Below, in pieces: positions 1 through 64,000 of a DNA stretch of 64,000 bases. The notes below the pieces were generated by a model, which was not told the DNA's origin, did not search any database, and saw only the letters and a list, made by a program, of their open reading frames with translations. Position numbers and translations under genes: made by a program. Numbering within the stretch: position 1 is the first letter of the stretch; each line of letters begins with the position of its first letter. Source of the stretch: Stichopus chloronotus (lineage: Eukaryota; Echinodermata; Holothuroidea; Aspidochirotida; Stichopodidae); NCBI GenBank assembly GCA_021234535.1, contig SFZH01000008.1, positions 5,650,897 through 5,714,896 of the forward strand, read 5' to 3'.

Positions 1-660
1 CAGTTCTTGTAGTGTAGTTCCAAGTCCTAAAACAGTAGGAGACAGTTTTTAGATTTTCCTTAAGAGAATCAGGACTCTTGGAATGACCATTCCAATGGTT
101 TCCGTTTTCTTGGAACAATCTTTTGTAGCAGTCTCAAAGATTGATAAAACTGAAACCAGTTTCTCTGCAAGCTGCCATTGATTTGCTGTGAGTGGTGTAA
201 CTGATGAGTGGTCACTTGCAAACTGAACAATTGCCCTCTTTTGCTCCAGTAATCATTGCAACATGTATAGTTTACTGTTCCAGCAGGTGGGTACATCTTC
301 TAGCAAATTGTTCTGAGGCAAATTATTTGCCTGTTGGATGTCTCTTAACTGACTTACAGCCAATGTAGAATGTTTGAAATGTCCTACAATGCGTCTCGAT
401 ACTGCAAACATGTCTGCAACTACACGCTGAGAAAATATGGCATCCCCTAAAACAAGCTGAAGGGTGTGAGCAAAACACCAAGCAGCAGGTACCCCAGCCT
501 TCCTTAACCCACTCTTTGCATTTCCAGCGTTGTCACTAACGAAAAGGTGAACCTTTGATTTATCCACTTTCCAGCTTGTGAGCATATCATTTATTTGCTC
601 ACGGATGGCGTCTCCGGTGTGTGAACCGGGGAAACTGCTGGCGTTAAGAACGGTTTGAAT
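1..660 (-). pseudogene. hAT-family transposase fragment (ZBED-like), with nonsense mutations
   Basis: Read on the minus strand from about 660 to 1, one frame gives VLNASSFPGSHTGDAI, then KVHLFVSDNAGNAKSG, AWCFAHTLQLVLGDAI, and CWNSKLYMLQ. After a TGA at 253-255 the same frame continues with LLEQKRAIVQFASDHSS and IGMVIP, and is stopped again by TAA at 49-51. DNA/SDNAGN, the C..H (CFAHTLQL) motif and the W-S-Y region are hallmarks of hAT transposases. The first stop sits where an Arg (CGA) would be expected, consistent with CpG decay. It is broken on the right by a tandem-repeat element and runs off the left edge. Not a functional gene. Confidence 0.85.
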
Positions 661-663
661 ACA

Positions 664-892
664 TGGTTATATTACAACAAACATGAATTATTCACATGAC
701 AAGTATAAGATCAACTGCAGTTATTTTTCTTGATACACCACAAGCCTCTAACCCAAAATGACCTTTATTATAGTGACCTAAAATGAACGTGACATTTGAC
801 GTCCACCAAAAGCAATAGGGATCACCTACCCAGGCCATACAACCCACACATCAAGTACAGTATGAGTATGACATCAGTCAACATTATCTCTG
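664..892 (-). mobile_element. A1 tandem-repeat element, 3'-side fragment
   Basis: Nearly the same sequence as 3190-3400 (motifs attattcacatgacaagt, ttttcttgatacaccac, aatgacctttatt, accaaaagcaatagggatca). It lies exactly between the hAT transposase scrap and the gag scrap, with both ends abrupt, so it is truncated. Orientation is minus, judged by the tgacctt direction. Confidence 0.7.
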
Positions 893-1400
893 AGCTCCAA
901 GAAACACACAGTAATCAATGCTGCTTCTAGTCTTGCCTGTTGTAATAGTTGAGTCAAATAACTCAACCTTACCTCATCTGAACTCAGCTTGTCTGCCATG
1001 TTTACCTCAAAATTCTTCGTAAACGACCAGAATGTTCTTGGGTCTCCATCGTATGGTGGAATTTCTGCCTTAGGTAATTCCAACGCTAATTTGAAACTCA
1101 ATTTCCTCTTTTCACTTTTTCAATGCTTCCTCCCTCTCCTCAGTATAATGCTTTTGGCATTCCAACATCCAGCTTGCTGCTTGCTCAAATGCTTCATCAG
1201 ACAACAGCCCAATCAGATCAGCATGAACCTCTTCCGTTGCCTCAAATTGGCGCTCTGCCTTTTGCAAATTTTCCTTTATCGACTCTGCGATAATTTCTTC
1301 CTTGTTACAAGTAACTTTCAACACACTCAAAGTCCTCGTAAGTTGACCCTAAGTTATGATTCCTCCTCAATGTTTTTGCTTCCTCCATCCTTTCCGACAT
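893..1400 (-). pseudogene. BEL/Pao-like gag fragment (DUF1759-type), frameshifted
   Basis: On the minus strand a start at 1400 gives MSERMEEAKTLRRN. After a frame change come GQLTRTLSVLKVT and a charged helical stretch, then after another frame change ALELPKAEIPPYDGDPRTFW and SDEVRLSYLTQLL. The 'LPK.EIP.(F/Y).GDP..(W/F)..F' motif is the signature of the capsid-like region in Pao/BEL retrotransposons. At least two frameshifts and the truncation at 893 make this a relic. I give no reconstruction. Confidence 0.7.
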
Positions 1401-1404
1401 TGTG

Positions 1405-1985
1405 AAATATGATTGAAAGCACTCCAATTTGATTGTTAAGAAACCTTGTTCTGCTACCAGCTGTTCCTCTGGATATTGATATTATCCAAATAAATGACAG
1501 AACAGATGGTTTTTTATTTTCTTCATTTTTTTTATAAAACCCATTAACATTCCAATGCATGAAATATAATGACACCTTGTCTATCTGACCCCATGACCCC
1601 CCATACCAAGACTATCTCCCTGGACAACTTATTGGAGGCCCCTCACACTAGAAGTTACACACTAAGTTACAAATGCAGTACTGTAGGGAGCAATCCCATT
1701 GAGTTAACTGTGTGCAACGGAATCAAAAACTGCCATTGCACAATGTAGCCATATGCATTTGTACGGTAGTTTATAATAACCACAATAATGGTTTTTAGAC
1801 TATTATTGTTTTATAGTGAAAAATTATCCCTTCCTCTCAATTGATAAGCATTAAATTTCACAGGGTTGTGAATCTGTTAATAACAGACAACCTTATCAAG
1901 TTTAAAACAAATCTGACCCACGGATAAAGAACTATGGCAGTTTTAACATTTTTTATGTTTTACCCCATAAACCTCATTAATATGC
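1405..1985. other. Unassigned; possible LTR-retrotransposon leader
   Basis: No coding motif seen. On the minus strand TGGTAGCAGAACAAGG (1444-1459) lies just upstream of the gag start and could be a tRNA-primer site, but no LTR end was found. Confidence 0.3.
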
Positions 1986-1987
1986 AA

Positions 1988-2172
1988 GATTTGGACACCA
2001 AAAACAATAGGGATCATCTACTCAATATGGGCAACCTACATGCCAAAAATGAATTACTCAGAGTTACCCTTCTTGAGATAGAGTGTTTACAAGCAACCGT
2101 CACACACACACACATACATACACACACACGACATCAGGACTGCATAGATTCCCCTGCCTACGGCAAGGAATC
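1988..2172 (-). mobile_element. A1 tandem-repeat element, 5' end fragment
   Basis: The right end is the A1 5' hairpin (2147-2172, gattcccctgcc..ggcaaggaatc), preceded on the + strand by a (CA)n tract and about one and a half repeat units. The left side is truncated near 1988. Confidence 0.7.
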
Positions 2173-2802
2173 AAAAAACAACATGGGGTATAGCCAGTTA
2201 GCGTGGCCTACGGCCACATAAGAATCATCGTGATTACTTTACTTAAGATCTTTTTTCCAAGTTTGTTGTTAACTAGCCAGTCACAACTCGTGACACATTT
2301 AATGCAAAATGTGGCTATCACGTTTAGGCCCTAATCACGTTGTTCAGTCAAAGGTATTTCCCCTTGACTTTGTGTTACGATCAAACGAAGCGCCTCAATC
2401 ATAACTCCCGCTACGTTCAATGCAAGTTTTGTGTGTAAAAATCTCGCAAGCACGCACGCAGTTCAATGCAATTTTCCCACTGATTTTGCGTTATACAATA
2501 ATCAATTCAAACGAAGTATTTCCAGACACTCGTTGTCCGGCGGTGGCTGTTAGGCTTCACTCGTGACCAATTCATTTCACGAGGTAAATAAATTAAGGTC
2601 CTTTCAGGCTTTGCTTTTCCTCCTTTTTAAACTGGGGGAATTGTAAATTTGTAATAGTCACCAAGCTTTTTTATCTTTTGTATGGTTGTACAGAAAATGG
2701 AAGTAGAAAAAAAAATTATGTTAGCTAACTTAACACTGTTAGCCTAACATTAAGCCTACGTTGAAACCAAAAGGTCGGAGACCAGCAGTAGCATGACTTG
2801 CG
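2173..2802. other. No gene seen
   Basis: Non-coding. GTGGCC TAC GGCCAC at about 2198-2212 is a short palindrome. No recognised motif elsewhere. Confidence 0.4.
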
Positions 2803-3084
2803 TAGTGACTATGACAAGCGGTCCTGTATTTTTTAATGTTTTATTTTTACACGTTTACTGAATGTATATATTCATCGATAACTTGAAGGAATAAATGTGA
2901 AGGCACTGTACATCTATGCAGACATAGCTCGAGGGGTGATAAATGCCCGATCACACTGTGATACAGTGTAAAGTTACTTGAAAACGCGTTGATAGGGAAA
3001 ACATCGGATCGGATATCCGCCGATGTTGTGGAAAAAACATCGGAAATCGGATCGGCAGTAAAAAACCACATCGGTTAGGCCCTT
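2803..3084. mobile_element. Truncated copy of the 711-bp hAT MITE
   Basis: Closely matches 41188-41469, including the long shared stretch around 2870-2960, the ATCGG-rich subterminal motifs (2998-3060) and the terminus atcggttaggccc. The left half of the element is missing. Confidence 0.75.
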
Positions 3085-3148
3085 GACCTGTCTACACACG
3101 CCTGTATACACACACCTGCAAAGTGACAGTCATCACAACTCATAGAAA

Positions 3149-4664
3149 TAACCAGAAAGCCAAAAGGCTTTGTGATTCCTTGCTACATAGTTATGTTATA
3201 ACAAACATGAATTATCCACATGACAAGTATAAGATCAACTGCAGTTATTTTTCTTGATACACCACAAGCCTTTAACCCAAAATGACCTTTATTTTGGCGA
3301 CCTGAAATGTGACATTTGACGTCTACCAAAAGCAATAGGGATCACTTACCCAGTATGGCCAACCCACATATCAAGTATGACATCAGTCAACATTACCCTC
3401 ATGGAGTTATAGTGTTGGTACGGTTTGACCTCGGGTGACCTCAAACGACCTTTGACCACCACCACAAACAAGAGAAGTCTTCTACTTAGTATATACAATC
3501 TACACATCAAGTAAGACATCAGTCAAGGTTAGACTCCTGGAGATATTGCATTTACACATTTTTTCAGTTTGACCTCTGGTTACCTCAAATGAACCTTGAC
3601 CTCAATCAAAACAATAGAGATCTTCTGTCCATTATTACCAACCCACACACCAAGTATTACATCAGTCATGGTTGCTCTTCTGGACATACTGTGTTTTCAA
3701 GTTTATTACAGTTTAACCTCTAGTGACCTCAAATGACCTTTGCCCCTCACCAACAATGATAGGGATCATCTAATCAGCATGACCAAGCAACACACTAAGT
3801 ATGACATCAGTCACACTTATCCTCTTGGAAATATTGTGTTTACAAGGTTTTCACAATTTCACCTTTGGTGACCTCAAATGACCTTTGACTTCCAACAAAA
3901 TCAAATGGAGTGTTCTACTGACTATATACAATCCACGCAAGTATGACATCAGTCACAGTTGCCCTTCTGGAGATACTGTGTTTAAAAGGTGTTCACGATT
4001 TGACCTCTGATGACCTCAAATGACTGACGTGGACCAAAAACAAAAGGTATCATCTACACAATATGAACAACCCACGCACTATGACATCACTCCTAGTTAC
4101 TCTTCTGGAGATATTGTGTTAACAAGGTTTTTACAGTTTGACCTCTGATATTGTGTTTAAAATTTTTTTCAGTTTGAGCTCTGGTGACCTCAAATGACCT
4201 TTCACCTCCACCAAAAAGAATAGAAATCATCTACCTACTATGACCAACAAACACACCAAGTATGAAATCAGTCACAGTTACTCTTCTAGAGATAGTGTGT
4301 TTACAATGTTTTCACATTTTGACCTCTGGTGACCTCAAATGACCTTTGACCTCCACCAAAAACAATAGGGGTCATCTACTTAATATGACCAACCTACACA
4401 CCAAGTATGACATCAGTCACAGTTACCGTTCTTGAGATATCATGTTTACAAGGTTTTCACATCTAGTGACCTGAAATGACCTTTGACAGCCACCAAAAAC
4501 AATAGGGATCATCTACTCACTATGACCAACCCACACAGTAAGTATGAGATCAGTCATGGTTACCCTTCTTGAAATATCGTGTTTACAACAAGCGTCACAC
4601 ACACACGCACACACACACACGACATCAGGACTGCATAGATTCCTTTTGCCTGTTGCAAGGAATC
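3149..4664 (-). mobile_element. A1 composite tandem-repeat element, complete
   Basis: In element orientation it starts with a hairpin (4638-4664, gattcc..aaggaatc) and a TG microsatellite (4590-4622 as CA on +). It then has roughly 143-bp units (TGACCTC AAATGACCTTTGACC core at about 3730, 3873, 4013, 4186 and 4331), and ends with GCAAGGAATCACAAAGCC tttt GGCTTTCTGG at 3183-3151. Both terminal structures are intact. No coding capacity, so non-autonomous. Confidence 0.85.
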
Positions 4665-7600
4665 AAAAACATGAACATATATTTCTATAATCAAAACTTC
4701 ATGATGCCAACATTCTGCTACTTCAAACTTTTAATCTTAACATTTTTAAGTGGCTAGGATCAATGCACAAAAAGGAACAATATTTTAATGTTTCTTGCAA
4801 AAATCTGAAGTCCAACACTAACAAAAAATTGTTTGTAGTAATATGGAAATAAGACTCGCTGCACATGGTTGCGCTATTCACTATACACCCACGTTAGGAC
4901 ACATTACTTAAAATTTTCAGGTTTCTTTTAACCAGACTTTTTAGGACATTTCAACTTCACAAATGTATGTCGTATTGTTTGCTTGGACATGTAGAACATT
5001 TTTGTGTTGCCTATATTCAAGCTAAAATAGTTCTGTTTTCCCATATAGATGTGTGTAGGCCCTGATGTCATTCCAGGTTATATATTTCTGTAGCTCTAAG
5101 TACTATTAAACATCAGCCAGGTTAAGATTTAATACCTCTGCAACTAGCTTACAAACAGAGCCAGTATTTGGCGAAACTAGTTTGTCATCACAAATAGGCA
5201 TGTTAGCAATACTATACTTATGTAAAGCAGTAGGTTTTATGCTATTTTAGGTGTCTGTGTTAGGAATACTTTGTATCAATCATGTTAAGTTCAATGAAAT
5301 TTTCGATATTGTTCTGTCCCTAGCCTCTGGGCTAAGGTGCAAGTAACCTTCATACAACAGCACGGTCAATAAAATACATTGTAGCAATGCAAGTTACAGT
5401 TGGAAATAACGTCAAATGTTTTGCTTTTTGTTCTTTCATGGTTAGCAAAATGTTGAAGCTTATCGCTGGGAAATTGAGAAGATTTTACGTAGGGCCGAGA
5501 GACAAAGAGATTGAACTACTTTTGTAATGCACAACTTTTGGGCCATAACTCTTTAATTTGTAATCGGACTGAAAAAATAGTTGGCAGGTATGATACATGG
5601 TAGGCATCAAAAACACACACACATACAACACCCCACAATACAATGGTCAGGATTTCATCAAAACCAAAAATGAATTATTTTCTTTAACTTACACTAAAGA
5701 TTGAATGTAAATGAATGATTTGGGATACATGATTGGTAAGAGGTATTTATCCATTCTTTTTTATCGTGTAAGAAATCCATGTGTATATGAACAAAAGTAC
5801 TGATGCCAAAGTTGGTACCACTAAGTGCAAAAAGCACCAATGCTGATTTTTGCTGATATCGTCCAACCCTAGCAAACATGTTACACCAGTGAACATGCAA
5901 TAAGTTACACAACCTGAGCAGGTTTTCATTACCCTGTGACTTATAATGTACCAAATAGTCCAAATAGCAACAATGTGATTGGTATGCCATTTAAGTAAGT
6001 GACCCTTTAATGAATGTTTGTACAGAGGGGATGATTGTATTACACTGTATCATAACACATGGCGAGTGAACAAAGACACTTGTGTTCACTGAATAACATC
6101 CATCAATAACCTTAGTAACTTAGTTCATTATATCAACAATTACAAAGCCCACTGTTATCCATGTGATTTTTTTGTTTTAACACTTCACTGTGACATTTTC
6201 TTTTTGTCACGTATAAGACTTTGTGGTGGGAGTTTGCATATATTGTAATAACTACCACCAAATGTTACTGTTCACTTAAATTTTCACTGTGTCACAATCC
6301 AAAATACAAACAATTGCTCTACACTCAATCTAAACTTGGACAGTACCGAACAGTAACCAACAAAATGGATGAAATCACAGGCACGCTTCAGTGCGATACC
6401 ACATAGACAGAAACTTAATATTTTATACCTTGCTAGTAAGTTCATGCAACATATACTTCTAACAATAAACAAGCATTAACTAGTTGTACTAGATCTAGTT
6501 TTCCGTGATTTTTTTGTTATTTGAGATTTACCAAGTACAAGGAATAATTTTTCTTTGATCTTTTCAAACTATTTTTAAACATACATTATTAATCATCACT
6601 TTAAATGAAGGATTCCAATTGCTATGCACAAAGAGCATCGGCCAGGTGGCAGTTTCGGTCATCAGCAAAGGTTAACTGTGAGCAGCACTGCATATCGGCT
6701 TCGGCACAACAACCATTGCCATTGCTTATTTTGAGTCCTGACACATCACACTTTTATCCATGTCTATAACCAACTGAGGAAAAGCTTAAAAAAATTCAGG
6801 GCTTATTTTTTTTTTGGCGCGCTGGCGCTCCCAAAACTCAACTAGCGCGCAGTCACACTCCTTAATTCCTGCGGGAGAGCAATAGACCACGTTCCTAAAT
6901 AAAATGCATTAGTAACAGGCAAGAGTTGATACCCTCACAACAACACTGAAATAAAGTTCGCTTCTTATCTGTATTTTTGACAAATTATGCGGCCTGTTTG
7001 TCAATGCTCGTAGAATTGCACCCTTAATGTAGTGGTCATCTTTCCACACACGATCTTCTTGAAGCAGCGTGGCTTCTACAGTCCTTTTACACACTGGAAC
7101 CATTGGGGAATTCTTGCACTTGAAACGGACGAATACGCACACTTAAGGCCCATTGACGTTGTTCGCCACGTGCGTCAGATATCAGACTTGACTTTCGTTG
7201 CTTTCAAGTTTCATGCACAGGTACAGTTGAGATGTATGTGTGCCTACCTACAGTGAATACGTAAGCATTGCTTTTATGAAACTAAAACTCAAAGCAAAAC
7301 ACAAGAGAGCCTACACACCCTTCTTAAGTACAGGTAATATAAGGTAGGATGTGAAACAGGCTGGCGATTATTTGCTGGTTTTGTATTTCCTGGTTATAAC
7401 GTGAATCCTGTAAGAGACTTGGGCTACCGTAACTTTTGTTATGGCCTAATCTGAGAAAGTTTCAGTGAGTCAATTGGTATTAATTGTGTTGTGATAAGCT
7501 TATTTTGAGATATTGCTACGAAAAAGATAGCAGAACAAAGACCGCCCAATTTGTTTGGGGGAACTGTTTAAGTGTGACCGATAGTTTATTCTCGACGCAT

Positions 7601-8837
7601 TATGAAGTTATTAAACAGGCTGATAAACCCTGTTTTGAATGAAAGCATATAAACACAAAGCATGGGGAGAAAATAAATGACAAAACTTCAGTGGTTGGTG
7701 CTTGAATATGTGTTTAACATTAGGACGAATTACAGGTTTAAACGGCCAATCGTTTGTGTAAATGTTCAAATGTGACAACCTGAATACAAATCACTAGGCA
7801 ATTAGTCTGAGAGAAAAGCTAGTGTTACTGTTTTCATTATATCCTTGGGTGCATGCTTTCTTAATGAGTACTTGCAGAATCCTGTAATGCCCTTTTCCCT
7901 ACAATCATTTTGCCATCATCCCTTACGTCTGCCGCCCGTGCTGCCCTTCACTTTTCCTCAGGCTCGTAGTTCAAGGGGGGCCAAGACGTCCCTGATATTT
8001 TTTTTTTGCCGCCTCCTAGAGAAGTTGGATCTTGCCATTGACTTATTTATTTGTACACATTTGCCCCCCCCCCCCCCCGGAACTGAATAAGTTTTTATGC
8101 CCAATTTGGTCCAGCTCCAGTACATTGTCTACCTCTGGGCATGGAATTTCATACTACTTGCACAATGTACAACAAATATCATACTAAGATACTAATACAG
8201 CTTTTCATAATTCACTTAGAGGGTAGAGTTACACAGAGGCAGTACTGCATGAGGCAAACAAAACAAAGTACATACAGTTCATTTCATTGATTTATATTCC
8301 TTGCTGAAACTTCACTTTAATCAGAATAACAAATGATGTGTTGTGTATTTCTTGAATACAAAAAAGATAAAGTAATTGTGCAGAGATTTTTGAAGCAGTA
8401 TAGGATGAAGCCAACAAAACCAAATAGTTCATCCAATCTGTTTCAATGATATATTACCTGTGGAAACTGTTTCACCTTGAATCCAAATGATAAAGGATGT
8501 GTTGCATATTTCTAGATCAGAATATTAATGTATTCAGCCGAGACACATCTATTGTTTTATTTTTTCTTTTTGCTGAATTATCAGTACATAACAAATCTTG
8601 AGTGAAATTTGAATCACAAATCAGGATAACTCCTTTTTGATGGGGAACAATGCACAATAAGGTTCAATTTGTGGTGTCGAGAGGGCATTTGATCTCTGCC
8701 AGATACCTCCCCTTGACAACAGTGGTTGGAAGGGGAATGAATCCGCAACCAGTGATTGCAGATACAAAATCTCCACAAATACTGTAGGCAGTACATTGCT
8801 AGTAGCGATATTTAAGTTAACCAATTACACCAATTTG
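4665..8837. other. No gene recognised
   Basis: AT-rich, with only short open frames of random character. A poly-T/GC patch lies at 6805-6850 and a homopolymer C run near 8064-8078. A short open stretch at 7032-7256 has no recognisable motif. Confidence 0.4.
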
Positions 8838-9004
8838 AATTTTGCACATATTGAGGAGAGTAAATTGCTCTCCTCGAAAAGCTCCAGGAGAGCAAAGAAG
8901 CATTTATGCTTTCCCAAGCCTTGTATCAAGGAGAGCTTATTTCAAGCATTTACAATCCCAGGAGAACAATTCAGTGCTCTCAGTGATTTAAAAAAAAAAA
9001 AGGG
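8838..9004. repeat. GGAGAG-rich palindromic repeat
   Basis: A perfect hairpin GAGGAGAG (8853-8860) / CTCTCCTC (8868-8875) is followed by further ggagag and ctctc copies and by AAGCAT TT ATGCTT, ending in an A-run near 8990. It looks like a small decayed MITE. Confidence 0.4.
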
Positions 9005-9662
9005 CTGAAGGTGCTGATAACAGTATGTACTACCTTGTCTGTTCCTGCCCCCAAAGAGTGTCACAAAGTACCGTGTGCTCGGTCCTTGTTCTCATGTGAC
9101 AAAGTTTGTATGTCACAGGTGCAACCCTGTTCGAAAAGACAAAACAAAATACAGTTTGAAAGTATCAAAGCAAATATCATCGTAGATAAGCCATTCACAA
9201 CACAGCTTTTATATGTCGTCTACTGCTTGTGTTTACAGAGAGTGAATCTGATTGGTTCGATTATTCAGTCACTATCCCAGGGTTGCAAACGCAATATGTT
9301 GCTACATTGCACAGCATGCTGGACTCTCACACATGCTGTATTGAATATGTACACTGTTACTATGTACACTGTACAGCAGTTGTATTGCATCCTAAGCTAT
9401 GATCGTAATTTGTGATTACCTGCACATATTCGTATCTTCATTTGTATTTTCCTCTAGAAGGAAAATGTCGGCCAAGGGCTTGTATGACTTTATTAGTAAA
9501 AGAAAACGCCAACTGATGAGGGGAGAGGGGTGGCAACTGCAAGTGATATCAGTGACACGCAGGAACTGCCAGAAGTTAACTGCAAATGGTAAGCAGTACC
9601 AGCACTGTAGGCAGCAGTTCTGTGACAATGATTCCACCAATTCCGAAGAGTTTAAAAGGGCG

Positions 9663-9867
9663 CCCAGTGCGGGGGCCCACTGCAGATTTTGGAAATCCCT
9701 CGCAAAAAAATTGGAGGGATGAGATCCCTCCTTGATTTTGAAAATCCCTCTCGAACAAAAAATCATGGGAGGGATGAAGTCCCTCTCTGATTTTGAAAAT
9801 CTCTCCCAAAATTTTTTCTGGCAAGGGAATTCCCTCCCGGTTTTAATTCCTTAGTGCTAGCACTGGG
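9663..9867. mobile_element. 205-bp MITE-like element with CCCAGTGC ends and internal ~54-bp tandem units
   Basis: Inverted termini CCCAGTGC (9663-9670) and GCACTGGG (9860-9867). Between them are three units starting near 9684, 9735 and 9790, each gattttgaaaatccctc followed by gggaggga-like sequence. Confidence 0.55.
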
Positions 9868-9989
9868 ACACCCTGCACCCAATTCAGCATTGGCCACAGG
9901 ATTACTGTTCAAAGTGTACATTCACTCCTACAGCACAACACTGGAAAGGGGCACAGGGTTTCATGCTATCCTCTAACCTAAAACTTAGT

Positions 9990-10550
9990 ATTATATTTGC
10001 AATGTATGACAAAGTGTCCCAACAATTTTGTCCAAGATTGTAGCTCCACAGAGAAGTTGCAAAGGAAATTAGGAAAACCCTGAGTGAAAATCCATTGGAA
10101 TTTTGTTTATATCTATTACTGTTTTTGAGATAACTTTTCAAAGTATAATAAAAATGCAAAAGAGAGGACGTCGAGTGTTGTACAGCTTCAGTTTTTCCAA
10201 TGTTTATTTATATATTGCCTCTTAATTACCGAGTTTCACACTGATAAGTGATGTCAATATTTTTGAAAAAATACTCTCTTTCCAAAATAAAACCCTCTGG
10301 ATACATAAAATTCCCAACTTACCTTGAAATAAAGGTTGAGTAAACAAACGATTTACATAAGACATATCATAGCAGTCCATCTTTTGATGTCACAAATTTG
10401 CATACTTAGCCATTGTTTAGTCATAATGCAGCTGTGAGATACTAATTGTCTGTATGTCAATCTTTGAAGAATTTTGTGGCTATTTTTGTCAAGGATTAAT
10501 GCACCTAATACTCCAAAATATCTGTCATGTCACACAACCTTAAATTACTT
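9990..10550 (+). repeat. Dispersed repeat, copy 1 (partner at 26190-26730)
   Basis: Collinear with 26190-26730: shared segments include tactgtttttgaga-like, gcctcttaattaccgagttt/tatctcttaattaatgggttt, and cacactgataagtgatgtcaatattttt. Diverged, same orientation. Confidence 0.55.
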
Positions 10551-11985
10551 TCATAAAAAAAATGATGGGGGGTCAAGCTTGGTCCCAAAGCCAAAAAATC
10601 AAATTTTTTTCAAGTGACCCTTGGCCTTATCATCACCTTCAACGAGCTTGACAATTTTTTTTTTCATTAGCTCTGACCCCTATTTATGTTTAGTTAAAAT
10701 TTCATCTTGCCAAATTAGTTTTGAATTTGGGTAGAAGGTAGTCACTGCCATATCCACCTTGTACAGTAATGTATGTAATATATGCTTCAGATACCATGTA
10801 CAGAATATACACTACTTTTGTAGTACACATGACCTGATATCATGGCCTGTTTAATTACAATTTCAAGCACATATAAGTGATTCTACTGTTTGTATTAACT
10901 TTTGAAATAACAGTTTAACCAACCTACAATTTTCATTGAACTATTAAGAGGTACAGTACAATATGCACTATATAGCCACGTACAGTTTACAGAGCATACT
11001 TTTAACTCCAAACCTTAAGTTTGTACGTCCTTTCTATACTGCAATAATAGTTGAAAGCCTATGTAATCAATAATCTTCAATAAACTACAGAGAAGTCATC
11101 TCCTGGCAAATTTGCTACAATTTTCTAAAAGACCAAGGTGTAAAAGTGTGGGATGCCCGGTGTAGCATGTTCTGAGCTACATTCAACAATTTGCAGATAA
11201 ATGAAATATCTAGCAAATCAAAGGAGCTGTTGTGCACATTACAGACTTGTGGAAATTGTTTAAGTTATTTTTATGTTGCACTTGAAGAAGTGTGATGAAC
11301 ACTAATAACACATACTAGCTCTTGGGACATACTCGTGGTACATGTTCTACTGACTACTGTACACTGCTTTGTGAGATTATGCATTATTGATCAAATTCAA
11401 ATGATTTTTTACATAAAAATGGAGAAAAATCCCTCCTTGAAATTTTAACCAGAAACAGAAATGGGATAAGAGAGAGCTGTCGGTAGAAAAATGTTGTGTT
11501 TGTGGAAGGTGATAAACAAGGTCAATGGTCAACCTGAATAATACCACAAGTTTGGTTTGGGGGCTCTAGGACCATGTTTGACCTCCTACCATTAGACACA
11601 AAGTTATTTGAAGGAATTCTCCACAATCGCTTCTTGTGTCTCTTAAAAAGATGCCAACATTATTGTAGGCAAGTCATTGTTGTTATTTACAGGAAACCTC
11701 TCAAAGAATTCGAAAAATGAATTATTTTAGTAAATATTCAAGGTACGAGCCTTCTAGATTGAATATTGCTACTGATTTTTATCCAAAGCTGTGGGTTGCA
11801 GTACTGTTCTGATCTCTTATTTGGTGATAAAATCTTAGTTTCACTAGGGAGTGGCATACACCTATACCTTTCAAAGCATTGTTCAGAGCTATCTATTAGT
11901 TGACTTAAATAACATTGCTCTGTAAATGACATACAACTGGTACCAACGAATAAAGGATAGAAATACCTTTGAGCTAATTACACAG
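10551..11985. other. No gene seen
   Basis: AT-rich, no recognisable motif on either strand. Confidence 0.4.
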
Positions 11986-12263
11986 TCTACCTTCCCTCAC
12001 TTTTTCAGTGTTGTATCTTTTTTTTCTGGCGAGTTATAGGCTATCAAACATGACCAAAATGGGATGCGCACAACCTGCGCATGAAAAGATGGGCCAGGGC
12101 CATAACTCCCAAATGGTGGAACTAAGTTTAATGAAAGTTTCAGCAAAATCTGAGTTGGTGCCTGACAGACCTATTTGTTGAGTTGGCCGAGAATGACCCA
12201 TAGGTGATCTTTTCCCCTATTTTCTCTTCCCTGAAACACTGAAAAAGAACAAAGGTAGATGAC
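11986..12263. mobile_element. Possible MITE with ~28-bp imperfect inverted ends
   Basis: Left end tctacctt...ctttttcagtgtt and right end aacactgaaaaag...aaggtaga are inverted copies. Nested inside are a second pair (gagttat.ggc / gccataactc) and TGCGCA caacc TGCGCA. No convincing target duplication. Confidence 0.45.
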
Positions 12264-14559
12264 CAGGTGACTGACATTAAAACTCATATTCCCATTTTAA
12301 GTGAACTGCTTTAAATGCATCAGGTCTGCTTCGAATATGCAAGAAACAGGTCAGAATAACTGGAGTGATTACAGCATGTGTTTGGCATAAATTATAATAA
12401 CACTTCAACTTGTTGAGCTCTTTTACTTCTAGGTCTTTAATGAAAATTTTAGCAAGAAGAGTCACAGGGGCGTATGTAAGGTGATGATGGTAAATGCTTC
12501 CTTCATATCGGAGTCGGACTTTTAATTTATGTATGTACACAAAAATAAATTACAGTCACATGAAAGTATTTGAAGAATTTATTTCATACCAAAACACTAA
12601 ATTAAACAGGCAACAAGAAATAACTTCAGTCTGTATTGAAAGGAACAAGACCTTTGCTTGTTACACAAAACTCTTTCATTTTGTTCCAAAGAAGTCAAGT
12701 AGGCTACCTATAAAGAATTACTTTAACCCTTGGCTTAATGAGTGCTCTTTTGGATGGTCGTAGTCCTTTGTCTAACCCCTGAAGACATTCGCTCTTAATG
12801 GTTGCCGAAGGAATTTATGGTCAAGCTAGCATCCCCTTGTCTGATCTTTGCAATCTACATGTAGGACCCATAGTACACATGCTTTGCACAGTTCTGTCCC
12901 CACTGCAAGACTGGAATAACTTACACAATAGCATCATTAAGGAGTCTATCAGCCATCCTAAACCTGCAGAATCTATTGTCCACTCACTGAGAGCATGATC
13001 TGTCTGACAGAACACATAGAACAAACATGACAAAATGATGTCCTGCATCAACATATCACTGTATACTTTTCTCAAGTTAACCATCACAATGAAGGAGATA
13101 TTTCACACAGCCACAGTGAACTCAGCTTTATTGATTGGACCTTTGTTAACAACAACTCCACACTGCCTAGGCTTACATAACTGAAAAACTGATACTTCTA
13201 GGCAAGGCATAGTGTACTGACCTACAAAAATCTGCTTTACTATAAGTATCACATTCTCTGACACTAACTACTAAGTTTACCAACTTAACTGAGCATGAAG
13301 GGGATAGCAGAAGTGCAAGAAACAATGGCTCATTCCACTGAGAGAATATATGCTACGATGCCATATTTTCGGGCATCCCCTATTTTCCTGAAATATGTCA
13401 TACACTATGTGTGCCTGGCTACCTTTCACTACTATACGAATCCACAACTATTTTCCTTCAAACTGACCAAATTTAACGGGAACATACATTACCTGAAACT
13501 ATAAAATGATACATTTACTTCAAAAATATAAGTGAGTTCGCTTATTTGGGGAAAAACGTGAGTATGTTCCTTTATTTTGGGATCATGACAGAGTAGGCCT
13601 AGCCTTCTGAAAAAAGGACCATACTTTTCTTTGAATGTCCTTCCACCTGCAACCTGACATATCTATTTAGCTGCAGAAAGGTCCAAGCATACTTAATGTG
13701 TGCAATTCAAAGATACAAAAGATAGCATATCATTAACAAGCACAAAAATATGGGAGGATACAAACTGTTCACAGGTTGATGAGAGTTAACTCCATCCTCC
13801 CATCAAATATTTTAGAATAAATTGAAAATATTAACTCATGCAAGGTAAGAAAAACCATAAAAAGATCTCAGCGTAAATGTACTTTTCCAAAGCACTCCAC
13901 CTTCATCTGGGAAATCACAGGTTATTTTCCAACTTCGTTGCATGAAAGTAGGGGCTGCCTTTCATGCTACTGTGCCTTGGCTAGACTGACCGGATAGACT
14001 ACACCTCCCATAGGCCGGGTGTAGGCCTCAGAAGTCAGAGATGTGGACTGGCTATAGAATAGCCTATGCTGAAATGATACCATTGGCATTGCAATGCATT
14101 TAAGTCAAACTAGACCTAACCTAGTCCTATACAAAAAAGGGAACATCACTGGCTTCTATATACTAAACAGCCCTGCATACACCTGACTTATCCCTTAGGG
14201 CAAGCCAACTATGGTCTCCGTAAAGGGGGTAGCCTGGGCTAGCCCAGTGTTGAAGGCCCCAACCAACCATCTGACCATGGCATGATGGTGCTGTTGAGTT
14301 AGCAACAGCAGCATAGCCTAACCATTAACTGCCTAAGTGATCAATTATTTACAGGCCTTGAGCATGAATTCGAAAGGTGAAACTTCAACTGCAGTGTTAC
14401 TTGATTTTTGTAAAATTTAAATACTTAAAGAAAACATGCTAGGCCCCTGTTTGTTGTTACTCATTGCAACAGTCGCAAGCCTAATGTTATTAATGGCATT
14501 AGTAACAACGTTAGGCTACGAAAACAAATAAGGAAACACTCAGTCATCAATACCTCGAT
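12264..14559. other. No gene recognised
   Basis: Only short random-looking frames. No repeat family shared with the rest of the window was noticed. Confidence 0.35.
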
Positions 14560-15180
14560 TTTCTCTTTCTGTGCGAAAAATTGCCTCGTACGTTACACGA
14601 TCGAAAGTGAATAAGCCGCTTTGGCTACATCCAACTTCTTCAACTTAACTTTCGCGGCGATACAGAGGGAACAGTCTTCAAAATAAAAAATGGGTGGTTT
14701 ACGCACATACATTAATACCCGAGACATGAACAGGTACCCGGATCCCGTCAAGTGCAAATGACATTACACAAGCACAATACAAATACGGGACCGTTACATA
14801 CAAGGCATGTGAAAGGCTAGGCTTAGGCCACTGTATTTTCCAAAATATTTTTCATGTTTACCACGTAATTTCACAAGTCTGGTCTCTTCGATCTACCAGG
14901 ACTTACCCTAAGCGATTCTTGCAGACCACGTTTATTCCTAAATAATCACATTCGTGCAATCACATCCATGCAAAATGCTGTAAAATCCCTTTGTCAGCGG
15001 GCAGTGATCTCGGAACTGGATCGCAAAATTGTCAGCTCAGGGTGCGGTTTAGCAGGGTGGCCTTGCGTTGCAGAGTGAGAAACCCGTCATATCTTTACTC
15101 AAAAGAAACCAGGCCACGCATGCGTAGTTCATGCAGTCACTGCACTTGTCGTCTTGAATGCACCGTACAGACATAATGAG
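14560..15180. promoter_or_regulatory. CpG-richer patch, possible promoter or 5' exon of an unseen gene
   Basis: More CG dinucleotides than the surroundings (tcgtacgttacacgatcg, tttcgcggcgata, gaggacgggcttaacg). On the minus strand a donor-like gag|gtattg occurs at about 14550-14556, after CpG-containing sequence. No coding exon can be attached, so this is only a possibility. Confidence 0.2.
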
Positions 15181-16790
15181 AGGACGGGCTTAACGTGGGA
15201 ATATCAGTTAATAACGTAACTTTTACTTAAAATAATTTGAAAATAATAAAGGTATTTTCCAATATTTTACGCTTCATTGAGTAATCGAACATTCACTGAT
15301 GAGTTTGGACAACAATAACACGAGTTTTGATTGTAAAATTTTGTTATCAGCCACATATGACAACGTTGCGGCCGGGTGTGCATTGTTTATAGCCTAATAT
15401 ATGTGACAGGCAAAAGTTCGCCCAAGGAGTTACTTCAAATTGGTTTGCAACAGCTTAAAATAATGCTATAGATTCAATAAAAAAGGTATGAAAAGTCCAT
15501 TTTATGTCTCATTCAGTGATCTGTCTGGACTACCATTAGTGCGGAGTATAGCTAGCACAGTCGTACTGCAAGTGCCGGTACATTAAATTTGTCGTAGGCC
15601 ATAGGTGAATATTGATGTGGAATACCGTTGTCAATATTGAGAGGTAGTGGTGGAAAGGAAAGTTTTTTTTTTTTTTCTGAGTACTACTTAGTACCTTTCT
15701 TGGATACTACAGATAAAGTCAGAGGTATCATTACATATGTGGTGGGGCGTCATAGGCTTCAACGGCACTATAAAGGTAAAAAAAATTGCATGCACATAAA
15801 AAAATATATATACTTTATATTAAACGTGTTGGACATTCTACATAGCCTTACTATGATACGCATGGAAAGGTAAAATTGCCTACTGCTTCTCTGGTATACA
15901 CATGCAAGCCTGCAGGGCCTCATAGGGTTGCATCTTTAGGGAAGGATGAAGGTCAAAAGTTCCGACTGGCTGATTTTTTTTTAACTCAGTAACAACCAGA
16001 CCCCCAACAGTTTCGGACACCAGAAATACCTTATTAGGATGGGCCCAGAATAAAGGAGGATTATGCTTCACGAAAGGGGCACTTTTAGGCTCAGTTGAAA
16101 AAAATATTTGGGGGCTAATTATAAAGGTAGAACAATCTATATGCTTTGGCATAGGATTTAATTGGCATGGAGCATAGAAATCTGGGGGCCAACGATGTTT
16201 TGCCCGAACTTTGTTACCAATTGGGGGGGTGATTATCTAAGCGGAGCACCACCATTGGTTCACCCAGAGTGTACAAGAAAATGTTGGCTTTTCAAACCCT
16301 ATGCAGATGGCAGGAAACAGCACCTGGCCCATGCCGTATACTTGAGCTTAACTTACCCAACCTTGAAACAGGGATATCATGTCTGCAATTTCTCAGTTCA
16401 TGTGAACAATCTATGAAAATTGTAATAAATATCAGGTGGGGGGTGATAGTAAAACCACAATGAATTACACATCCTCTGTCATATTTTCTGTAAGAAGGCC
16501 TACTTGGAAAATATTTCGGGCTAAACACATAGGCGCAGAGCCGTCTAGAAATTGGCGGGGGGTGGCAGAGATCTCAAGTTTGCCCAAATTTTGTCTGTTA
16601 TTTATTAGCAAGATTACTATCCAAGAGCGCAACATTGATTGGGTTAGTCTTAACCAAGGTTACTCCACAATTTATAACATCAAAAAAAAATTTGGGCCCC
16701 ATTTTGTCCATAAGAATGCTGACTAGCCAGAGATAATCGACTATCACAGTACTAATCTGAAAAGCCCTCAACACTGTATAACATGTAATC
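15181..16790. other. No gene recognised
   Basis: Several G-rich patches (ggggggtgat, ggcggggggtggcag) look like decayed transposon ends, but no element could be delimited. Confidence 0.3.
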
Positions 16791-16799
16791 TGTTTAAGA

Positions 16800-17455
16800 A
16801 GTATCGCTTCACACAATTAAAAATTTATGGCCCATATGGCCCAACCTGAAGTTGAACCAACAAACTGTTGAATACTGCAAATGGTTTCTCTACCACGAAG
16901 CTAATTTGACAATCCTTCCACATTGTAATGCAAAACAAATGCAGAAAAGAAACATGTTGCATTATTCCATAAAATGATCCATATGGCCCAAACAATTATT
17001 CTAAACAACCTGAAGGAACCAATAACATAGTAGTAACGTGACACAATTTCAACTGAATGGCATACAATCTGTAGGAGAAGAGGTATTTTGCATGATTTCT
17101 TAAAATTGCCCATATGGCCCATTTGGACCTTGGACTAAAAAATCTTGAACACCCTGAAGGCACCATTACCATAATGCATCCATATATTAACGGAAAACTT
17201 TTTCCAAACTTTATAAGTTGAGATATTGCCCTCAAAGGGTTTTCAGAGTTTTGCCCCCAGTGCCCCCAGATGATATTTGACTTCCACCAAAAACAAGAGG
17301 ACACACCTTCTCAATATGGCAAACCTACATACCTAAGACTGACTTTCATCCGACTTTCCCCCTATTGAGTTAGAGCGTACCCAAGCAAATGTCACAGACA
17401 CGCACACACATACACACACCAACCTGAGATCGGTTCCTTAGCTGGTGCAAGGAAC
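16800..17455 (-). mobile_element. A2/B composite tandem-repeat element
   Basis: Element 5' end at right: A2 hairpin GGTTCCTTAGC..GCAAGGAAC (17432-17455), then the CA/TG tract, then one A2 unit (ttccaccaaaaacaagag..., 17278-17395). After that come B-family units (cccatatggcccat..., 16828-17240, on + as the complement of 'ggcccattttatgaaattctgcaaaa'). Same order as at 42105-44165, in reverse. Confidence 0.65.
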
Positions 17456-17849
17456 AAAAAAAAAAAAAAACCTGTAATCGCCAGGGATTAAAAGTTGTCG
17501 GAATAAAATATCTAGAACTGTAATTTCTCGGAAAAAAATTGTCTGCAATACATGCAAAATGTTGCGCCAGATTTTGTCTAAGGTTACCTAGTAGTTGAAA
17601 ATTTCCAAAAAAAAACTGTTATCTTAAGAAAATAAAAACTGTTGAACTAACTGACTTTTCTAGAAATTACGACAGCATAAATATTCTACATGAAAGCAAT
17701 CCAAATTATTCCCATTTTTTTTCATAGAATGTTTTCTTACTTGAGAAATTTGCGAGTGTTTCCCACATCCCAACAGTCATAACCTTTGCCCCTGGAGTTT
17801 CCCCTGGACCCCCAACAGACTTTGCCTCCAGGCCCTACAAGGGGTCGTA

Positions 17850-19180
17850 CAGGCCCGTAGCCGGGGGGTCGGAGCGTTCGAAAGACCCACCCCAACTTGA
17901 GGGAGGTCCATTTTCCAGTCCTGTGTTTGAAGGATCAGCAATGAAATATTTTTTATCTTGACATATTGAGGCCGAATTTCCGTTCACTTTTAGCAGGAAG
18001 GTAAAACCTTTCCACTCATGTCATAAAATGTATACAGGCCCAAACTGACCACAATATCTCATCATCCCATACACATACTATGTGGGGTGATGAGATAATA
18101 AGCTAAAAACGCACATGCATGGTTTTGTCATTGTGGCCGTGGATATCCTTGAACTAGATACAACACAAAGCTGGGGACACACTGCCATGACAACCTGCGA
18201 CACGACGGCGACCACCCACCGCGTCTGCTGTGGTCGTGGCGGTGTGACCGGTTCCACGACGAGAGTTCAGTTGTGTCGTAAGCCGTCGCCGGGCCCGATT
18301 AAATATGTTCAAGTGTAGTCGGGTGCAGTCGGTGCATTTTAAGCCCTGTCCAAACTGCCACGACTACCAAAGAGTGTCTACTCAGGTGCGTAGCCAAGAA
18401 GGGGGCGAAAGAGGCGACCGTCCCCCCCCCCCCGGCCATATTGTGGTATTTTTTTTTAATAAGAACTTACGCCAGAAATACCAAGGAGCATAGGCATAGC
18501 CAGGGAAGAAGGGCGAATAGGGCGACCCAGCTTGATCTCATTTTCGCTTTTTTCCCGCGATATCGCTAAATAGTAATTTCCTCAATTTATGCGGCAGGCC
18601 TAACAAGGTAGGGGTGGACTGCAGGGTTGGGAGCATGTATGTATGTATGCATGTAAAACACCCAGGAATGGCCGTTTTCTACTATCTGAGTGGTTTGTGG
18701 AGCCAAACGTTTCTTTGAATGCTCATCTCGGCATTGCATCATTTTTCACAGACTAATTGTTTTCTCAGTAATTGAGAAATTGTAGACATGAGATGTATAT
18801 TTCAAGGCTGGGTTCATGCAACTGAAAAGACTTGGGAAGGGCTATTTCCGGCCACCTGGGGGTTAGTAAAATTCAAAATTTGCTTGTGCGCTCCGCACCA
18901 ACCGGTGGTGGCGCTCCGCTTAGATAGTCTTCACCAGTTCGCACCCCCCCCCCCCTTGACATATTCCTGGCTACGCCCCACGACAGAAGGTCTGTTTTAG
19001 TCCTCTAAAATGCTTCAAATTGCGGTAAATCTGCAGATTTCAAAATTGTCTTGGGGAAATGTCCCCAGACCCCTAGCAACTGCATGCTTACGGCACGCGC
19101 CAGCCGCTTCCGTACTTCGAAAAAAGGTCCACATCTTGGAAAAAAGACCCACCCCTCCACATGGGCTGGCTACGGGCCTG
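17850..19180. mobile_element. 1.33-kb TIR element, copy 1
   Basis: Perfect 13-bp inverted ends CAGGCCCGTAGCC (17850-17862) and GGCTACGGGCCTG (19168-19180), flanked by TCGTA on both sides (17845-17849, 19181-19185). A second copy at 28033-29354 is nearly identical. No transposase is encoded. Inner GCGTAGCCAA... / ...TGGCTACGCCCC ends (about 18385 and 18970-18981) suggest a nested older element. Confidence 0.8.
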
Positions 19181-19297
19181 TCGTAAGCTTCCATATTTGC
19201 AGTTTAAACTATCAGACTATCAGCAAGTTCCCCATGCTCCGGGCCCATGTTCCAGGACCATGCTCCGGACTCATGCTCCTGTCAAATGCTCCACTGT

Positions 19298-20113
19298 TAT
19301 ATCCAGAAGAGTAACTGTGACTCATGTAATACTTGGTGTGTAGGTTGGTCATATTAAGCAGATGATTGCCATTGCTTTTGGTCGAAGTCAAAGGTCATTT
19401 GAGGTCACCAGAGGTCAAACCGTAAAAACCTTTTAAACACAGTATCTCCAGAAGGGTAACTGTGACTGATGTCATACTTGGTGTGTGGATTGAATATAGT
19501 GAGTAGAATACTCCTTTTGATTTTGTTCCAGGACAAAGGTCATTTGAGGTCACCAGAGGTCAAAATGTGAAAACCTTGTAAACACAATATCTGCAGAAGG
19601 GTAACTGTGACTCATGTCATACTTGGTGTGTGGGTTGGTCATGTTAAGTAGATTATTGTTTTTGGTCGAAGTCAATGGTCATTTGAGATCACCAGAAGTG
19701 AAACTGTAAAAATGTGTAAACAATATCTCCAGGAGTCTAACCTTGACTGGTACCATACTTGATGTGTGGATTGTATATACTAAGTAGGAGACTCCTTTTG
19801 TTTGTGGTGGAGGTCAAGGGTCGTTTAAGGTCACCCGAGGTCAAAACTTGCTAACACATTATCTGCAGAAGGACAATGTTGACTGATTGTGTCGGTTGAC
19901 CATACTGGGTAGGTGATCCCTATTGCTTTTGATGGACATCAAATGTCATTTGGGGTCACAAAAATAAAGGTCATTTTGGGTTAAAGGCTTATTAATGTGG
20001 TGTTTCAAGAGCAATAACTGCAGTTGATCTCATACTTGCCATGTGGATAATTCATGTTTGTTATAATATAACAATGTCGCAAGTAGTCATAAAGCCTTTT
20101 GGCACTCTGGTTT
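19298..20113 (+). mobile_element. A1 tandem-repeat element, 5'-truncated
   Basis: Units with AGGTCA-rich cores at about 19388, 19530, 19668 and 19812 (spacing about 140). The 3' terminus is intact: GCAAGTAGTCATAAAGCC tttt GGCACTCTGGTTT at 20079-20113. The 5' hairpin is absent. Confidence 0.75.
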
Positions 20114-20236
20114 AAATCCTTGATCAAGTCAGTCCAAGTTTTACTGCCAACCTTGCAAAGTCTGCTTGCAAATGCCTCGTGCAGGCCTTGACAAATTAAT
20201 CAGGCATGACAAATTGCTGCTATTTTCTGACGGATT

Positions 20237-20700
20237 CCTAGTTAGCACACATTGTTTGGGCCAACATTGGTAACCGTTGGCAAACCATTGTTTGTTAACG
20301 GATATTGGCCGAACATTGGGCCAACGTGAGACAGCCAACCGTTGGTCTGCCTGAGTATACGTTGGCCCAACGTTCGGGTAATGTAAGACAACCAACCGGT
20401 GGCCAATGTACGCTGGACTAACGTTGGCCCAACGTTACACAACTAGTCGTTGTGCAGTTTGGATTGATTCGATGTTGGGTCAATGTAGGACAGTCAACGG
20501 TTGGGTAGTAGTGTACATTAAATCAACTTAAGACAACCAACACACTTTCCAACGTTGGATCAACGTTAAACAGCCAACCATTCTGCACAAAGCATACGGG
20601 CTATTTAGTAGTGTATCATGGCCCAACATTGAACCAGGGAGCTGTTAATTAGCTGTTAGTAACGCTCCCTGGTTGGACCAACGTCAAAGTGCTTTGCTCA
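20237..20700. repeat. CCAACGTTGG repeat, left half of a bipartite element
   Basis: Begins CCTAGTTAGCA (20237-20247). The interior repeats ttggcccaacgtt, caaccgttgg and ccaacgttgg many times. Near the right side a hairpin AACCAGGGAGC ... GCTCCCTGGTT (20632-20683) is perfect over 11 bp. Confidence 0.6.
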
Positions 20701-20919
20701 TGAATACTCATAATCCTCATAACATAATCTGTGAATCTCTGAATTTTAGGCGGTTAAGTGTAAGTGTAGTGCAGGTCAAGTAAAAGATTATCAGATTAGT
20801 TAATCAAATATATCGTTGAGTTATTACACACTAGACATGAAACATGTTTTGTGTAAATATTATTGATTCTGTTGGAAAATTATTAAAGGATTTGTGATCA
20901 AACTGTGTATATTGTGATG

Positions 20920-22490
20920 ATTTTTGGTTTCGATGAAATCGTAACCTTTGTAATCGTGCGGGTATATGTATGTTTGTGTGTGTATGTTTGTAACGACCAC
21001 CTTGCAAGCACAGTATTTCAAGAAAAGAAGCCTGTACAAATTCCATATTTGGTATGTAGGTGTACCAGGTGTAGGTGTAGTCAGCACAAAAAGCCTATCG
21101 CTTTTGGTGGGGATCAAAGGTCACTTTTGGTCAACAAGGGTCAAATAGTGAAAACAGTGTAAGCAGTATCTCAAGAAGTGAAACTTGTATAGACTTGATA
21201 CTTGGTTTGTAGGTGTACCATATTGAGTACAAAAAGCCTTTTGCTTGTGGTGGAGGTCAAAGGTTATTTGGGGTCAACAGAGATTAAATAGTGAAAAACT
21301 TGTAAACACGATATCTCATGAAGGGAAACTTATAGAGATGTCATATTTGGTGTGAAGGTGTACCAAATACAGAACAAATGGTAAAAACAGTGTAAACAAT
21401 ATCTCAAGAAGGAAAACTGTAGATATATATTTTTTTTTCGGTGTGTTGGTGTACCTAATGAAGGACAAGAAGGTTATTGTGTTTGGTGAAGGTCATTTGG
21501 GTTCAACCGCGGCTAAAAAGTGAAAACAGTGAAAACATTGTAAACACGATATCTCAAGAAGGGAAATTTGCACAGATATTATATCTGATAAGTGAGTAAG
21601 CCTAATTAAGGACCAGCAGTCTATTGCTTTTGGTGGAGGTCAAAGGTCATTGGGGTCAATGGGTCAAATTGTGAAATCCTTGTAAACCAGACATCTCAAG
21701 ATGGGAAACGTTTACAGATCTCATATTTAGTTCATGGATGAGCCTAATTGATCAAAAAGGCTGTTGTTTTTGGTGGAGGTCAACCGTCATTTGGGGCCAA
21801 CAGTGGTTAAATAGTAAAAACATCGTAAACACAGGATTTCAGGAGGGAAAACTTGCACATATGTCATATTTGGTATGTAGGTGAGCCTAATTGAACACAA
21901 GAAGCCTATTATTTTTGATGGAGGTCAACGGTCATTTGGGGTGAATAGGGGTCAAATGATGAAAACTTTTAAACACAGTATCTCAGGAGGGGCAAAATTT
22001 GCACGTATGTCATATTTTTTAAGTGAGTGTATTTTATGGAGTACAAGAATCCTATTGATTTTGCTGGAGATCAAAGGGGACAACAGGGGTCAATATGTGA
22101 AGCCTTTTTAAACACGATATTTCAAGAAGGGAAGCTTATACAGATCTCGTTTTTGGTATGTGGTATGTAGAGGTACCTTATTGAGATCAATACTTTTACA
22201 GCCAGTGTTCATTACTTGGACACCACCCTTTCAGCCAACTGCATAAAGAGAAACATTGATGTTTTACCTAATAGTAGGTACGTGGTTGTGAACTGAAACT
22301 TTTCAGGATATGTAATATTATGTAAGTGACTGCGAAAGGGTTAAATAGCCTATTGTTTTTGATGACGGTCAAAGGCCATTTCAGGTCAACAGTACTCAAG
22401 TCGAGACAACCTTGTAGACACAATATCTCAAGAAGGGAGGCTTGCGCAGATTTGATATTTGGTATGTATTGAAACTCTTGGATATCTTTG
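20920..22490 (+). mobile_element. A3 tandem-repeat array
   Basis: Starts with ggtttcgatgaaatcg and a TG microsatellite (20925-20995). Units of about 140-150 bp follow, of the type 'gtaaacacgatatctcaagaaggg..cagatctcatatttggtatgtaggtg..' then 'tggaggtcaaaggtcatttggggtcaacag'. A clean DR1 lies at 21637-21649. Lies between the two CCAACGTTGG halves. Confidence 0.7.
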
Positions 22491-22934
22491 TAGTATGCAG
22501 TTATGCATGTTCTAACGGATACCTACAGTATCAGTCGTCATCTTAGGTCAGCCGACGTCATTGTACATCTAAATTGATGATATGATACATTACTGTAATA
22601 CTACAATAACCAACCATATTACACTTACTTGCCTAATGCAGTATGTCAGATTCAGGGGGAAAAATCCCCCATAAAGAATTCATCGAAACTACAATGCATT
22701 TGTGCATTCTGGTTGTATATATAAAAATGTGATACATTGTAACAATAAGTAACTTTGTACTCTGTAACATCAAGTATATGGAACACAAAACTGCTTGGAT
22801 AAAGAGTAATTTGTGGCAGACCTGTGGTTAGGGGTCACGGATGTGGTCAACGAATGGCCCGTTCATGCAGCCGGTGCCCTAGGAACCCTCATGCTTAAGT
22901 AGATATGGAGACATGCAAAAGGTTAAATAAAGTA

Positions 22935-23239
22935 GTTAAGTTACGTAGTGATGAAAACAGTGCTGAACATTGGAAACACAGTACTGGTATACTGATGCAG
23001 GGCACTAGATTTGGTACAATGTAAGTAACAGTTAGGCCAACGTTGGCCCAGCGTTACGGATGACCTGCATTGGTCCAACGTTGGCAAAATGTAGTTAAGA
23101 TAACCGTTGACAATACGTTGGCCTAATGTCAGATTAAAACGTTGGCCCAACTTCCAGCCAACAAGCACCCAACGGTTGGGCCAATGGTTGTGCCAACGTA
23201 ATGTACCAACGTTGGCCCAACATATTTTTGCTATCTGGG
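22935..23239. repeat. CCAACGTTGG repeat, right half of a bipartite element
   Basis: Repeats aacgttggcccaac and ends TGCTATCTGGG (23229-23239), an inverted match (9 of 11) to the left end at 20237. Confidence 0.6.
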
Positions 23240-24240
23240 TCAAGTTATGAACGTTGGCAAACGATAGCTACCCACTGAGAAAAATATTAGCAGGCCATCT
23301 AGTGCAATAGGCTATATTCCATCTTCTGAAGTAAATCATTGTAAATTGAGGCTTTTCTTTTCGGACCGTCGGGAAATAAAGGGCGAGGTGTCAGTCACTC
23401 GCTTCCGTGTTACTTTAAAGGAGACCAAGATAATAAAACTTTACTTAATACTTTGTTTATTACAAAAAATGACAGTTGTGGATTTTCGTCAGTATACTAT
23501 ACAGGAGAGATTTTGAGCATAGCAGGTTTTCTTGTTTGGAGTTGCAGGTCCTACGTGTTACACAATTCGCAAATAGAATATAGCCTTTTACACTGCAATA
23601 TAAAGTTATACCTTTAAAAAGGGTGTTCTCAGTTCTGAGAACACTCGAAATGTAAAAGTACTAGCCAACTTGATTAAGCATGCCTTCTTGTTTCTAAATG
23701 GGTAGAAATATGTATCACTTGTAGGTCTACCCCATGTCCATCTATAACTTTCTTTCGCATCCTCTTCTCTTCTCTTTCATTTTCTCTTTTTCTTTCTCCC
23801 CTCTTTTCGTTCTCTTCTTTTCCTTCAAAGTATATTATATAGGGGACGGGGACAAACTCCCCTGCCACCAGGGGCCCCTGACTACGTACATATAACTCAC
23901 ATAACCCAGTGTTCCTAGTTGTGACGAATTTACAAGTTCATGTCGTCCGTCATTTTTTCTTCTTCTTATTTTTTCGAAGTGTCGGCAGAAAATCCGGATT
24001 ACAACAATACAACAATTTATACTGTCTCATAGAATTGTGACAACTTCGTCTGTCTCACCTTGCATAAAACCAATAGTGTTCCCTATGAAAGCAAACATGT
24101 TCCCATGAATATTTGACCATGCAAGTCGCGCAACATAATAAAGCCTTACCAGAGTACCCCACACAATACTCAGCCATTCAAGTCTTTCACCTCCCATTGT
24201 CTCAGAACCTCCAAATTTCCTTATTCCAACAGCAAGGGAT
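23240..24240. other. No gene seen; polypyrimidine tract
   Basis: A T/C-only-like tract occupies about 23750-23830. Otherwise featureless. Confidence 0.4.
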
Positions 24241-25863
24241 AACCAGAAAGCCAAGGGGCTTAGTGATTACTTGCCTTTACTATATTTGAATGTCCAGATG
24301 CCCTCCTACGATACTGTGCACCAGAAAAGTTAACTGTTCTAGTTCTAGTGTAATAGTTGAAAATTGAAATTTCACAGAACTTTTCCTAAAATACTCGGAA
24401 AGGTTTGTAATTCATCGCCAATAATTCTGCAACCAGCAAATGATATATTACAGTTAAAATTATATCTTTGAGGTCAGTCCATTACAGAGTGCTACTGACG
24501 CTTTCCTTGGCTGAAAATACACAAAATACAACTACTATCTGATTATATCTCACAAATAAAAAATACTCTCATAGGTAATCTAAACTGACAAATCACTTCT
24601 CTCTATTAAATAAGCTGACATATTCCAATATCTGTTGTTGGATAAAGATCTCTCTGGGATTGATAATACCTGTCTCAGTGACCTTAGAGGTCAATGGTCA
24701 CTTATCAGCTAGAAAAATTTTTTCTGTATGGGAGGGATTGTATCTTAGTAAAGCACAATAAAAAACCAATTGTTTGTCTTTTGGGAATTTTGTACTTGTA
24801 ACTATCAAAATAGCTCACTAAATAGTAATAGATTTATAACAAGAGGATGCAAAAGGTTTGTATTGCTTCCTGTTGTGCATTGCATTAAAAGTCATAGAAT
24901 TAAAATTTACTAGGCCAAAAATACTAACTAGATTTTATAAAACATATCAAGTATTATTGGTCTTTGCCAGCTGGTTACACCAAATACTTGTATACCCGCT
25001 AATACAGTAGTAGAGGAGAGTAAAAGTACCTGCTGAGAGCTAACATTTTGCACTTCTAGATCCTCAAATAATCTTCAATTAACACCAAAACCAAACCCCA
25101 AAGAGGTTATGCGCTGCACCTTACCCCACCTGTAAAGTGAAGGGTTACTTCCCCTTTGAAAGAAGGTGTTCAAAAGCTTATCACTGTCCAACTTCTGATG
25201 TCCCCGTATGACCTTTGACCTCAAAAAACCTCCACAATCTTATTTACATAGAAGGAAGTACACGTCCTCCAAGTTTGAAGTCTATGGAAAATGTTTTCCT
25301 GAGATACTTCAGAGATGGTTGTCTACATTCTGCCTACTGGTGACCTCAAGATGACCTTTGACCTGCACCAAAAACAATCCCAGCCGAGACTTTTATATGT
25401 CCTCCCCAAGCACCAACTTTGATCTGTCTTGCACCTTTCCCTCAAAAGTTTGAGCGCTAACGGACATTCACAGGCTTTTCACACTATGGCCTCTGATCAA
25501 CCCATATGACCTTTGACCTAAAAAATCATCACAATGTTATTTAATTAAAGTGGAGTACATACCCTCCAAGTTTGAAGTTCATGCAACATGTAGTTCCCGA
25601 GATATTTCAAACTTACTTCGTCTGCATACCGGCTGCTGGTGACCTCATATGACCTTTGACCCACACAAAAAACAATCCCAGCCGAGATCTTTATATGATC
25701 TACCCACACACCAACTTTCACCTATCTTGTACCTTCCCTTCAAAAACTGGGGTGCTAACGAGATTGTCGTTACACACACACGCACACGCACACATACGCA
25801 CACACAAACACCGAACCCAAGTCACCATCACATAGATTCCTTGCCTGCCTTCGGCAAGGAGTC
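24241..25863 (-). mobile_element. A1 composite tandem-repeat element, complete
   Basis: 5' hairpin at right (25835-25863, gattccttgcc / ggcaaggagtc), then a CA/TG tract (25771-25810). Units carry TGACCTTTGACCT at 25209-25221, 25352-25364 and 25507-25519. The 3' terminus is AACCAGAAAGCC aagg GGCTTAGTGATTACTTGCC at 24241-24270 on +. Non-coding. Confidence 0.85.
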
Positions 25864-26189
25864 AAAAGCTACACTGATGAAATTTGAGTTGTCTATTTGC
25901 CAGGGATGGGAAGTACTGTATAAACATACTGCAGTACCATATCTGCTCTTAGGGAATGGACGAAGAATTTGAGGATAGAGAGGGCGCGATTTTCCTTTTC
26001 GTGTTTTAGATTTTGGACGGCGGGTGTATCCAAATGTGAATGGTGATTAGGGCGAACACGATAAAAAGAAAATCATAGGAGAGCGGTAGACACGACATAC
26101 TTACTTCTATTCAGATAGTCAATGGATTGTTCAATGGAATCAATGGAGTGTCAGTCGGTTGAGATGATTTTACTGCCAAGCCTGCAGGT

Positions 26190-26730
26190 CCGAAGTTCGA
26201 AAACAGACCTCAGACCGCAACATTTTGAAAGGAGCTAGCTGCATTCGGCAGTTGCAGAGAGAAACCCCAAGAGTGTTTTGGATCTATAACTGTTTTTAAG
26301 ATGTGGCGTTTTAAGGCTTCAAGTTGATGAAATGCAAATTTTAAGAGATGATAAAGAGTGTTGCATAGTGTCAGTATTTCTGTTGTTAGCCCTGTTTATT
26401 ATATCTCTTAATTAATGGGTTTCACATTGATAGGTGATACCAATATTGTTAAAGAAAAAATGCATGCTTTCAAAATAAAATTTCCAGTCCATCTAAAATT
26501 CTTAATTGTGAACAGAATGGAACAAAGGATAACATAAAACACATATAAATGAGTCCATCCCTGGATATCACAAATTTACAAATTTATCTTAAATTTATTC
26601 ATGATGAAATTCTGAAAGGGAAATTTGTAAATTGGTAAATATTTGATGAATTTCCATGAAAATTGCGGCTATTTTCAATATTTTAATAATAAATTCTGTC
26701 AAACTACAAATTTTTTTTTTTTTCATGGGA
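26190..26730 (+). repeat. Dispersed repeat, copy 2 (partner at 9990-10550)
   Basis: See copy 1. The order of motifs is preserved over about 500 bp with many substitutions and indels. Confidence 0.55.
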
Positions 26731-27669
26731 AATAGAAGAGACCAGCATATTGGGAGTATGTCTGTTGGGTCTATACAGTCAGGTCTACAGTTGTCAGTTC
26801 TGTAGACAAGGCACTTTAGCCCATATTGGCCTAGTTAATGCATGATCTGCTATTTTAATCATGTTAAATATTGGTATGAAAAGCCCCAAACCCGATATTT
26901 GCTATGCAAAACACTGGTTTGCCTATAAATTCCAATTTTGTGATGAAAATTCCATGTACTTCCTCCTATAGTTTGTATGCTGACAGGGCATGCGCGTGAA
27001 GAAAGCCTGAGCGCAACATATAAAGTAAAATAAAGTTAATACTAGTTTCACTGATCTCGCTTCCACGTGTGTTGAGACAAGAGATACTACTCTAATATTG
27101 TGGCAGTTATTGTACGTTTGGGTGTCTTACTGCATGGTACTAGTTAATGTTATTTGTGTCTTTTTCTTATATTAGACTTATGAGAACTAAATCTTTACAG
27201 TGTTTTCAACAGATTTTCAAGTAAGAGATGCACCCACACATTGAGTGCATATACATGATGGCTAAGCGATCACCCTGCACAGGTTTCAGGGAAGGGTTCA
27301 ACTTAACCTCCAGAAAATTTGTATATTTGAGATGCAAAATGGTGCCACTTAGAGAATTTTTTTTTCTACTTGAAATGCCGCAGCAGCCTATTGTCAACCT
27401 TTTTCGGCCGAACCATTTTTTTTTTGGCGGATGGGCGCATTGGGCGTTGTTTTGCAGGGGCGTTTCAAGGGTGTGTCATTAGTTGGTGGGGCCACCCTAA
27501 AACCTCACTTGGATAGCATTGCTTTAATGTACGTCTGATAAATCATAATGATGTTGGCCTATAGGCCTATCACAAATCAGAAGAAGACTGAGATAACTGG
27601 ACTGTATCTTAGAGTTGTTGCATGTCTTTTCTTTGTAGAAGTCTAGAGATATACTTATAGGTAAGATGT

Positions 27670-27810
27670 ATGAAAACAATGTAATCACGATTGCAATCAT
27701 GATTAAATGGCAATGCAATTGTAATCATAATCGATTACTTTAATTTTAGCTGTAATCGTTATCGTAAAATCTGAAGTAATCGTAAGGGATTACATTCAGA
27801 TGTACTCGCC
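27670..27810. repeat. GTAATCG/GATTAC-rich repeat, probable MITE end
   Basis: Repeated gtaatca, gtaatcg, cgattac and ggattaca motifs in both orientations, ending in gccccaagcctgc. Ends not defined. Confidence 0.35.
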
Positions 27811-28032
27811 CCAAGCCTGCTTTTTACACTGATGTATCAAATCCAATTTACGACAAAAAGACAAAACATAAACAGGTCTGTACTTTTGTTGATAACAACT
27901 CGCTCTGCTAGTACAACTCATCTTTGCAAAATGAATCAGCTTGTGCACTGTACCCAGATATGAAAATTCACTAGAAAAAACTTAACCACAATACAAGGGG
28001 TTCCATATTTTGTGAAAATATTGAACATTTAA

Positions 28033-29354
28033 CAGGCCCGTAGCCAGGGGGCGGGGGGGGGGGGTCGGAGAGTTCGAACGACCCACCCCAACTTGCAGGA
28101 GGTCCATTTTTCCAGCCCTGTGTATGAACGGTCCGCTTTATGAAATATTTTTAACTTGAAATATTGAGGCCGAATTTCCGTTCACTTTTAGCAGGATGAT
28201 AAAACCTTTCGACTTATGTCATAAAACAACATCTCATCACCAAGTACATATACTACTTACTATGTGGGGTGATGATAAGCTCAAAACCGCACATGCATGG
28301 TTATGTCATTGTGGCTGTGGATATCATCAAACTAGATACAATACAAAGTGCGGGACACACTGCCACGACAACTGGCGACACGACGGCGACCACCCACCGC
28401 GTCTGCTGTGGTCGTGGCGGTGTGACCTGTTCCACGACTAGAGTTCAGTTGTGTTGTAAACTGTCGCCGGGCCCAATTAAATATGTTCAAATGTAGTCGG
28501 GTGCAGTCCGTACATTTTAAGCCCTGTTCAAACTGCCACGACTACCAAAGAGTGTCTACTCAGGCGCGTAGCCAAGGAGGGGACGAAAGAGGCGACCGTC
28601 CCCCACCCATATTGTGGTATTTTTTTTTAATAAGAACTTACGCCAGAAAAACCCAGGAGCATAGGCATAGCCAAGGAAAGAAGGGCGAATAGGGCGACCC
28701 TGCTTGATCTCATTTCGCTATTTTTCCCGCGATATCGCTAAATAGTAATTTCCTCAATTTATGCGGCAGGCCTAACAAGGTAGGGGTGGACTGCAGGGTT
28801 GGGAGCATGTATGTATGTATGCATGTAAAACACCCAGGAATGGCCGTTTTCTACTATCTGAGTGGTTTGTGGAGCCAAACGTTTCTTTAAATGCTCATCT
28901 CGGCATTGCATCATTTTTCACAGACTAATTGTTTTCTCAGTCATTGAGAAATTGTAGACATGGGATCTATATTTCAAGGCTGGGTTCATGCAACTGAAAA
29001 GACTAGGGAAGGGTTGTTTCCGGCCATCTGGGGGTTTGTAAAACTCAAAATTTGCTTGTGCACTCCGCGCCAACTGATGGTGGCGCTCCGTTTAGATAGT
29101 CTTTACGAGTTCGTACCCCCCTTGACATTTTCCTAGCTAGCTTGTGTCAAATTGTCTACCACACAAGGTCTTTCGTAGTCCTCTAAAATGCTCCAGGTTG
29201 CGGTAAATCTGCAGATTTCAAAATTCCAGGGAAAATGCCCCCGAACCCCTAGCAACTGCATGCTTACGGCAGCCCCAGCAGCTTCCGTATTTAGAAAAAG
29301 GTCCACATCTTGGAAAAAAGACCCACCCCTCCACATGGGCTCTCTACGGGCCTG
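28033..29354. mobile_element. 1.32-kb TIR element, copy 2
   Basis: Starts CAGGCCCGTAGCC (28033-28045) and ends ctctacgggcctg (29354), collinear with 17850-19180 throughout, same orientation. The two G/C homopolymers differ in length and the right inner end has changed. I see no clear target duplication. Confidence 0.8.
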
Positions 29355-29728
29355 ACTAAAATCTGTCAACTTGAAAAAAAAAAAGATTTAAAATTAAGTT
29401 CAGATTTGCTAAGTTATCGCACAGAGGGTGTATGATATAGTCTATACTATGAGGCCACAGCTGAAATACCCCACTGGCAGGTTTTATATCTCCTTAAAGT
29501 TCTGATTAGTTTGTCACTCTGCGAAGTGTCAAGCTGAAGTCATTCAAACGCATGAGAATTTAGCCTACGCCCTGGTTGTGCAATTCGGAAAATGCGTCAT
29601 TTAAATTTCCATCATTAACTCAGCGTTGTTCAATTAAGTCAATCTGTAAATAACTTAAACAACATTGGACATAAAACCAAAACTCTTCAATTTTGTGAAA
29701 ACTGAGGCTATATTGGGCCTAATTAATT

Positions 29729-29892
29729 CTACATTTTATCCTCTAAAGATTCATCAGCGTTAAGATAATCCAATATCAGACTTACTCTACGCAGGTAGGC
29801 AGGTTCTTCAGTCCCATTGTTTGTTTCCGACGTGGTAGCGACAAACTTCAGCGGTTTTGCTTTTTTTTTTACAAAAAGTATCGTGATACCTG
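29729..29892 (-). CDS. Candidate terminal coding exon of an unknown gene
   Basis: On the minus strand an acceptor-like taatttcag precedes an open frame from 29892. It begins with a hydrophobic ITILFV, then KKKAKPLKF, then ETNNGTEEPAYLRR, VSLILDYLNADESLEDKM and a stop. A membrane-helix end followed by a charged cytosolic tail is a plausible protein terminus, and composition looks more protein-like than neighbouring frames. I recognise no family, found no partner exon and see no clear AATAAA just downstream. Confidence 0.3.
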
Positions 29893-32555
29893 AAATTAGT
29901 TTTAACCGGATACATAAAATGCTATGATGCACAAACTCGTTCAGTTGACAATGAAAATAACATTGGTAAACAGCGACTTCTACTATGGTACAAACAAATT
30001 TTGCACCTGCAATGCACCAACACGGCATACAAAATAGCTTTAGTCATTGTTAAACCATTCAGTAGCCCTTTCGAATCTTCCATCATGAATGTTTCCATAA
30101 ATATTGGTTTCAAAGTAACGATTTTTTTTTTTTCCGGTAAACAAACACGTTGTTTTTCTTTGGCGTCTACATTCATTTCAGTTAAATATACGCACAAGTA
30201 GTGCAAGACTTGAAATTGTTCAATTCGGAAATCCTAGAACACCATTCAATACAATACATGAAATATTAAATGTTTTCAATTAGGCCTATTTGTACATAAC
30301 TCATTACAGTTTTGCCTTGTAGGGAATCATGGCAGTAGTCATCGAAAGTTAAATTTAAACACAATGCGGTTCGCAAGGGTAACAACCTATCCATGCATTG
30401 GACATCTGTTAAACTCATGGAAATGTATAGGCATATGTTTCTGTGACTAAGCTATGAATTTACGAACCGTTGTGAGGGAATCGTTATGATGGAACAATTG
30501 TATGTCTTCCCTCGATCGTGCATAACAATGCTTCAACAACGTTCAACTAGAAAATGTGGTTACGTACCGTAACCACAATGGACATGACCATGTCTCTGGT
30601 TGCCTATGTAGGGTGAGGATAGACTGCCTGGTCAATCCGACAAGAGGTACGTAAAACTGGTATGTGGACGGGGGGGGGGGGGGGGAATATTTTAAAAAAT
30701 CCAACATCCTGTCGAACTGTGGATCGTTTCCAGTACCGGAATCATCTATAGGCAATCCACCCCAACCCACACGAAAGCGTGCGCACACGTACACATATAC
30801 AACCAAACATTCACACACTCTCTCATTGGCAAGCACATACACTCAAAGTGACTTGTTCTGGAACTCCCTCCATATCATAAAATGTTATTACATTTTATTT
30901 TGCTTGTTGCCTTCTATTTTAAATCTGCCTGAATTATTTAAGCCTGGGCAAAACAGTATGATTGTTCCCCCGAGTATTTCCAATGGGGTGGCAACTGCCC
31001 ACCTGCCCCCACCCGGATTGCATCAGGCCCCTGTCCGACAAGAGAGGAGTGCAGCAAGTTTTTAATAAAACTTTGGCTCTCGTATTCAGAATAGGCCGCT
31101 GTTAAGTGCCTGGATTGAAGTGAACCTGCAAATGTACATACAGTTTATGTACTCCGTTTTACGTTTTGACTTCAGCTCAAACTTATACATATGGTAAAAT
31201 ACGAGATTTGCATCGAAAATTCGGACTTGAGGTTTGACTGCAATTGCCTTCCATAGGACGTTTTTGTTTATTACGAACATTTACCTTAAACACGTTAGAA
31301 AACTAATTCGTGCAATTAGTCACATCGTTTGTACAGTGTGTCTGCAATAGACCGTATACATACTGGCTTTCTACTGATCGCTGATTCGCACCCGCCGCCC
31401 GGCTACTACTGTACACATATTGTACATTTATAAACTGTATGCAGTTCAAACGACGAACGGAGACATCGTAGCAGACCGCTATGCCGAAATTCCAGGGAAT
31501 TACCAGAAAGAATTATACTTATTTTTTCACATTATACTGATGTCTTCATTACCATTTCATAAATCGATTATAAAATTTTGAAAATATATCTAAAACGGTA
31601 GCAAACACCAACGATCTGGAAAGAGATTAAGAAACTCAGTCCACATAGGACAGCATCTTTCGTTCATGACTGCGTCATGTGTAAAGTACCTAGGCGTATT
31701 AGCCTACTTAATATTGTAATTAGCCTACTTAATATTTAAATTTAGAGCATTTGAGGAAAAATGCACCGCATGTCGTAATTAGCGACATTTTTCACACAAT
31801 CTTGTCACATACCCGTCGCCTTTGCTGTAAAAATCTTTTCCCAAAAGATCGGTTTGTTTCTTGATGCGAGTCGTCCGATAAACTGAACGAAAGAAATGTG
31901 GTCACGTGAACATCACAAAATGCGACCAACCACAATAATGGACATGCTGTCATGTCCATTAATTATCACGGGAAGTCACAGTAACGTATAGTCCGATACT
32001 TGCCACCTAAAAGAGGATGGAGTTGTATAATACATCTTACATAATTTTTTGCCCTTTTTCAAAATCGAGTGGAAGACTATTTAACAGATTTGTGGTAAAA
32101 AAATAGTCTGCTACTGACAAAATGTTAGAGAACTCTGCAGTATAGAGAGAAAAACCTTTAATCATTGAATTTTTCTTATGTTGTGGCCCACAAAATAATA
32201 TTCATGAGTATGTGTTTTATGCCTCTTTCTATCTAAGTTGCAAATTTGGTTGAAGGCCATCAATGTCTACAGTCAGAGTTTAGGTAAACATTGATAAGCA
32301 GTCGACCAAACGGAGTCTAGGGTTCTTATACAGAGAACCCTAATGAAGTTCACGTAGAAAAAACATACGCCCTTGTTGAGGTCATTGCTGTTTCCCCACT
32401 TCAACCATTTCCTCAAAGTCTGCCTACGCCATTGGCAGCAGACCGGCATGAGGGGATCGAGTATGTTCAGCCAGCAATATTTGTCAACTGCTTGACAAGT
32501 AGATGAAAAAGGATTCATAAATGCCTTTGAATGGACAGTCAATGCAAGAGGTTTA
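29893..32555. other. No gene recognised
   Basis: A G homopolymer lies at about 30670-30686 and a near-palindrome GTGGTTACG tac CGTAACCAC at 30555-30575. A related accacaat..ggacatg motif recurs at 31930-31960. Confidence 0.4.
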
Positions 32556-32774
32556 TGTTGAAAGGGACTTATGTGTCTACATAGATTCTTCATTACAACC
32601 ATCTAAGCAGTGTATTGAAGCAGCTAAAAAGCTGAGCGAATAGGATTTTAGGTATGATTTAGATAGAATTTTATTTCCTTAAGCAAAGTCTCATTTAGTG
32701 TATGCTGTTCAAGCTGTGAACCATATTATTCTATGAGGATTTACTTCAGAAAGTCAATGGTACTAGATTGAGTA

Positions 32775-32972
32775 GAGCTTTCAAGGGTGTTCCCTATAAC
32801 AATAGGTTACATCTCTTAACTCTCACTTCACTTGAGCTGAGATTATTACGTGAAGATTTAATACAAGTCCCAGGAGCTTTCAAGGGTGTTCCCTATAACA
32901 ATAGGTTACATCTCTTAACTCTCACTTCACTTGAGCTGAGATTATTACGTGAAGATTTAATACAAGTCCCAG
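32775..32972 (+). repeat. Perfect 99-bp tandem duplication inside the LINE relic
   Basis: 32775-32873 and 32874-32972 appear identical and keep the reading frame (33 codons each). Confidence 0.9.
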
Positions 32973-33053
32973 GAACCCAAATAACCCCCCACAGCACCAC
33001 TGTAAACAGCTTTACTGAACAAGTCAAATTTGAATCCCCAGAAACTTTCCTAG

Positions 33054-33126
33054 TGGTTCAACCGGAATTTGATCCGAGGACCCTTTGATTGCAAGACGGA
33101 CACTCTAACCATCAAGCTAACTCTCC
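33054..33126 (-). mobile_element. tRNA-derived SINE head inserted in the LINE relic
   Basis: Minus-strand A box TAGCTTGATGG (33119-33109) and B box GGATCAAATTCC (33075-33064), 33 nt apart, in a tRNA-like layout. The acceptor and anticodon stems do not pair well, so it is not a functional tRNA. The SINE body probably extends left to about 32985. Confidence 0.6.
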
Positions 33127-33215
33127 ACTCTATTGAATGAGTGGAATAGGTTGCCTAAGGATGTAGTGACGGCAAGAAGCGTTAATGGGTTAAGAATGCA
33201 CTGAACAAGTACTCC

Positions 33216-34258
33216 AAGCTTTGTGAAAGGGGTTTGATTTTTGCACCCTTTTTTATCTGTTTGGGTGTTTCTTTCCGGGTCCTTGATGGGTTTTTTTTAG
33301 GGTTCTTAATTGTCCCCCCCCCCCGATCATTTTTGCTACTAAACGAAACTAAACTTAATCCAATAGATCCATCCTTACCACTTCCACTTTCATGTTCTTC
33401 CTCCCTCTTAATTAGTTCCATTCACTTCATTCTTCCTCACTCCTCTTTCAGGTCTACCTGATACCACAGTCCAGCTCTTTCCCTCCTCTCTCTTTTTTTT
33501 TTTTTTTATTGAAACCCCTCTTTTTTTTTATTGAAACCCCTCTTTTTACTTGAACCGTGACCTTGACCCGGCACTGCGTTCTGGTCCCAGAGACGATAAC
33601 ATGTGTTCCCAATAACACCACCAGATTACCACACATACTGACATAGCAATAGAGCAGGGAGCAGAGTGGCAGAGTGAAGCAAACCGCATCCGGAAAGAAG
33701 TCACATTCGGAAACACCAAGAAAACACAATTCGCTTAGACTGCAACTTTCGTGTCAAAGGTCATACAGACATGTCTAAAACGTATTTATATTAAAAATAA
33801 AATCAGATAAATATACAGTATTATTTTAGAATAGAAGACATGAATAAGCTATAAAATCAAATGGCAGCTTAGAATGTAAATATTATTAGGTCTTAGCGTA
33901 AACTGAGTATTAAATCTCACAAGTTAGGTTTGAACGCATGATAAATTGATCATATTTCCCACCATGGACGTGTAATAGTGGAAGCTGATGTCGACATAAA
34001 CGTACGTGCATCCCAATTTCGCGAGACGGTAACATCAATAAACACGTCTACTGATTATCCGCTCACCACAGTTGTCACAGTCACACTAGTGCTGCAATCA
34101 TCATATCTGCATCATGCATGCAGTTGCCCTTTCCATTTAATTGCATAAGTTTTACAGTAAAGTTACTGAAATTTAGTGAAACTGCCTCTTAATTTAACGA
34201 AACCACAACTAGATAACCATACTGACTGTGCCAGTTCGTAAAGCCCACCGACGAAAAA
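33216..34258 (+). promoter_or_regulatory. Region upstream of PLOD
   Basis: Contains pyrimidine-rich runs and two direct copies of attgaaacccctctttt (33509-33546). No TATA box or other core element could be assigned; the promoter presumably lies in 33.7-34.25 kb by position only. Confidence 0.3.
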
Positions 34259-34349
34259 ATGTCTGTATCATGTTTAAAATTCTATTTATCAATTTCAGTT
34301 ATATCGTTGTATATCCTTGGACTTGATACGTTGTCAGGGAACAAAGCAG
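34259..34349 (+). CDS. PLOD: PLOD exon 1: start codon and signal peptide
   Basis: The ATG at 34259 follows an A-rich leader (gaaaaa). It opens 30 codons whose residues 6-22 are hydrophobic (LKFYLSISVISLYILGL), a clear ER signal peptide for a protein known to be ER-resident. The exon ends GCAG before gtgaga at 34350, leaving phase 1, and joins exon 2 to make Asp-Asn-Gln-Tyr. The signal peptide and the exact phase match with exon 2 support this start. The transcript start was not located. Confidence 0.85.
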
Positions 34350-37300
34350 GTGAGAAAAGTTGTTTTGTTAACTTCACTAACTTAGGCCTAGCCTAGCTGT
34401 ACTGCCTAACTTAGGCTTCTTACATCCACTTCCCTCCCGGCATGTGTTATGACTGTGAAAGTGTGTAAAGAAGTCATAGCCCAACTAACTACTAACGATA
34501 CTTGATAGACCTACGTTAGTAATTCAGGCCTTGAAATCATCTGTTTTAGGAGGCCTATTAAGAAGTTGAGCAACCACACATTGACACAAGCAACCATCTT
34601 GGACTGTTGGAGTTGCACTTGCAGAGACCTGGCCACAGTGGCCAGAATTGCTTGCCACAATCCCAGGCTAGGCTACATTCAATGCAATACAGACACCGAC
34701 ACAACTGCAGAATACAACGTCTCTTCAAGACGTGTGACTGAGACTCCAGAGGCGCAGTCGTAGTCACAGTGAATCGCACATATATGCCTCGTAAACGAAT
34801 GACTACTGCGACTGCGCCTCCACACCACACTAGAGGCCCAGTGAACTTAAAATGTTTTTAAGCAATAGTGTATCCCAATCACATGTTCAGTCGTTCTCAA
34901 AATGGCCACTCCTTGTTAGCTACCACTGCGACTGCGCCTCCACCCAGATGATAGAATCAGTGAAATTAGACTAATGTTTTCAACAAAGTATTCGATTGGC
35001 CACCACTGGGACTGTAACTGCGCCTCCACTCAGATGATAGAATCAGTGGACTAAGAATGTTGTATCCCAATCACATGTTGAGTCATTCTCAAAATGGCCA
35101 CTCTTTGTTAGCTACCACTAGGACTGCGACTGCGCCTCCACTCAGATGATAGAATCAGTGGATTTAGAATGTTGTTTGCCACCACTGGGACTGCGACTGC
35201 GCCTGCGCCTCCGCTCAGATTATGAATCAGTGGATTTAGAATGTTTTCAAGAAAATATTCTATCAGCCAACACTGAGACTGCGACTGCGGCTCCTCTCAT
35301 CTCATAAGACAGATGGCTATAAAAAATGCGACTGCACCGCCACTAATGACTTAAAACTATGGGCCTTTACAAAAAAAAGCTTAGGATTATGCACACGATT
35401 TCTACTGGAGGCGTAAGGGAGAACCACAGTGCAGTTCACCTCCGAGATTTTTTAGGGTACTATTTCACCGGGATGTTGTATTCTGCAGTTAACAGATACC
35501 AAAGTAAAATGGTGCTCTAGGCTGTTCTCCAACCTTTACAAAGTGAAAGTTATCATGCCAGAGGAAATCTATTAGGATTAGCATAAATTAACATTCACAT
35601 TGTATCTCCTCAATTGCACCTCCCTGGTTGGATCTAGGAACTTTCCATTCTCAAGACAGTCCTGAGATTAATTGCTATGGAGGTGTTGTGAGAGCGAAAT
35701 GGGCAAATCATCAGTGCAATACTTATAATATTTGACATCAATACAGACACAATTTCTTAATGCAAAATTTCAGACCAACATGGCAAATAGTAGACTGGGC
35801 TTGTTAGTTATCATTTTTTAACCCCTTTCTTTTTGGATCCTTAAAACAGAACATGAATCTCAAAATAAACATCCATAGTGACAGAATATAAAAACAGGAT
35901 TTGGATTTGCAATACTAGACTTAAAAGACATTACAAACTAGGGATCTTAAGTTTTAGATCTGGCTGGACGAGTTGAGACCAGATCTTACCTGAAGTCAGA
36001 CCAGATTTTTACACCTGTATAACTGGTGTAAAAATCTGGTCTAACTTAGAATTGCACAAGGTTTCTATTTTTCAACACACAACATGTTACATGAAAAGGA
36101 CCTAGGAACCATTATGCTACGATTATGCTTCAATTACTGTACAACCAACTTTTAATTCACCAATAACTTAAAACTGCTATGATCAGTACTGTTGTGTACT
36201 ACAAAGCTTGTAGTCTCTATTTTGCATGCCAGTAAGTGGAATCTTGTAGGAAAACATGTTGTACAGTTATCAGCCATTCCATGAAATTAAAATACAGGTT
36301 AGTTCAAAACTGTCTTTCCTAGGTGAAGTGAATCCTCATGCAAGTGGTTGCCTTTTAGCCTTCAGTTAGACAAATATCTTTCAAAAGCAGGAAATTACAG
36401 TGGTGCATGATCTTGACATGGTTTAGTCGAGTCTCTTGATGCAAGCCCAGGGCATAGTCATGGGACAACTGTCTGCTGTCCCACTGCAAAATCACTGCTG
36501 CCATGTTCTCACTATATTTACCCTTTACTCTTCATACCAAGTTAGGTAAGCTGTCAACATATAGCATTATTTGTGTTCCACACTGTTATTGTTCAACCTT
36601 TCCTTTCTTGCCTTTGCATTTTAATTTTTGAGAGATGCTCATTTTATATCAGCATTCTGTGGTCACATAATTGTAACAAAATGTTGGGGAAAATCCGGCT
36701 GGACCTTGCAAATATCCGGTCGCAGCTGGAACCAGATTTTATTTCACTATCCAACAGCATAATTTTGCCAGATTGGATATCTGGTGCATCCCTATTGAAC
36801 ATGGATTTCGCTTGCACCATTGAACAGTGGTTAGGTAATTCGGCTTCAGTGACTCAACTGGCATTCAACACAGCTGGGGCAACAGCAATTCATGCATGCA
36901 TAACAGGCAAGAACAGAAAGGGCTTTCACTGTTGGAGGGGCAATGGCAGGCATTTATAAGTAGGAGTGATTGGTTGGTGTATGGCTATTGATACAGTTTT
37001 GAAACTTACAAACAGGTGTATGTCCTTGAATTAAGTAATAGAAGAGCCACTTCGCTGATTCATTCTTGCCAGATACCTTAAGTTACTTGTGTGTACACTG
37101 GCTACCTGACTGTTAGGTCAGTTTGTGTTTGTATGAGGCATTTGAAAATTATTACTTTGTTGAGGCTTGTGATGTAGATTTGGTTCATTTCATCTGTCCT
37201 CTTGGGTATTTACATTGGAAGTGTTCATAATAGTGATTTGCTGATTGTTGCATCCAAGTGCAGAATGGGTTAGCTAGTGTACTGTACTTCTACAGGCATG

Positions 37301-40300
37301 GTTTACCTGTTAATTAACACCAAACTGATAGCCTACTTTTGTATTCAGACTGTTCCATAATTGTTGCTTTGTGTCATTGAATGATGGGACTTTGTCTGTA
37401 AATGACATTAGCAGCCTTTGGTAAAAGTTGCCATCATTCATAGGAACTTTGCAAAGGTTGTTACTTATGAGTTGCAAACCACATTTCAAGTTTTTGTCTC
37501 CAGGTCCAGGCTAAATTTGGAAGGAAATTTGAAAGGAAAATGCACATTAAGTTTGATATGGAGAACATATTTACAGCTACCTATCCATTTTTCTCTTTTT
37601 TTTTTCTCTGTAGATAATCAATATGAGCTACTTGTTGTTACTGTAGCAACAGAAGAAACAGATGGCTTCAAAAGGTTCATGAGATCAACTGATAAGTATG
37701 ATGTCAATGTTAAGGTAAGCTCATTTCAAAGCAAATGTGTGAAGTAGCAGCTGAAGAATGATTTGTTAAGTTTCAAATACACAGATGTGTACAATATATT
37801 TGTACAGGTACTGATAAAGCAGAGCAGAATAGCCTTTAGAGAAGTAGTAGCTAGTACTAAAAGGTAAAATAAAAGTTAATACTGCAATCCTAATTTATGT
37901 TTGAAAATATGAGCTATACTGTTGATTGTCATTTCTGAAAAGTTACTGTGAAAAAAAAAAGATTCAGAAACTGCTTGCATAGTCCATAAAAAATGGAAAA
38001 GCAGTCTGCAGCTGAGAATTATGCCTTTTCTTAAATGTCATGTATGTATTTTGTATGTTGTGGTGCCACATACCATATGAAGAACTCTGAAGAAAAAGAA
38101 CTCAATTTGTGGTTCATAGGTTGTTGGAATGGGGACAGAATGGAGAGGTGGAGATGTCGCAAACTGGCCAGGAGGTGGACATAAGATCAACCTTTTGAAA
38201 GAGGCCCTCGAGGAGTACAAAGATAGGCATGATCTTATCTTGTTGTTTTCAGATAGGTAAGATTGAAAGGACACATGCCAAGAGGCAGGTCAGTACACTT
38301 CTTTGTAGTCGTGTCTTTTTTTTGTAACTATGGCAATTGGTGCCGGATATTATTTGCAAAATTTCAAGATTAGGTCTCATGTTACCTGAAAATATTCAGT
38401 GGAATTATGCTGATTGTCACCATGACTTTGTTGCACTGTTGGAAAGTTATTTGTTGAACTCCAAGAATGAAGATATAACTTATGTTTTTGCAGTCTACTT
38501 TGACATTTTGAATGGATCGTCAAGTGATTGTGCTTTCAAAGTGATTCATAACACACTGGTAAAGCTAAAGCTTGTTTTAACCTCTTTGGCAGCTACGATG
38601 TTATCTTCACCACTGGAGCTGAAGAAATCATCAGCAAGTTCCTGGAAATGGATGCAAATTTAGTTTTTTCTGCTGAAAGTTTGATTTGGCCAGATCCATC
38701 TTTAGCAGTAAGTCCTGTGCTATATAAGTCAAGCATCAGTCTTTTCTCTGATTTGTATGTACACTTCATGAAGTGGTGAGTGTTGTCTCTGAACCATAAT
38801 CTCTCTGTTATCAGTTTAATAAACCAGTGTTGAATCTGACATCTGTATTGAGTTAGCTAATTTGGGGTGATTCCCCTTTGACTCACCTCCAGGCACTTCT
38901 ATCTGAGTTGTTGCAACCCACCATGTTCATTTGGTGTTCATATTAGGTATTTTGAATTTTTGAGCTTGTTACTCGCAGCACATTGGAAAAGAATCAACCA
39001 GCCAGTCAAGCAAGCAGTTTTTTCACTAGCTGATAACTCCAGGTTCACTGTGAATTGTGATAGCCAAAGATCTTTTAAGGTGTTCTCCATAGAAACGTGT
39101 AACATTCCATTTTCATCTTTCTTCAGTTTGATATAATGTCCTAATTTGGAAAATTTTATGTCTGAGAGAAGTCTTGCTCTTCAGTTGTAATTTTAGTATT
39201 ATTATGTATTTGTGCTGCAAAATATGGGCGATGTATTTTTGGCATGAACATCTACCTCAGGATGTGCAGCATCACATTGTAAAAGGTTTCATTGGTCTAC
39301 CTGTGTTTGCCTTCAACAATATTTAATCACCTATAATTGGTGAAATGTATTATTTAATGTTCTCTGGTTATTTTTCACAGACACAATACCCAATGTCTGC
39401 TGAAGGCTATCCCTTCCTCTGTTCAGGTCTTTACATGGGCTATGCACCATACTTCTGGTCAGCATTAACTTATAAGAGCATCAGTGACAAGGATGATGAT
39501 CAATTGTTCTTCACCAAGCTGTATTTAGATGCCTCTAGGCGGGTAAGGTTTTCATATTGTACCACCCTCCCTGATTTTGGAAACCTGTAGATTGGTAAGG
39601 GCTTCTTATCATACCCTCTTTCATTTTGGATTGCTCTGGGTTGGTAAAGTGCTCTCATCATACCGTTTTGTATAATGGAATCCACTAGGTTGGTTATGCT
39701 TTTTATCACACCCCTGGTATTGTGAATGAATCTAGGTCCTTGAAAGATCCTCTTATGATACCCCTCTGTGTTTTGGATGCCGCTAGGTTGATAAAATCTC
39801 CTTGTAATAAACTACCAACCAGATTTTGCTGTCCGTGTCCAAACGAGAATCTTGTAATAAATACATTGTCCTATGGAAATCTTCTGTTGCTTTGTTTGCC
39901 AGGACCCCCAAATAGGGTTTGACAGTATCCTGGTACCCAAGTCAGTACCAGTATTTGCAGTATTCCCGGTACTAAAAAATTTTTCTGTGGGTACTGGTAC
40001 CTAGAATACTTTGCAGTGCCGTAAGAAATTCTTATAGCCGGTACTGTCTCTGCAATTATGTGTTTTAAAATGTTAACTTTAACTGCCTCCTACGTCTGTG
40101 GCATAACTCTTTTAGGTTATCCTGCTGCTACAGCTATCCAATGCAATCCAGTTTCATTCACTACTCAATTGATGGGCCTATATTAACTATAATCTGGATT
40201 CCCAGTTTGTTTGTGGGGTAACTGGCCAAATTGCGGCCAAATCACCTGGAAAAACAGTAAAAGCAAAACTAGCTCCTACTTGAGGAAACTTGACCTTGTG

Positions 40301-43300
40301 TTTTTGAACAGTGTAACACTTGTTGACCTTTACAACACATGGTAATACAATATACATCATTAAATACTCAATCGATGTTACTACAAGTGGAGGGTAAATT
40401 GTAAACTGTTAACGTCCCACTTAGGTGACTATGAAATGGGGCAAAACAAAATTCTTGAAATTTTGTGATAAAGCAGGTGTTTTATGCTTATTTCAATTAG
40501 GGCCCCAAACTGCCAAAATGCCATTTGGCAAGTGCTTTTAATTTTTACCAGCCCACAAAAGTACAAAAAAAAAATAAATTTGCCTATTTTGGCATTTAAA
40601 ACAAAAACTGGCAACTGTGACTACAACAATAGGTAGGCAGGAACACTCAGTGGAAGAGAAGATTTCCCGCACTGATGGTGCTATGAATTGTGACAAAAGG
40701 GGACACTTTTACGTCAGTGTATTGACGGCATTAATAATAACAATGTCATTCACGTCAGTAGGGCTTAACCGATAATTGGATCGGACATCGGATCGGGCCG
40801 ATATTCGACTATATCGGTAAAACATCGGATTGGTTAATTTTGCCCAAGCTCGCCTTCCGATGTTTGCCGATGTTGAACACTGGAGATTTGTGGGTAGTTA
40901 CTTTAGGTTTAAATTTTGATCAATTCTAAAGTATTACCAGAACATGCAGACTTCACTAAAACCAATGCAAACATAATCACAAAATCTTGAGATTAATTTC
41001 GCCCACACCAGCTCGATTTCAATTGAAACAGAATTACTTTTCTTTCAGCCCGACTCTATGTGTGACGGCCAGCATTTTGTGTAAACAGTAGCTAGCCTGC
41101 ATAGCCCACATCTACGTAGGTACGGCTGTACTTAGGGAAGTTCGGATACTAGTCACAATGATACAATGTAACGCACGCACAGGGCCGATAGTGACTATGA
41201 CAAGCGGCCCCATATATTTTAATGTTTTGTTTTTACTCGTTTACTGAATGTATATATTCATCGATTACTTGAAAGAATAAATGTGAAGGCAATGTACATC
41301 TATGTAGACATAGCTCGAGAGGTGATAGATGCCCGATCGCACTGTGATACAGTGTAAAGTTACTTGAAAACGTGTTGATAGCGAAAACATCGGATCGGAT
41401 ATCGGCCGATGTTGTGGAAAAAACATCGGACATCGGATTGGCAGTAAAAACCGCTTCGGTTAGGCCCAACACGTCAGTACATAAGTTGGATTGGGAATTT
41501 CCTTCATTCATGATCAAAAGCAAAGTTCTGCCTGCCACTGGCATTTTAAATTCATGATTGGCTGTCGAAATCACGGGAAGTAAAGTCAACGAATCGATTT
41601 ATGAACTCGTACACAATGTCATTCACTTCAAGGCTGTCAGTCATTTCACATTTTGGTCTTGAGGGCTGGGAATAAACAGCTTGCTCAACCTGGAACTGAG
41701 TTGGCGAACAACAGGTGAAAATTCCTTATGTAGTACAGTGACTCGCTGGCTTCGAACGACAAAAGCACTGTACAATGCACATACAGTAGTGTGCTTATAT
41801 CATGAAAATTACGTTGGTTTTGTATATAAGTGGCAATAACAGAGAATTGGTATTCTGGAGATATTATAACTAGCAAGACAAGTTTTCAATGATTTTATGT
41901 GACAAAATAATTTGTAAGTAATGCGCAGTAATCAAATCACTTGACTTAAGAATTTCTAGGCCACAAATGGCAAGTGGATATGTTGACAAATGATTGCATT
42001 GGCAAAAAGTTGGTAGCCAATTTAGTTGCTGTATACAGTACTGCTCTCAAACCCTGCTGAAGCTGCACAAATGAAACTTTTTGCTTTGCTGTTTTATGGT
42101 TTTTGGTTCCTTGCGTCAGCTAAGGAACCTATGCAGTCAGGTTGGCCTGTGTGTGTGCGTGTGTGCGTGTGTGTGAGGGTGTGTGTGTGTGTGTGCATCT
42201 GTGACACTTGCTTAGGAACGCTCTAGCTCAATAGGGGAAAGTCCGATGAAAGTCAAACTTGGTATGTAGGTTTGCCGTGTTGAGAAGGTGTGCCCTATTG
42301 TTTTTGGTGGAGGTCAAAGGTCATTTGGGGGAACTGGGGGCAAAAGTCCTGTTTTGCTTGGGTACGCTGTAACTCAATAGGGGAAAGTCAGATGAAAGTC
42401 AAACTTGGTATGTAGGTTTGCCATATTGAGAAGGTGTGCCCTATCGTTTTTGGTGGAGGTCAAAGGTCATCTGGGGGAACTGGGGGCAAAAGTTTGTTTT
42501 GCTTAGGTATGCTCTAACTCAATAGGGGAAAGTCAGATGAAAATCAAATTTGGTATGTAGGTTCGCCGTATAGAGAAGGTGTGCCCTATCGTTTTTGGTG
42601 AAGGCCGGAGGTCATCTGGGGGAACTGGGGGCAAAGTCTGAAAACCCTTTTATGCTATGGATGCTCATATGTTCCATCAGTCCCCCTCCAGTGCATCATG
42701 GAAGTACTGCTTGAGTTAGCAGTTTCTTGATCAAATGAAAAAGAAGCAGTGTTGTTGGCACTACTGTAGGTGGTCACACCAGACAAGTTTTGGCTGGATC
42801 AGTTTACCTCCTCGTGCCTGAGTGCTAATGTGTGGGTTCATGTAAGTGTCTTTTCAATTAGTGAGGTGAGCAGGACACAATGAAAGAAAATAAGTCAGTT
42901 GGTGTTCTTACCAGTTTAAACTCGACCCCAGTTGTTCCCTCCAGGGCATTCTATCAGTTTATTGGACTTGAAAGGGGCATAGATGAGATAAGCCATATTG
43001 CAATCTGCAGAGCCCCTTCTTTAAATGAGAAATGCACAGCTCTTTGTGTTTTGTAAAATGAATGGGATATTGCTGTATACTGCAGTTCAACATCTGCAAT
43101 TCATTGCATTAATTGAAATGTCTTTTTTATTTAGGAACTCAGGCATATCATTTTACAGTATGTATATTTCAAGTGCAAGGAACCATAGTGCCCATAGGCT
43201 GTTGTGAAATCATGCAAAATATTTCTTCTCTTACAGATTGTATGTAACACTGTTGGTAGTTGGTCACATTAGTGCTATGGAAATGGTTCCATGTGGGTAC

Positions 43301-46300
43301 ATATTTGTCATGTTTGGGGTCCAGTATTTGTCATGTTTGGGGTCCAGGGTCTGAAATGGGCCATTTTATAAAAGCATGAAATATGTTTCTCTCTCTACAG
43401 ATTTTATGTAATGCAGTGAGAGTTCATGGTCAGAAATGGGCCGTATGGACTATCGTACAAAATAATGCAATATGCTCCCTTTTGCTTTATAATTTACATT
43501 ATATGCTCTCCATCTGTGCAAGGAACCAGAGTGCCCTTGGGCTCTTGTTCAGCTCATACCAGCAAGCTGGTGTGAGCTTATGCGATCTGTCTATTGGTCT
43601 GTTTGTCTGTCTGTCCACTGTCCACAATTGTTCAAAATGCTTCTTCTCCTACATGCTTTCATGGATTTGTTTGAAACTTACACACAATGTTCCTTGGGTG
43701 GTGGCCCATTAGTGGTGTTCAGGAATTGTGGGCACAAGGTCCCACGTGGGCCCTTTGGCCCATTTTATGAAATTTGGCAAAATGCTTCTCCTTCAGATTC
43801 TCTTGTTAATGGTTTGTCATAATGATACACCATAAATGGTGCTTGCAGGGTGTTCAGGAATTTTGGGTCCAAGGTCCCACGTAGACACTTTGGCCCATTT
43901 TATGAAATTCTGCAAAACCCTTCTCCTTCTACAGATTCACTTATACCATGTTGATGGTTTGTCATAATGATACTCTGTCAGTGGTACCTTCAGGGTGTTC
44001 AGGAATTTAGGGTCCAAGGTCCCATGTGAGCCTTTTGGCCCATTTTATGAAATTCTGTAAAATGCTTCTTTTCTTACATGCTTACATTAATTTGTTTTAA
44101 ACTTGGACGCAATGTTCGTTGGTGGTGGACCATGTGGGGCATTCAGGAAGGGTCAAATGGTTTCAGTGTTTCTTTAGCAGAAGGATAAACAGTAAGTCAT
44201 TGCCTCATTTAAAGTGCTTTTTTGTGCTAGGATGAGGCACCAACTTTTAAAAGGTGAAGAATGTAAATTATCCCACTCCAGCTTCACCCAAACATGTTGT
44301 TTCAAGTTAAGTTGATTCTTGAGAACCATTCCAAGGTGATTTTAAATGAGATGGTTGTCTCAGCAATTATGCTTCCAGTTTTGATGGTTAAAGTGTTGCA
44401 ATTCATCAAAGTATTCCCACTGCCAAAGATGGTAAATGCAGATTTTTATATCCTCCCTATACATGTAGTGCATGGGAATATTGTAGTTTCTTGATGGTTA
44501 GAGCGCGTTGTTTTTCCCCTCCTTTGCCACAGCAATCTTTGCTATGGCAACATACTGTATGGTTGATTTTGGTACATGTGGGATCTAAAATGGGATGGTA
44601 CCTAAGGTTGCCAGGGACACCCCATTATGGCTAAAGGCCAAAAACTTGTGTGAGGATGTGTGTGTTTGAGAGTGCATGTATGTGTAAAAAAAATTACACT
44701 TTCAAAAGTTTGTGTCTGTAACGCCACGACGGCAGTGTCCGTGAAGGTCACAAGTTGCCCCATGGCCTGCATTTATGTACATCCCAATAAAATCTTAGGT
44801 CAAAGGTCAAATTAGTGAAAAATCTTTTGCCAGCTATATTTTTCTATCCAAAATGGATATATTTTCATGAAATTGTCAAATATATTGCTGGTATTCAAGG
44901 TTTTTACTACAAATCATGTCTCTATACATATGTTCTGAGACCAAAGGTGAAAGTCAGGGGATAAATGTCAAAGTTGACAGGGAAAATTTGTATCCCCTTC
45001 TCCTCCAAAACTGCAGTGTTGATGAAGGTCAATTATTTTCAAGGTCAACTTTTTTTTCTTATTTATTGAATAGTATCCACAAATTGAAACGAAAGAGAAA
45101 CATATATATATACCTACATACATTCATTCATATATAGGTATACATACGTACAGCATTAAATTGTTAGTTCATGCATATATCACATGGATAAGGCTAGTTA
45201 TATTTTAAACTTGTGAGTATTACATGGAGAGTGCAAGTTCCCACTACAACCAAACCTTGTTGTTGTAACTGACTTAGCTGACATATTTCTCTACCTTCAA
45301 AAGATCTCTTAGTTTACCAAGAAGAGAATTGAAGGTGGGTCTTGCAGACTTCAGTCTTCATTTATAGATGTGATTTTTAAATATGATGGCTACAGTATGT
45401 AACTTAGTGCCCAGATGTCTATGTTGTTGCCATGATATCCTAAAATTAGACATTTGTTAGAGTAGTTAAAAAATCTTTGACAGTTGACCTTTCGTTCAAA
45501 AATAAAATTGACTATTTAATTGCTTAATTACAGGGCATGTACAAAATAGGTGTAAAATTGTCTCATTTTCTTGCTTACAAAATGTGCAAAGATCATTATT
45601 TTTGAGACCAATACGATACAGTAATACATTTGTACATAAAGTGTTAACAATCTGATATTGGAACCATTTTAATGTAACACAGTATTATATTGAAAGGTCA
45701 AGTTGTTATAGAATTTCCAAACCTCACTGGAAGGAGATGTATTAAGCATATCATTCCATTTGTCTCTTACAGAGATGTGTGAAGTGACAAAGCCTTTCAC
45801 AATAACATCATAAAATTCCCTACAGCCGCTATCAGACTTAAAGGGAAATAAGGCGTTTGTTTTACAGGAAACATCCATACTTTTGAAACCAATGTTTGTG
45901 GACGCAGAATGATAGATTATTCAAAATAAGGAAGGACAGTGGCCTTCTTTTCAAGAAATAAGCTCCTCACCGATAGAAATTCAGTTATTTGTTGCTCAAC
46001 ACTAATTTGTTCACTGAAACTTTTCAAAATTCAAATGATGCATCTTCCGTTACTCATCACATGCATTATGTTTTGAGGAGATGAAGCTTTGGCAGATGTT
46101 TATTGATGAGACCGAATGGTTTAACAAGGATTAAAGCTATTTCATTTGTATGTCATGTTGGTGTATTCTAAACGCCCTATTTCCCTTTAAGTCAAATTCC
46201 ATGTTTTGGAGGCCTTATAGGCATGGGGGATTCTTGACAAATTTGGAAGGAGTGATTGCCTGAAAGAATAGATCTTCGAAGACCCCAAAATGTAAGAAAA

Positions 46301-49300
46301 TCAACTTTTTACCCCAAAGTAGCCACAAAAGGTCTCATAGTCATAAAAATTCAATTTCCTCTGTCATCAAAAATGTCATTTACAAAATAGAGTTTTTGGT
46401 TGCAAAAAGCGAGGATGTTTACAGGATGTCCATCCATCTGAAATAAATCATTGTTCCAAACACTTTGACTCAAGAAATCTGTGAGTGAATTAATTGTTAT
46501 GTTATTATTAAGGCTAACCCAAGCAGGTAGCTTGTCAAAAGGTCAAAGTTGGTACATAGTCGCCCCTTTGTCTGAAATTGTAGGCCCCATTGAAGTTAAT
46601 GACAAAGGTCAAATAAGTGAAAATCTTGTCGCCTGTGTTATTTAATTCAAAACGGCTACTTTCATGAAACCTTCAAATATATCACTGCTATACAAGATTT
46701 TATCTAAAAGTCATGTTTATATGTGTTTGAGTTAAAAGGTGAAAGTCAGGGGTCAGAGGTCAAATTTCACCGTGAAAAATTTGCATCCACAACTGCTCCA
46801 AGAGTGTGATGTTGGTGAAGGTCAAAGTTGGTAGATAGGTGACACGTGGTCTGAAGATGTGTTTCTCATGAAAATTTAGGGTCGTAGATCAAAGGTCATA
46901 TCAGTGAAAATCTTATTTCATGTTATTTTTTAATCCAAAATGGCTATTTGCATGGAACCTTCACATATATGATTGTTGGGCAACATCTTATCTAAAAGTC
47001 ATGTTTACATGTGTTTGGAGATCAAGATCGAAGTTGATAGATAAGTGACTCATGGTCTGAAGATACGTCTCCCTTGGAAATTTCAGGTCGGGTGTCAATG
47101 ATCAGAGTTCAAAGGTCAAATCTCAAATTGGTAAAATGTTTTGAAAAAGTGCATCAGGATTTCCAGCTAGACAGTAAGTCGAATAAACTTCAAACTTGAT
47201 CACTAGCTACCTGAATATGAGATGTAGTGACCACTTGATCAGTGACATCATAGGTCAAAGGTCACAGTTATTACAGGCTGCTGCCAGAGCCAATCATACT
47301 GTGTCATGTGCTGTGTATTTCAGAACATAATACAATATGGTAGATTCTGTTCTACAAGGTGTCAACAATCAACATAATGTATTACATCCTTACTTTTCCA
47401 TGCAAAGTGTATAACCTTTGCAATCATACTTTGGGCTGGCTCAGTGATTACGTCTGGCAGCAGTGTCATTTTCCAAGCTTTTGGTAATACTCTCACTCAG
47501 TATATTTTTACAGTGGTATAACGTAGACACCAAGTTGAGATGTTTACAGTATGTATTAGTGAGAAAAAAATGGATCATGCACATGAAGCTTTCCTTAAAA
47601 CTGTTCCAAAATGCCCAGCGTGAATCTGAGGAATAAGGGAACTCTAAGAACACATATGGCTTTTGCATTTGAATACTTTGCTGCTCATGCAACTTGTGCA
47701 TACTATGCAAAATAAAAGAATATTGTCCAGTTGCATGCCCATTACATTCATGGCCAAGTGTGCCTTCATCTAGTCTGTGTAGTGTGTGCAGTAACATATA
47801 TGTGAAAGAGGGAATGATTATTGAAAACATTAGGGATGGGATATGCAACTCTGTGGATGCCCTCTTGTTTATCTTTTATTTTGAACTTGTTTGTTTGCAT
47901 CCACTCCTTAGTATTCTTGAGTGTGATAATAATTCGTAAATTGTGTCATCTTGAGCCTTTAGGGCACCAGTGTTGAAGCTAGTACACATTGACCATCTGA
48001 ATATTGGGCTGTATAAATCCCTTTGGGAACATTGAAATGCAGGGTATTTGAATAACATTGGAAATAAACAGGAACAGCTATGCTCCCTTGTGGCACAAAG
48101 GAGTCAATTCCTATTGAAGGAGGTTAAACACCCTTCCTACAAACATTAAACCTCTGTCAGGAAGATAAGATGACATTTAATACTTAGCTGTTCCAACAAT
48201 GCTGAAACAGTTCTCCACTGGATTCAATACCAAGCTACGACTTACAACAGGGTGACCAAACAGCTGCTCATGGACCAAGTGTGGCTTGCAGAGAGGTGTC
48301 ATATGGCTGTTAAACCCCAGTTTGAACAAATGAAAATTAAAAATAGTAAAAAACAATAGTATTAAAGACATATGTAAGCAACTTGTAATAACTATTATTT
48401 TGTTGTCAAATCTAACACTTGGTATATACAGGTCAATAGTCTTAATTTTTTATATTGTGTGGCATTCTCCATGGCATAAAGATATCTGTGTGCATGTTTA
48501 CTTTGTTCATAAAAATTCCCATGTCTAATGACATGTTTCCAGGCACTTGTTGCACAGCATTTTTGTATTCTACAGTACAGATAATGTAAAGAGAGGGATG
48601 ATTGTGGGCTTGTAACCTGTGTGGTCCACTTAGGTTACAAGCATAATTCAAAGGTGGCAATGTGACCTCTTTAGTGAAAACTTCTGGCCACTCTTGTATA
48701 GTGTCAAAAGCTGAACTGAGGTCAATGGCTGCTAAGGGTAATAGCAGCTGATTTTCCCCTTTGTTGCATGAAGTTCACTAAGGAAGCTTTTCAACAAGTT
48801 TGGACAAGAAAGAAACATTGCTTTTTGGCCAGAAGTGCGCTTTCTCCTGATCTTATGAGGTTTTCTTGAGGAGAGGTGTAGCAATCTCATCATTCCATCC
48901 TGATGCAAATACACCAGAGGTTAAAACAAGTTCATAATCTTGCAGATGGCAGAAGCAAATAAAGCCTTTTGCATGTTTACCAATGACAAAGTTTGGTCAC
49001 AAACAATAAGATTTGCATTCTGAATCAGTCTTTAAACAGTATCAATATCCACATGCACAATAAACATACAAGAAGAAGATTAGATTCTATATAATGTTCT
49101 ATTATCTCTATGTACACAAAACTTTATACAAACTAGTTCGTACATTTTATATTTATTGTGTAGTACATGAATGCTCCTGAAGTGTTACTCTCTGATGTTC
49201 TGTGTAATGTGCCATATATTCTGTATGCTGATAGATAATACTTTACCCAAAATGTTATGGAATCTTCTATCATATGTTTTACAGTATCTAATTACACAAA

Positions 49301-52300
49301 AAACTGAATGTTTCAGTTACTATAGAGTCTAGAGAGAATCTGCTCTTAATCATAGATTTTTTTTAGTTGTGCTATTGGACATAGTGTACAGTGTAGTTCA
49401 CATGTGTACTGTACAAAGATCATGTCACACTGACCATCTCATCTTTGATCTTCTATTTACACACAATGTCCTTCTCTTGCTTCCTTAATTCCTCTTAATG
49501 CCCCTCAAATTCTGCATTTTTCAGATGGACATCAAATGTGTTCATATTCGCGCACTTTACAACAACCACTTCTCATGCTTTTGTCCTGTACTGCTCATTG
49601 TTTCAAGAACCAGAACCACATCTTTTATTATCTTAAGTTTTTTTTAGAGAAACACAGAAAAATGTTAGTACAGCTTTAAATTACGGTGAACTGAATATGG
49701 GTATGTCTCACATTTACAAGTACTTACTCAGTGTGTTGGGAGTGGCACTTCTGATCCTGTATCAAAGTTGTCCAGTATTGATAGCTGTGATTTGCTTTGT
49801 CTATGGTTCTGGGTGTCCTTCTGCAAATTAGTACAGTTCTAGTTTTCATTTAGGTAAAGGGTGTTTACTGCTGATGCAGTTCATTACCTATATTTCTTTT
49901 TTTTTCAAGCTAAAAATGTTTTGTAATGTGTGAAGCACAAGTCCAGCCATGTGACAGTGATTGCTGTAAAGCTATATGGAAGATTAATTACTCCTAAACT
50001 GTACCAGCAAACATTTTGTTGATTGTATAGTGAGTGTTGAGTTCTGATAGCTAGTTCTTGTCAGTTGTTATGGTGCTGAATTATACCAGCATGTTTCCAG
50101 TCCTTTTTCAACAAGTATTTAAAGTATACTTAAATGGCTGTTACAGTGAATTCTAAACCCTGTGAACTATCGTAAGGCTGACAGTATCTGATTCCTTGAC
50201 TTTGCCACACCATTTTCCTTGTTAGCTGTTTTTTTTCCTATTCAGGTCATCAAAGTAAGTTCTTGGAATTTTGTGATCATATGTTGAGACCTAATGGACA
50301 ATACTTCATATGTGGGCATGCTACAGTCAGTTACATGTTTAACTCTCTCAAAATATTTCACTTCAAAGACATTGACCACAGTGTTTCTCTGAAACTCTTT
50401 GTGTTGCTTTCTAACTGATGGTTTGTGCAATGAGGTAGTAAGATCTATATTCCAGTATCAGTTCCCCAACTTTTGAATGAGTTTCTACTGTCTAAAAAAT
50501 CACTTGGCCAGCCAAAAAAGCAGAAGGAATACCATGCAATGATGTTGTTGTGTGTGTGTGTGGTATTTTTTGGTGCTGATGCCTTGTGGTATGCAGTTCA
50601 GGTTTGGTATGTATGTTGTTGCTTGATAAGTTGATAGCCCCTGTTTGATTCAACAGAGGTTATAGAATATTTTAGGTAAAGAAAGGCATATGTCTGAAAA
50701 CCCTACAAGCAGTATCTCATTGACTGAATATTGTATTACCTTCATATAATATATTGGCAGCCAAATTGACTAGATAGTTAATAAGTTTTCATGGTGGTTA
50801 ATGGTCATGTCAGGTCACATGTCAGATTTTAACAATATCTCCATTAAGTAAAAGTTCAAACTTGATATGTATGTAATATTCATTTAGTGCAGTATTTGAT
50901 TTGTATTGTTTCACAATAGTCATTTGAGGTCACCAGAGGAGACCACATGAAAACATTGTCAAAGTGGAATCTCAATAAAGTGAAAGTTGCATGAAAGTTG
51001 CATGGTTTGTAGGTAGCAGTCAGCAAGTATTCATTTCTATGGAGGTCAAAGATCAACAATAGTCCAAATTTAAAAGCAATGCAAACTAATGTCTCTATAT
51101 GTGGAAGTTGCATGAACTTCAAACTATTGTGTAAGAAGCCTATTTTATTTAGTACTGTAGATAATGGCTAAAATTTTACATGAAGGGTCAGGTTAAAACA
51201 AGTCAAAGTCATCATTTAGATTACTTTGGGAGGGGGGTCAATCTTAGTTTGTAGCAAAACCCACGGTGTGTTAAATTTTTATTGAGATCAGAATGTCATT
51301 TGTTTTAACATAGGACAAAAACTAAAATCATTTCTGATTCCTTGCCGAAGGCAGGCAAGGAATCTATGCGATGGTGTGTGGGTATGTGACGCCGTGGCTT
51401 GTAAACACGATATCTCAAGAAGGGAATGGTGCTCGAATTGCAGTGTTGGTGTGTTGGTAGTCCATCATGACTAGATGACCCCTATTGGTTATTGTGGAGG
51501 TCAAAGGTCATTTGAGGTCATCAGAGCTTATAGTACGAAAAACCTATCAAGGGAGACATTGTAGCATCCAGATGTTGTTGGAACTTCAAACCCTTATCAT
51601 TGGTAGCAACTGATGAGAAGATGATGCCTGCCATTTTTTGTGAGTTCAGTAGAGGACATTGTTTGAAAACCTTATCAACACCATATCCCAAGAAGGGAAA
51701 GGTTCTCCAGTATCAAACTTGGTGTGTTGGTAGTCCGTGGTAAGTAAATGATCCCTATTGTTTTTCATGGAGGTAAAAGGTCATTTGAGGTCACTAGAGA
51801 TAAAGTGAGAAAACATATTAAAGGAGATATCTCAACTACTCAGCGTTGCTGGAACTTCAACTCTTACCATTGGTAGCACCTAGTGAGTAGATGATGTCAG
51901 TCATTTTTCATTGAGGTCATGGGTCATGTGGTCTCAATAGAAGACATAGTGTGGAAACCTTGTAAACATAGTACCTCGAGAAGGGAAAGGTGCTTGAAGT
52001 TGGTGTGTTGGTAGTTCACTGTGAGTGCATGGTCCCTATTCTTTTTCATGGAAATCAAAGGTCATTTGAAGTCTCCAGAGCTAAAGGTATGAAAAGCTAT
52101 TAAGGTAGATATCTCAGCAACTGAATTCAGGTAGAACTTCAAAGTGTCAGCATTGTTAGCACTTGATGAGCAGCTCATGTCTGTGGTTTGAATTGCCCCA
52201 TGGGAGACTTGTCATCACTGTAATGTGACGTGGAATGAGTGCAATAAGTTCTATCAGTCCAAAGATCTGTCCTGGGTTCAAAAGCCCAACATGTAAGAGT

Positions 52301-55300
52301 TTTAAATGTCCTGAATGTGAACATATGAAGAGGTTAAATTCATCATATTAGGAAAATAATGCATATTTATTTCCTATTGAAATTTGCCAAAATGTTGATC
52401 TATGTTTCAGAAACTCCCTCTCAAGATGTACAAAGTACTTTGTTGCTTTAGTTGCAGTAAACACTCCCTTGGGAGGCAAGACTGTTGCAGATTGCCTTTG
52501 TTGACTTGCACAATCTCAGGTCTGTAACCTCAATTTGATGTCATGAACTTCTATCAACTTTTGAATTACCTCCTTCATGACCACAATTGTCATCAATGCT
52601 GAGTGAAGGACTTTTCTCATTCATATTAGCACTCGGTAACATCAAACCCATAAGTGATACAGAATGTGGTTGTCATTCTTGCATTTTGTTTTTTATTTTG
52701 ATATGGTCCCTCCCCTTCTTCACTGGGTTGCTTTGATGTTTTTTCTCATTGTGTGTGCATGAAAAATAAGATATTGGCAAGGAATTACAAAGTCATTTGA
52801 CTTTCTGGTTAACTAATATCTTCATAGTTAATGTAGGCATTGTGGTAGGTGTATATTTGAGTAATGTGTATTATGTACTAAGTCCTTTCAGGTTTTCATT
52901 CATGTCAAGCTTTTTTTATGTCGGTAGGGGTGAAGTTTGAAATCTGTCAGCATTAGTTCCATTTCAAATTTCCTACATGTGTAGCCATTTATGACTAGAT
53001 GAGTTTTGTCCATGCTCATGAAGGTCAAAATTCACTTAAGGTCATCAAAGGTAACAGTCAGGGTAAGTTGATTACTTGAGATTGAAGAACAACCACAAAC
53101 TTGCATATGCAAACCTGCACACACCAGTTAATTGTGCTAGACTTTTGTATTTCTGGTCAGCAGTTGGGAAACTTGGAGAAGCTTCATCTCCACTTCTGCA
53201 GGCGTTTGTCATTTGTGGCAAGAAGTAAAAATGTCCTAACTTAAAAACTATAAGGAAGAGAGTGAGGAGGGGGAAATGAGAGAAAGAGTTGACAGGCTTG
53301 TTTTTTTAAAACACATGCTTGTCATCTGACACACATTCACACTCACCATAGTACTAACTTTTCCATTATGGACTGTTATGCCTTTGAACAGGTTTTGACA
53401 TTGTTCAGATTGTAATAAGCTTTAATTCTTTGGAAATATACAGCATCTGAATACTGAATTTGTTACTCTCAACTTGTGCACTGAAGGTTGCAAAAGATGT
53501 TATTATTGTTTGATGTTAGGTCTTCCATTTATCAGTCTCTACTCTTAAGTGGACTGACCTTGATTGTGTAAAACAACTCCATTCCATGAAGCAGTTCCCA
53601 TTATCTGTGGCAGGTGATGTCCTGTGCTGCATTTATTGTGTTACATAATTAGTTATTGCAGTTTTCTAATTGTATTATGACCGAGACTGGCGGTTTCATT
53701 TGCATGTTACCATCTTGTTGTATTCACTTGGTGTTATAAACCTGTCCAAGAATTCAAAGTATTATCATGTGAATCAATGTTCAGCATAAACTTTGCCACC
53801 TTGTGACTTTTATCATAGAAAGATAATACATAAGATTAGTAAATGCACACACTTGGTTTTCTGCATGTCCTTTGTCACAGTACAGGCTCTATTACAGTAC
53901 AGGTTTATTGCAATGACCTAATAGCGGCCCGCCTGGAGATTGTTCATCGCACCCATCGCCAGGGTTCGTCTATTGTTACAACTGAGGTTTCACTGCATTT
54001 CTATTCCGCAACATAAGCTGCTTAAAGTTTGTGGTTGTCACTTCAGTTGTTGAGGCAGGAAGTTCAAATACTTCCAAGAGAATGTGATGACTGATTAGTT
54101 GAAGTAATAACAAGTACAAAACAATTGGTTGAGCAGTAATTGCCTCACAGAAGGACCCTCAACTCTTTTCAGAGTTCTTTCTAAGATAAAGTAGAATTGC
54201 CATACACCAACAATATGTACATAGCTTGTTAGGCACCGTTAGTAAGTAACGTTGACTGTAGTGCAGCCTGTAGACTGGCCAATAGCACTAACTGTAATAT
54301 ATGCCCAGTGATTTCACTGATCTGGGGCACCAGATCAATGATGCACATTTGATGGACAAAAACCTCTGGAGTCAAAACTGTTGCAAAGCTTTTCATTTGA
54401 CCATTCTATCAGCCAACTAGATGCAGCACATTTGCTAATACATCAATTAGGCACCGGACAGAACTTAAAATCAAAACGAGTGCACATGTGAAGGTGTGAA
54501 AACGTATCACAAATATTACTTTGTATAGATATTCAAGTGCTTTGGTTTCAGACTTTGTGAACATAAGACTAGGCTAAGACAAACGTACGCCAGCCTAACA
54601 TGAGCAGAAGGAGATGTCACATAAGATATCAGCAATTCAAGTGCTACATTGCTAATCTCAGCACACGATGTCTGTGGCATCAAATGAATTCGAAACACTG
54701 TGCTAGCATTTCACACAGAGATTTTATCAGTTTGTGTACATATTTGGTTGGTAGATACTATCCCCTGTTCAAGCAAGCAAGCTTGATCATCAAGTGTGTC
54801 CAAAAAAAGTTTTGGTGAACAAAGTCAAAAGATTTACATGCCATGTGGAAAAGACCTTAAACTAATAATCTGCATACATTTACAAACATAAATTAAAAGG
54901 TTTCCTCTTGCTTTTACTCTTATTTTCCTCCACAATGGCTTTGGGACTTTGTGTTGACTATAACATCCCAAATGCATAGTAAGACAGTAGCCTAACCAAC
55001 ATGTGATGGCATATTTTATGTCAAAAGTACGTACATTGAACTTAAGTAGCCTGTCTGAAAATTATTTCACCATATGTAAGTGTTGTGAGAAACTAAGCAA
55101 ACTCATGACTTAAATCGTATGCAACTGAGACTGGCCAATCTCAATCATGCATTTTCCCATGGACTTAGGTGACGGATGTAAGACATCATAGGCAATCTTA
55201 AAAACGTTCTCTTCAAACGTGACTCCCTGCGCCACCCATGATGATGCCCATCCAAGCCCGATCTGCTGACTAGACTGACCACATGGTTCAAAATGATAGT

Positions 55301-58300
55301 TACATATTTTAAGTTGGACCTGCACTCCTCATTTTCAAGGGAGTCTACCCGATGTTCCACGTGTTTCATTGTTCCCAGGGTTCGATATTACCTGTTTTTG
55401 TATTATTAGCTCACAGGTACACAGTACATATGTGAGGTTATAAAATGAGGCAGATGGTGTCAACTTTTCATCAAAAGTTTTCTTCTTTTTGATGTGTGGA
55501 GATTTGGGGCTGAAATTTTGGTGTATGATTCTTTGTCAGCAGAGCATGAATACCTACCTGTTTGCATTCTGATGTAGAAAAGCTATATGTGAAATTAGAG
55601 CTGTTTTTGTAGGGCTGAGTTCACTGTGCCTGCAGAGCTGTCAGCTGCTTATCCATTGTACAGATAACAGTGTGCTTGGTTGTGTGTTTAGTTGTTGCCT
55701 TGCAAATGGGTATGCAGGCAGTGTGAAATCCAACCCATCTGCACAGTGTATATGTCTTTGTTCATCAAGTGGTCTCTACAATCTTAAGCAACTCTGTGGT
55801 CAGTGTGGCTCCCATGATACATGAAAGAAAATAGGATTAAGCTATTGTGGGGATATCTCCCTTTCTGTTCTGTTCAATTGAGTTGGTCAAATCAAGTAAT
55901 AGCAATTTAGCTGTTTTGAGTTCAAGTACAGTATGAGTCTTTTTATTTTGATCAGTGCAAACCTATGCAGTGTTTACTTGTGGAGTTGTAGGTGGTGCTA
56001 AATGTACTTCGCAATACTTCAACAGTTTATACTGGCACTATAAACTGTAAAAACAACTAGTTTGTATGATACACCTGTCATAATGATAGGTACATCGTAC
56101 AAACATATTTTTTTTTCAATCTTGCTTCTAACTTCTATTTTGGACAGACAAGAGAAACTGTGTGAGCTGCACAACAGCATTGCTGTTCTAGTTTCAATGA
56201 TTTCTGATGAATGTAGGGTTTTACTATTCCCAGGGTTTGATGTTCCCAGAAATCTCACTGAAATTCCCTAGGTTCGCTGTCCCCGAGGTTCAATGGTCCC
56301 AGCGTTTGAGAACATTGAACCCCCGAATTTGGAACCTGGGGAACATCGCACCCCATGAACATCGAACCCTGGGAATGTTGAACCTCAGGAACATTGTCAT
56401 AGTCCCTTGTCAAGTGGGATTGCATTCCTTCCTACTAAGCCTGTGAGTTTCTTGCCCCCCCCTCCTTCATGGCCAACTAACCCTCCACGGGAGATACAGC
56501 ACTTGCGTATACTTACAGTCTACAAACGCAGACAGGTCTGCCCCATTGCAACATTTACACATAAATAAAACAAGAGCACCAATGGTACAGAGGCTCATAC
56601 CTGAGCACCCTGAAGGTAACATTTACATATCAGTATATCATATCGTAATCATAGGACTTTCCAGAAGTATCATTATATTGAATCACCAACATATTGCATG
56701 TACAAGAAAGTCTGTAGGACCGCATAATTTGCAGAATATCGTAAAGCAGAGCACAAACAGTGCAGAAGTTGGATCTTTGTCAATAAATTTGTGATACATT
56801 TAATGGGCACCACTAAATAACAATGCTTATGATTGCATCACTATTCAAGTTTGACATCCAATAATTATGAAACTGTCATTTTTGTACATTTTCTACCTGG
56901 TTTGTACTAGTTGTGGGCAAATGAATTAGTACTAATATGGAAAAATTGTTGCAAATTTTCCAAAACCAATTTAAATTATTAAATACTAGCTCATTATTGT
57001 TCATTTGCATGTGTCACATGGGGACTAATTAGCTTGTCCATTAATCTGTCAGTAGAAGATCCCTTATAGGAACCTTGATGCAAAGTTGACAGGGTTGGGA
57101 AGACTAACTCAAAGTGCCCCTTTAAAGTCTAGACGGACATGTACCTCTTCAGACTAGATTGAGTTTCAGTTAGGGCACAATCTGACCGATTGCCTGATTA
57201 CTCAGTTATCATTCATTCACGATAAGGATATTTGCGATGCTGTATGACATTAAAAGGGGCACCTTTAAAGTTTGAGGAGAAAACTTTTGCAGGATTTCAC
57301 AAAATGGGCCGTAGGGCCACATAGAACCTCTGGATTACAAATGTATGTACACCCTAAGATAGACCATAAACAGAGTATCATTACAACAAACCATCAACAT
57401 TGTACAAGAGAATCTGTAAGAGGAGAACCATTTTGCAGAATTTCATAAAATGGGCCATAGGGTCCACATGGGACCTCGGACCTTGTAGCTTTGAATACCC
57501 CAAATTTGCCTACCACTCAGGGAACATTTCATCAAAGTTTCATACAAATCCATCATATTTTTTGTTTCTTTTAGATTGTCGGATCGAGCACGTCCGACAG
57601 AGTTGTGAATACGTACCAGATCCTTACAACATATAATAATATGTGTATAGTAATATAACAATATTTAATAATATAATAATAATATAACAAATTTTCAAAT
57701 GTTGTTTTTAAATACTTACATATGTTAACGAATGTAATAACACCAAACTGAACATCAGGGACAAACAAGGTTCTCCAACTGACGATCATACAGCTCTCTT
57801 GTGTAGGCCTATGATTTACTCTTTTTTGGCACAATAGCAGGCTATATTGAAGCTATTGGACATGTGAAGCATCATGATTTGCAGAAATTTTGGAAAATTA
57901 TCGGGTCTTACTGTTCCTTTACCACCCATGCATTTATTCTCACCATCTTGTCTGCGTCACTACTGTTAGTATTTCGCAAATGATATTTTACCTACCTTTT
58001 GTTAATTGTAAGAATTGACAAAAGCATGCTCGCGGTTACAAGAAACTAGTTTTTTTTTTTTTTACGTGGCCTGGGATTCATTTATGCACTAACTTCAAAG
58101 ACTTTTGAAGTTCAGAGTGGCACGTTTTTGTTTTTTTTTTTTTTTGCAATCAGCTAGTCTTGTCCAGAGGAAGTGTAAAACCACATAAGTCTTCACCATG
58201 CTCATAATAGAACCCTTTCCATGCTTGAGCTCAAGAAGCACAGAGCACCTGTGCCAAGCAGATTAAAAGATTAGACATGGTGGAACTATATGTGCTACTG

Positions 58301-61300
58301 CATTATTTAAACAAAACACTGATGTTTGAAAGTAATTTACAGTATATGATTTGGAAGTACAACCTTTTAGTTATAAATAACAACCAAAATGAAAAACAAG
58401 AAGGAGTGAATGTAGCTTATTCAAAGAGTGAAGTCTTTACATTGATGGGACACCACCACCTTTGCTTCACGTTCCACTCATTTACATGTGAACTTCCATT
58501 GCTTAAGACTCAATTTATAGTGGAAAATCCATGGCTCATTCCTCATGTGCCCCACTTTCCCCTCCCCATTTGCATGCTTGTTAATACTTTTTGCAAAATG
58601 TAGAGATCCATAACTTCGTTTGTAGTTTCATGGTGGAATGTTCATCTTTGATTCCTTGTCAAAGGCTGGCAAGAAATCTGTGTGATGGTGTGTGCATGTG
58701 TATTACTGTGTGTGTAGCTGTGTGTGTGTTTCACCATGACTTGTAAATGTGATATATCAAGAAGGAAATGTTGCTTAAGCTTCAAAGTTGGTGTACATTT
58801 AGTCCATTGAGCGTAAAGATGATTGAGAGTAAAGACCAGTTGAGGTCACCAGAGGGTAAAGTCTGAAAATCTATTAAGGAAGTCATAGCCTCAGCAATGT
58901 TGCTTAAACTTCAAAGTCTAAAAATTGCTAGCCCTTAATGAGTATTTGATCTCTGTCAAGTTTTACCACAGTCAAAGGTCATAGGAGGTCATTAGAGTTC
59001 ATACTTTGAAAACCTCAAAAACACAGCATTTCAGTGAGGGAAAGTTGCTTGAACTTCAAATGTTTGTACATTGGTGGTCCATTATGAGTAGATGTTCCCT
59101 GTTCTTATTCAGGTAGGTCAAAGGTCATTTGAGGTTGCCAGAGGAGATCGTTTAAGAACCTGTTATGGAAGATATCTCCGCAATGAATATTGCTTGAACT
59201 TCCAACTGTAAACATTGGCAGCTTTTGATGAGTAGATGATCTCTGTTATGTTTTGAGGACGTCAAAGGTCACATGAGGTCTGTGGAGATTATAATTTGGA
59301 AACCTTGTAAACACAGTATCTCTAGAAGGGAAAGTTGCTGCAACCTCAAACTTAAGTGAATAGTTTGTTCATTGTTTTTTTATAAATATTCGCAAGGGAT
59401 CACAAAGTCCTTGGTCTTCCTGGTTTTCTTTGAACACTGTGTAATGTGAAGGCCTGCCTTTCTTTTCCCTTTCACAGAATGACTGGAAGATTAAACTGGA
59501 TCATGTAGCATCATTGTTTATGAACCTGAATGGTGCAAGAGGTATGTGTATATTCTTTAAAGATCACTATTTAGAATAAACACCCCCCACCCCCACATTC
59601 TTTTGTGAAGTACAATTATTATGTATTGGACTATTGAAAGTGTACGGTGAATGCCCCAAATAAGGAACAACGTTAATCCTTAGACAAGTCTATGCTCAAG
59701 GACATACTGAAATGACCAGGTATGCTATAGAATCAAGGAATCAAATAGCCTGTTAAAATTGGAGGCCAATAGTAGATCTTTAACAGCAGCAGTTTGCAAT
59801 TATTTTGAAAACTTTTGACTGATACAGTAACCGTGATCCATCCCCAACCCCCTCCCCATCCAAGCCATTGCTTGATTTGTTACAGTATACTTCTCTGGCA
59901 GTAGTCATTGTATGTGTCAGCAATGTCAATGTCTGGGAGATGACTTGTGGCATGTATGTGTGAATGTATGTTTGTTTGTGATGCCTACATTGTAAACACG
60001 TAATCTCAAAGAAGGACAAATCTGAAAGGTGTACCTTTCTGAGTACAAGAGGCCTGTAGGAGGTCAAAGGTCATTTGCTGTCATTAGGGGTCAAATTGTA
60101 AATCCCCTGTAAACAATATCTCAAGAAGTTTGATCTGATCTCATAGTTTGTGTATTTGTGTGCCACAAAGAGTATTATTGAATGTCAAAGATCATTTGAG
60201 GTCAGCAGATCTCAAAATACAAAGCTTGTGAACAAACATATTATCTTAAAAAAGTGAACTTAGACTGAACTCATATTCGTATGCAGGTGTACCATTTTGG
60301 GTTTAAGAACTCTAAAGGTTTTGGTAGATGTCAAAGGTTATTTCAGTTAATCATGCATCAACTTACCAAAACCTTTTAAACACAATATGTCATCAAGGTA
60401 AGCTTTGGCTTGGCTCATATGTAATATGAAGGTGTGCCACAATGAAAGTAAGAAGTCCATCATTAGTGGTCATTTGAGGTGACTGGGGTCAATATTCAAG
60501 GACCTTGTAAACATAATCTGAAGAAGAGAATGTTGGACTGATTTCACATATGATATGTAAGTGCACTACACTTTTTGCAAGCTAGAAACTTTAATTGATG
60601 TAGTTCACCACTCATTTTGAGGTTAGCAAAAATCAAATACAAAACCTTGTAAACAAATGTGGTATGTTCAAAAAGGAAGCTCTGACTGAACTCATATTTT
60701 TGTATGCAGGTGTACCACATGGGATACAAGAACCCTACACTTTTCGGTTTCGATGAAATGGCAGCATTTGTAATTATGCAGGTGTATGTAGGTGTGTGTG
60801 TGTGTTTGTGACACCTACATAGTAAACATGATAACTCAAGAAGGGAAGCTTGTACATATCTCATATTTGATAGGTGTGTAAACCTTATTGAGGGCAAGAA
60901 GCCTGTTTATTGTGAAGCTTAAAGATCATTTGGGATCAGCAGGTGTCAAATAGTGAAAACATTGTAAACACACTATCTCAAGAAGGGAAACTTGGACATA
61001 TCTCATATTTGGTATGTGGGTAAGCTCTATAAGAATCCTATTGTTTTTGGTGGAAGTCATAGGTCATTTGGGGTCAACAGGAATCAGATGGTGAAAACCT
61101 TGTGAGCACAATATCGCAAGATACAAAACTTTGACTGATCTCATTTTAGGTTGTGTGTGAGCCTTATTGAGTACAAGAAGCCTATTGTTTTTGATGGAGG
61201 TCAAACGTCATTTGGGGGGTCAGTTGGGATCAAATAGTAAAAACCTTGTAAACTCAATATCTCTAGAAGAGAAACTTGTGCAGATCTCATATTTAGTATG

Positions 61301-63655
61301 TTGGTGTACCTTAGTAAGGGCAAGAAACCTATTGTTATTGGTGGAGGTCAAAGGTCATTTGGGGTCAATATGAATCAAATAGTGGAAACATTGTAAACAC
61401 AATATCTTAACAAGGGAAACTTGTACAGATTGTATATTTTGTTTGTGGGTAAGCATCATTGAGGACAAGCAGCCTATTGTTGTTGGTGGAGGTCAAAGGT
61501 CACTTGGGGTCAACAGGGGTCAAACAGTGAAAACCTTGTAAACATGATATATCGTGATGAATAAAGATGATGAATTTGTACGGATCTCATATTTGGTATG
61601 TGTGTGTACCTTATTAGGGACAAGAAGTCTACTGTTTTTGGTGGAGGTCAAATATTATTTGGTCTGCAGGTGTGAAATAGGGAAAACCTTGTAAACATGA
61701 TATCTCAAGATGGGAAAATTGTACACATCTCATATGTAGTATGTGAGTAAGTCTTATTGAGGACAAGAAGCCTATCGTTTATGGTGGACTTTAAAGGTCA
61801 TTTGGGGTCAGCAGGGGTCATATTGTGAAAACCTTGTAAACACAATATCTCAAGATAGGAAACTTGTACAGATCTCATATTTTTTGTATGTGGGTGAGCC
61901 TTATTGAGTACAACAAGCCTTGTGTTTTTGGTGAAGGTGAAAGGTCATGTGGGGGTCAATATGGGTCAAGTAGTGAAAGCCTTGTAAACATGATATCTCA
62001 AGGTTGGAAACGTGTACAGATCTTGTACTTACTATGTGGGTGTACCTTATTAAGGACAAGGAGCCAAATGTTTTTTGTGGAGGTCAGAGGTCATGTATAG
62101 GTCGACAGAGTCAAATTGTGAAAACTTTTAAACACAATATCTCAAGAAGGGAAGTTTGTACAGATTGCATTTTTATTACTTGGGTGTATCTGATTGAGCT
62201 TGTACAGATCTCATTTTGGATTTGTAAACGTACTGTATTGCGTGCAATTAGTCTATTGTTTTTGATGGAGGTTGAAGGTCATTTGAGATCAAGAGGAGTT
62301 ACAACAACCCTCTAAACATAATATTTCAAGAAGGAAAGCTTGCACACATTTGATATTTGGTGTGCAGTAGGCCTGCATAAGTATACTGCATTTTGTAATA
62401 AAGATAATGAGTTCTTATGTAGTGGTTAATTCCTTATTGATAGTATGCTCAGAGGGCTGAGGTATACGACCATCCCAGTAATCACATTCCCAAACTTTCT
62501 CTTATTCCATGGAGACTATGACATCATGGCTGCCAGTTAGGCAATCACTCATGAGCTCATCAGCATTAACCCCTGTTTGTCACAAAGTGCCCCTTGGCAC
62601 CCTGCTGAAGTTTCTCCTGGGAGATCCATCTTCTATCAGACGAATACACAGGGAAACCAGAAATTAAATGAGAGTTATTTTTTACGACAGTGCTCCATTT
62701 TTTTGTTTGTTGACAGACCTGTTTTTACATTGTAGTATGATCTGACTTGCTCCCAGCTAGCTCTAGTACTCTTTAATACATTTGTCCAGCTAATACTAAG
62801 GTAGTAAGGAAGTTAGGTTACCTGTGTAAGATATTTCCATCCCTGGACGGTAAGTTCAACCTGGGGTTAGCGTCTCAGTTGTAAAACACAAGGCACTCTG
62901 CAACACTGTTCCACTCTCATAAATGCTGATGCAAGCAAGAGGTCTAACAGATCACATTAGTTTATAATGTATGTGGTAGGACTCATCCAAGAGTTAAATC
63001 CATCACCTCTCGGTTGGGAAGTGAGCTCTTTACCCACTGAGCTAACCATATTCCTGAACTCACGTCAAAGTGGCTGGTTGTACCATATTAAAACATCCCT
63101 ATTTTTTTTTAAGGAGGTCAAAATTTATTATGGATCCAAGATGTGATAACTTTGGAAGGAGGAAGCATGGCCAGTCCTCAGTTTGTAATGTTTGTCATAA
63201 CCCAGGGTAATTGTGATCTTCCAAGTGTTGCTACTCATTACATCAAAGCCCATCATGGAAATCATGATGGTTTCTCTTTGTTAGTATGCAGCCACACACC
63301 AGGGACGTAGCTAAAGTTATAATTGTAGGGGGCCTGTTGCAAGAAGGGGGGCCCACATTGCAAAAACACACTCATTTTTTTAAATATCAGTGTATTTAAC
63401 CCACGAATCAGGTTGCCCAGTCATATTTTTGAGGAGCCTGGGCCCCCTCAGGCCTCCATAGCTAGTCACTGTCACACACCCTTCCTCCCATGCCTTTCCT
63501 ATCCTGTTGTGGACTAGGGGGTTCTCAGCAAACTGAAGTTTAATATTCATTTTGCAGGTGATGTCAAACTTCTCTTTGAGGGCTCGAATAGCATGCTGCA
63601 GAATGTTAGATACCGTACAGTTCCAGCCATTATCCACGGCAATGGTGGGTCAAAG
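34259..63655 (+). CDS. PLOD: Procollagen-lysine 2-oxoglutarate 5-dioxygenase (lysyl hydroxylase), 5' part, seven coding exons; gene continues past the window
   Basis: The coding exons are 34259-34349, 37614-37714, 38120-38256, 38593-38707, 39381-39542, 59478-59541 and 63558-63655. They sum to 768 nt, or 256 codons, with no stop and intron phases 1,0,2,0,0,1,0. Every intron is GT..AG. Lysyl hydroxylases act in the ER on collagen lysines; the C-terminal Fe(II)/2-oxoglutarate domain is not in the window, while the N-terminal domain seen here is glycosyltransferase-like (active as a glycosyltransferase in LH3). Visible family signatures are LLVVTVATEETDGFKRF (res. 36-52), LLFSDSYDVIF (105-115), VFSAESLIWPD (134-144), GYAPYFW (169-175), DKDDDQLFFTK (184-194), LDH and FMNLNGA (210-222), and IIHGNGGSK (248-256). 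D109, D112 and H250 fall at the spacing I recall for the Mn2+-binding D112/D115/H253 of human LH3. D186-D188 match the poly-Asp loop. The symbol is the family name; the paralogue cannot be told. Introns are loaded with transposable elements. Confidence 0.95.
34749..35345 (+). repeat. ACTGCGACTGCGCCTCC minisatellite with an inverted leading copy
   Basis: Copies at about 34804, 34926, 35014, 35124, 35189, 35278 and 35326, mostly followed by cagatgatagaatcagtgga. The first copy forms a hairpin with an inverted copy at 34749-34766 (GAGGCGCAGTCG.. / ..CGACTGCGCCTC). Confidence 0.8.
35998..36042. repeat. Perfect 18-bp hairpin, 9-nt loop
   Basis: agaccagatttttacacc (35998-36015) and its exact inverse (36025-36042). 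Confidence 0.9.
37614..37714 (+). CDS. PLOD: PLOD exon 2: first beta strand of the GT domain
   Basis: The exon is preceded by a long polypyrimidine tract and ctgtag, and followed by gtaagc. It encodes 34 residues beginning DNQYELLVVTVATEETDGF, which aligns with the 'LLVLTVATKETEGFRRF' type of sequence at the mature N-terminus of vertebrate lysyl hydroxylases. Start phase is 1 and end phase 0. Confidence 0.95.
38120..38256 (+). CDS. PLOD: PLOD exon 3: GT domain with first Asp of the D-x-x-D metal motif
   Basis: Bounded by cttcatag-type acceptor sequence (ggttcatag) and gtaaga. It encodes VVGMGTEWRGGDVANWPGG, then HKINLLKEALEEYKDRHD and LILLFSD. The Gly-rich loop followed by 'K..LLK.AL' is typical of the family. 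The last two bases (AG) complete a Ser codon with exon 4, giving DSYD across the junction. Confidence 0.95.
38593..38707 (+). CDS. PLOD: PLOD exon 4: SYDV motif and 'VFSAE..IWPD' segment
   Basis: Starts after cctctttggcag and ends before gtaagt. The encoded text is (S)YDVIFTTGAEEIISKFLEM, then DANLVFSAESLIWPDPSLA. Position 141 is Ile; by my recollection human LH3 has Cys144 here, while LH1/LH2 carry Ile. Confidence 0.95.
39381..39542 (+). CDS. PLOD: PLOD exon 5: poly-Asp loop and GYAP motif
   Basis: 54 codons between ttttcacag and gtaagg. The segment contains a CSG (vertebrates LGSGG), GYAPYFW and DKDDDQLFFTKLYLD. The last 12 nt plus the donor resemble the units of a tandem repeat that follows in intron 5 (see the repeat at 39531-39802). 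Confidence 0.95.
39531..39802 (+). repeat. ~50-bp tandem array starting at the PLOD exon 5 / intron 5 junction
   Basis: Six units begin near 39531, 39583, 39633, 39682, 39730 and 39779 (spacing 47-52 bp). Shared features are (GAT)GCC.CTAGG, then TTGGTAAGG-like, then a run such as CATCATACCCTC and TTTTGGAT. Unit 1 is the last 12 nt of exon 5 plus the functional donor (GGCGG|GTAAGG). Units 2 and 3 keep GGTAAGG/GGTAAAG. Units 4-6 have diverged donors. Confidence 0.75.
39803..40758. other. Intron 5 segment without gene
   Basis: Includes a palindromic ggtaccagtac-rich stretch (39945-40040). No element could be delimited. Confidence 0.35.
40759..41469. mobile_element. 711-bp non-autonomous hAT element with 8-bp target duplication
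   Basis: Flanked by CACGTCAG on both sides (40751-40758 and 41470-41477). Ends are TAGGGCTTAACC and GGTTAGGCCCAA (inverted, 10 of 12). Many ATCGG/CCGAT motifs lie just inside both ends. No coding capacity. 8-bp duplications are the hAT hallmark. Confidence 0.85.
42105..43205 (+). mobile_element. A2 tandem-repeat element
   Basis: 5' hairpin GGTTCCTTGC...GCTAAGGAACC (42105-42129), TG microsatellite (42147-42197), then three units about 146 bp apart. DR1 copies are at 42311-42323 and 42457-42469; the third unit is degenerate. A 3' terminus GCAAGGAACC...GCCcataGGC lies at 43175-43200. Confidence 0.75.
43206..44165 (+). mobile_element. B-family tandem-repeat element(s)
   Basis: Units carry 'gggtccaaggtccca' then 'ttggcccattttatgaaattctgcaaaa' then 'cttctcct.ctacagatt'. 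Inside lie another A2-type 3' end (GCAAGGAACC at 43518-43527 with GCCC tt GGGC) and a new start hairpin AGCTCATACCAGC aa GCTGGTGTGAGCT (43551-43578), followed by a (TGTC)n tract. Confidence 0.65.
44640..45050 (+). repeat. C-family tandem repeat, left part, split by a LINE
   Basis: Starts with a TG tract (44655-44690). Carries AGGTCAAAGGTCA at 44797-44809 and 'aggtgaaagtcagggg' motifs shared with 46520-47290. Stops abruptly near 45050 at a T-run. Confidence 0.6.
45051..46510 (-). pseudogene. L1-like LINE ORF2 3' end, broken
   Basis: The minus strand reads SLTDFLSQSVWNNDLF and ILAFCNQKLYFVNDIFD, and later KSDSGCREFYDVIVKGF with VRDKWNDML. Then come VWKFYNNLTFQYNTVLH, WFQYQIVNTLCTN, YRIGLKNNDLCTFCKQ and ENETILHLFCTCP. 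The C..C...H....C pattern is the RT zinc-binding tail of L1/Tx1-type elements. Stops and a frameshift near 45678 make it a relic. Coding traces cover 45480-46505; the rest to 45051 is probably its 3' UTR. Confidence 0.8.
46520..47290 (+). repeat. C-family tandem repeat, right part
   Basis: Units of about 270 bp with 'aaggtcaaagttggtagatag', 'tccaaaatggctat', 'tctaaaagtcatgttta' and 'gaaagtcaggggtcagaggtca'. A DR1 copy is at 47252-47264. Confidence 0.6.
47291..48679. other. Intron 5 segment without recognised feature
   Basis: A 135-codon open stretch on the minus strand (47441-47848) has no family motif and low-complexity neighbours. I do not regard it as a gene. Confidence 0.35.
48680..48985 (-). 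pseudogene. CR1/L2-like RT scrap, internally deleted
   Basis: The minus strand reads FASGWNDEIATPLLKKTS, then (frame kept) FLSKLVEKL, then LAAIDLSSAFDTI. These correspond to 'P..WK.A.V.PLLKK', 'FLSK..EK' and the RT palm motif 'LDLSAAFDT'. The middle of the domain is missing and stops are present. Confidence 0.65.
48986..50569. other. Intron 5 segment, nothing recognised
   Basis: AT-rich non-coding sequence; no repeat family identified. Confidence 0.35.
50570..51180 (+). repeat. Degenerate A-family units
   Basis: Contains ggtttggtatgtatgttg, aaccctacaagcagtatctc, tttgaggtcaccagagga and atggaggtcaaagatc in array order, strongly diverged. Confidence 0.5.
51336..52812 (+). mobile_element. A1 composite tandem-repeat element, complete
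   Basis: Perfect 11-bp 5' hairpin (51336-51346 / 51354-51364), short TG tract, and units around 51498 (exact DR1 at 51498-51510), 51770 and 52045, arranged as ~272-bp dimers. A non-repeated stretch follows, then the 3' end GGCAAGGAATTACAAAGTC attt GACTTTCTGGTT (52776-52810). Confidence 0.85.
52813..56220. other. Intron 5 segment, no gene
   Basis: Residual aaggtca-type motifs occur near 53020-53055, and a ttcccagggttcgat copy at 55373-55387. Otherwise nothing recognised. Confidence 0.35.
56225..56398. repeat. Inverted minisatellite (GGTTCGATGTTCCCAG / CTGGGAACATCGAACC)
   Basis: The left half repeats ggttyratgttcccag-like units and the right half repeats the reverse complement (gaacatcgaaccctggg), with the switch near 56310. 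Confidence 0.7.
57265..57600 (-). repeat. B-family tandem units
   Basis: Two to three units with 'gcagaatttcataaaatgggcc', 'agggtccacatgggacc' and 'gtacaagagaatctgtaagagga', the inverse of the 43.2-44.2 kb array. A GTCGGA..TCCGAC palindrome lies at the right end (57579-57599). Confidence 0.6.
57601..58649. other. Intron 5 segment, no gene
   Basis: An AT-only-like stretch at 57630-57690 and T homopolymers at about 58052 and 58130. No element defined. Confidence 0.4.
58650..59426 (+). mobile_element. A1 composite tandem-repeat element, short complete copy
   Basis: 5' hairpin gattccttgtc / ggcaagaaatc (58650-58678), TG tract (58681-58730), units with DR1 at 59115-59127 and relatives, and 3' end GCAAGGGATCACAAAGTC...GTCTTCCTGGTT (59392-59425). 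It ends about 51 bp before the PLOD exon 6 acceptor. Confidence 0.8.
59478..59541 (+). CDS. PLOD: PLOD exon 6: short exon after a 19.9-kb intron
   Basis: 64 nt between ccctttcacag and gtatgt, encoding NDWKIKLDHVASLFMNLNGA R(G). This corresponds to the vertebrate '[21 protein letters not shown]' region, directly continuous with exon 5, so no exon is missing in the 19.9-kb intron. A tandem-repeat element ends about 51 bp upstream of the acceptor. Confidence 0.93.
59930..62395 (+). mobile_element. A3 tandem-repeat arrays in PLOD intron 6
   Basis: Two arrays in the same orientation. One runs 59930-60700. The other starts with ggtttcgatgaaatgg and a TG tract (60747-60812) and runs to about 62395. 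In the second, unit cores recur about every 145 bp (near 61053, 61198, 61345, 61490, 61641, 61783 and 61932). Exact DR1 copies are at 60061-60073, 61345-61357 and 61490-61502. Confidence 0.75.
62396..62980. other. Intron 6 segment, no gene
   Basis: Nothing recognised; part may be the body of the SINE to its right. Confidence 0.35.
62981..63051 (-). mobile_element. tRNA-derived SINE head
   Basis: Minus-strand A box TAGCTCAGTGGG (63044-63033) and B box GGATTTAACTC (63001-62991), with gagctcacttcccaacc between. It is tRNA-like in layout but with a decayed B box and stems, so a SINE or tRNA pseudogene rather than a gene. Confidence 0.6.
63300..63471. mobile_element. 172-bp hAT-type MITE
   Basis: Ends CAGGGACGTAGCTA and TAGCTAGTCACTG (inverted, 2 mismatches in 13). 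Flanked by CCACACAC (63292-63299) and TCACACAC (63472-63479), a 7-of-8 match expected for an aged hAT target duplication. Lies 86 bp before PLOD exon 7. Confidence 0.7.
63558..63655 (+). CDS. PLOD: PLOD exon 7: His metal ligand, IIHGNG motif
   Basis: 98 nt between cattttgcag and gtaaga. It encodes (G)DVKLLFEGSNSMLQNVRYR, then TVPAIIHGNGGSK, matching the vertebrate 'TLPVLIHGNGPTK' signature. The His is residue 250 of the reconstructed protein. The exon ends in phase 0 and the next exon lies beyond the window. Confidence 0.95.
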
Positions 63656-64000
63656 GTAAGACATTTGGGGATATAGACTGAGAATACATTCTGCGAGATA
63701 TTACACGTGTTGTCCATCGACAAAACAGCGGAACCACAAGAATTTTAGCTTGAGTATTCTGGTCTTAAACATTATCAAGAGCAGGTTGGAGTTTTCATTG
63801 GTATTAGTATTCGACTAGCAAAAGTGGTATGGTTCATTGTGTACTAGTGCTTTGTATGTCTACGTGTGTGTATTTTAATAATACATTGAGGAAACTAATC
63901 TGGCATCATTTTAGGAACATTAGCTCGCAATTGATTGACTTACTATATTACCGTAATACATAGTAATACAATAACGTAATAACTACGTTATTCACAACTT

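What the first reader, a model, noticed from the sequence alone, without database searches (positions are those of the whole stretch)
51336..52812. Composite elements whose two ends share a paired terminal motif, with the pairing conserved across subfamilies
Complete copies (3149-4664, 24241-25863, 51336-52812, 58650-59426) all read: hairpin GATTCCTTGCC/GGCAAGGAATC, TG microsatellite, ~145-bp tandem units, then GGCAAGGAATC again, a second hairpin (AAAGCC/GGCTTT type) and CTGGTT. The left arm at the 5' end is thus an inverted copy of the 3' motif. Subfamily A2 (42105; 43175; 43518; 17432) uses GGTTCCTTGC at the left and GCAAGGAACC at the right. The same AT-to-GG change is seen at both ends, as expected if one protein must recognise both. 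5' flanks end in T runs and 3' ends read CTGGTT, compatible with Helentron-type insertion at TT. The architecture resembles DINE/MINE/pearl elements; assignment to Helentrons is inference.
Basis: partly seen in the sequence, partly recalled or inferred. Interest (0 to 1): 0.8.

Follow-up and report, generated by a model that had tools for sequence, protein, structure and literature searches.

The report
Helentron-type elements with matched ends
Several copies of a protein-less mobile element of the rolling-circle type, each with one short motif repeated in inverted form near its two ends, sit in this DNA; the architecture is already known from flies, mites and oysters, so these are new members of a known kind.

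Summary
Four family A copies (3150-4664, 24241-25863, 51336-52810, 58650-59425) have the described layout. A2 has one complete copy (42105-43549): right motif at 43518 (11 of 11), imperfect stem, terminus CTTGTT. A2 differs from A by one base per arm, not 'AT to GG'; the proposed end at 43175 is doubtful and 17457 has no right end. I add an independent family B (20926-22714): an unrelated left motif, GGTTTCGATGAAATC, again matched in inverted form at the right end (13 of 15), with the same CTGGTT. Of 400 random places clear of the elements, 1 gave a pair of 10 or more of 11; four of the six complete elements do. The 3' hairpin shows three two-sided changes among six right ends. The structure matches Helentron-associated interspersed elements (HINE/DINE-1, PMC4067079; oyster Cg_HINE, PMC7492417), and the oyster paper already reports element-specific changes in both flanks. 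Empty sites and a coding partner could not be tested: the genome search did not complete. Verdict: new member of a known kind, low to moderate interest. One modest point: elements sharing a core unit and terminus carry unrelated, yet internally matched, end motifs.

The parts
51336..51364 (+). Family A left end: subTIR GATTCCTTGCC plus complementary arm GGCAAGGAATC (hairpin)
   Evidence: z -5.8
51398..52184 (+). tandem units of ~145 bp in the 51336 element
52776..52786 (+). right subTIR GGCAAGGAATT, 10 of 11 match to the inverted left motif
52789..52804 (+). 3' hairpin AAAGTC/GACTTT
   Evidence: (12 of 200 shuffles as good)
52805..52810 (+). CTGGTT terminus
58650..59425 (+). Family A copy, decayed: 8 of 11 or 9 of 11 in another register; 3' stem not predicted
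3150..4664 (-). Family A copy; right terminus CTGGTT at 3155-3150, where homology with 19298-20112 ends
24241..25863 (-). Family A copy (9 of 11)
20926..22714 (+).
42105..43549 (+). A2 copy: left hairpin, TG microsatellite, units to 42650, right motif GCAAGGAACCA at 43518-43528, imperfect 7-bp stem, terminus CTTGTT (43544-43549). A second exact motif at 43175 is doubtful
19298..20112 (+). Family A array with a right end only; ends at CTGGTT
2147..2172 (-). Family A left end; no right end found, and the window ends about 767 bases after its array
60746..62364 (+). Family B left end and array; candidate right end at 63236 (12 of 15, hairpin, ATGGTT) is at chance level and was not accepted by the stricter test
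5645..5665 (-). Family B left-end relic followed by a TG stretch
17210..17457 (-). A2 left end and unit; no right end found

Best explanation
These are non-autonomous elements of the Helitron2/Helentron type (HINE or DINE-1 like). Shown here: in six copies from families A (4), A2 (1) and B (1) a short motif at the left end, itself part of a hairpin, recurs in inverted form near the right end, followed by a second (sometimes imperfect) hairpin and CTGGTT or CTTGTT; between them lie a TG-rich stretch and ~145-bp tandem units in one fixed orientation. Inferred: a Rep/helicase made by an autonomous relative elsewhere in the genome recognises the motif at both ends, nicks at the T-rich left border, displaces one strand, stops at the 3' hairpin, and the strand is inserted at a TT. 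The tandem units are passengers that expand during copying. The motif stays matched at family level because one protein must bind both ends; single dead copies then mutate freely.
For: Own-end matches 8-10 of 11 in the 4 A copies and B; A against B only 5-7. A and B left motifs are no more alike than random sites (6 of 11; 952 of 5000 do as well), so B is independent. Full B right-end signature: 1 in the window, 0 in 100 simulated windows at a looser 4-mismatch limit. Pair search: 6 of 11 arrays from the real left end, four of them with 10-11 of 11; 1 of 400 random clear places reaches 10. 3' hairpin: 3 of 6 stem pairs with a two-sided change, 86% of cells paired against 17-44% when slid; 10 of 500 shuffles reach the covariation score (5 A and 1 B). 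CTGGTT in those 6 of 6, though two were found by a search that included it. T in at least 4 of the last 5 bases before 10 of 10 left ends. Same layout in print.
Against: No Rep/helicase gene seen: no stop-to-stop frame of 150 aa or more, frames open at the window ends not listed; the motif scan gave GLPHVH at 23724 and a loose string at 14760, not followed up; only 4 peptides were put to Pfam, 3 of them from the 71 frames. No empty site for 5 joined flanks, searched in the window only (two joined one base late). Copy 58650 has TCTTT near both junctions, which could be read as a duplication. The right-end stem is not predicted in full in 20112 and 59425 and the A2 stem is weak (z -0.32); the other four have 5-15 of 200 shuffles as good. 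The number of further pair types is not unusual (86 of 500). One search does not separate A from A2: cross pairs score 8-10 too. 5 of 11 arrays give no clear pair.
Confidence: 0.85

Rival explanations
1. Helitron2 proper (no endonuclease) rather than Helentron is the partner. Both belong to one clade with asymmetric inverted repeats and hairpins at the ends. This is a rival within the best explanation, not against it.
For: Termini do not separate the two; Helitron2 is reported to insert between TTTT and T or C, Helentrons in TT. 8 of 10 left flanks end in three or more T.
Against: In the passages read, non-autonomous families with microsatellite and 140-180 bp units are assigned to Helentrons.
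Confidence: 0.3
2. MITE-like cut-and-paste elements with short inverted repeats.
For: Inverted repeats at both ends; some authors classed DINE-like elements as MITEs. One copy (58650) has TCTTT near both junctions.
Against: Asymmetric ends: the right motif starts about 32-39 bases inside the 3' end and is followed by a hairpin. The longest words shared near the junctions are 3-5 bases and differ among the five copies tested.
Confidence: 0.06
3. Dispersed satellite arrays; the end motifs are only homologous flanks inherited from one ancestor, with no functional pairing.
For: Units of A, A2 and B are related; shared descent alone would keep the A ends alike.
Against: Family B has an unrelated motif yet keeps it matched left to right; the A2 base change is found at both ends; the 3' stem shows two-sided changes.
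Confidence: 0.07

Closest known systems
HINE / DINE-1 (Helentron-associated interspersed elements), PMC4067079 (abstract, passages, the Background section and part 1 of 3 of the Results read)
   Same: subTIRs near both ends, IR whose 5' side is nested in the 5' subTIR, microsatellite, central repeats, 3' stem-loop, T-rich target
   Different: Here the 3' hairpin is followed directly by the six terminal bases, a little closer to the end than the 8-35 bp given for mite elements; partner and empty sites not seen here
Cg_HINE of the Pacific oyster, PMC7492417 (passages read)
   Same: subTIR 11-12 bp with complementary IR, microsatellite, 140-180 bp monomers in fixed orientation, right subTIR plus palindrome, element-specific changes in both flanks
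   Different: Microsatellite there mostly of 4-base units, here TG-rich; here related monomers are carried by unrelated end motifs (A against B), a combination not among the three groups named in the passages read
Tsp elements of sea urchin and elements of bivalve molluscs
   Same: Cited as DINE-1-like in PMC4067079; the Tsp paper is not held
   Different: Sequences not compared
Helitron2 / FoHeli of Fusarium, PMC5148889 (abstract and passages read)
   Same: Asymmetric inverted repeats, hairpins at both ends in some groups
   Different: Described there mainly as coding elements with other termini; no 145-bp arrays in the passages read

Membership tests
HINE/DINE-1 (non-autonomous Helentron) | matching subterminal inverted repeats of about 11-15 bp | tested here: met
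   6 of 11 arrays from the real left end, 9-11 of 11; family B 13 of 15; 58650 only 8 of 11 in the main register
HINE/DINE-1 (non-autonomous Helentron) | IR complementary to the 5' subTIR | tested here: met
   7 of 10 left ends fold with 0-7 of 200 shuffles as good; 58650, 60746 and 5665 do not
HINE/DINE-1 (non-autonomous Helentron) | microsatellite after the left end | tested here: met
   TG-rich stretch after 10 of 10 left ends, read by eye; short in 51336
HINE/DINE-1 (non-autonomous Helentron) | central tandem repeats in fixed orientation | tested here: met
   units run in the orientation of the ends in 9 of 9 left ends with units; 5665 has none
HINE/DINE-1 (non-autonomous Helentron) | 3' stem-loop close to the 3' end | tested here: met
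   stem predicted in 4 of 6 A and B right ends (5-15 of 200 shuffles as good), not in full in 20112 and 59425; A2 imperfect and weak; covariation
HINE/DINE-1 (non-autonomous Helentron) | insertion in TT or T-rich DNA without target duplication, shown by empty sites | tested here: inconclusive
   T-rich left flank in 10 of 10, right ends in TT; no empty site in the window
HINE/DINE-1 (non-autonomous Helentron) | autonomous partner with Rep/helicase/endonuclease sharing the ends | not testable with these tools
canonical Helitron (Helitron1) | 5' TC, 3' CTRR, insertion between A and T (as given) | tested here: not met
   right ends read CTGGTT or CTTGTT; left ends T-rich then GATTCC, GGTTCC or GGTTTC

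The most novel reading that the evidence does not exclude
Elements that share one core unit, one post-microsatellite segment and one 3' terminus (hairpin plus CTGGTT) have exchanged the whole recognition motif at three places at once (left arm, its complementary arm, right copy) between families A and B. The recognition motif would then be a replaceable cassette that follows the partner protein, so that one passenger core can be driven by different Rep proteins.
Probability: 0.35. Interest if true: 0.45.

Novelty: new member of a known kind. Interest (0 to 1): 0.25.

Why it matters
The families give a natural test of which bases a Helentron-type Rep must see at both ends: the motif changed by one base (A to A2) or wholesale (A to B) yet stayed matched, while the 3' hairpin kept its stem in most copies and the terminus hardly changed. 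With a whole genome this predicts which autonomous element drives each family. The complete elements also carry about 3 to 11 matches each to a unit that holds a DR1-like sequence.

Tried and rejected
Special conservation of AGGTCAAAGGTCA in the unit: it looked the most conserved 13-mer when units were collected through it. When units were collected through another block, the 15 best windows listed all came from that block. The first result was an ascertainment effect, so I drop the claim. (The anchor also has 2-10 chance hits in simulated windows, against 48 in the window.)

Dismissing A2: my first reading, was that A2 fails. On checking, that test forbade the tail to overlap the stem. With overlap allowed, 42105 pairs with 43518 at 11 of 11, so I count A2 as supported by one copy; 43175 stays doubtful.

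3' terminus in viral contigs: 2 exact matches, both without the right-end motif next to them and without the DR1-like sequence; dropped.

Rfam: 0 matches at gathering scores. Pfam on 4 peptides: only the PLOD piece matched, just under its cut-off. PDB: no match for that piece.

Stem plus CTGGTT-like tail alone is not specific: 33 hits in the window against 13-33 in 10 simulated windows.

The organism was not identified; a PLOD-like exon suggests an animal.

Papers: I ran eight text searches and saw listings only, apart from the three papers named with PMC numbers in Closest known systems.
Full report
What is there. The sequence at 51336-52810 reads: T-rich flank, GATTCCTTGCC, 7-base loop, GGCAAGGAATC, a TG-rich stretch, ~145-bp units, GGCAAGGAATT, hairpin AAAGTC/GACTTT, CTGGTT. 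Three more family A copies have both ends (58650-59425, 4664-3150, 25863-24241), one has only the right end (19298-20112), one only the left (2172). The 3' boundary is supported by comparison: the 80% match between 19298-20112 and 3975-3150 stops exactly at CTGGTT in both; the match of the left ends 4664 and 2172 starts in the T-run, 5 bases before GATTCC.

A second, unrelated family. Looking at what precedes the other TG stretches gave left ends GGTTTCGATGAAATC (with 0-1 mismatch) at 20926, 60746 and 5665. It does: GAATTCATCGAAACT at 22676 (13 of 15), then a perfect 6-bp hairpin AATGCA/TGCATT and CTGGTT. The left motifs of A and B are no more alike than chance: 6 of 11, reached by 952 of 5000 random sites. 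Own pairs of A and B score 8-10 of 11, pairs between A and B 5-7; pairs between A and A2 score 8-10, so that table does not separate A from A2. The full B signature was met 0 times in 100 simulated windows. For 58650 alone the motif match (8 of 11) is at chance level: 1.8 such sites expected per 1500 bases, real elements counted in.

How general it is. I searched 11 arrays for an inverted pair with T-rich left flank, stem and CTGGTT-like tail. In the first form 5 gave the pair from their real left end; 7 of 200 random places (+ strand, not kept clear of the elements) gave some pair. With the tail allowed to overlap the stem, 6 did, with best scores 11 (4664), 11 (20926), 11 (42105), 10 (51336), 9 (58650) and 9 (25863). 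60746 gave three pairs, all 9s and two of them not from its left end, which is chance level. 17457, 20112, 2172 and 59953 gave none; 20112 has no left end, and the window ends about 767 bases after the array of 2172. Of 400 random places clear of the elements, both strands, 27 gave 9 or more and 1 gave 10 or more.

The A2 case. A2 left ends (42105, 17457) differ from A by one base in each arm (A to G, T to C), not by 'AT to GG'. For 42105 the right motif GCAAGGAACCA at 43518 matches 11 of 11 and carries the same change. It is followed by a 7-bp stem with one mismatch and CTTGTT, one base off CTGGTT. The stem is weak as a fold (z -0.22 with the motif, -0.32 without). The other proposed end, 43175, stands where a different ~140-bp unit has GGTCCAAGGTCCCA (by eye); its fold is z 0.13 or -1.05.

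The 3' hairpin. Across six right ends (5 A, 1 B) three of six stem pairs have a change on both sides, and 86% of cells pair, against 17-44% when the partner is slid by 1 to 3 columns; 10 of 500 shuffles reach the covariation score, 14 of 500 the percentage paired, 86 of 500 the number of further pair types. Six sequences are few, the structure was taken from them, and two have no full stem. CTGGTT is unchanged in all six, but 20112 and 59425 were found by a search that included it.

Insertion site. T makes up at least 4 of the last 5 bases before all 10 left ends; 8 of 10 end in three or more T. The longest words shared near the two junctions of the five copies tested are CTAA, TCTTT, ATG, GCT and TTGT: no consistent duplication, though TCTTT in 58650 could be read as one. 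No empty site was found in the window. Insertion at TT without duplication is compatible, not shown.

Comparison with what is known. PMC4067079 gives for mite HINEs 12-15 bp subTIRs and a 3' palindrome, for DINE-1 13 bp subTIRs, an IR nested in the 5' subTIR, a microsatellite, central repeats and a 3' stem-loop, with TT targets; families are defined there by at least 11 bp identical subTIRs. PMC7492417 gives for oyster Cg_HINE: 11-12 bp subTIR with IR, microsatellite, monomers predominantly 140-180 bp in fixed orientation, right subTIR plus palindrome, and element-specific changes in both flanks including subTIR, IR and stem-loop. PMC5148889 places Helentrons with Helitron2 and reports evidence for joined-end forms in Fusarium. 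The elements here belong to a known kind. Whether the partner is a Helentron or a Helitron2 cannot be told.

What may be new. In the oyster passages that I read, elements are alike throughout, or alike in flanks with different monomers, or different throughout. Here families A and B share monomers (about 65-80% identity in the matches) and the 3' terminus, but not the recognition motif. That suggests that the motif was replaced at its three positions together. Slow divergence with a fast-changing partner would look the same; I could not separate the two.

Corrections of my own. The unit contains AGGTCAAAGGTCA, recalled as a DR1 nuclear-receptor site: 14 exact sites in the window, 31 with at most one mismatch, against a mean of 0 and 0 in 20 simulated windows (not all sites lie in these units). 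I first took it as the most conserved part; one search showed this to be an effect of how the units were collected. Presence stands; special conservation does not. I also first judged A2 unsupported; one search reversed that for one copy. My odds for the main reading did not change.

Noticed in passing
window 43550-44150, also 17190-16780 (-) and 57553-57275 (-): A second ~140-bp unit type (GGTCCAAGGTCCCA ... GGCCCATTTTATGAAAT). At 43551-43578 a hairpin AGCTCATACCAGC/GCTGGTGTGAGCT followed by TATGCGAT and a TCTG repeat looks like the left end of a further family; it starts directly after the TT that ends the A2 copy at 43549. No matching right end was found.
   Followed up: partly
window 44797-47252 (+): Another region with AGGTCAAAGGTCA-like sites and AGTGAAAATC, with related pieces about 280 bp apart.
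   Followed up: no
units throughout, e.g. 51498, 4352 (-), 61345: DR1-like AGGTCAAAGGTCA, often with TTTGAGGTCA after it: 25 sites with at most 3 mismatches to the 23-mer, 0 in 100 shuffles. The DR1 name is recalled, not from a call.
   Followed up: partly
window about 63555-63655 (+): Peptide matching the PLOD glycosyltransferase domain (PF25342, E 7.2e-6, 25.8 bits against a cut-off of 27), so probably an animal gene exon.
   Followed up: partly
window 32775-32974: Perfect tandem duplication of 99 bp.
   Followed up: no
window 17863-19180 and 28059-29354: Two copies of a 1.3-kb repeat, 88% identical.
   Followed up: no
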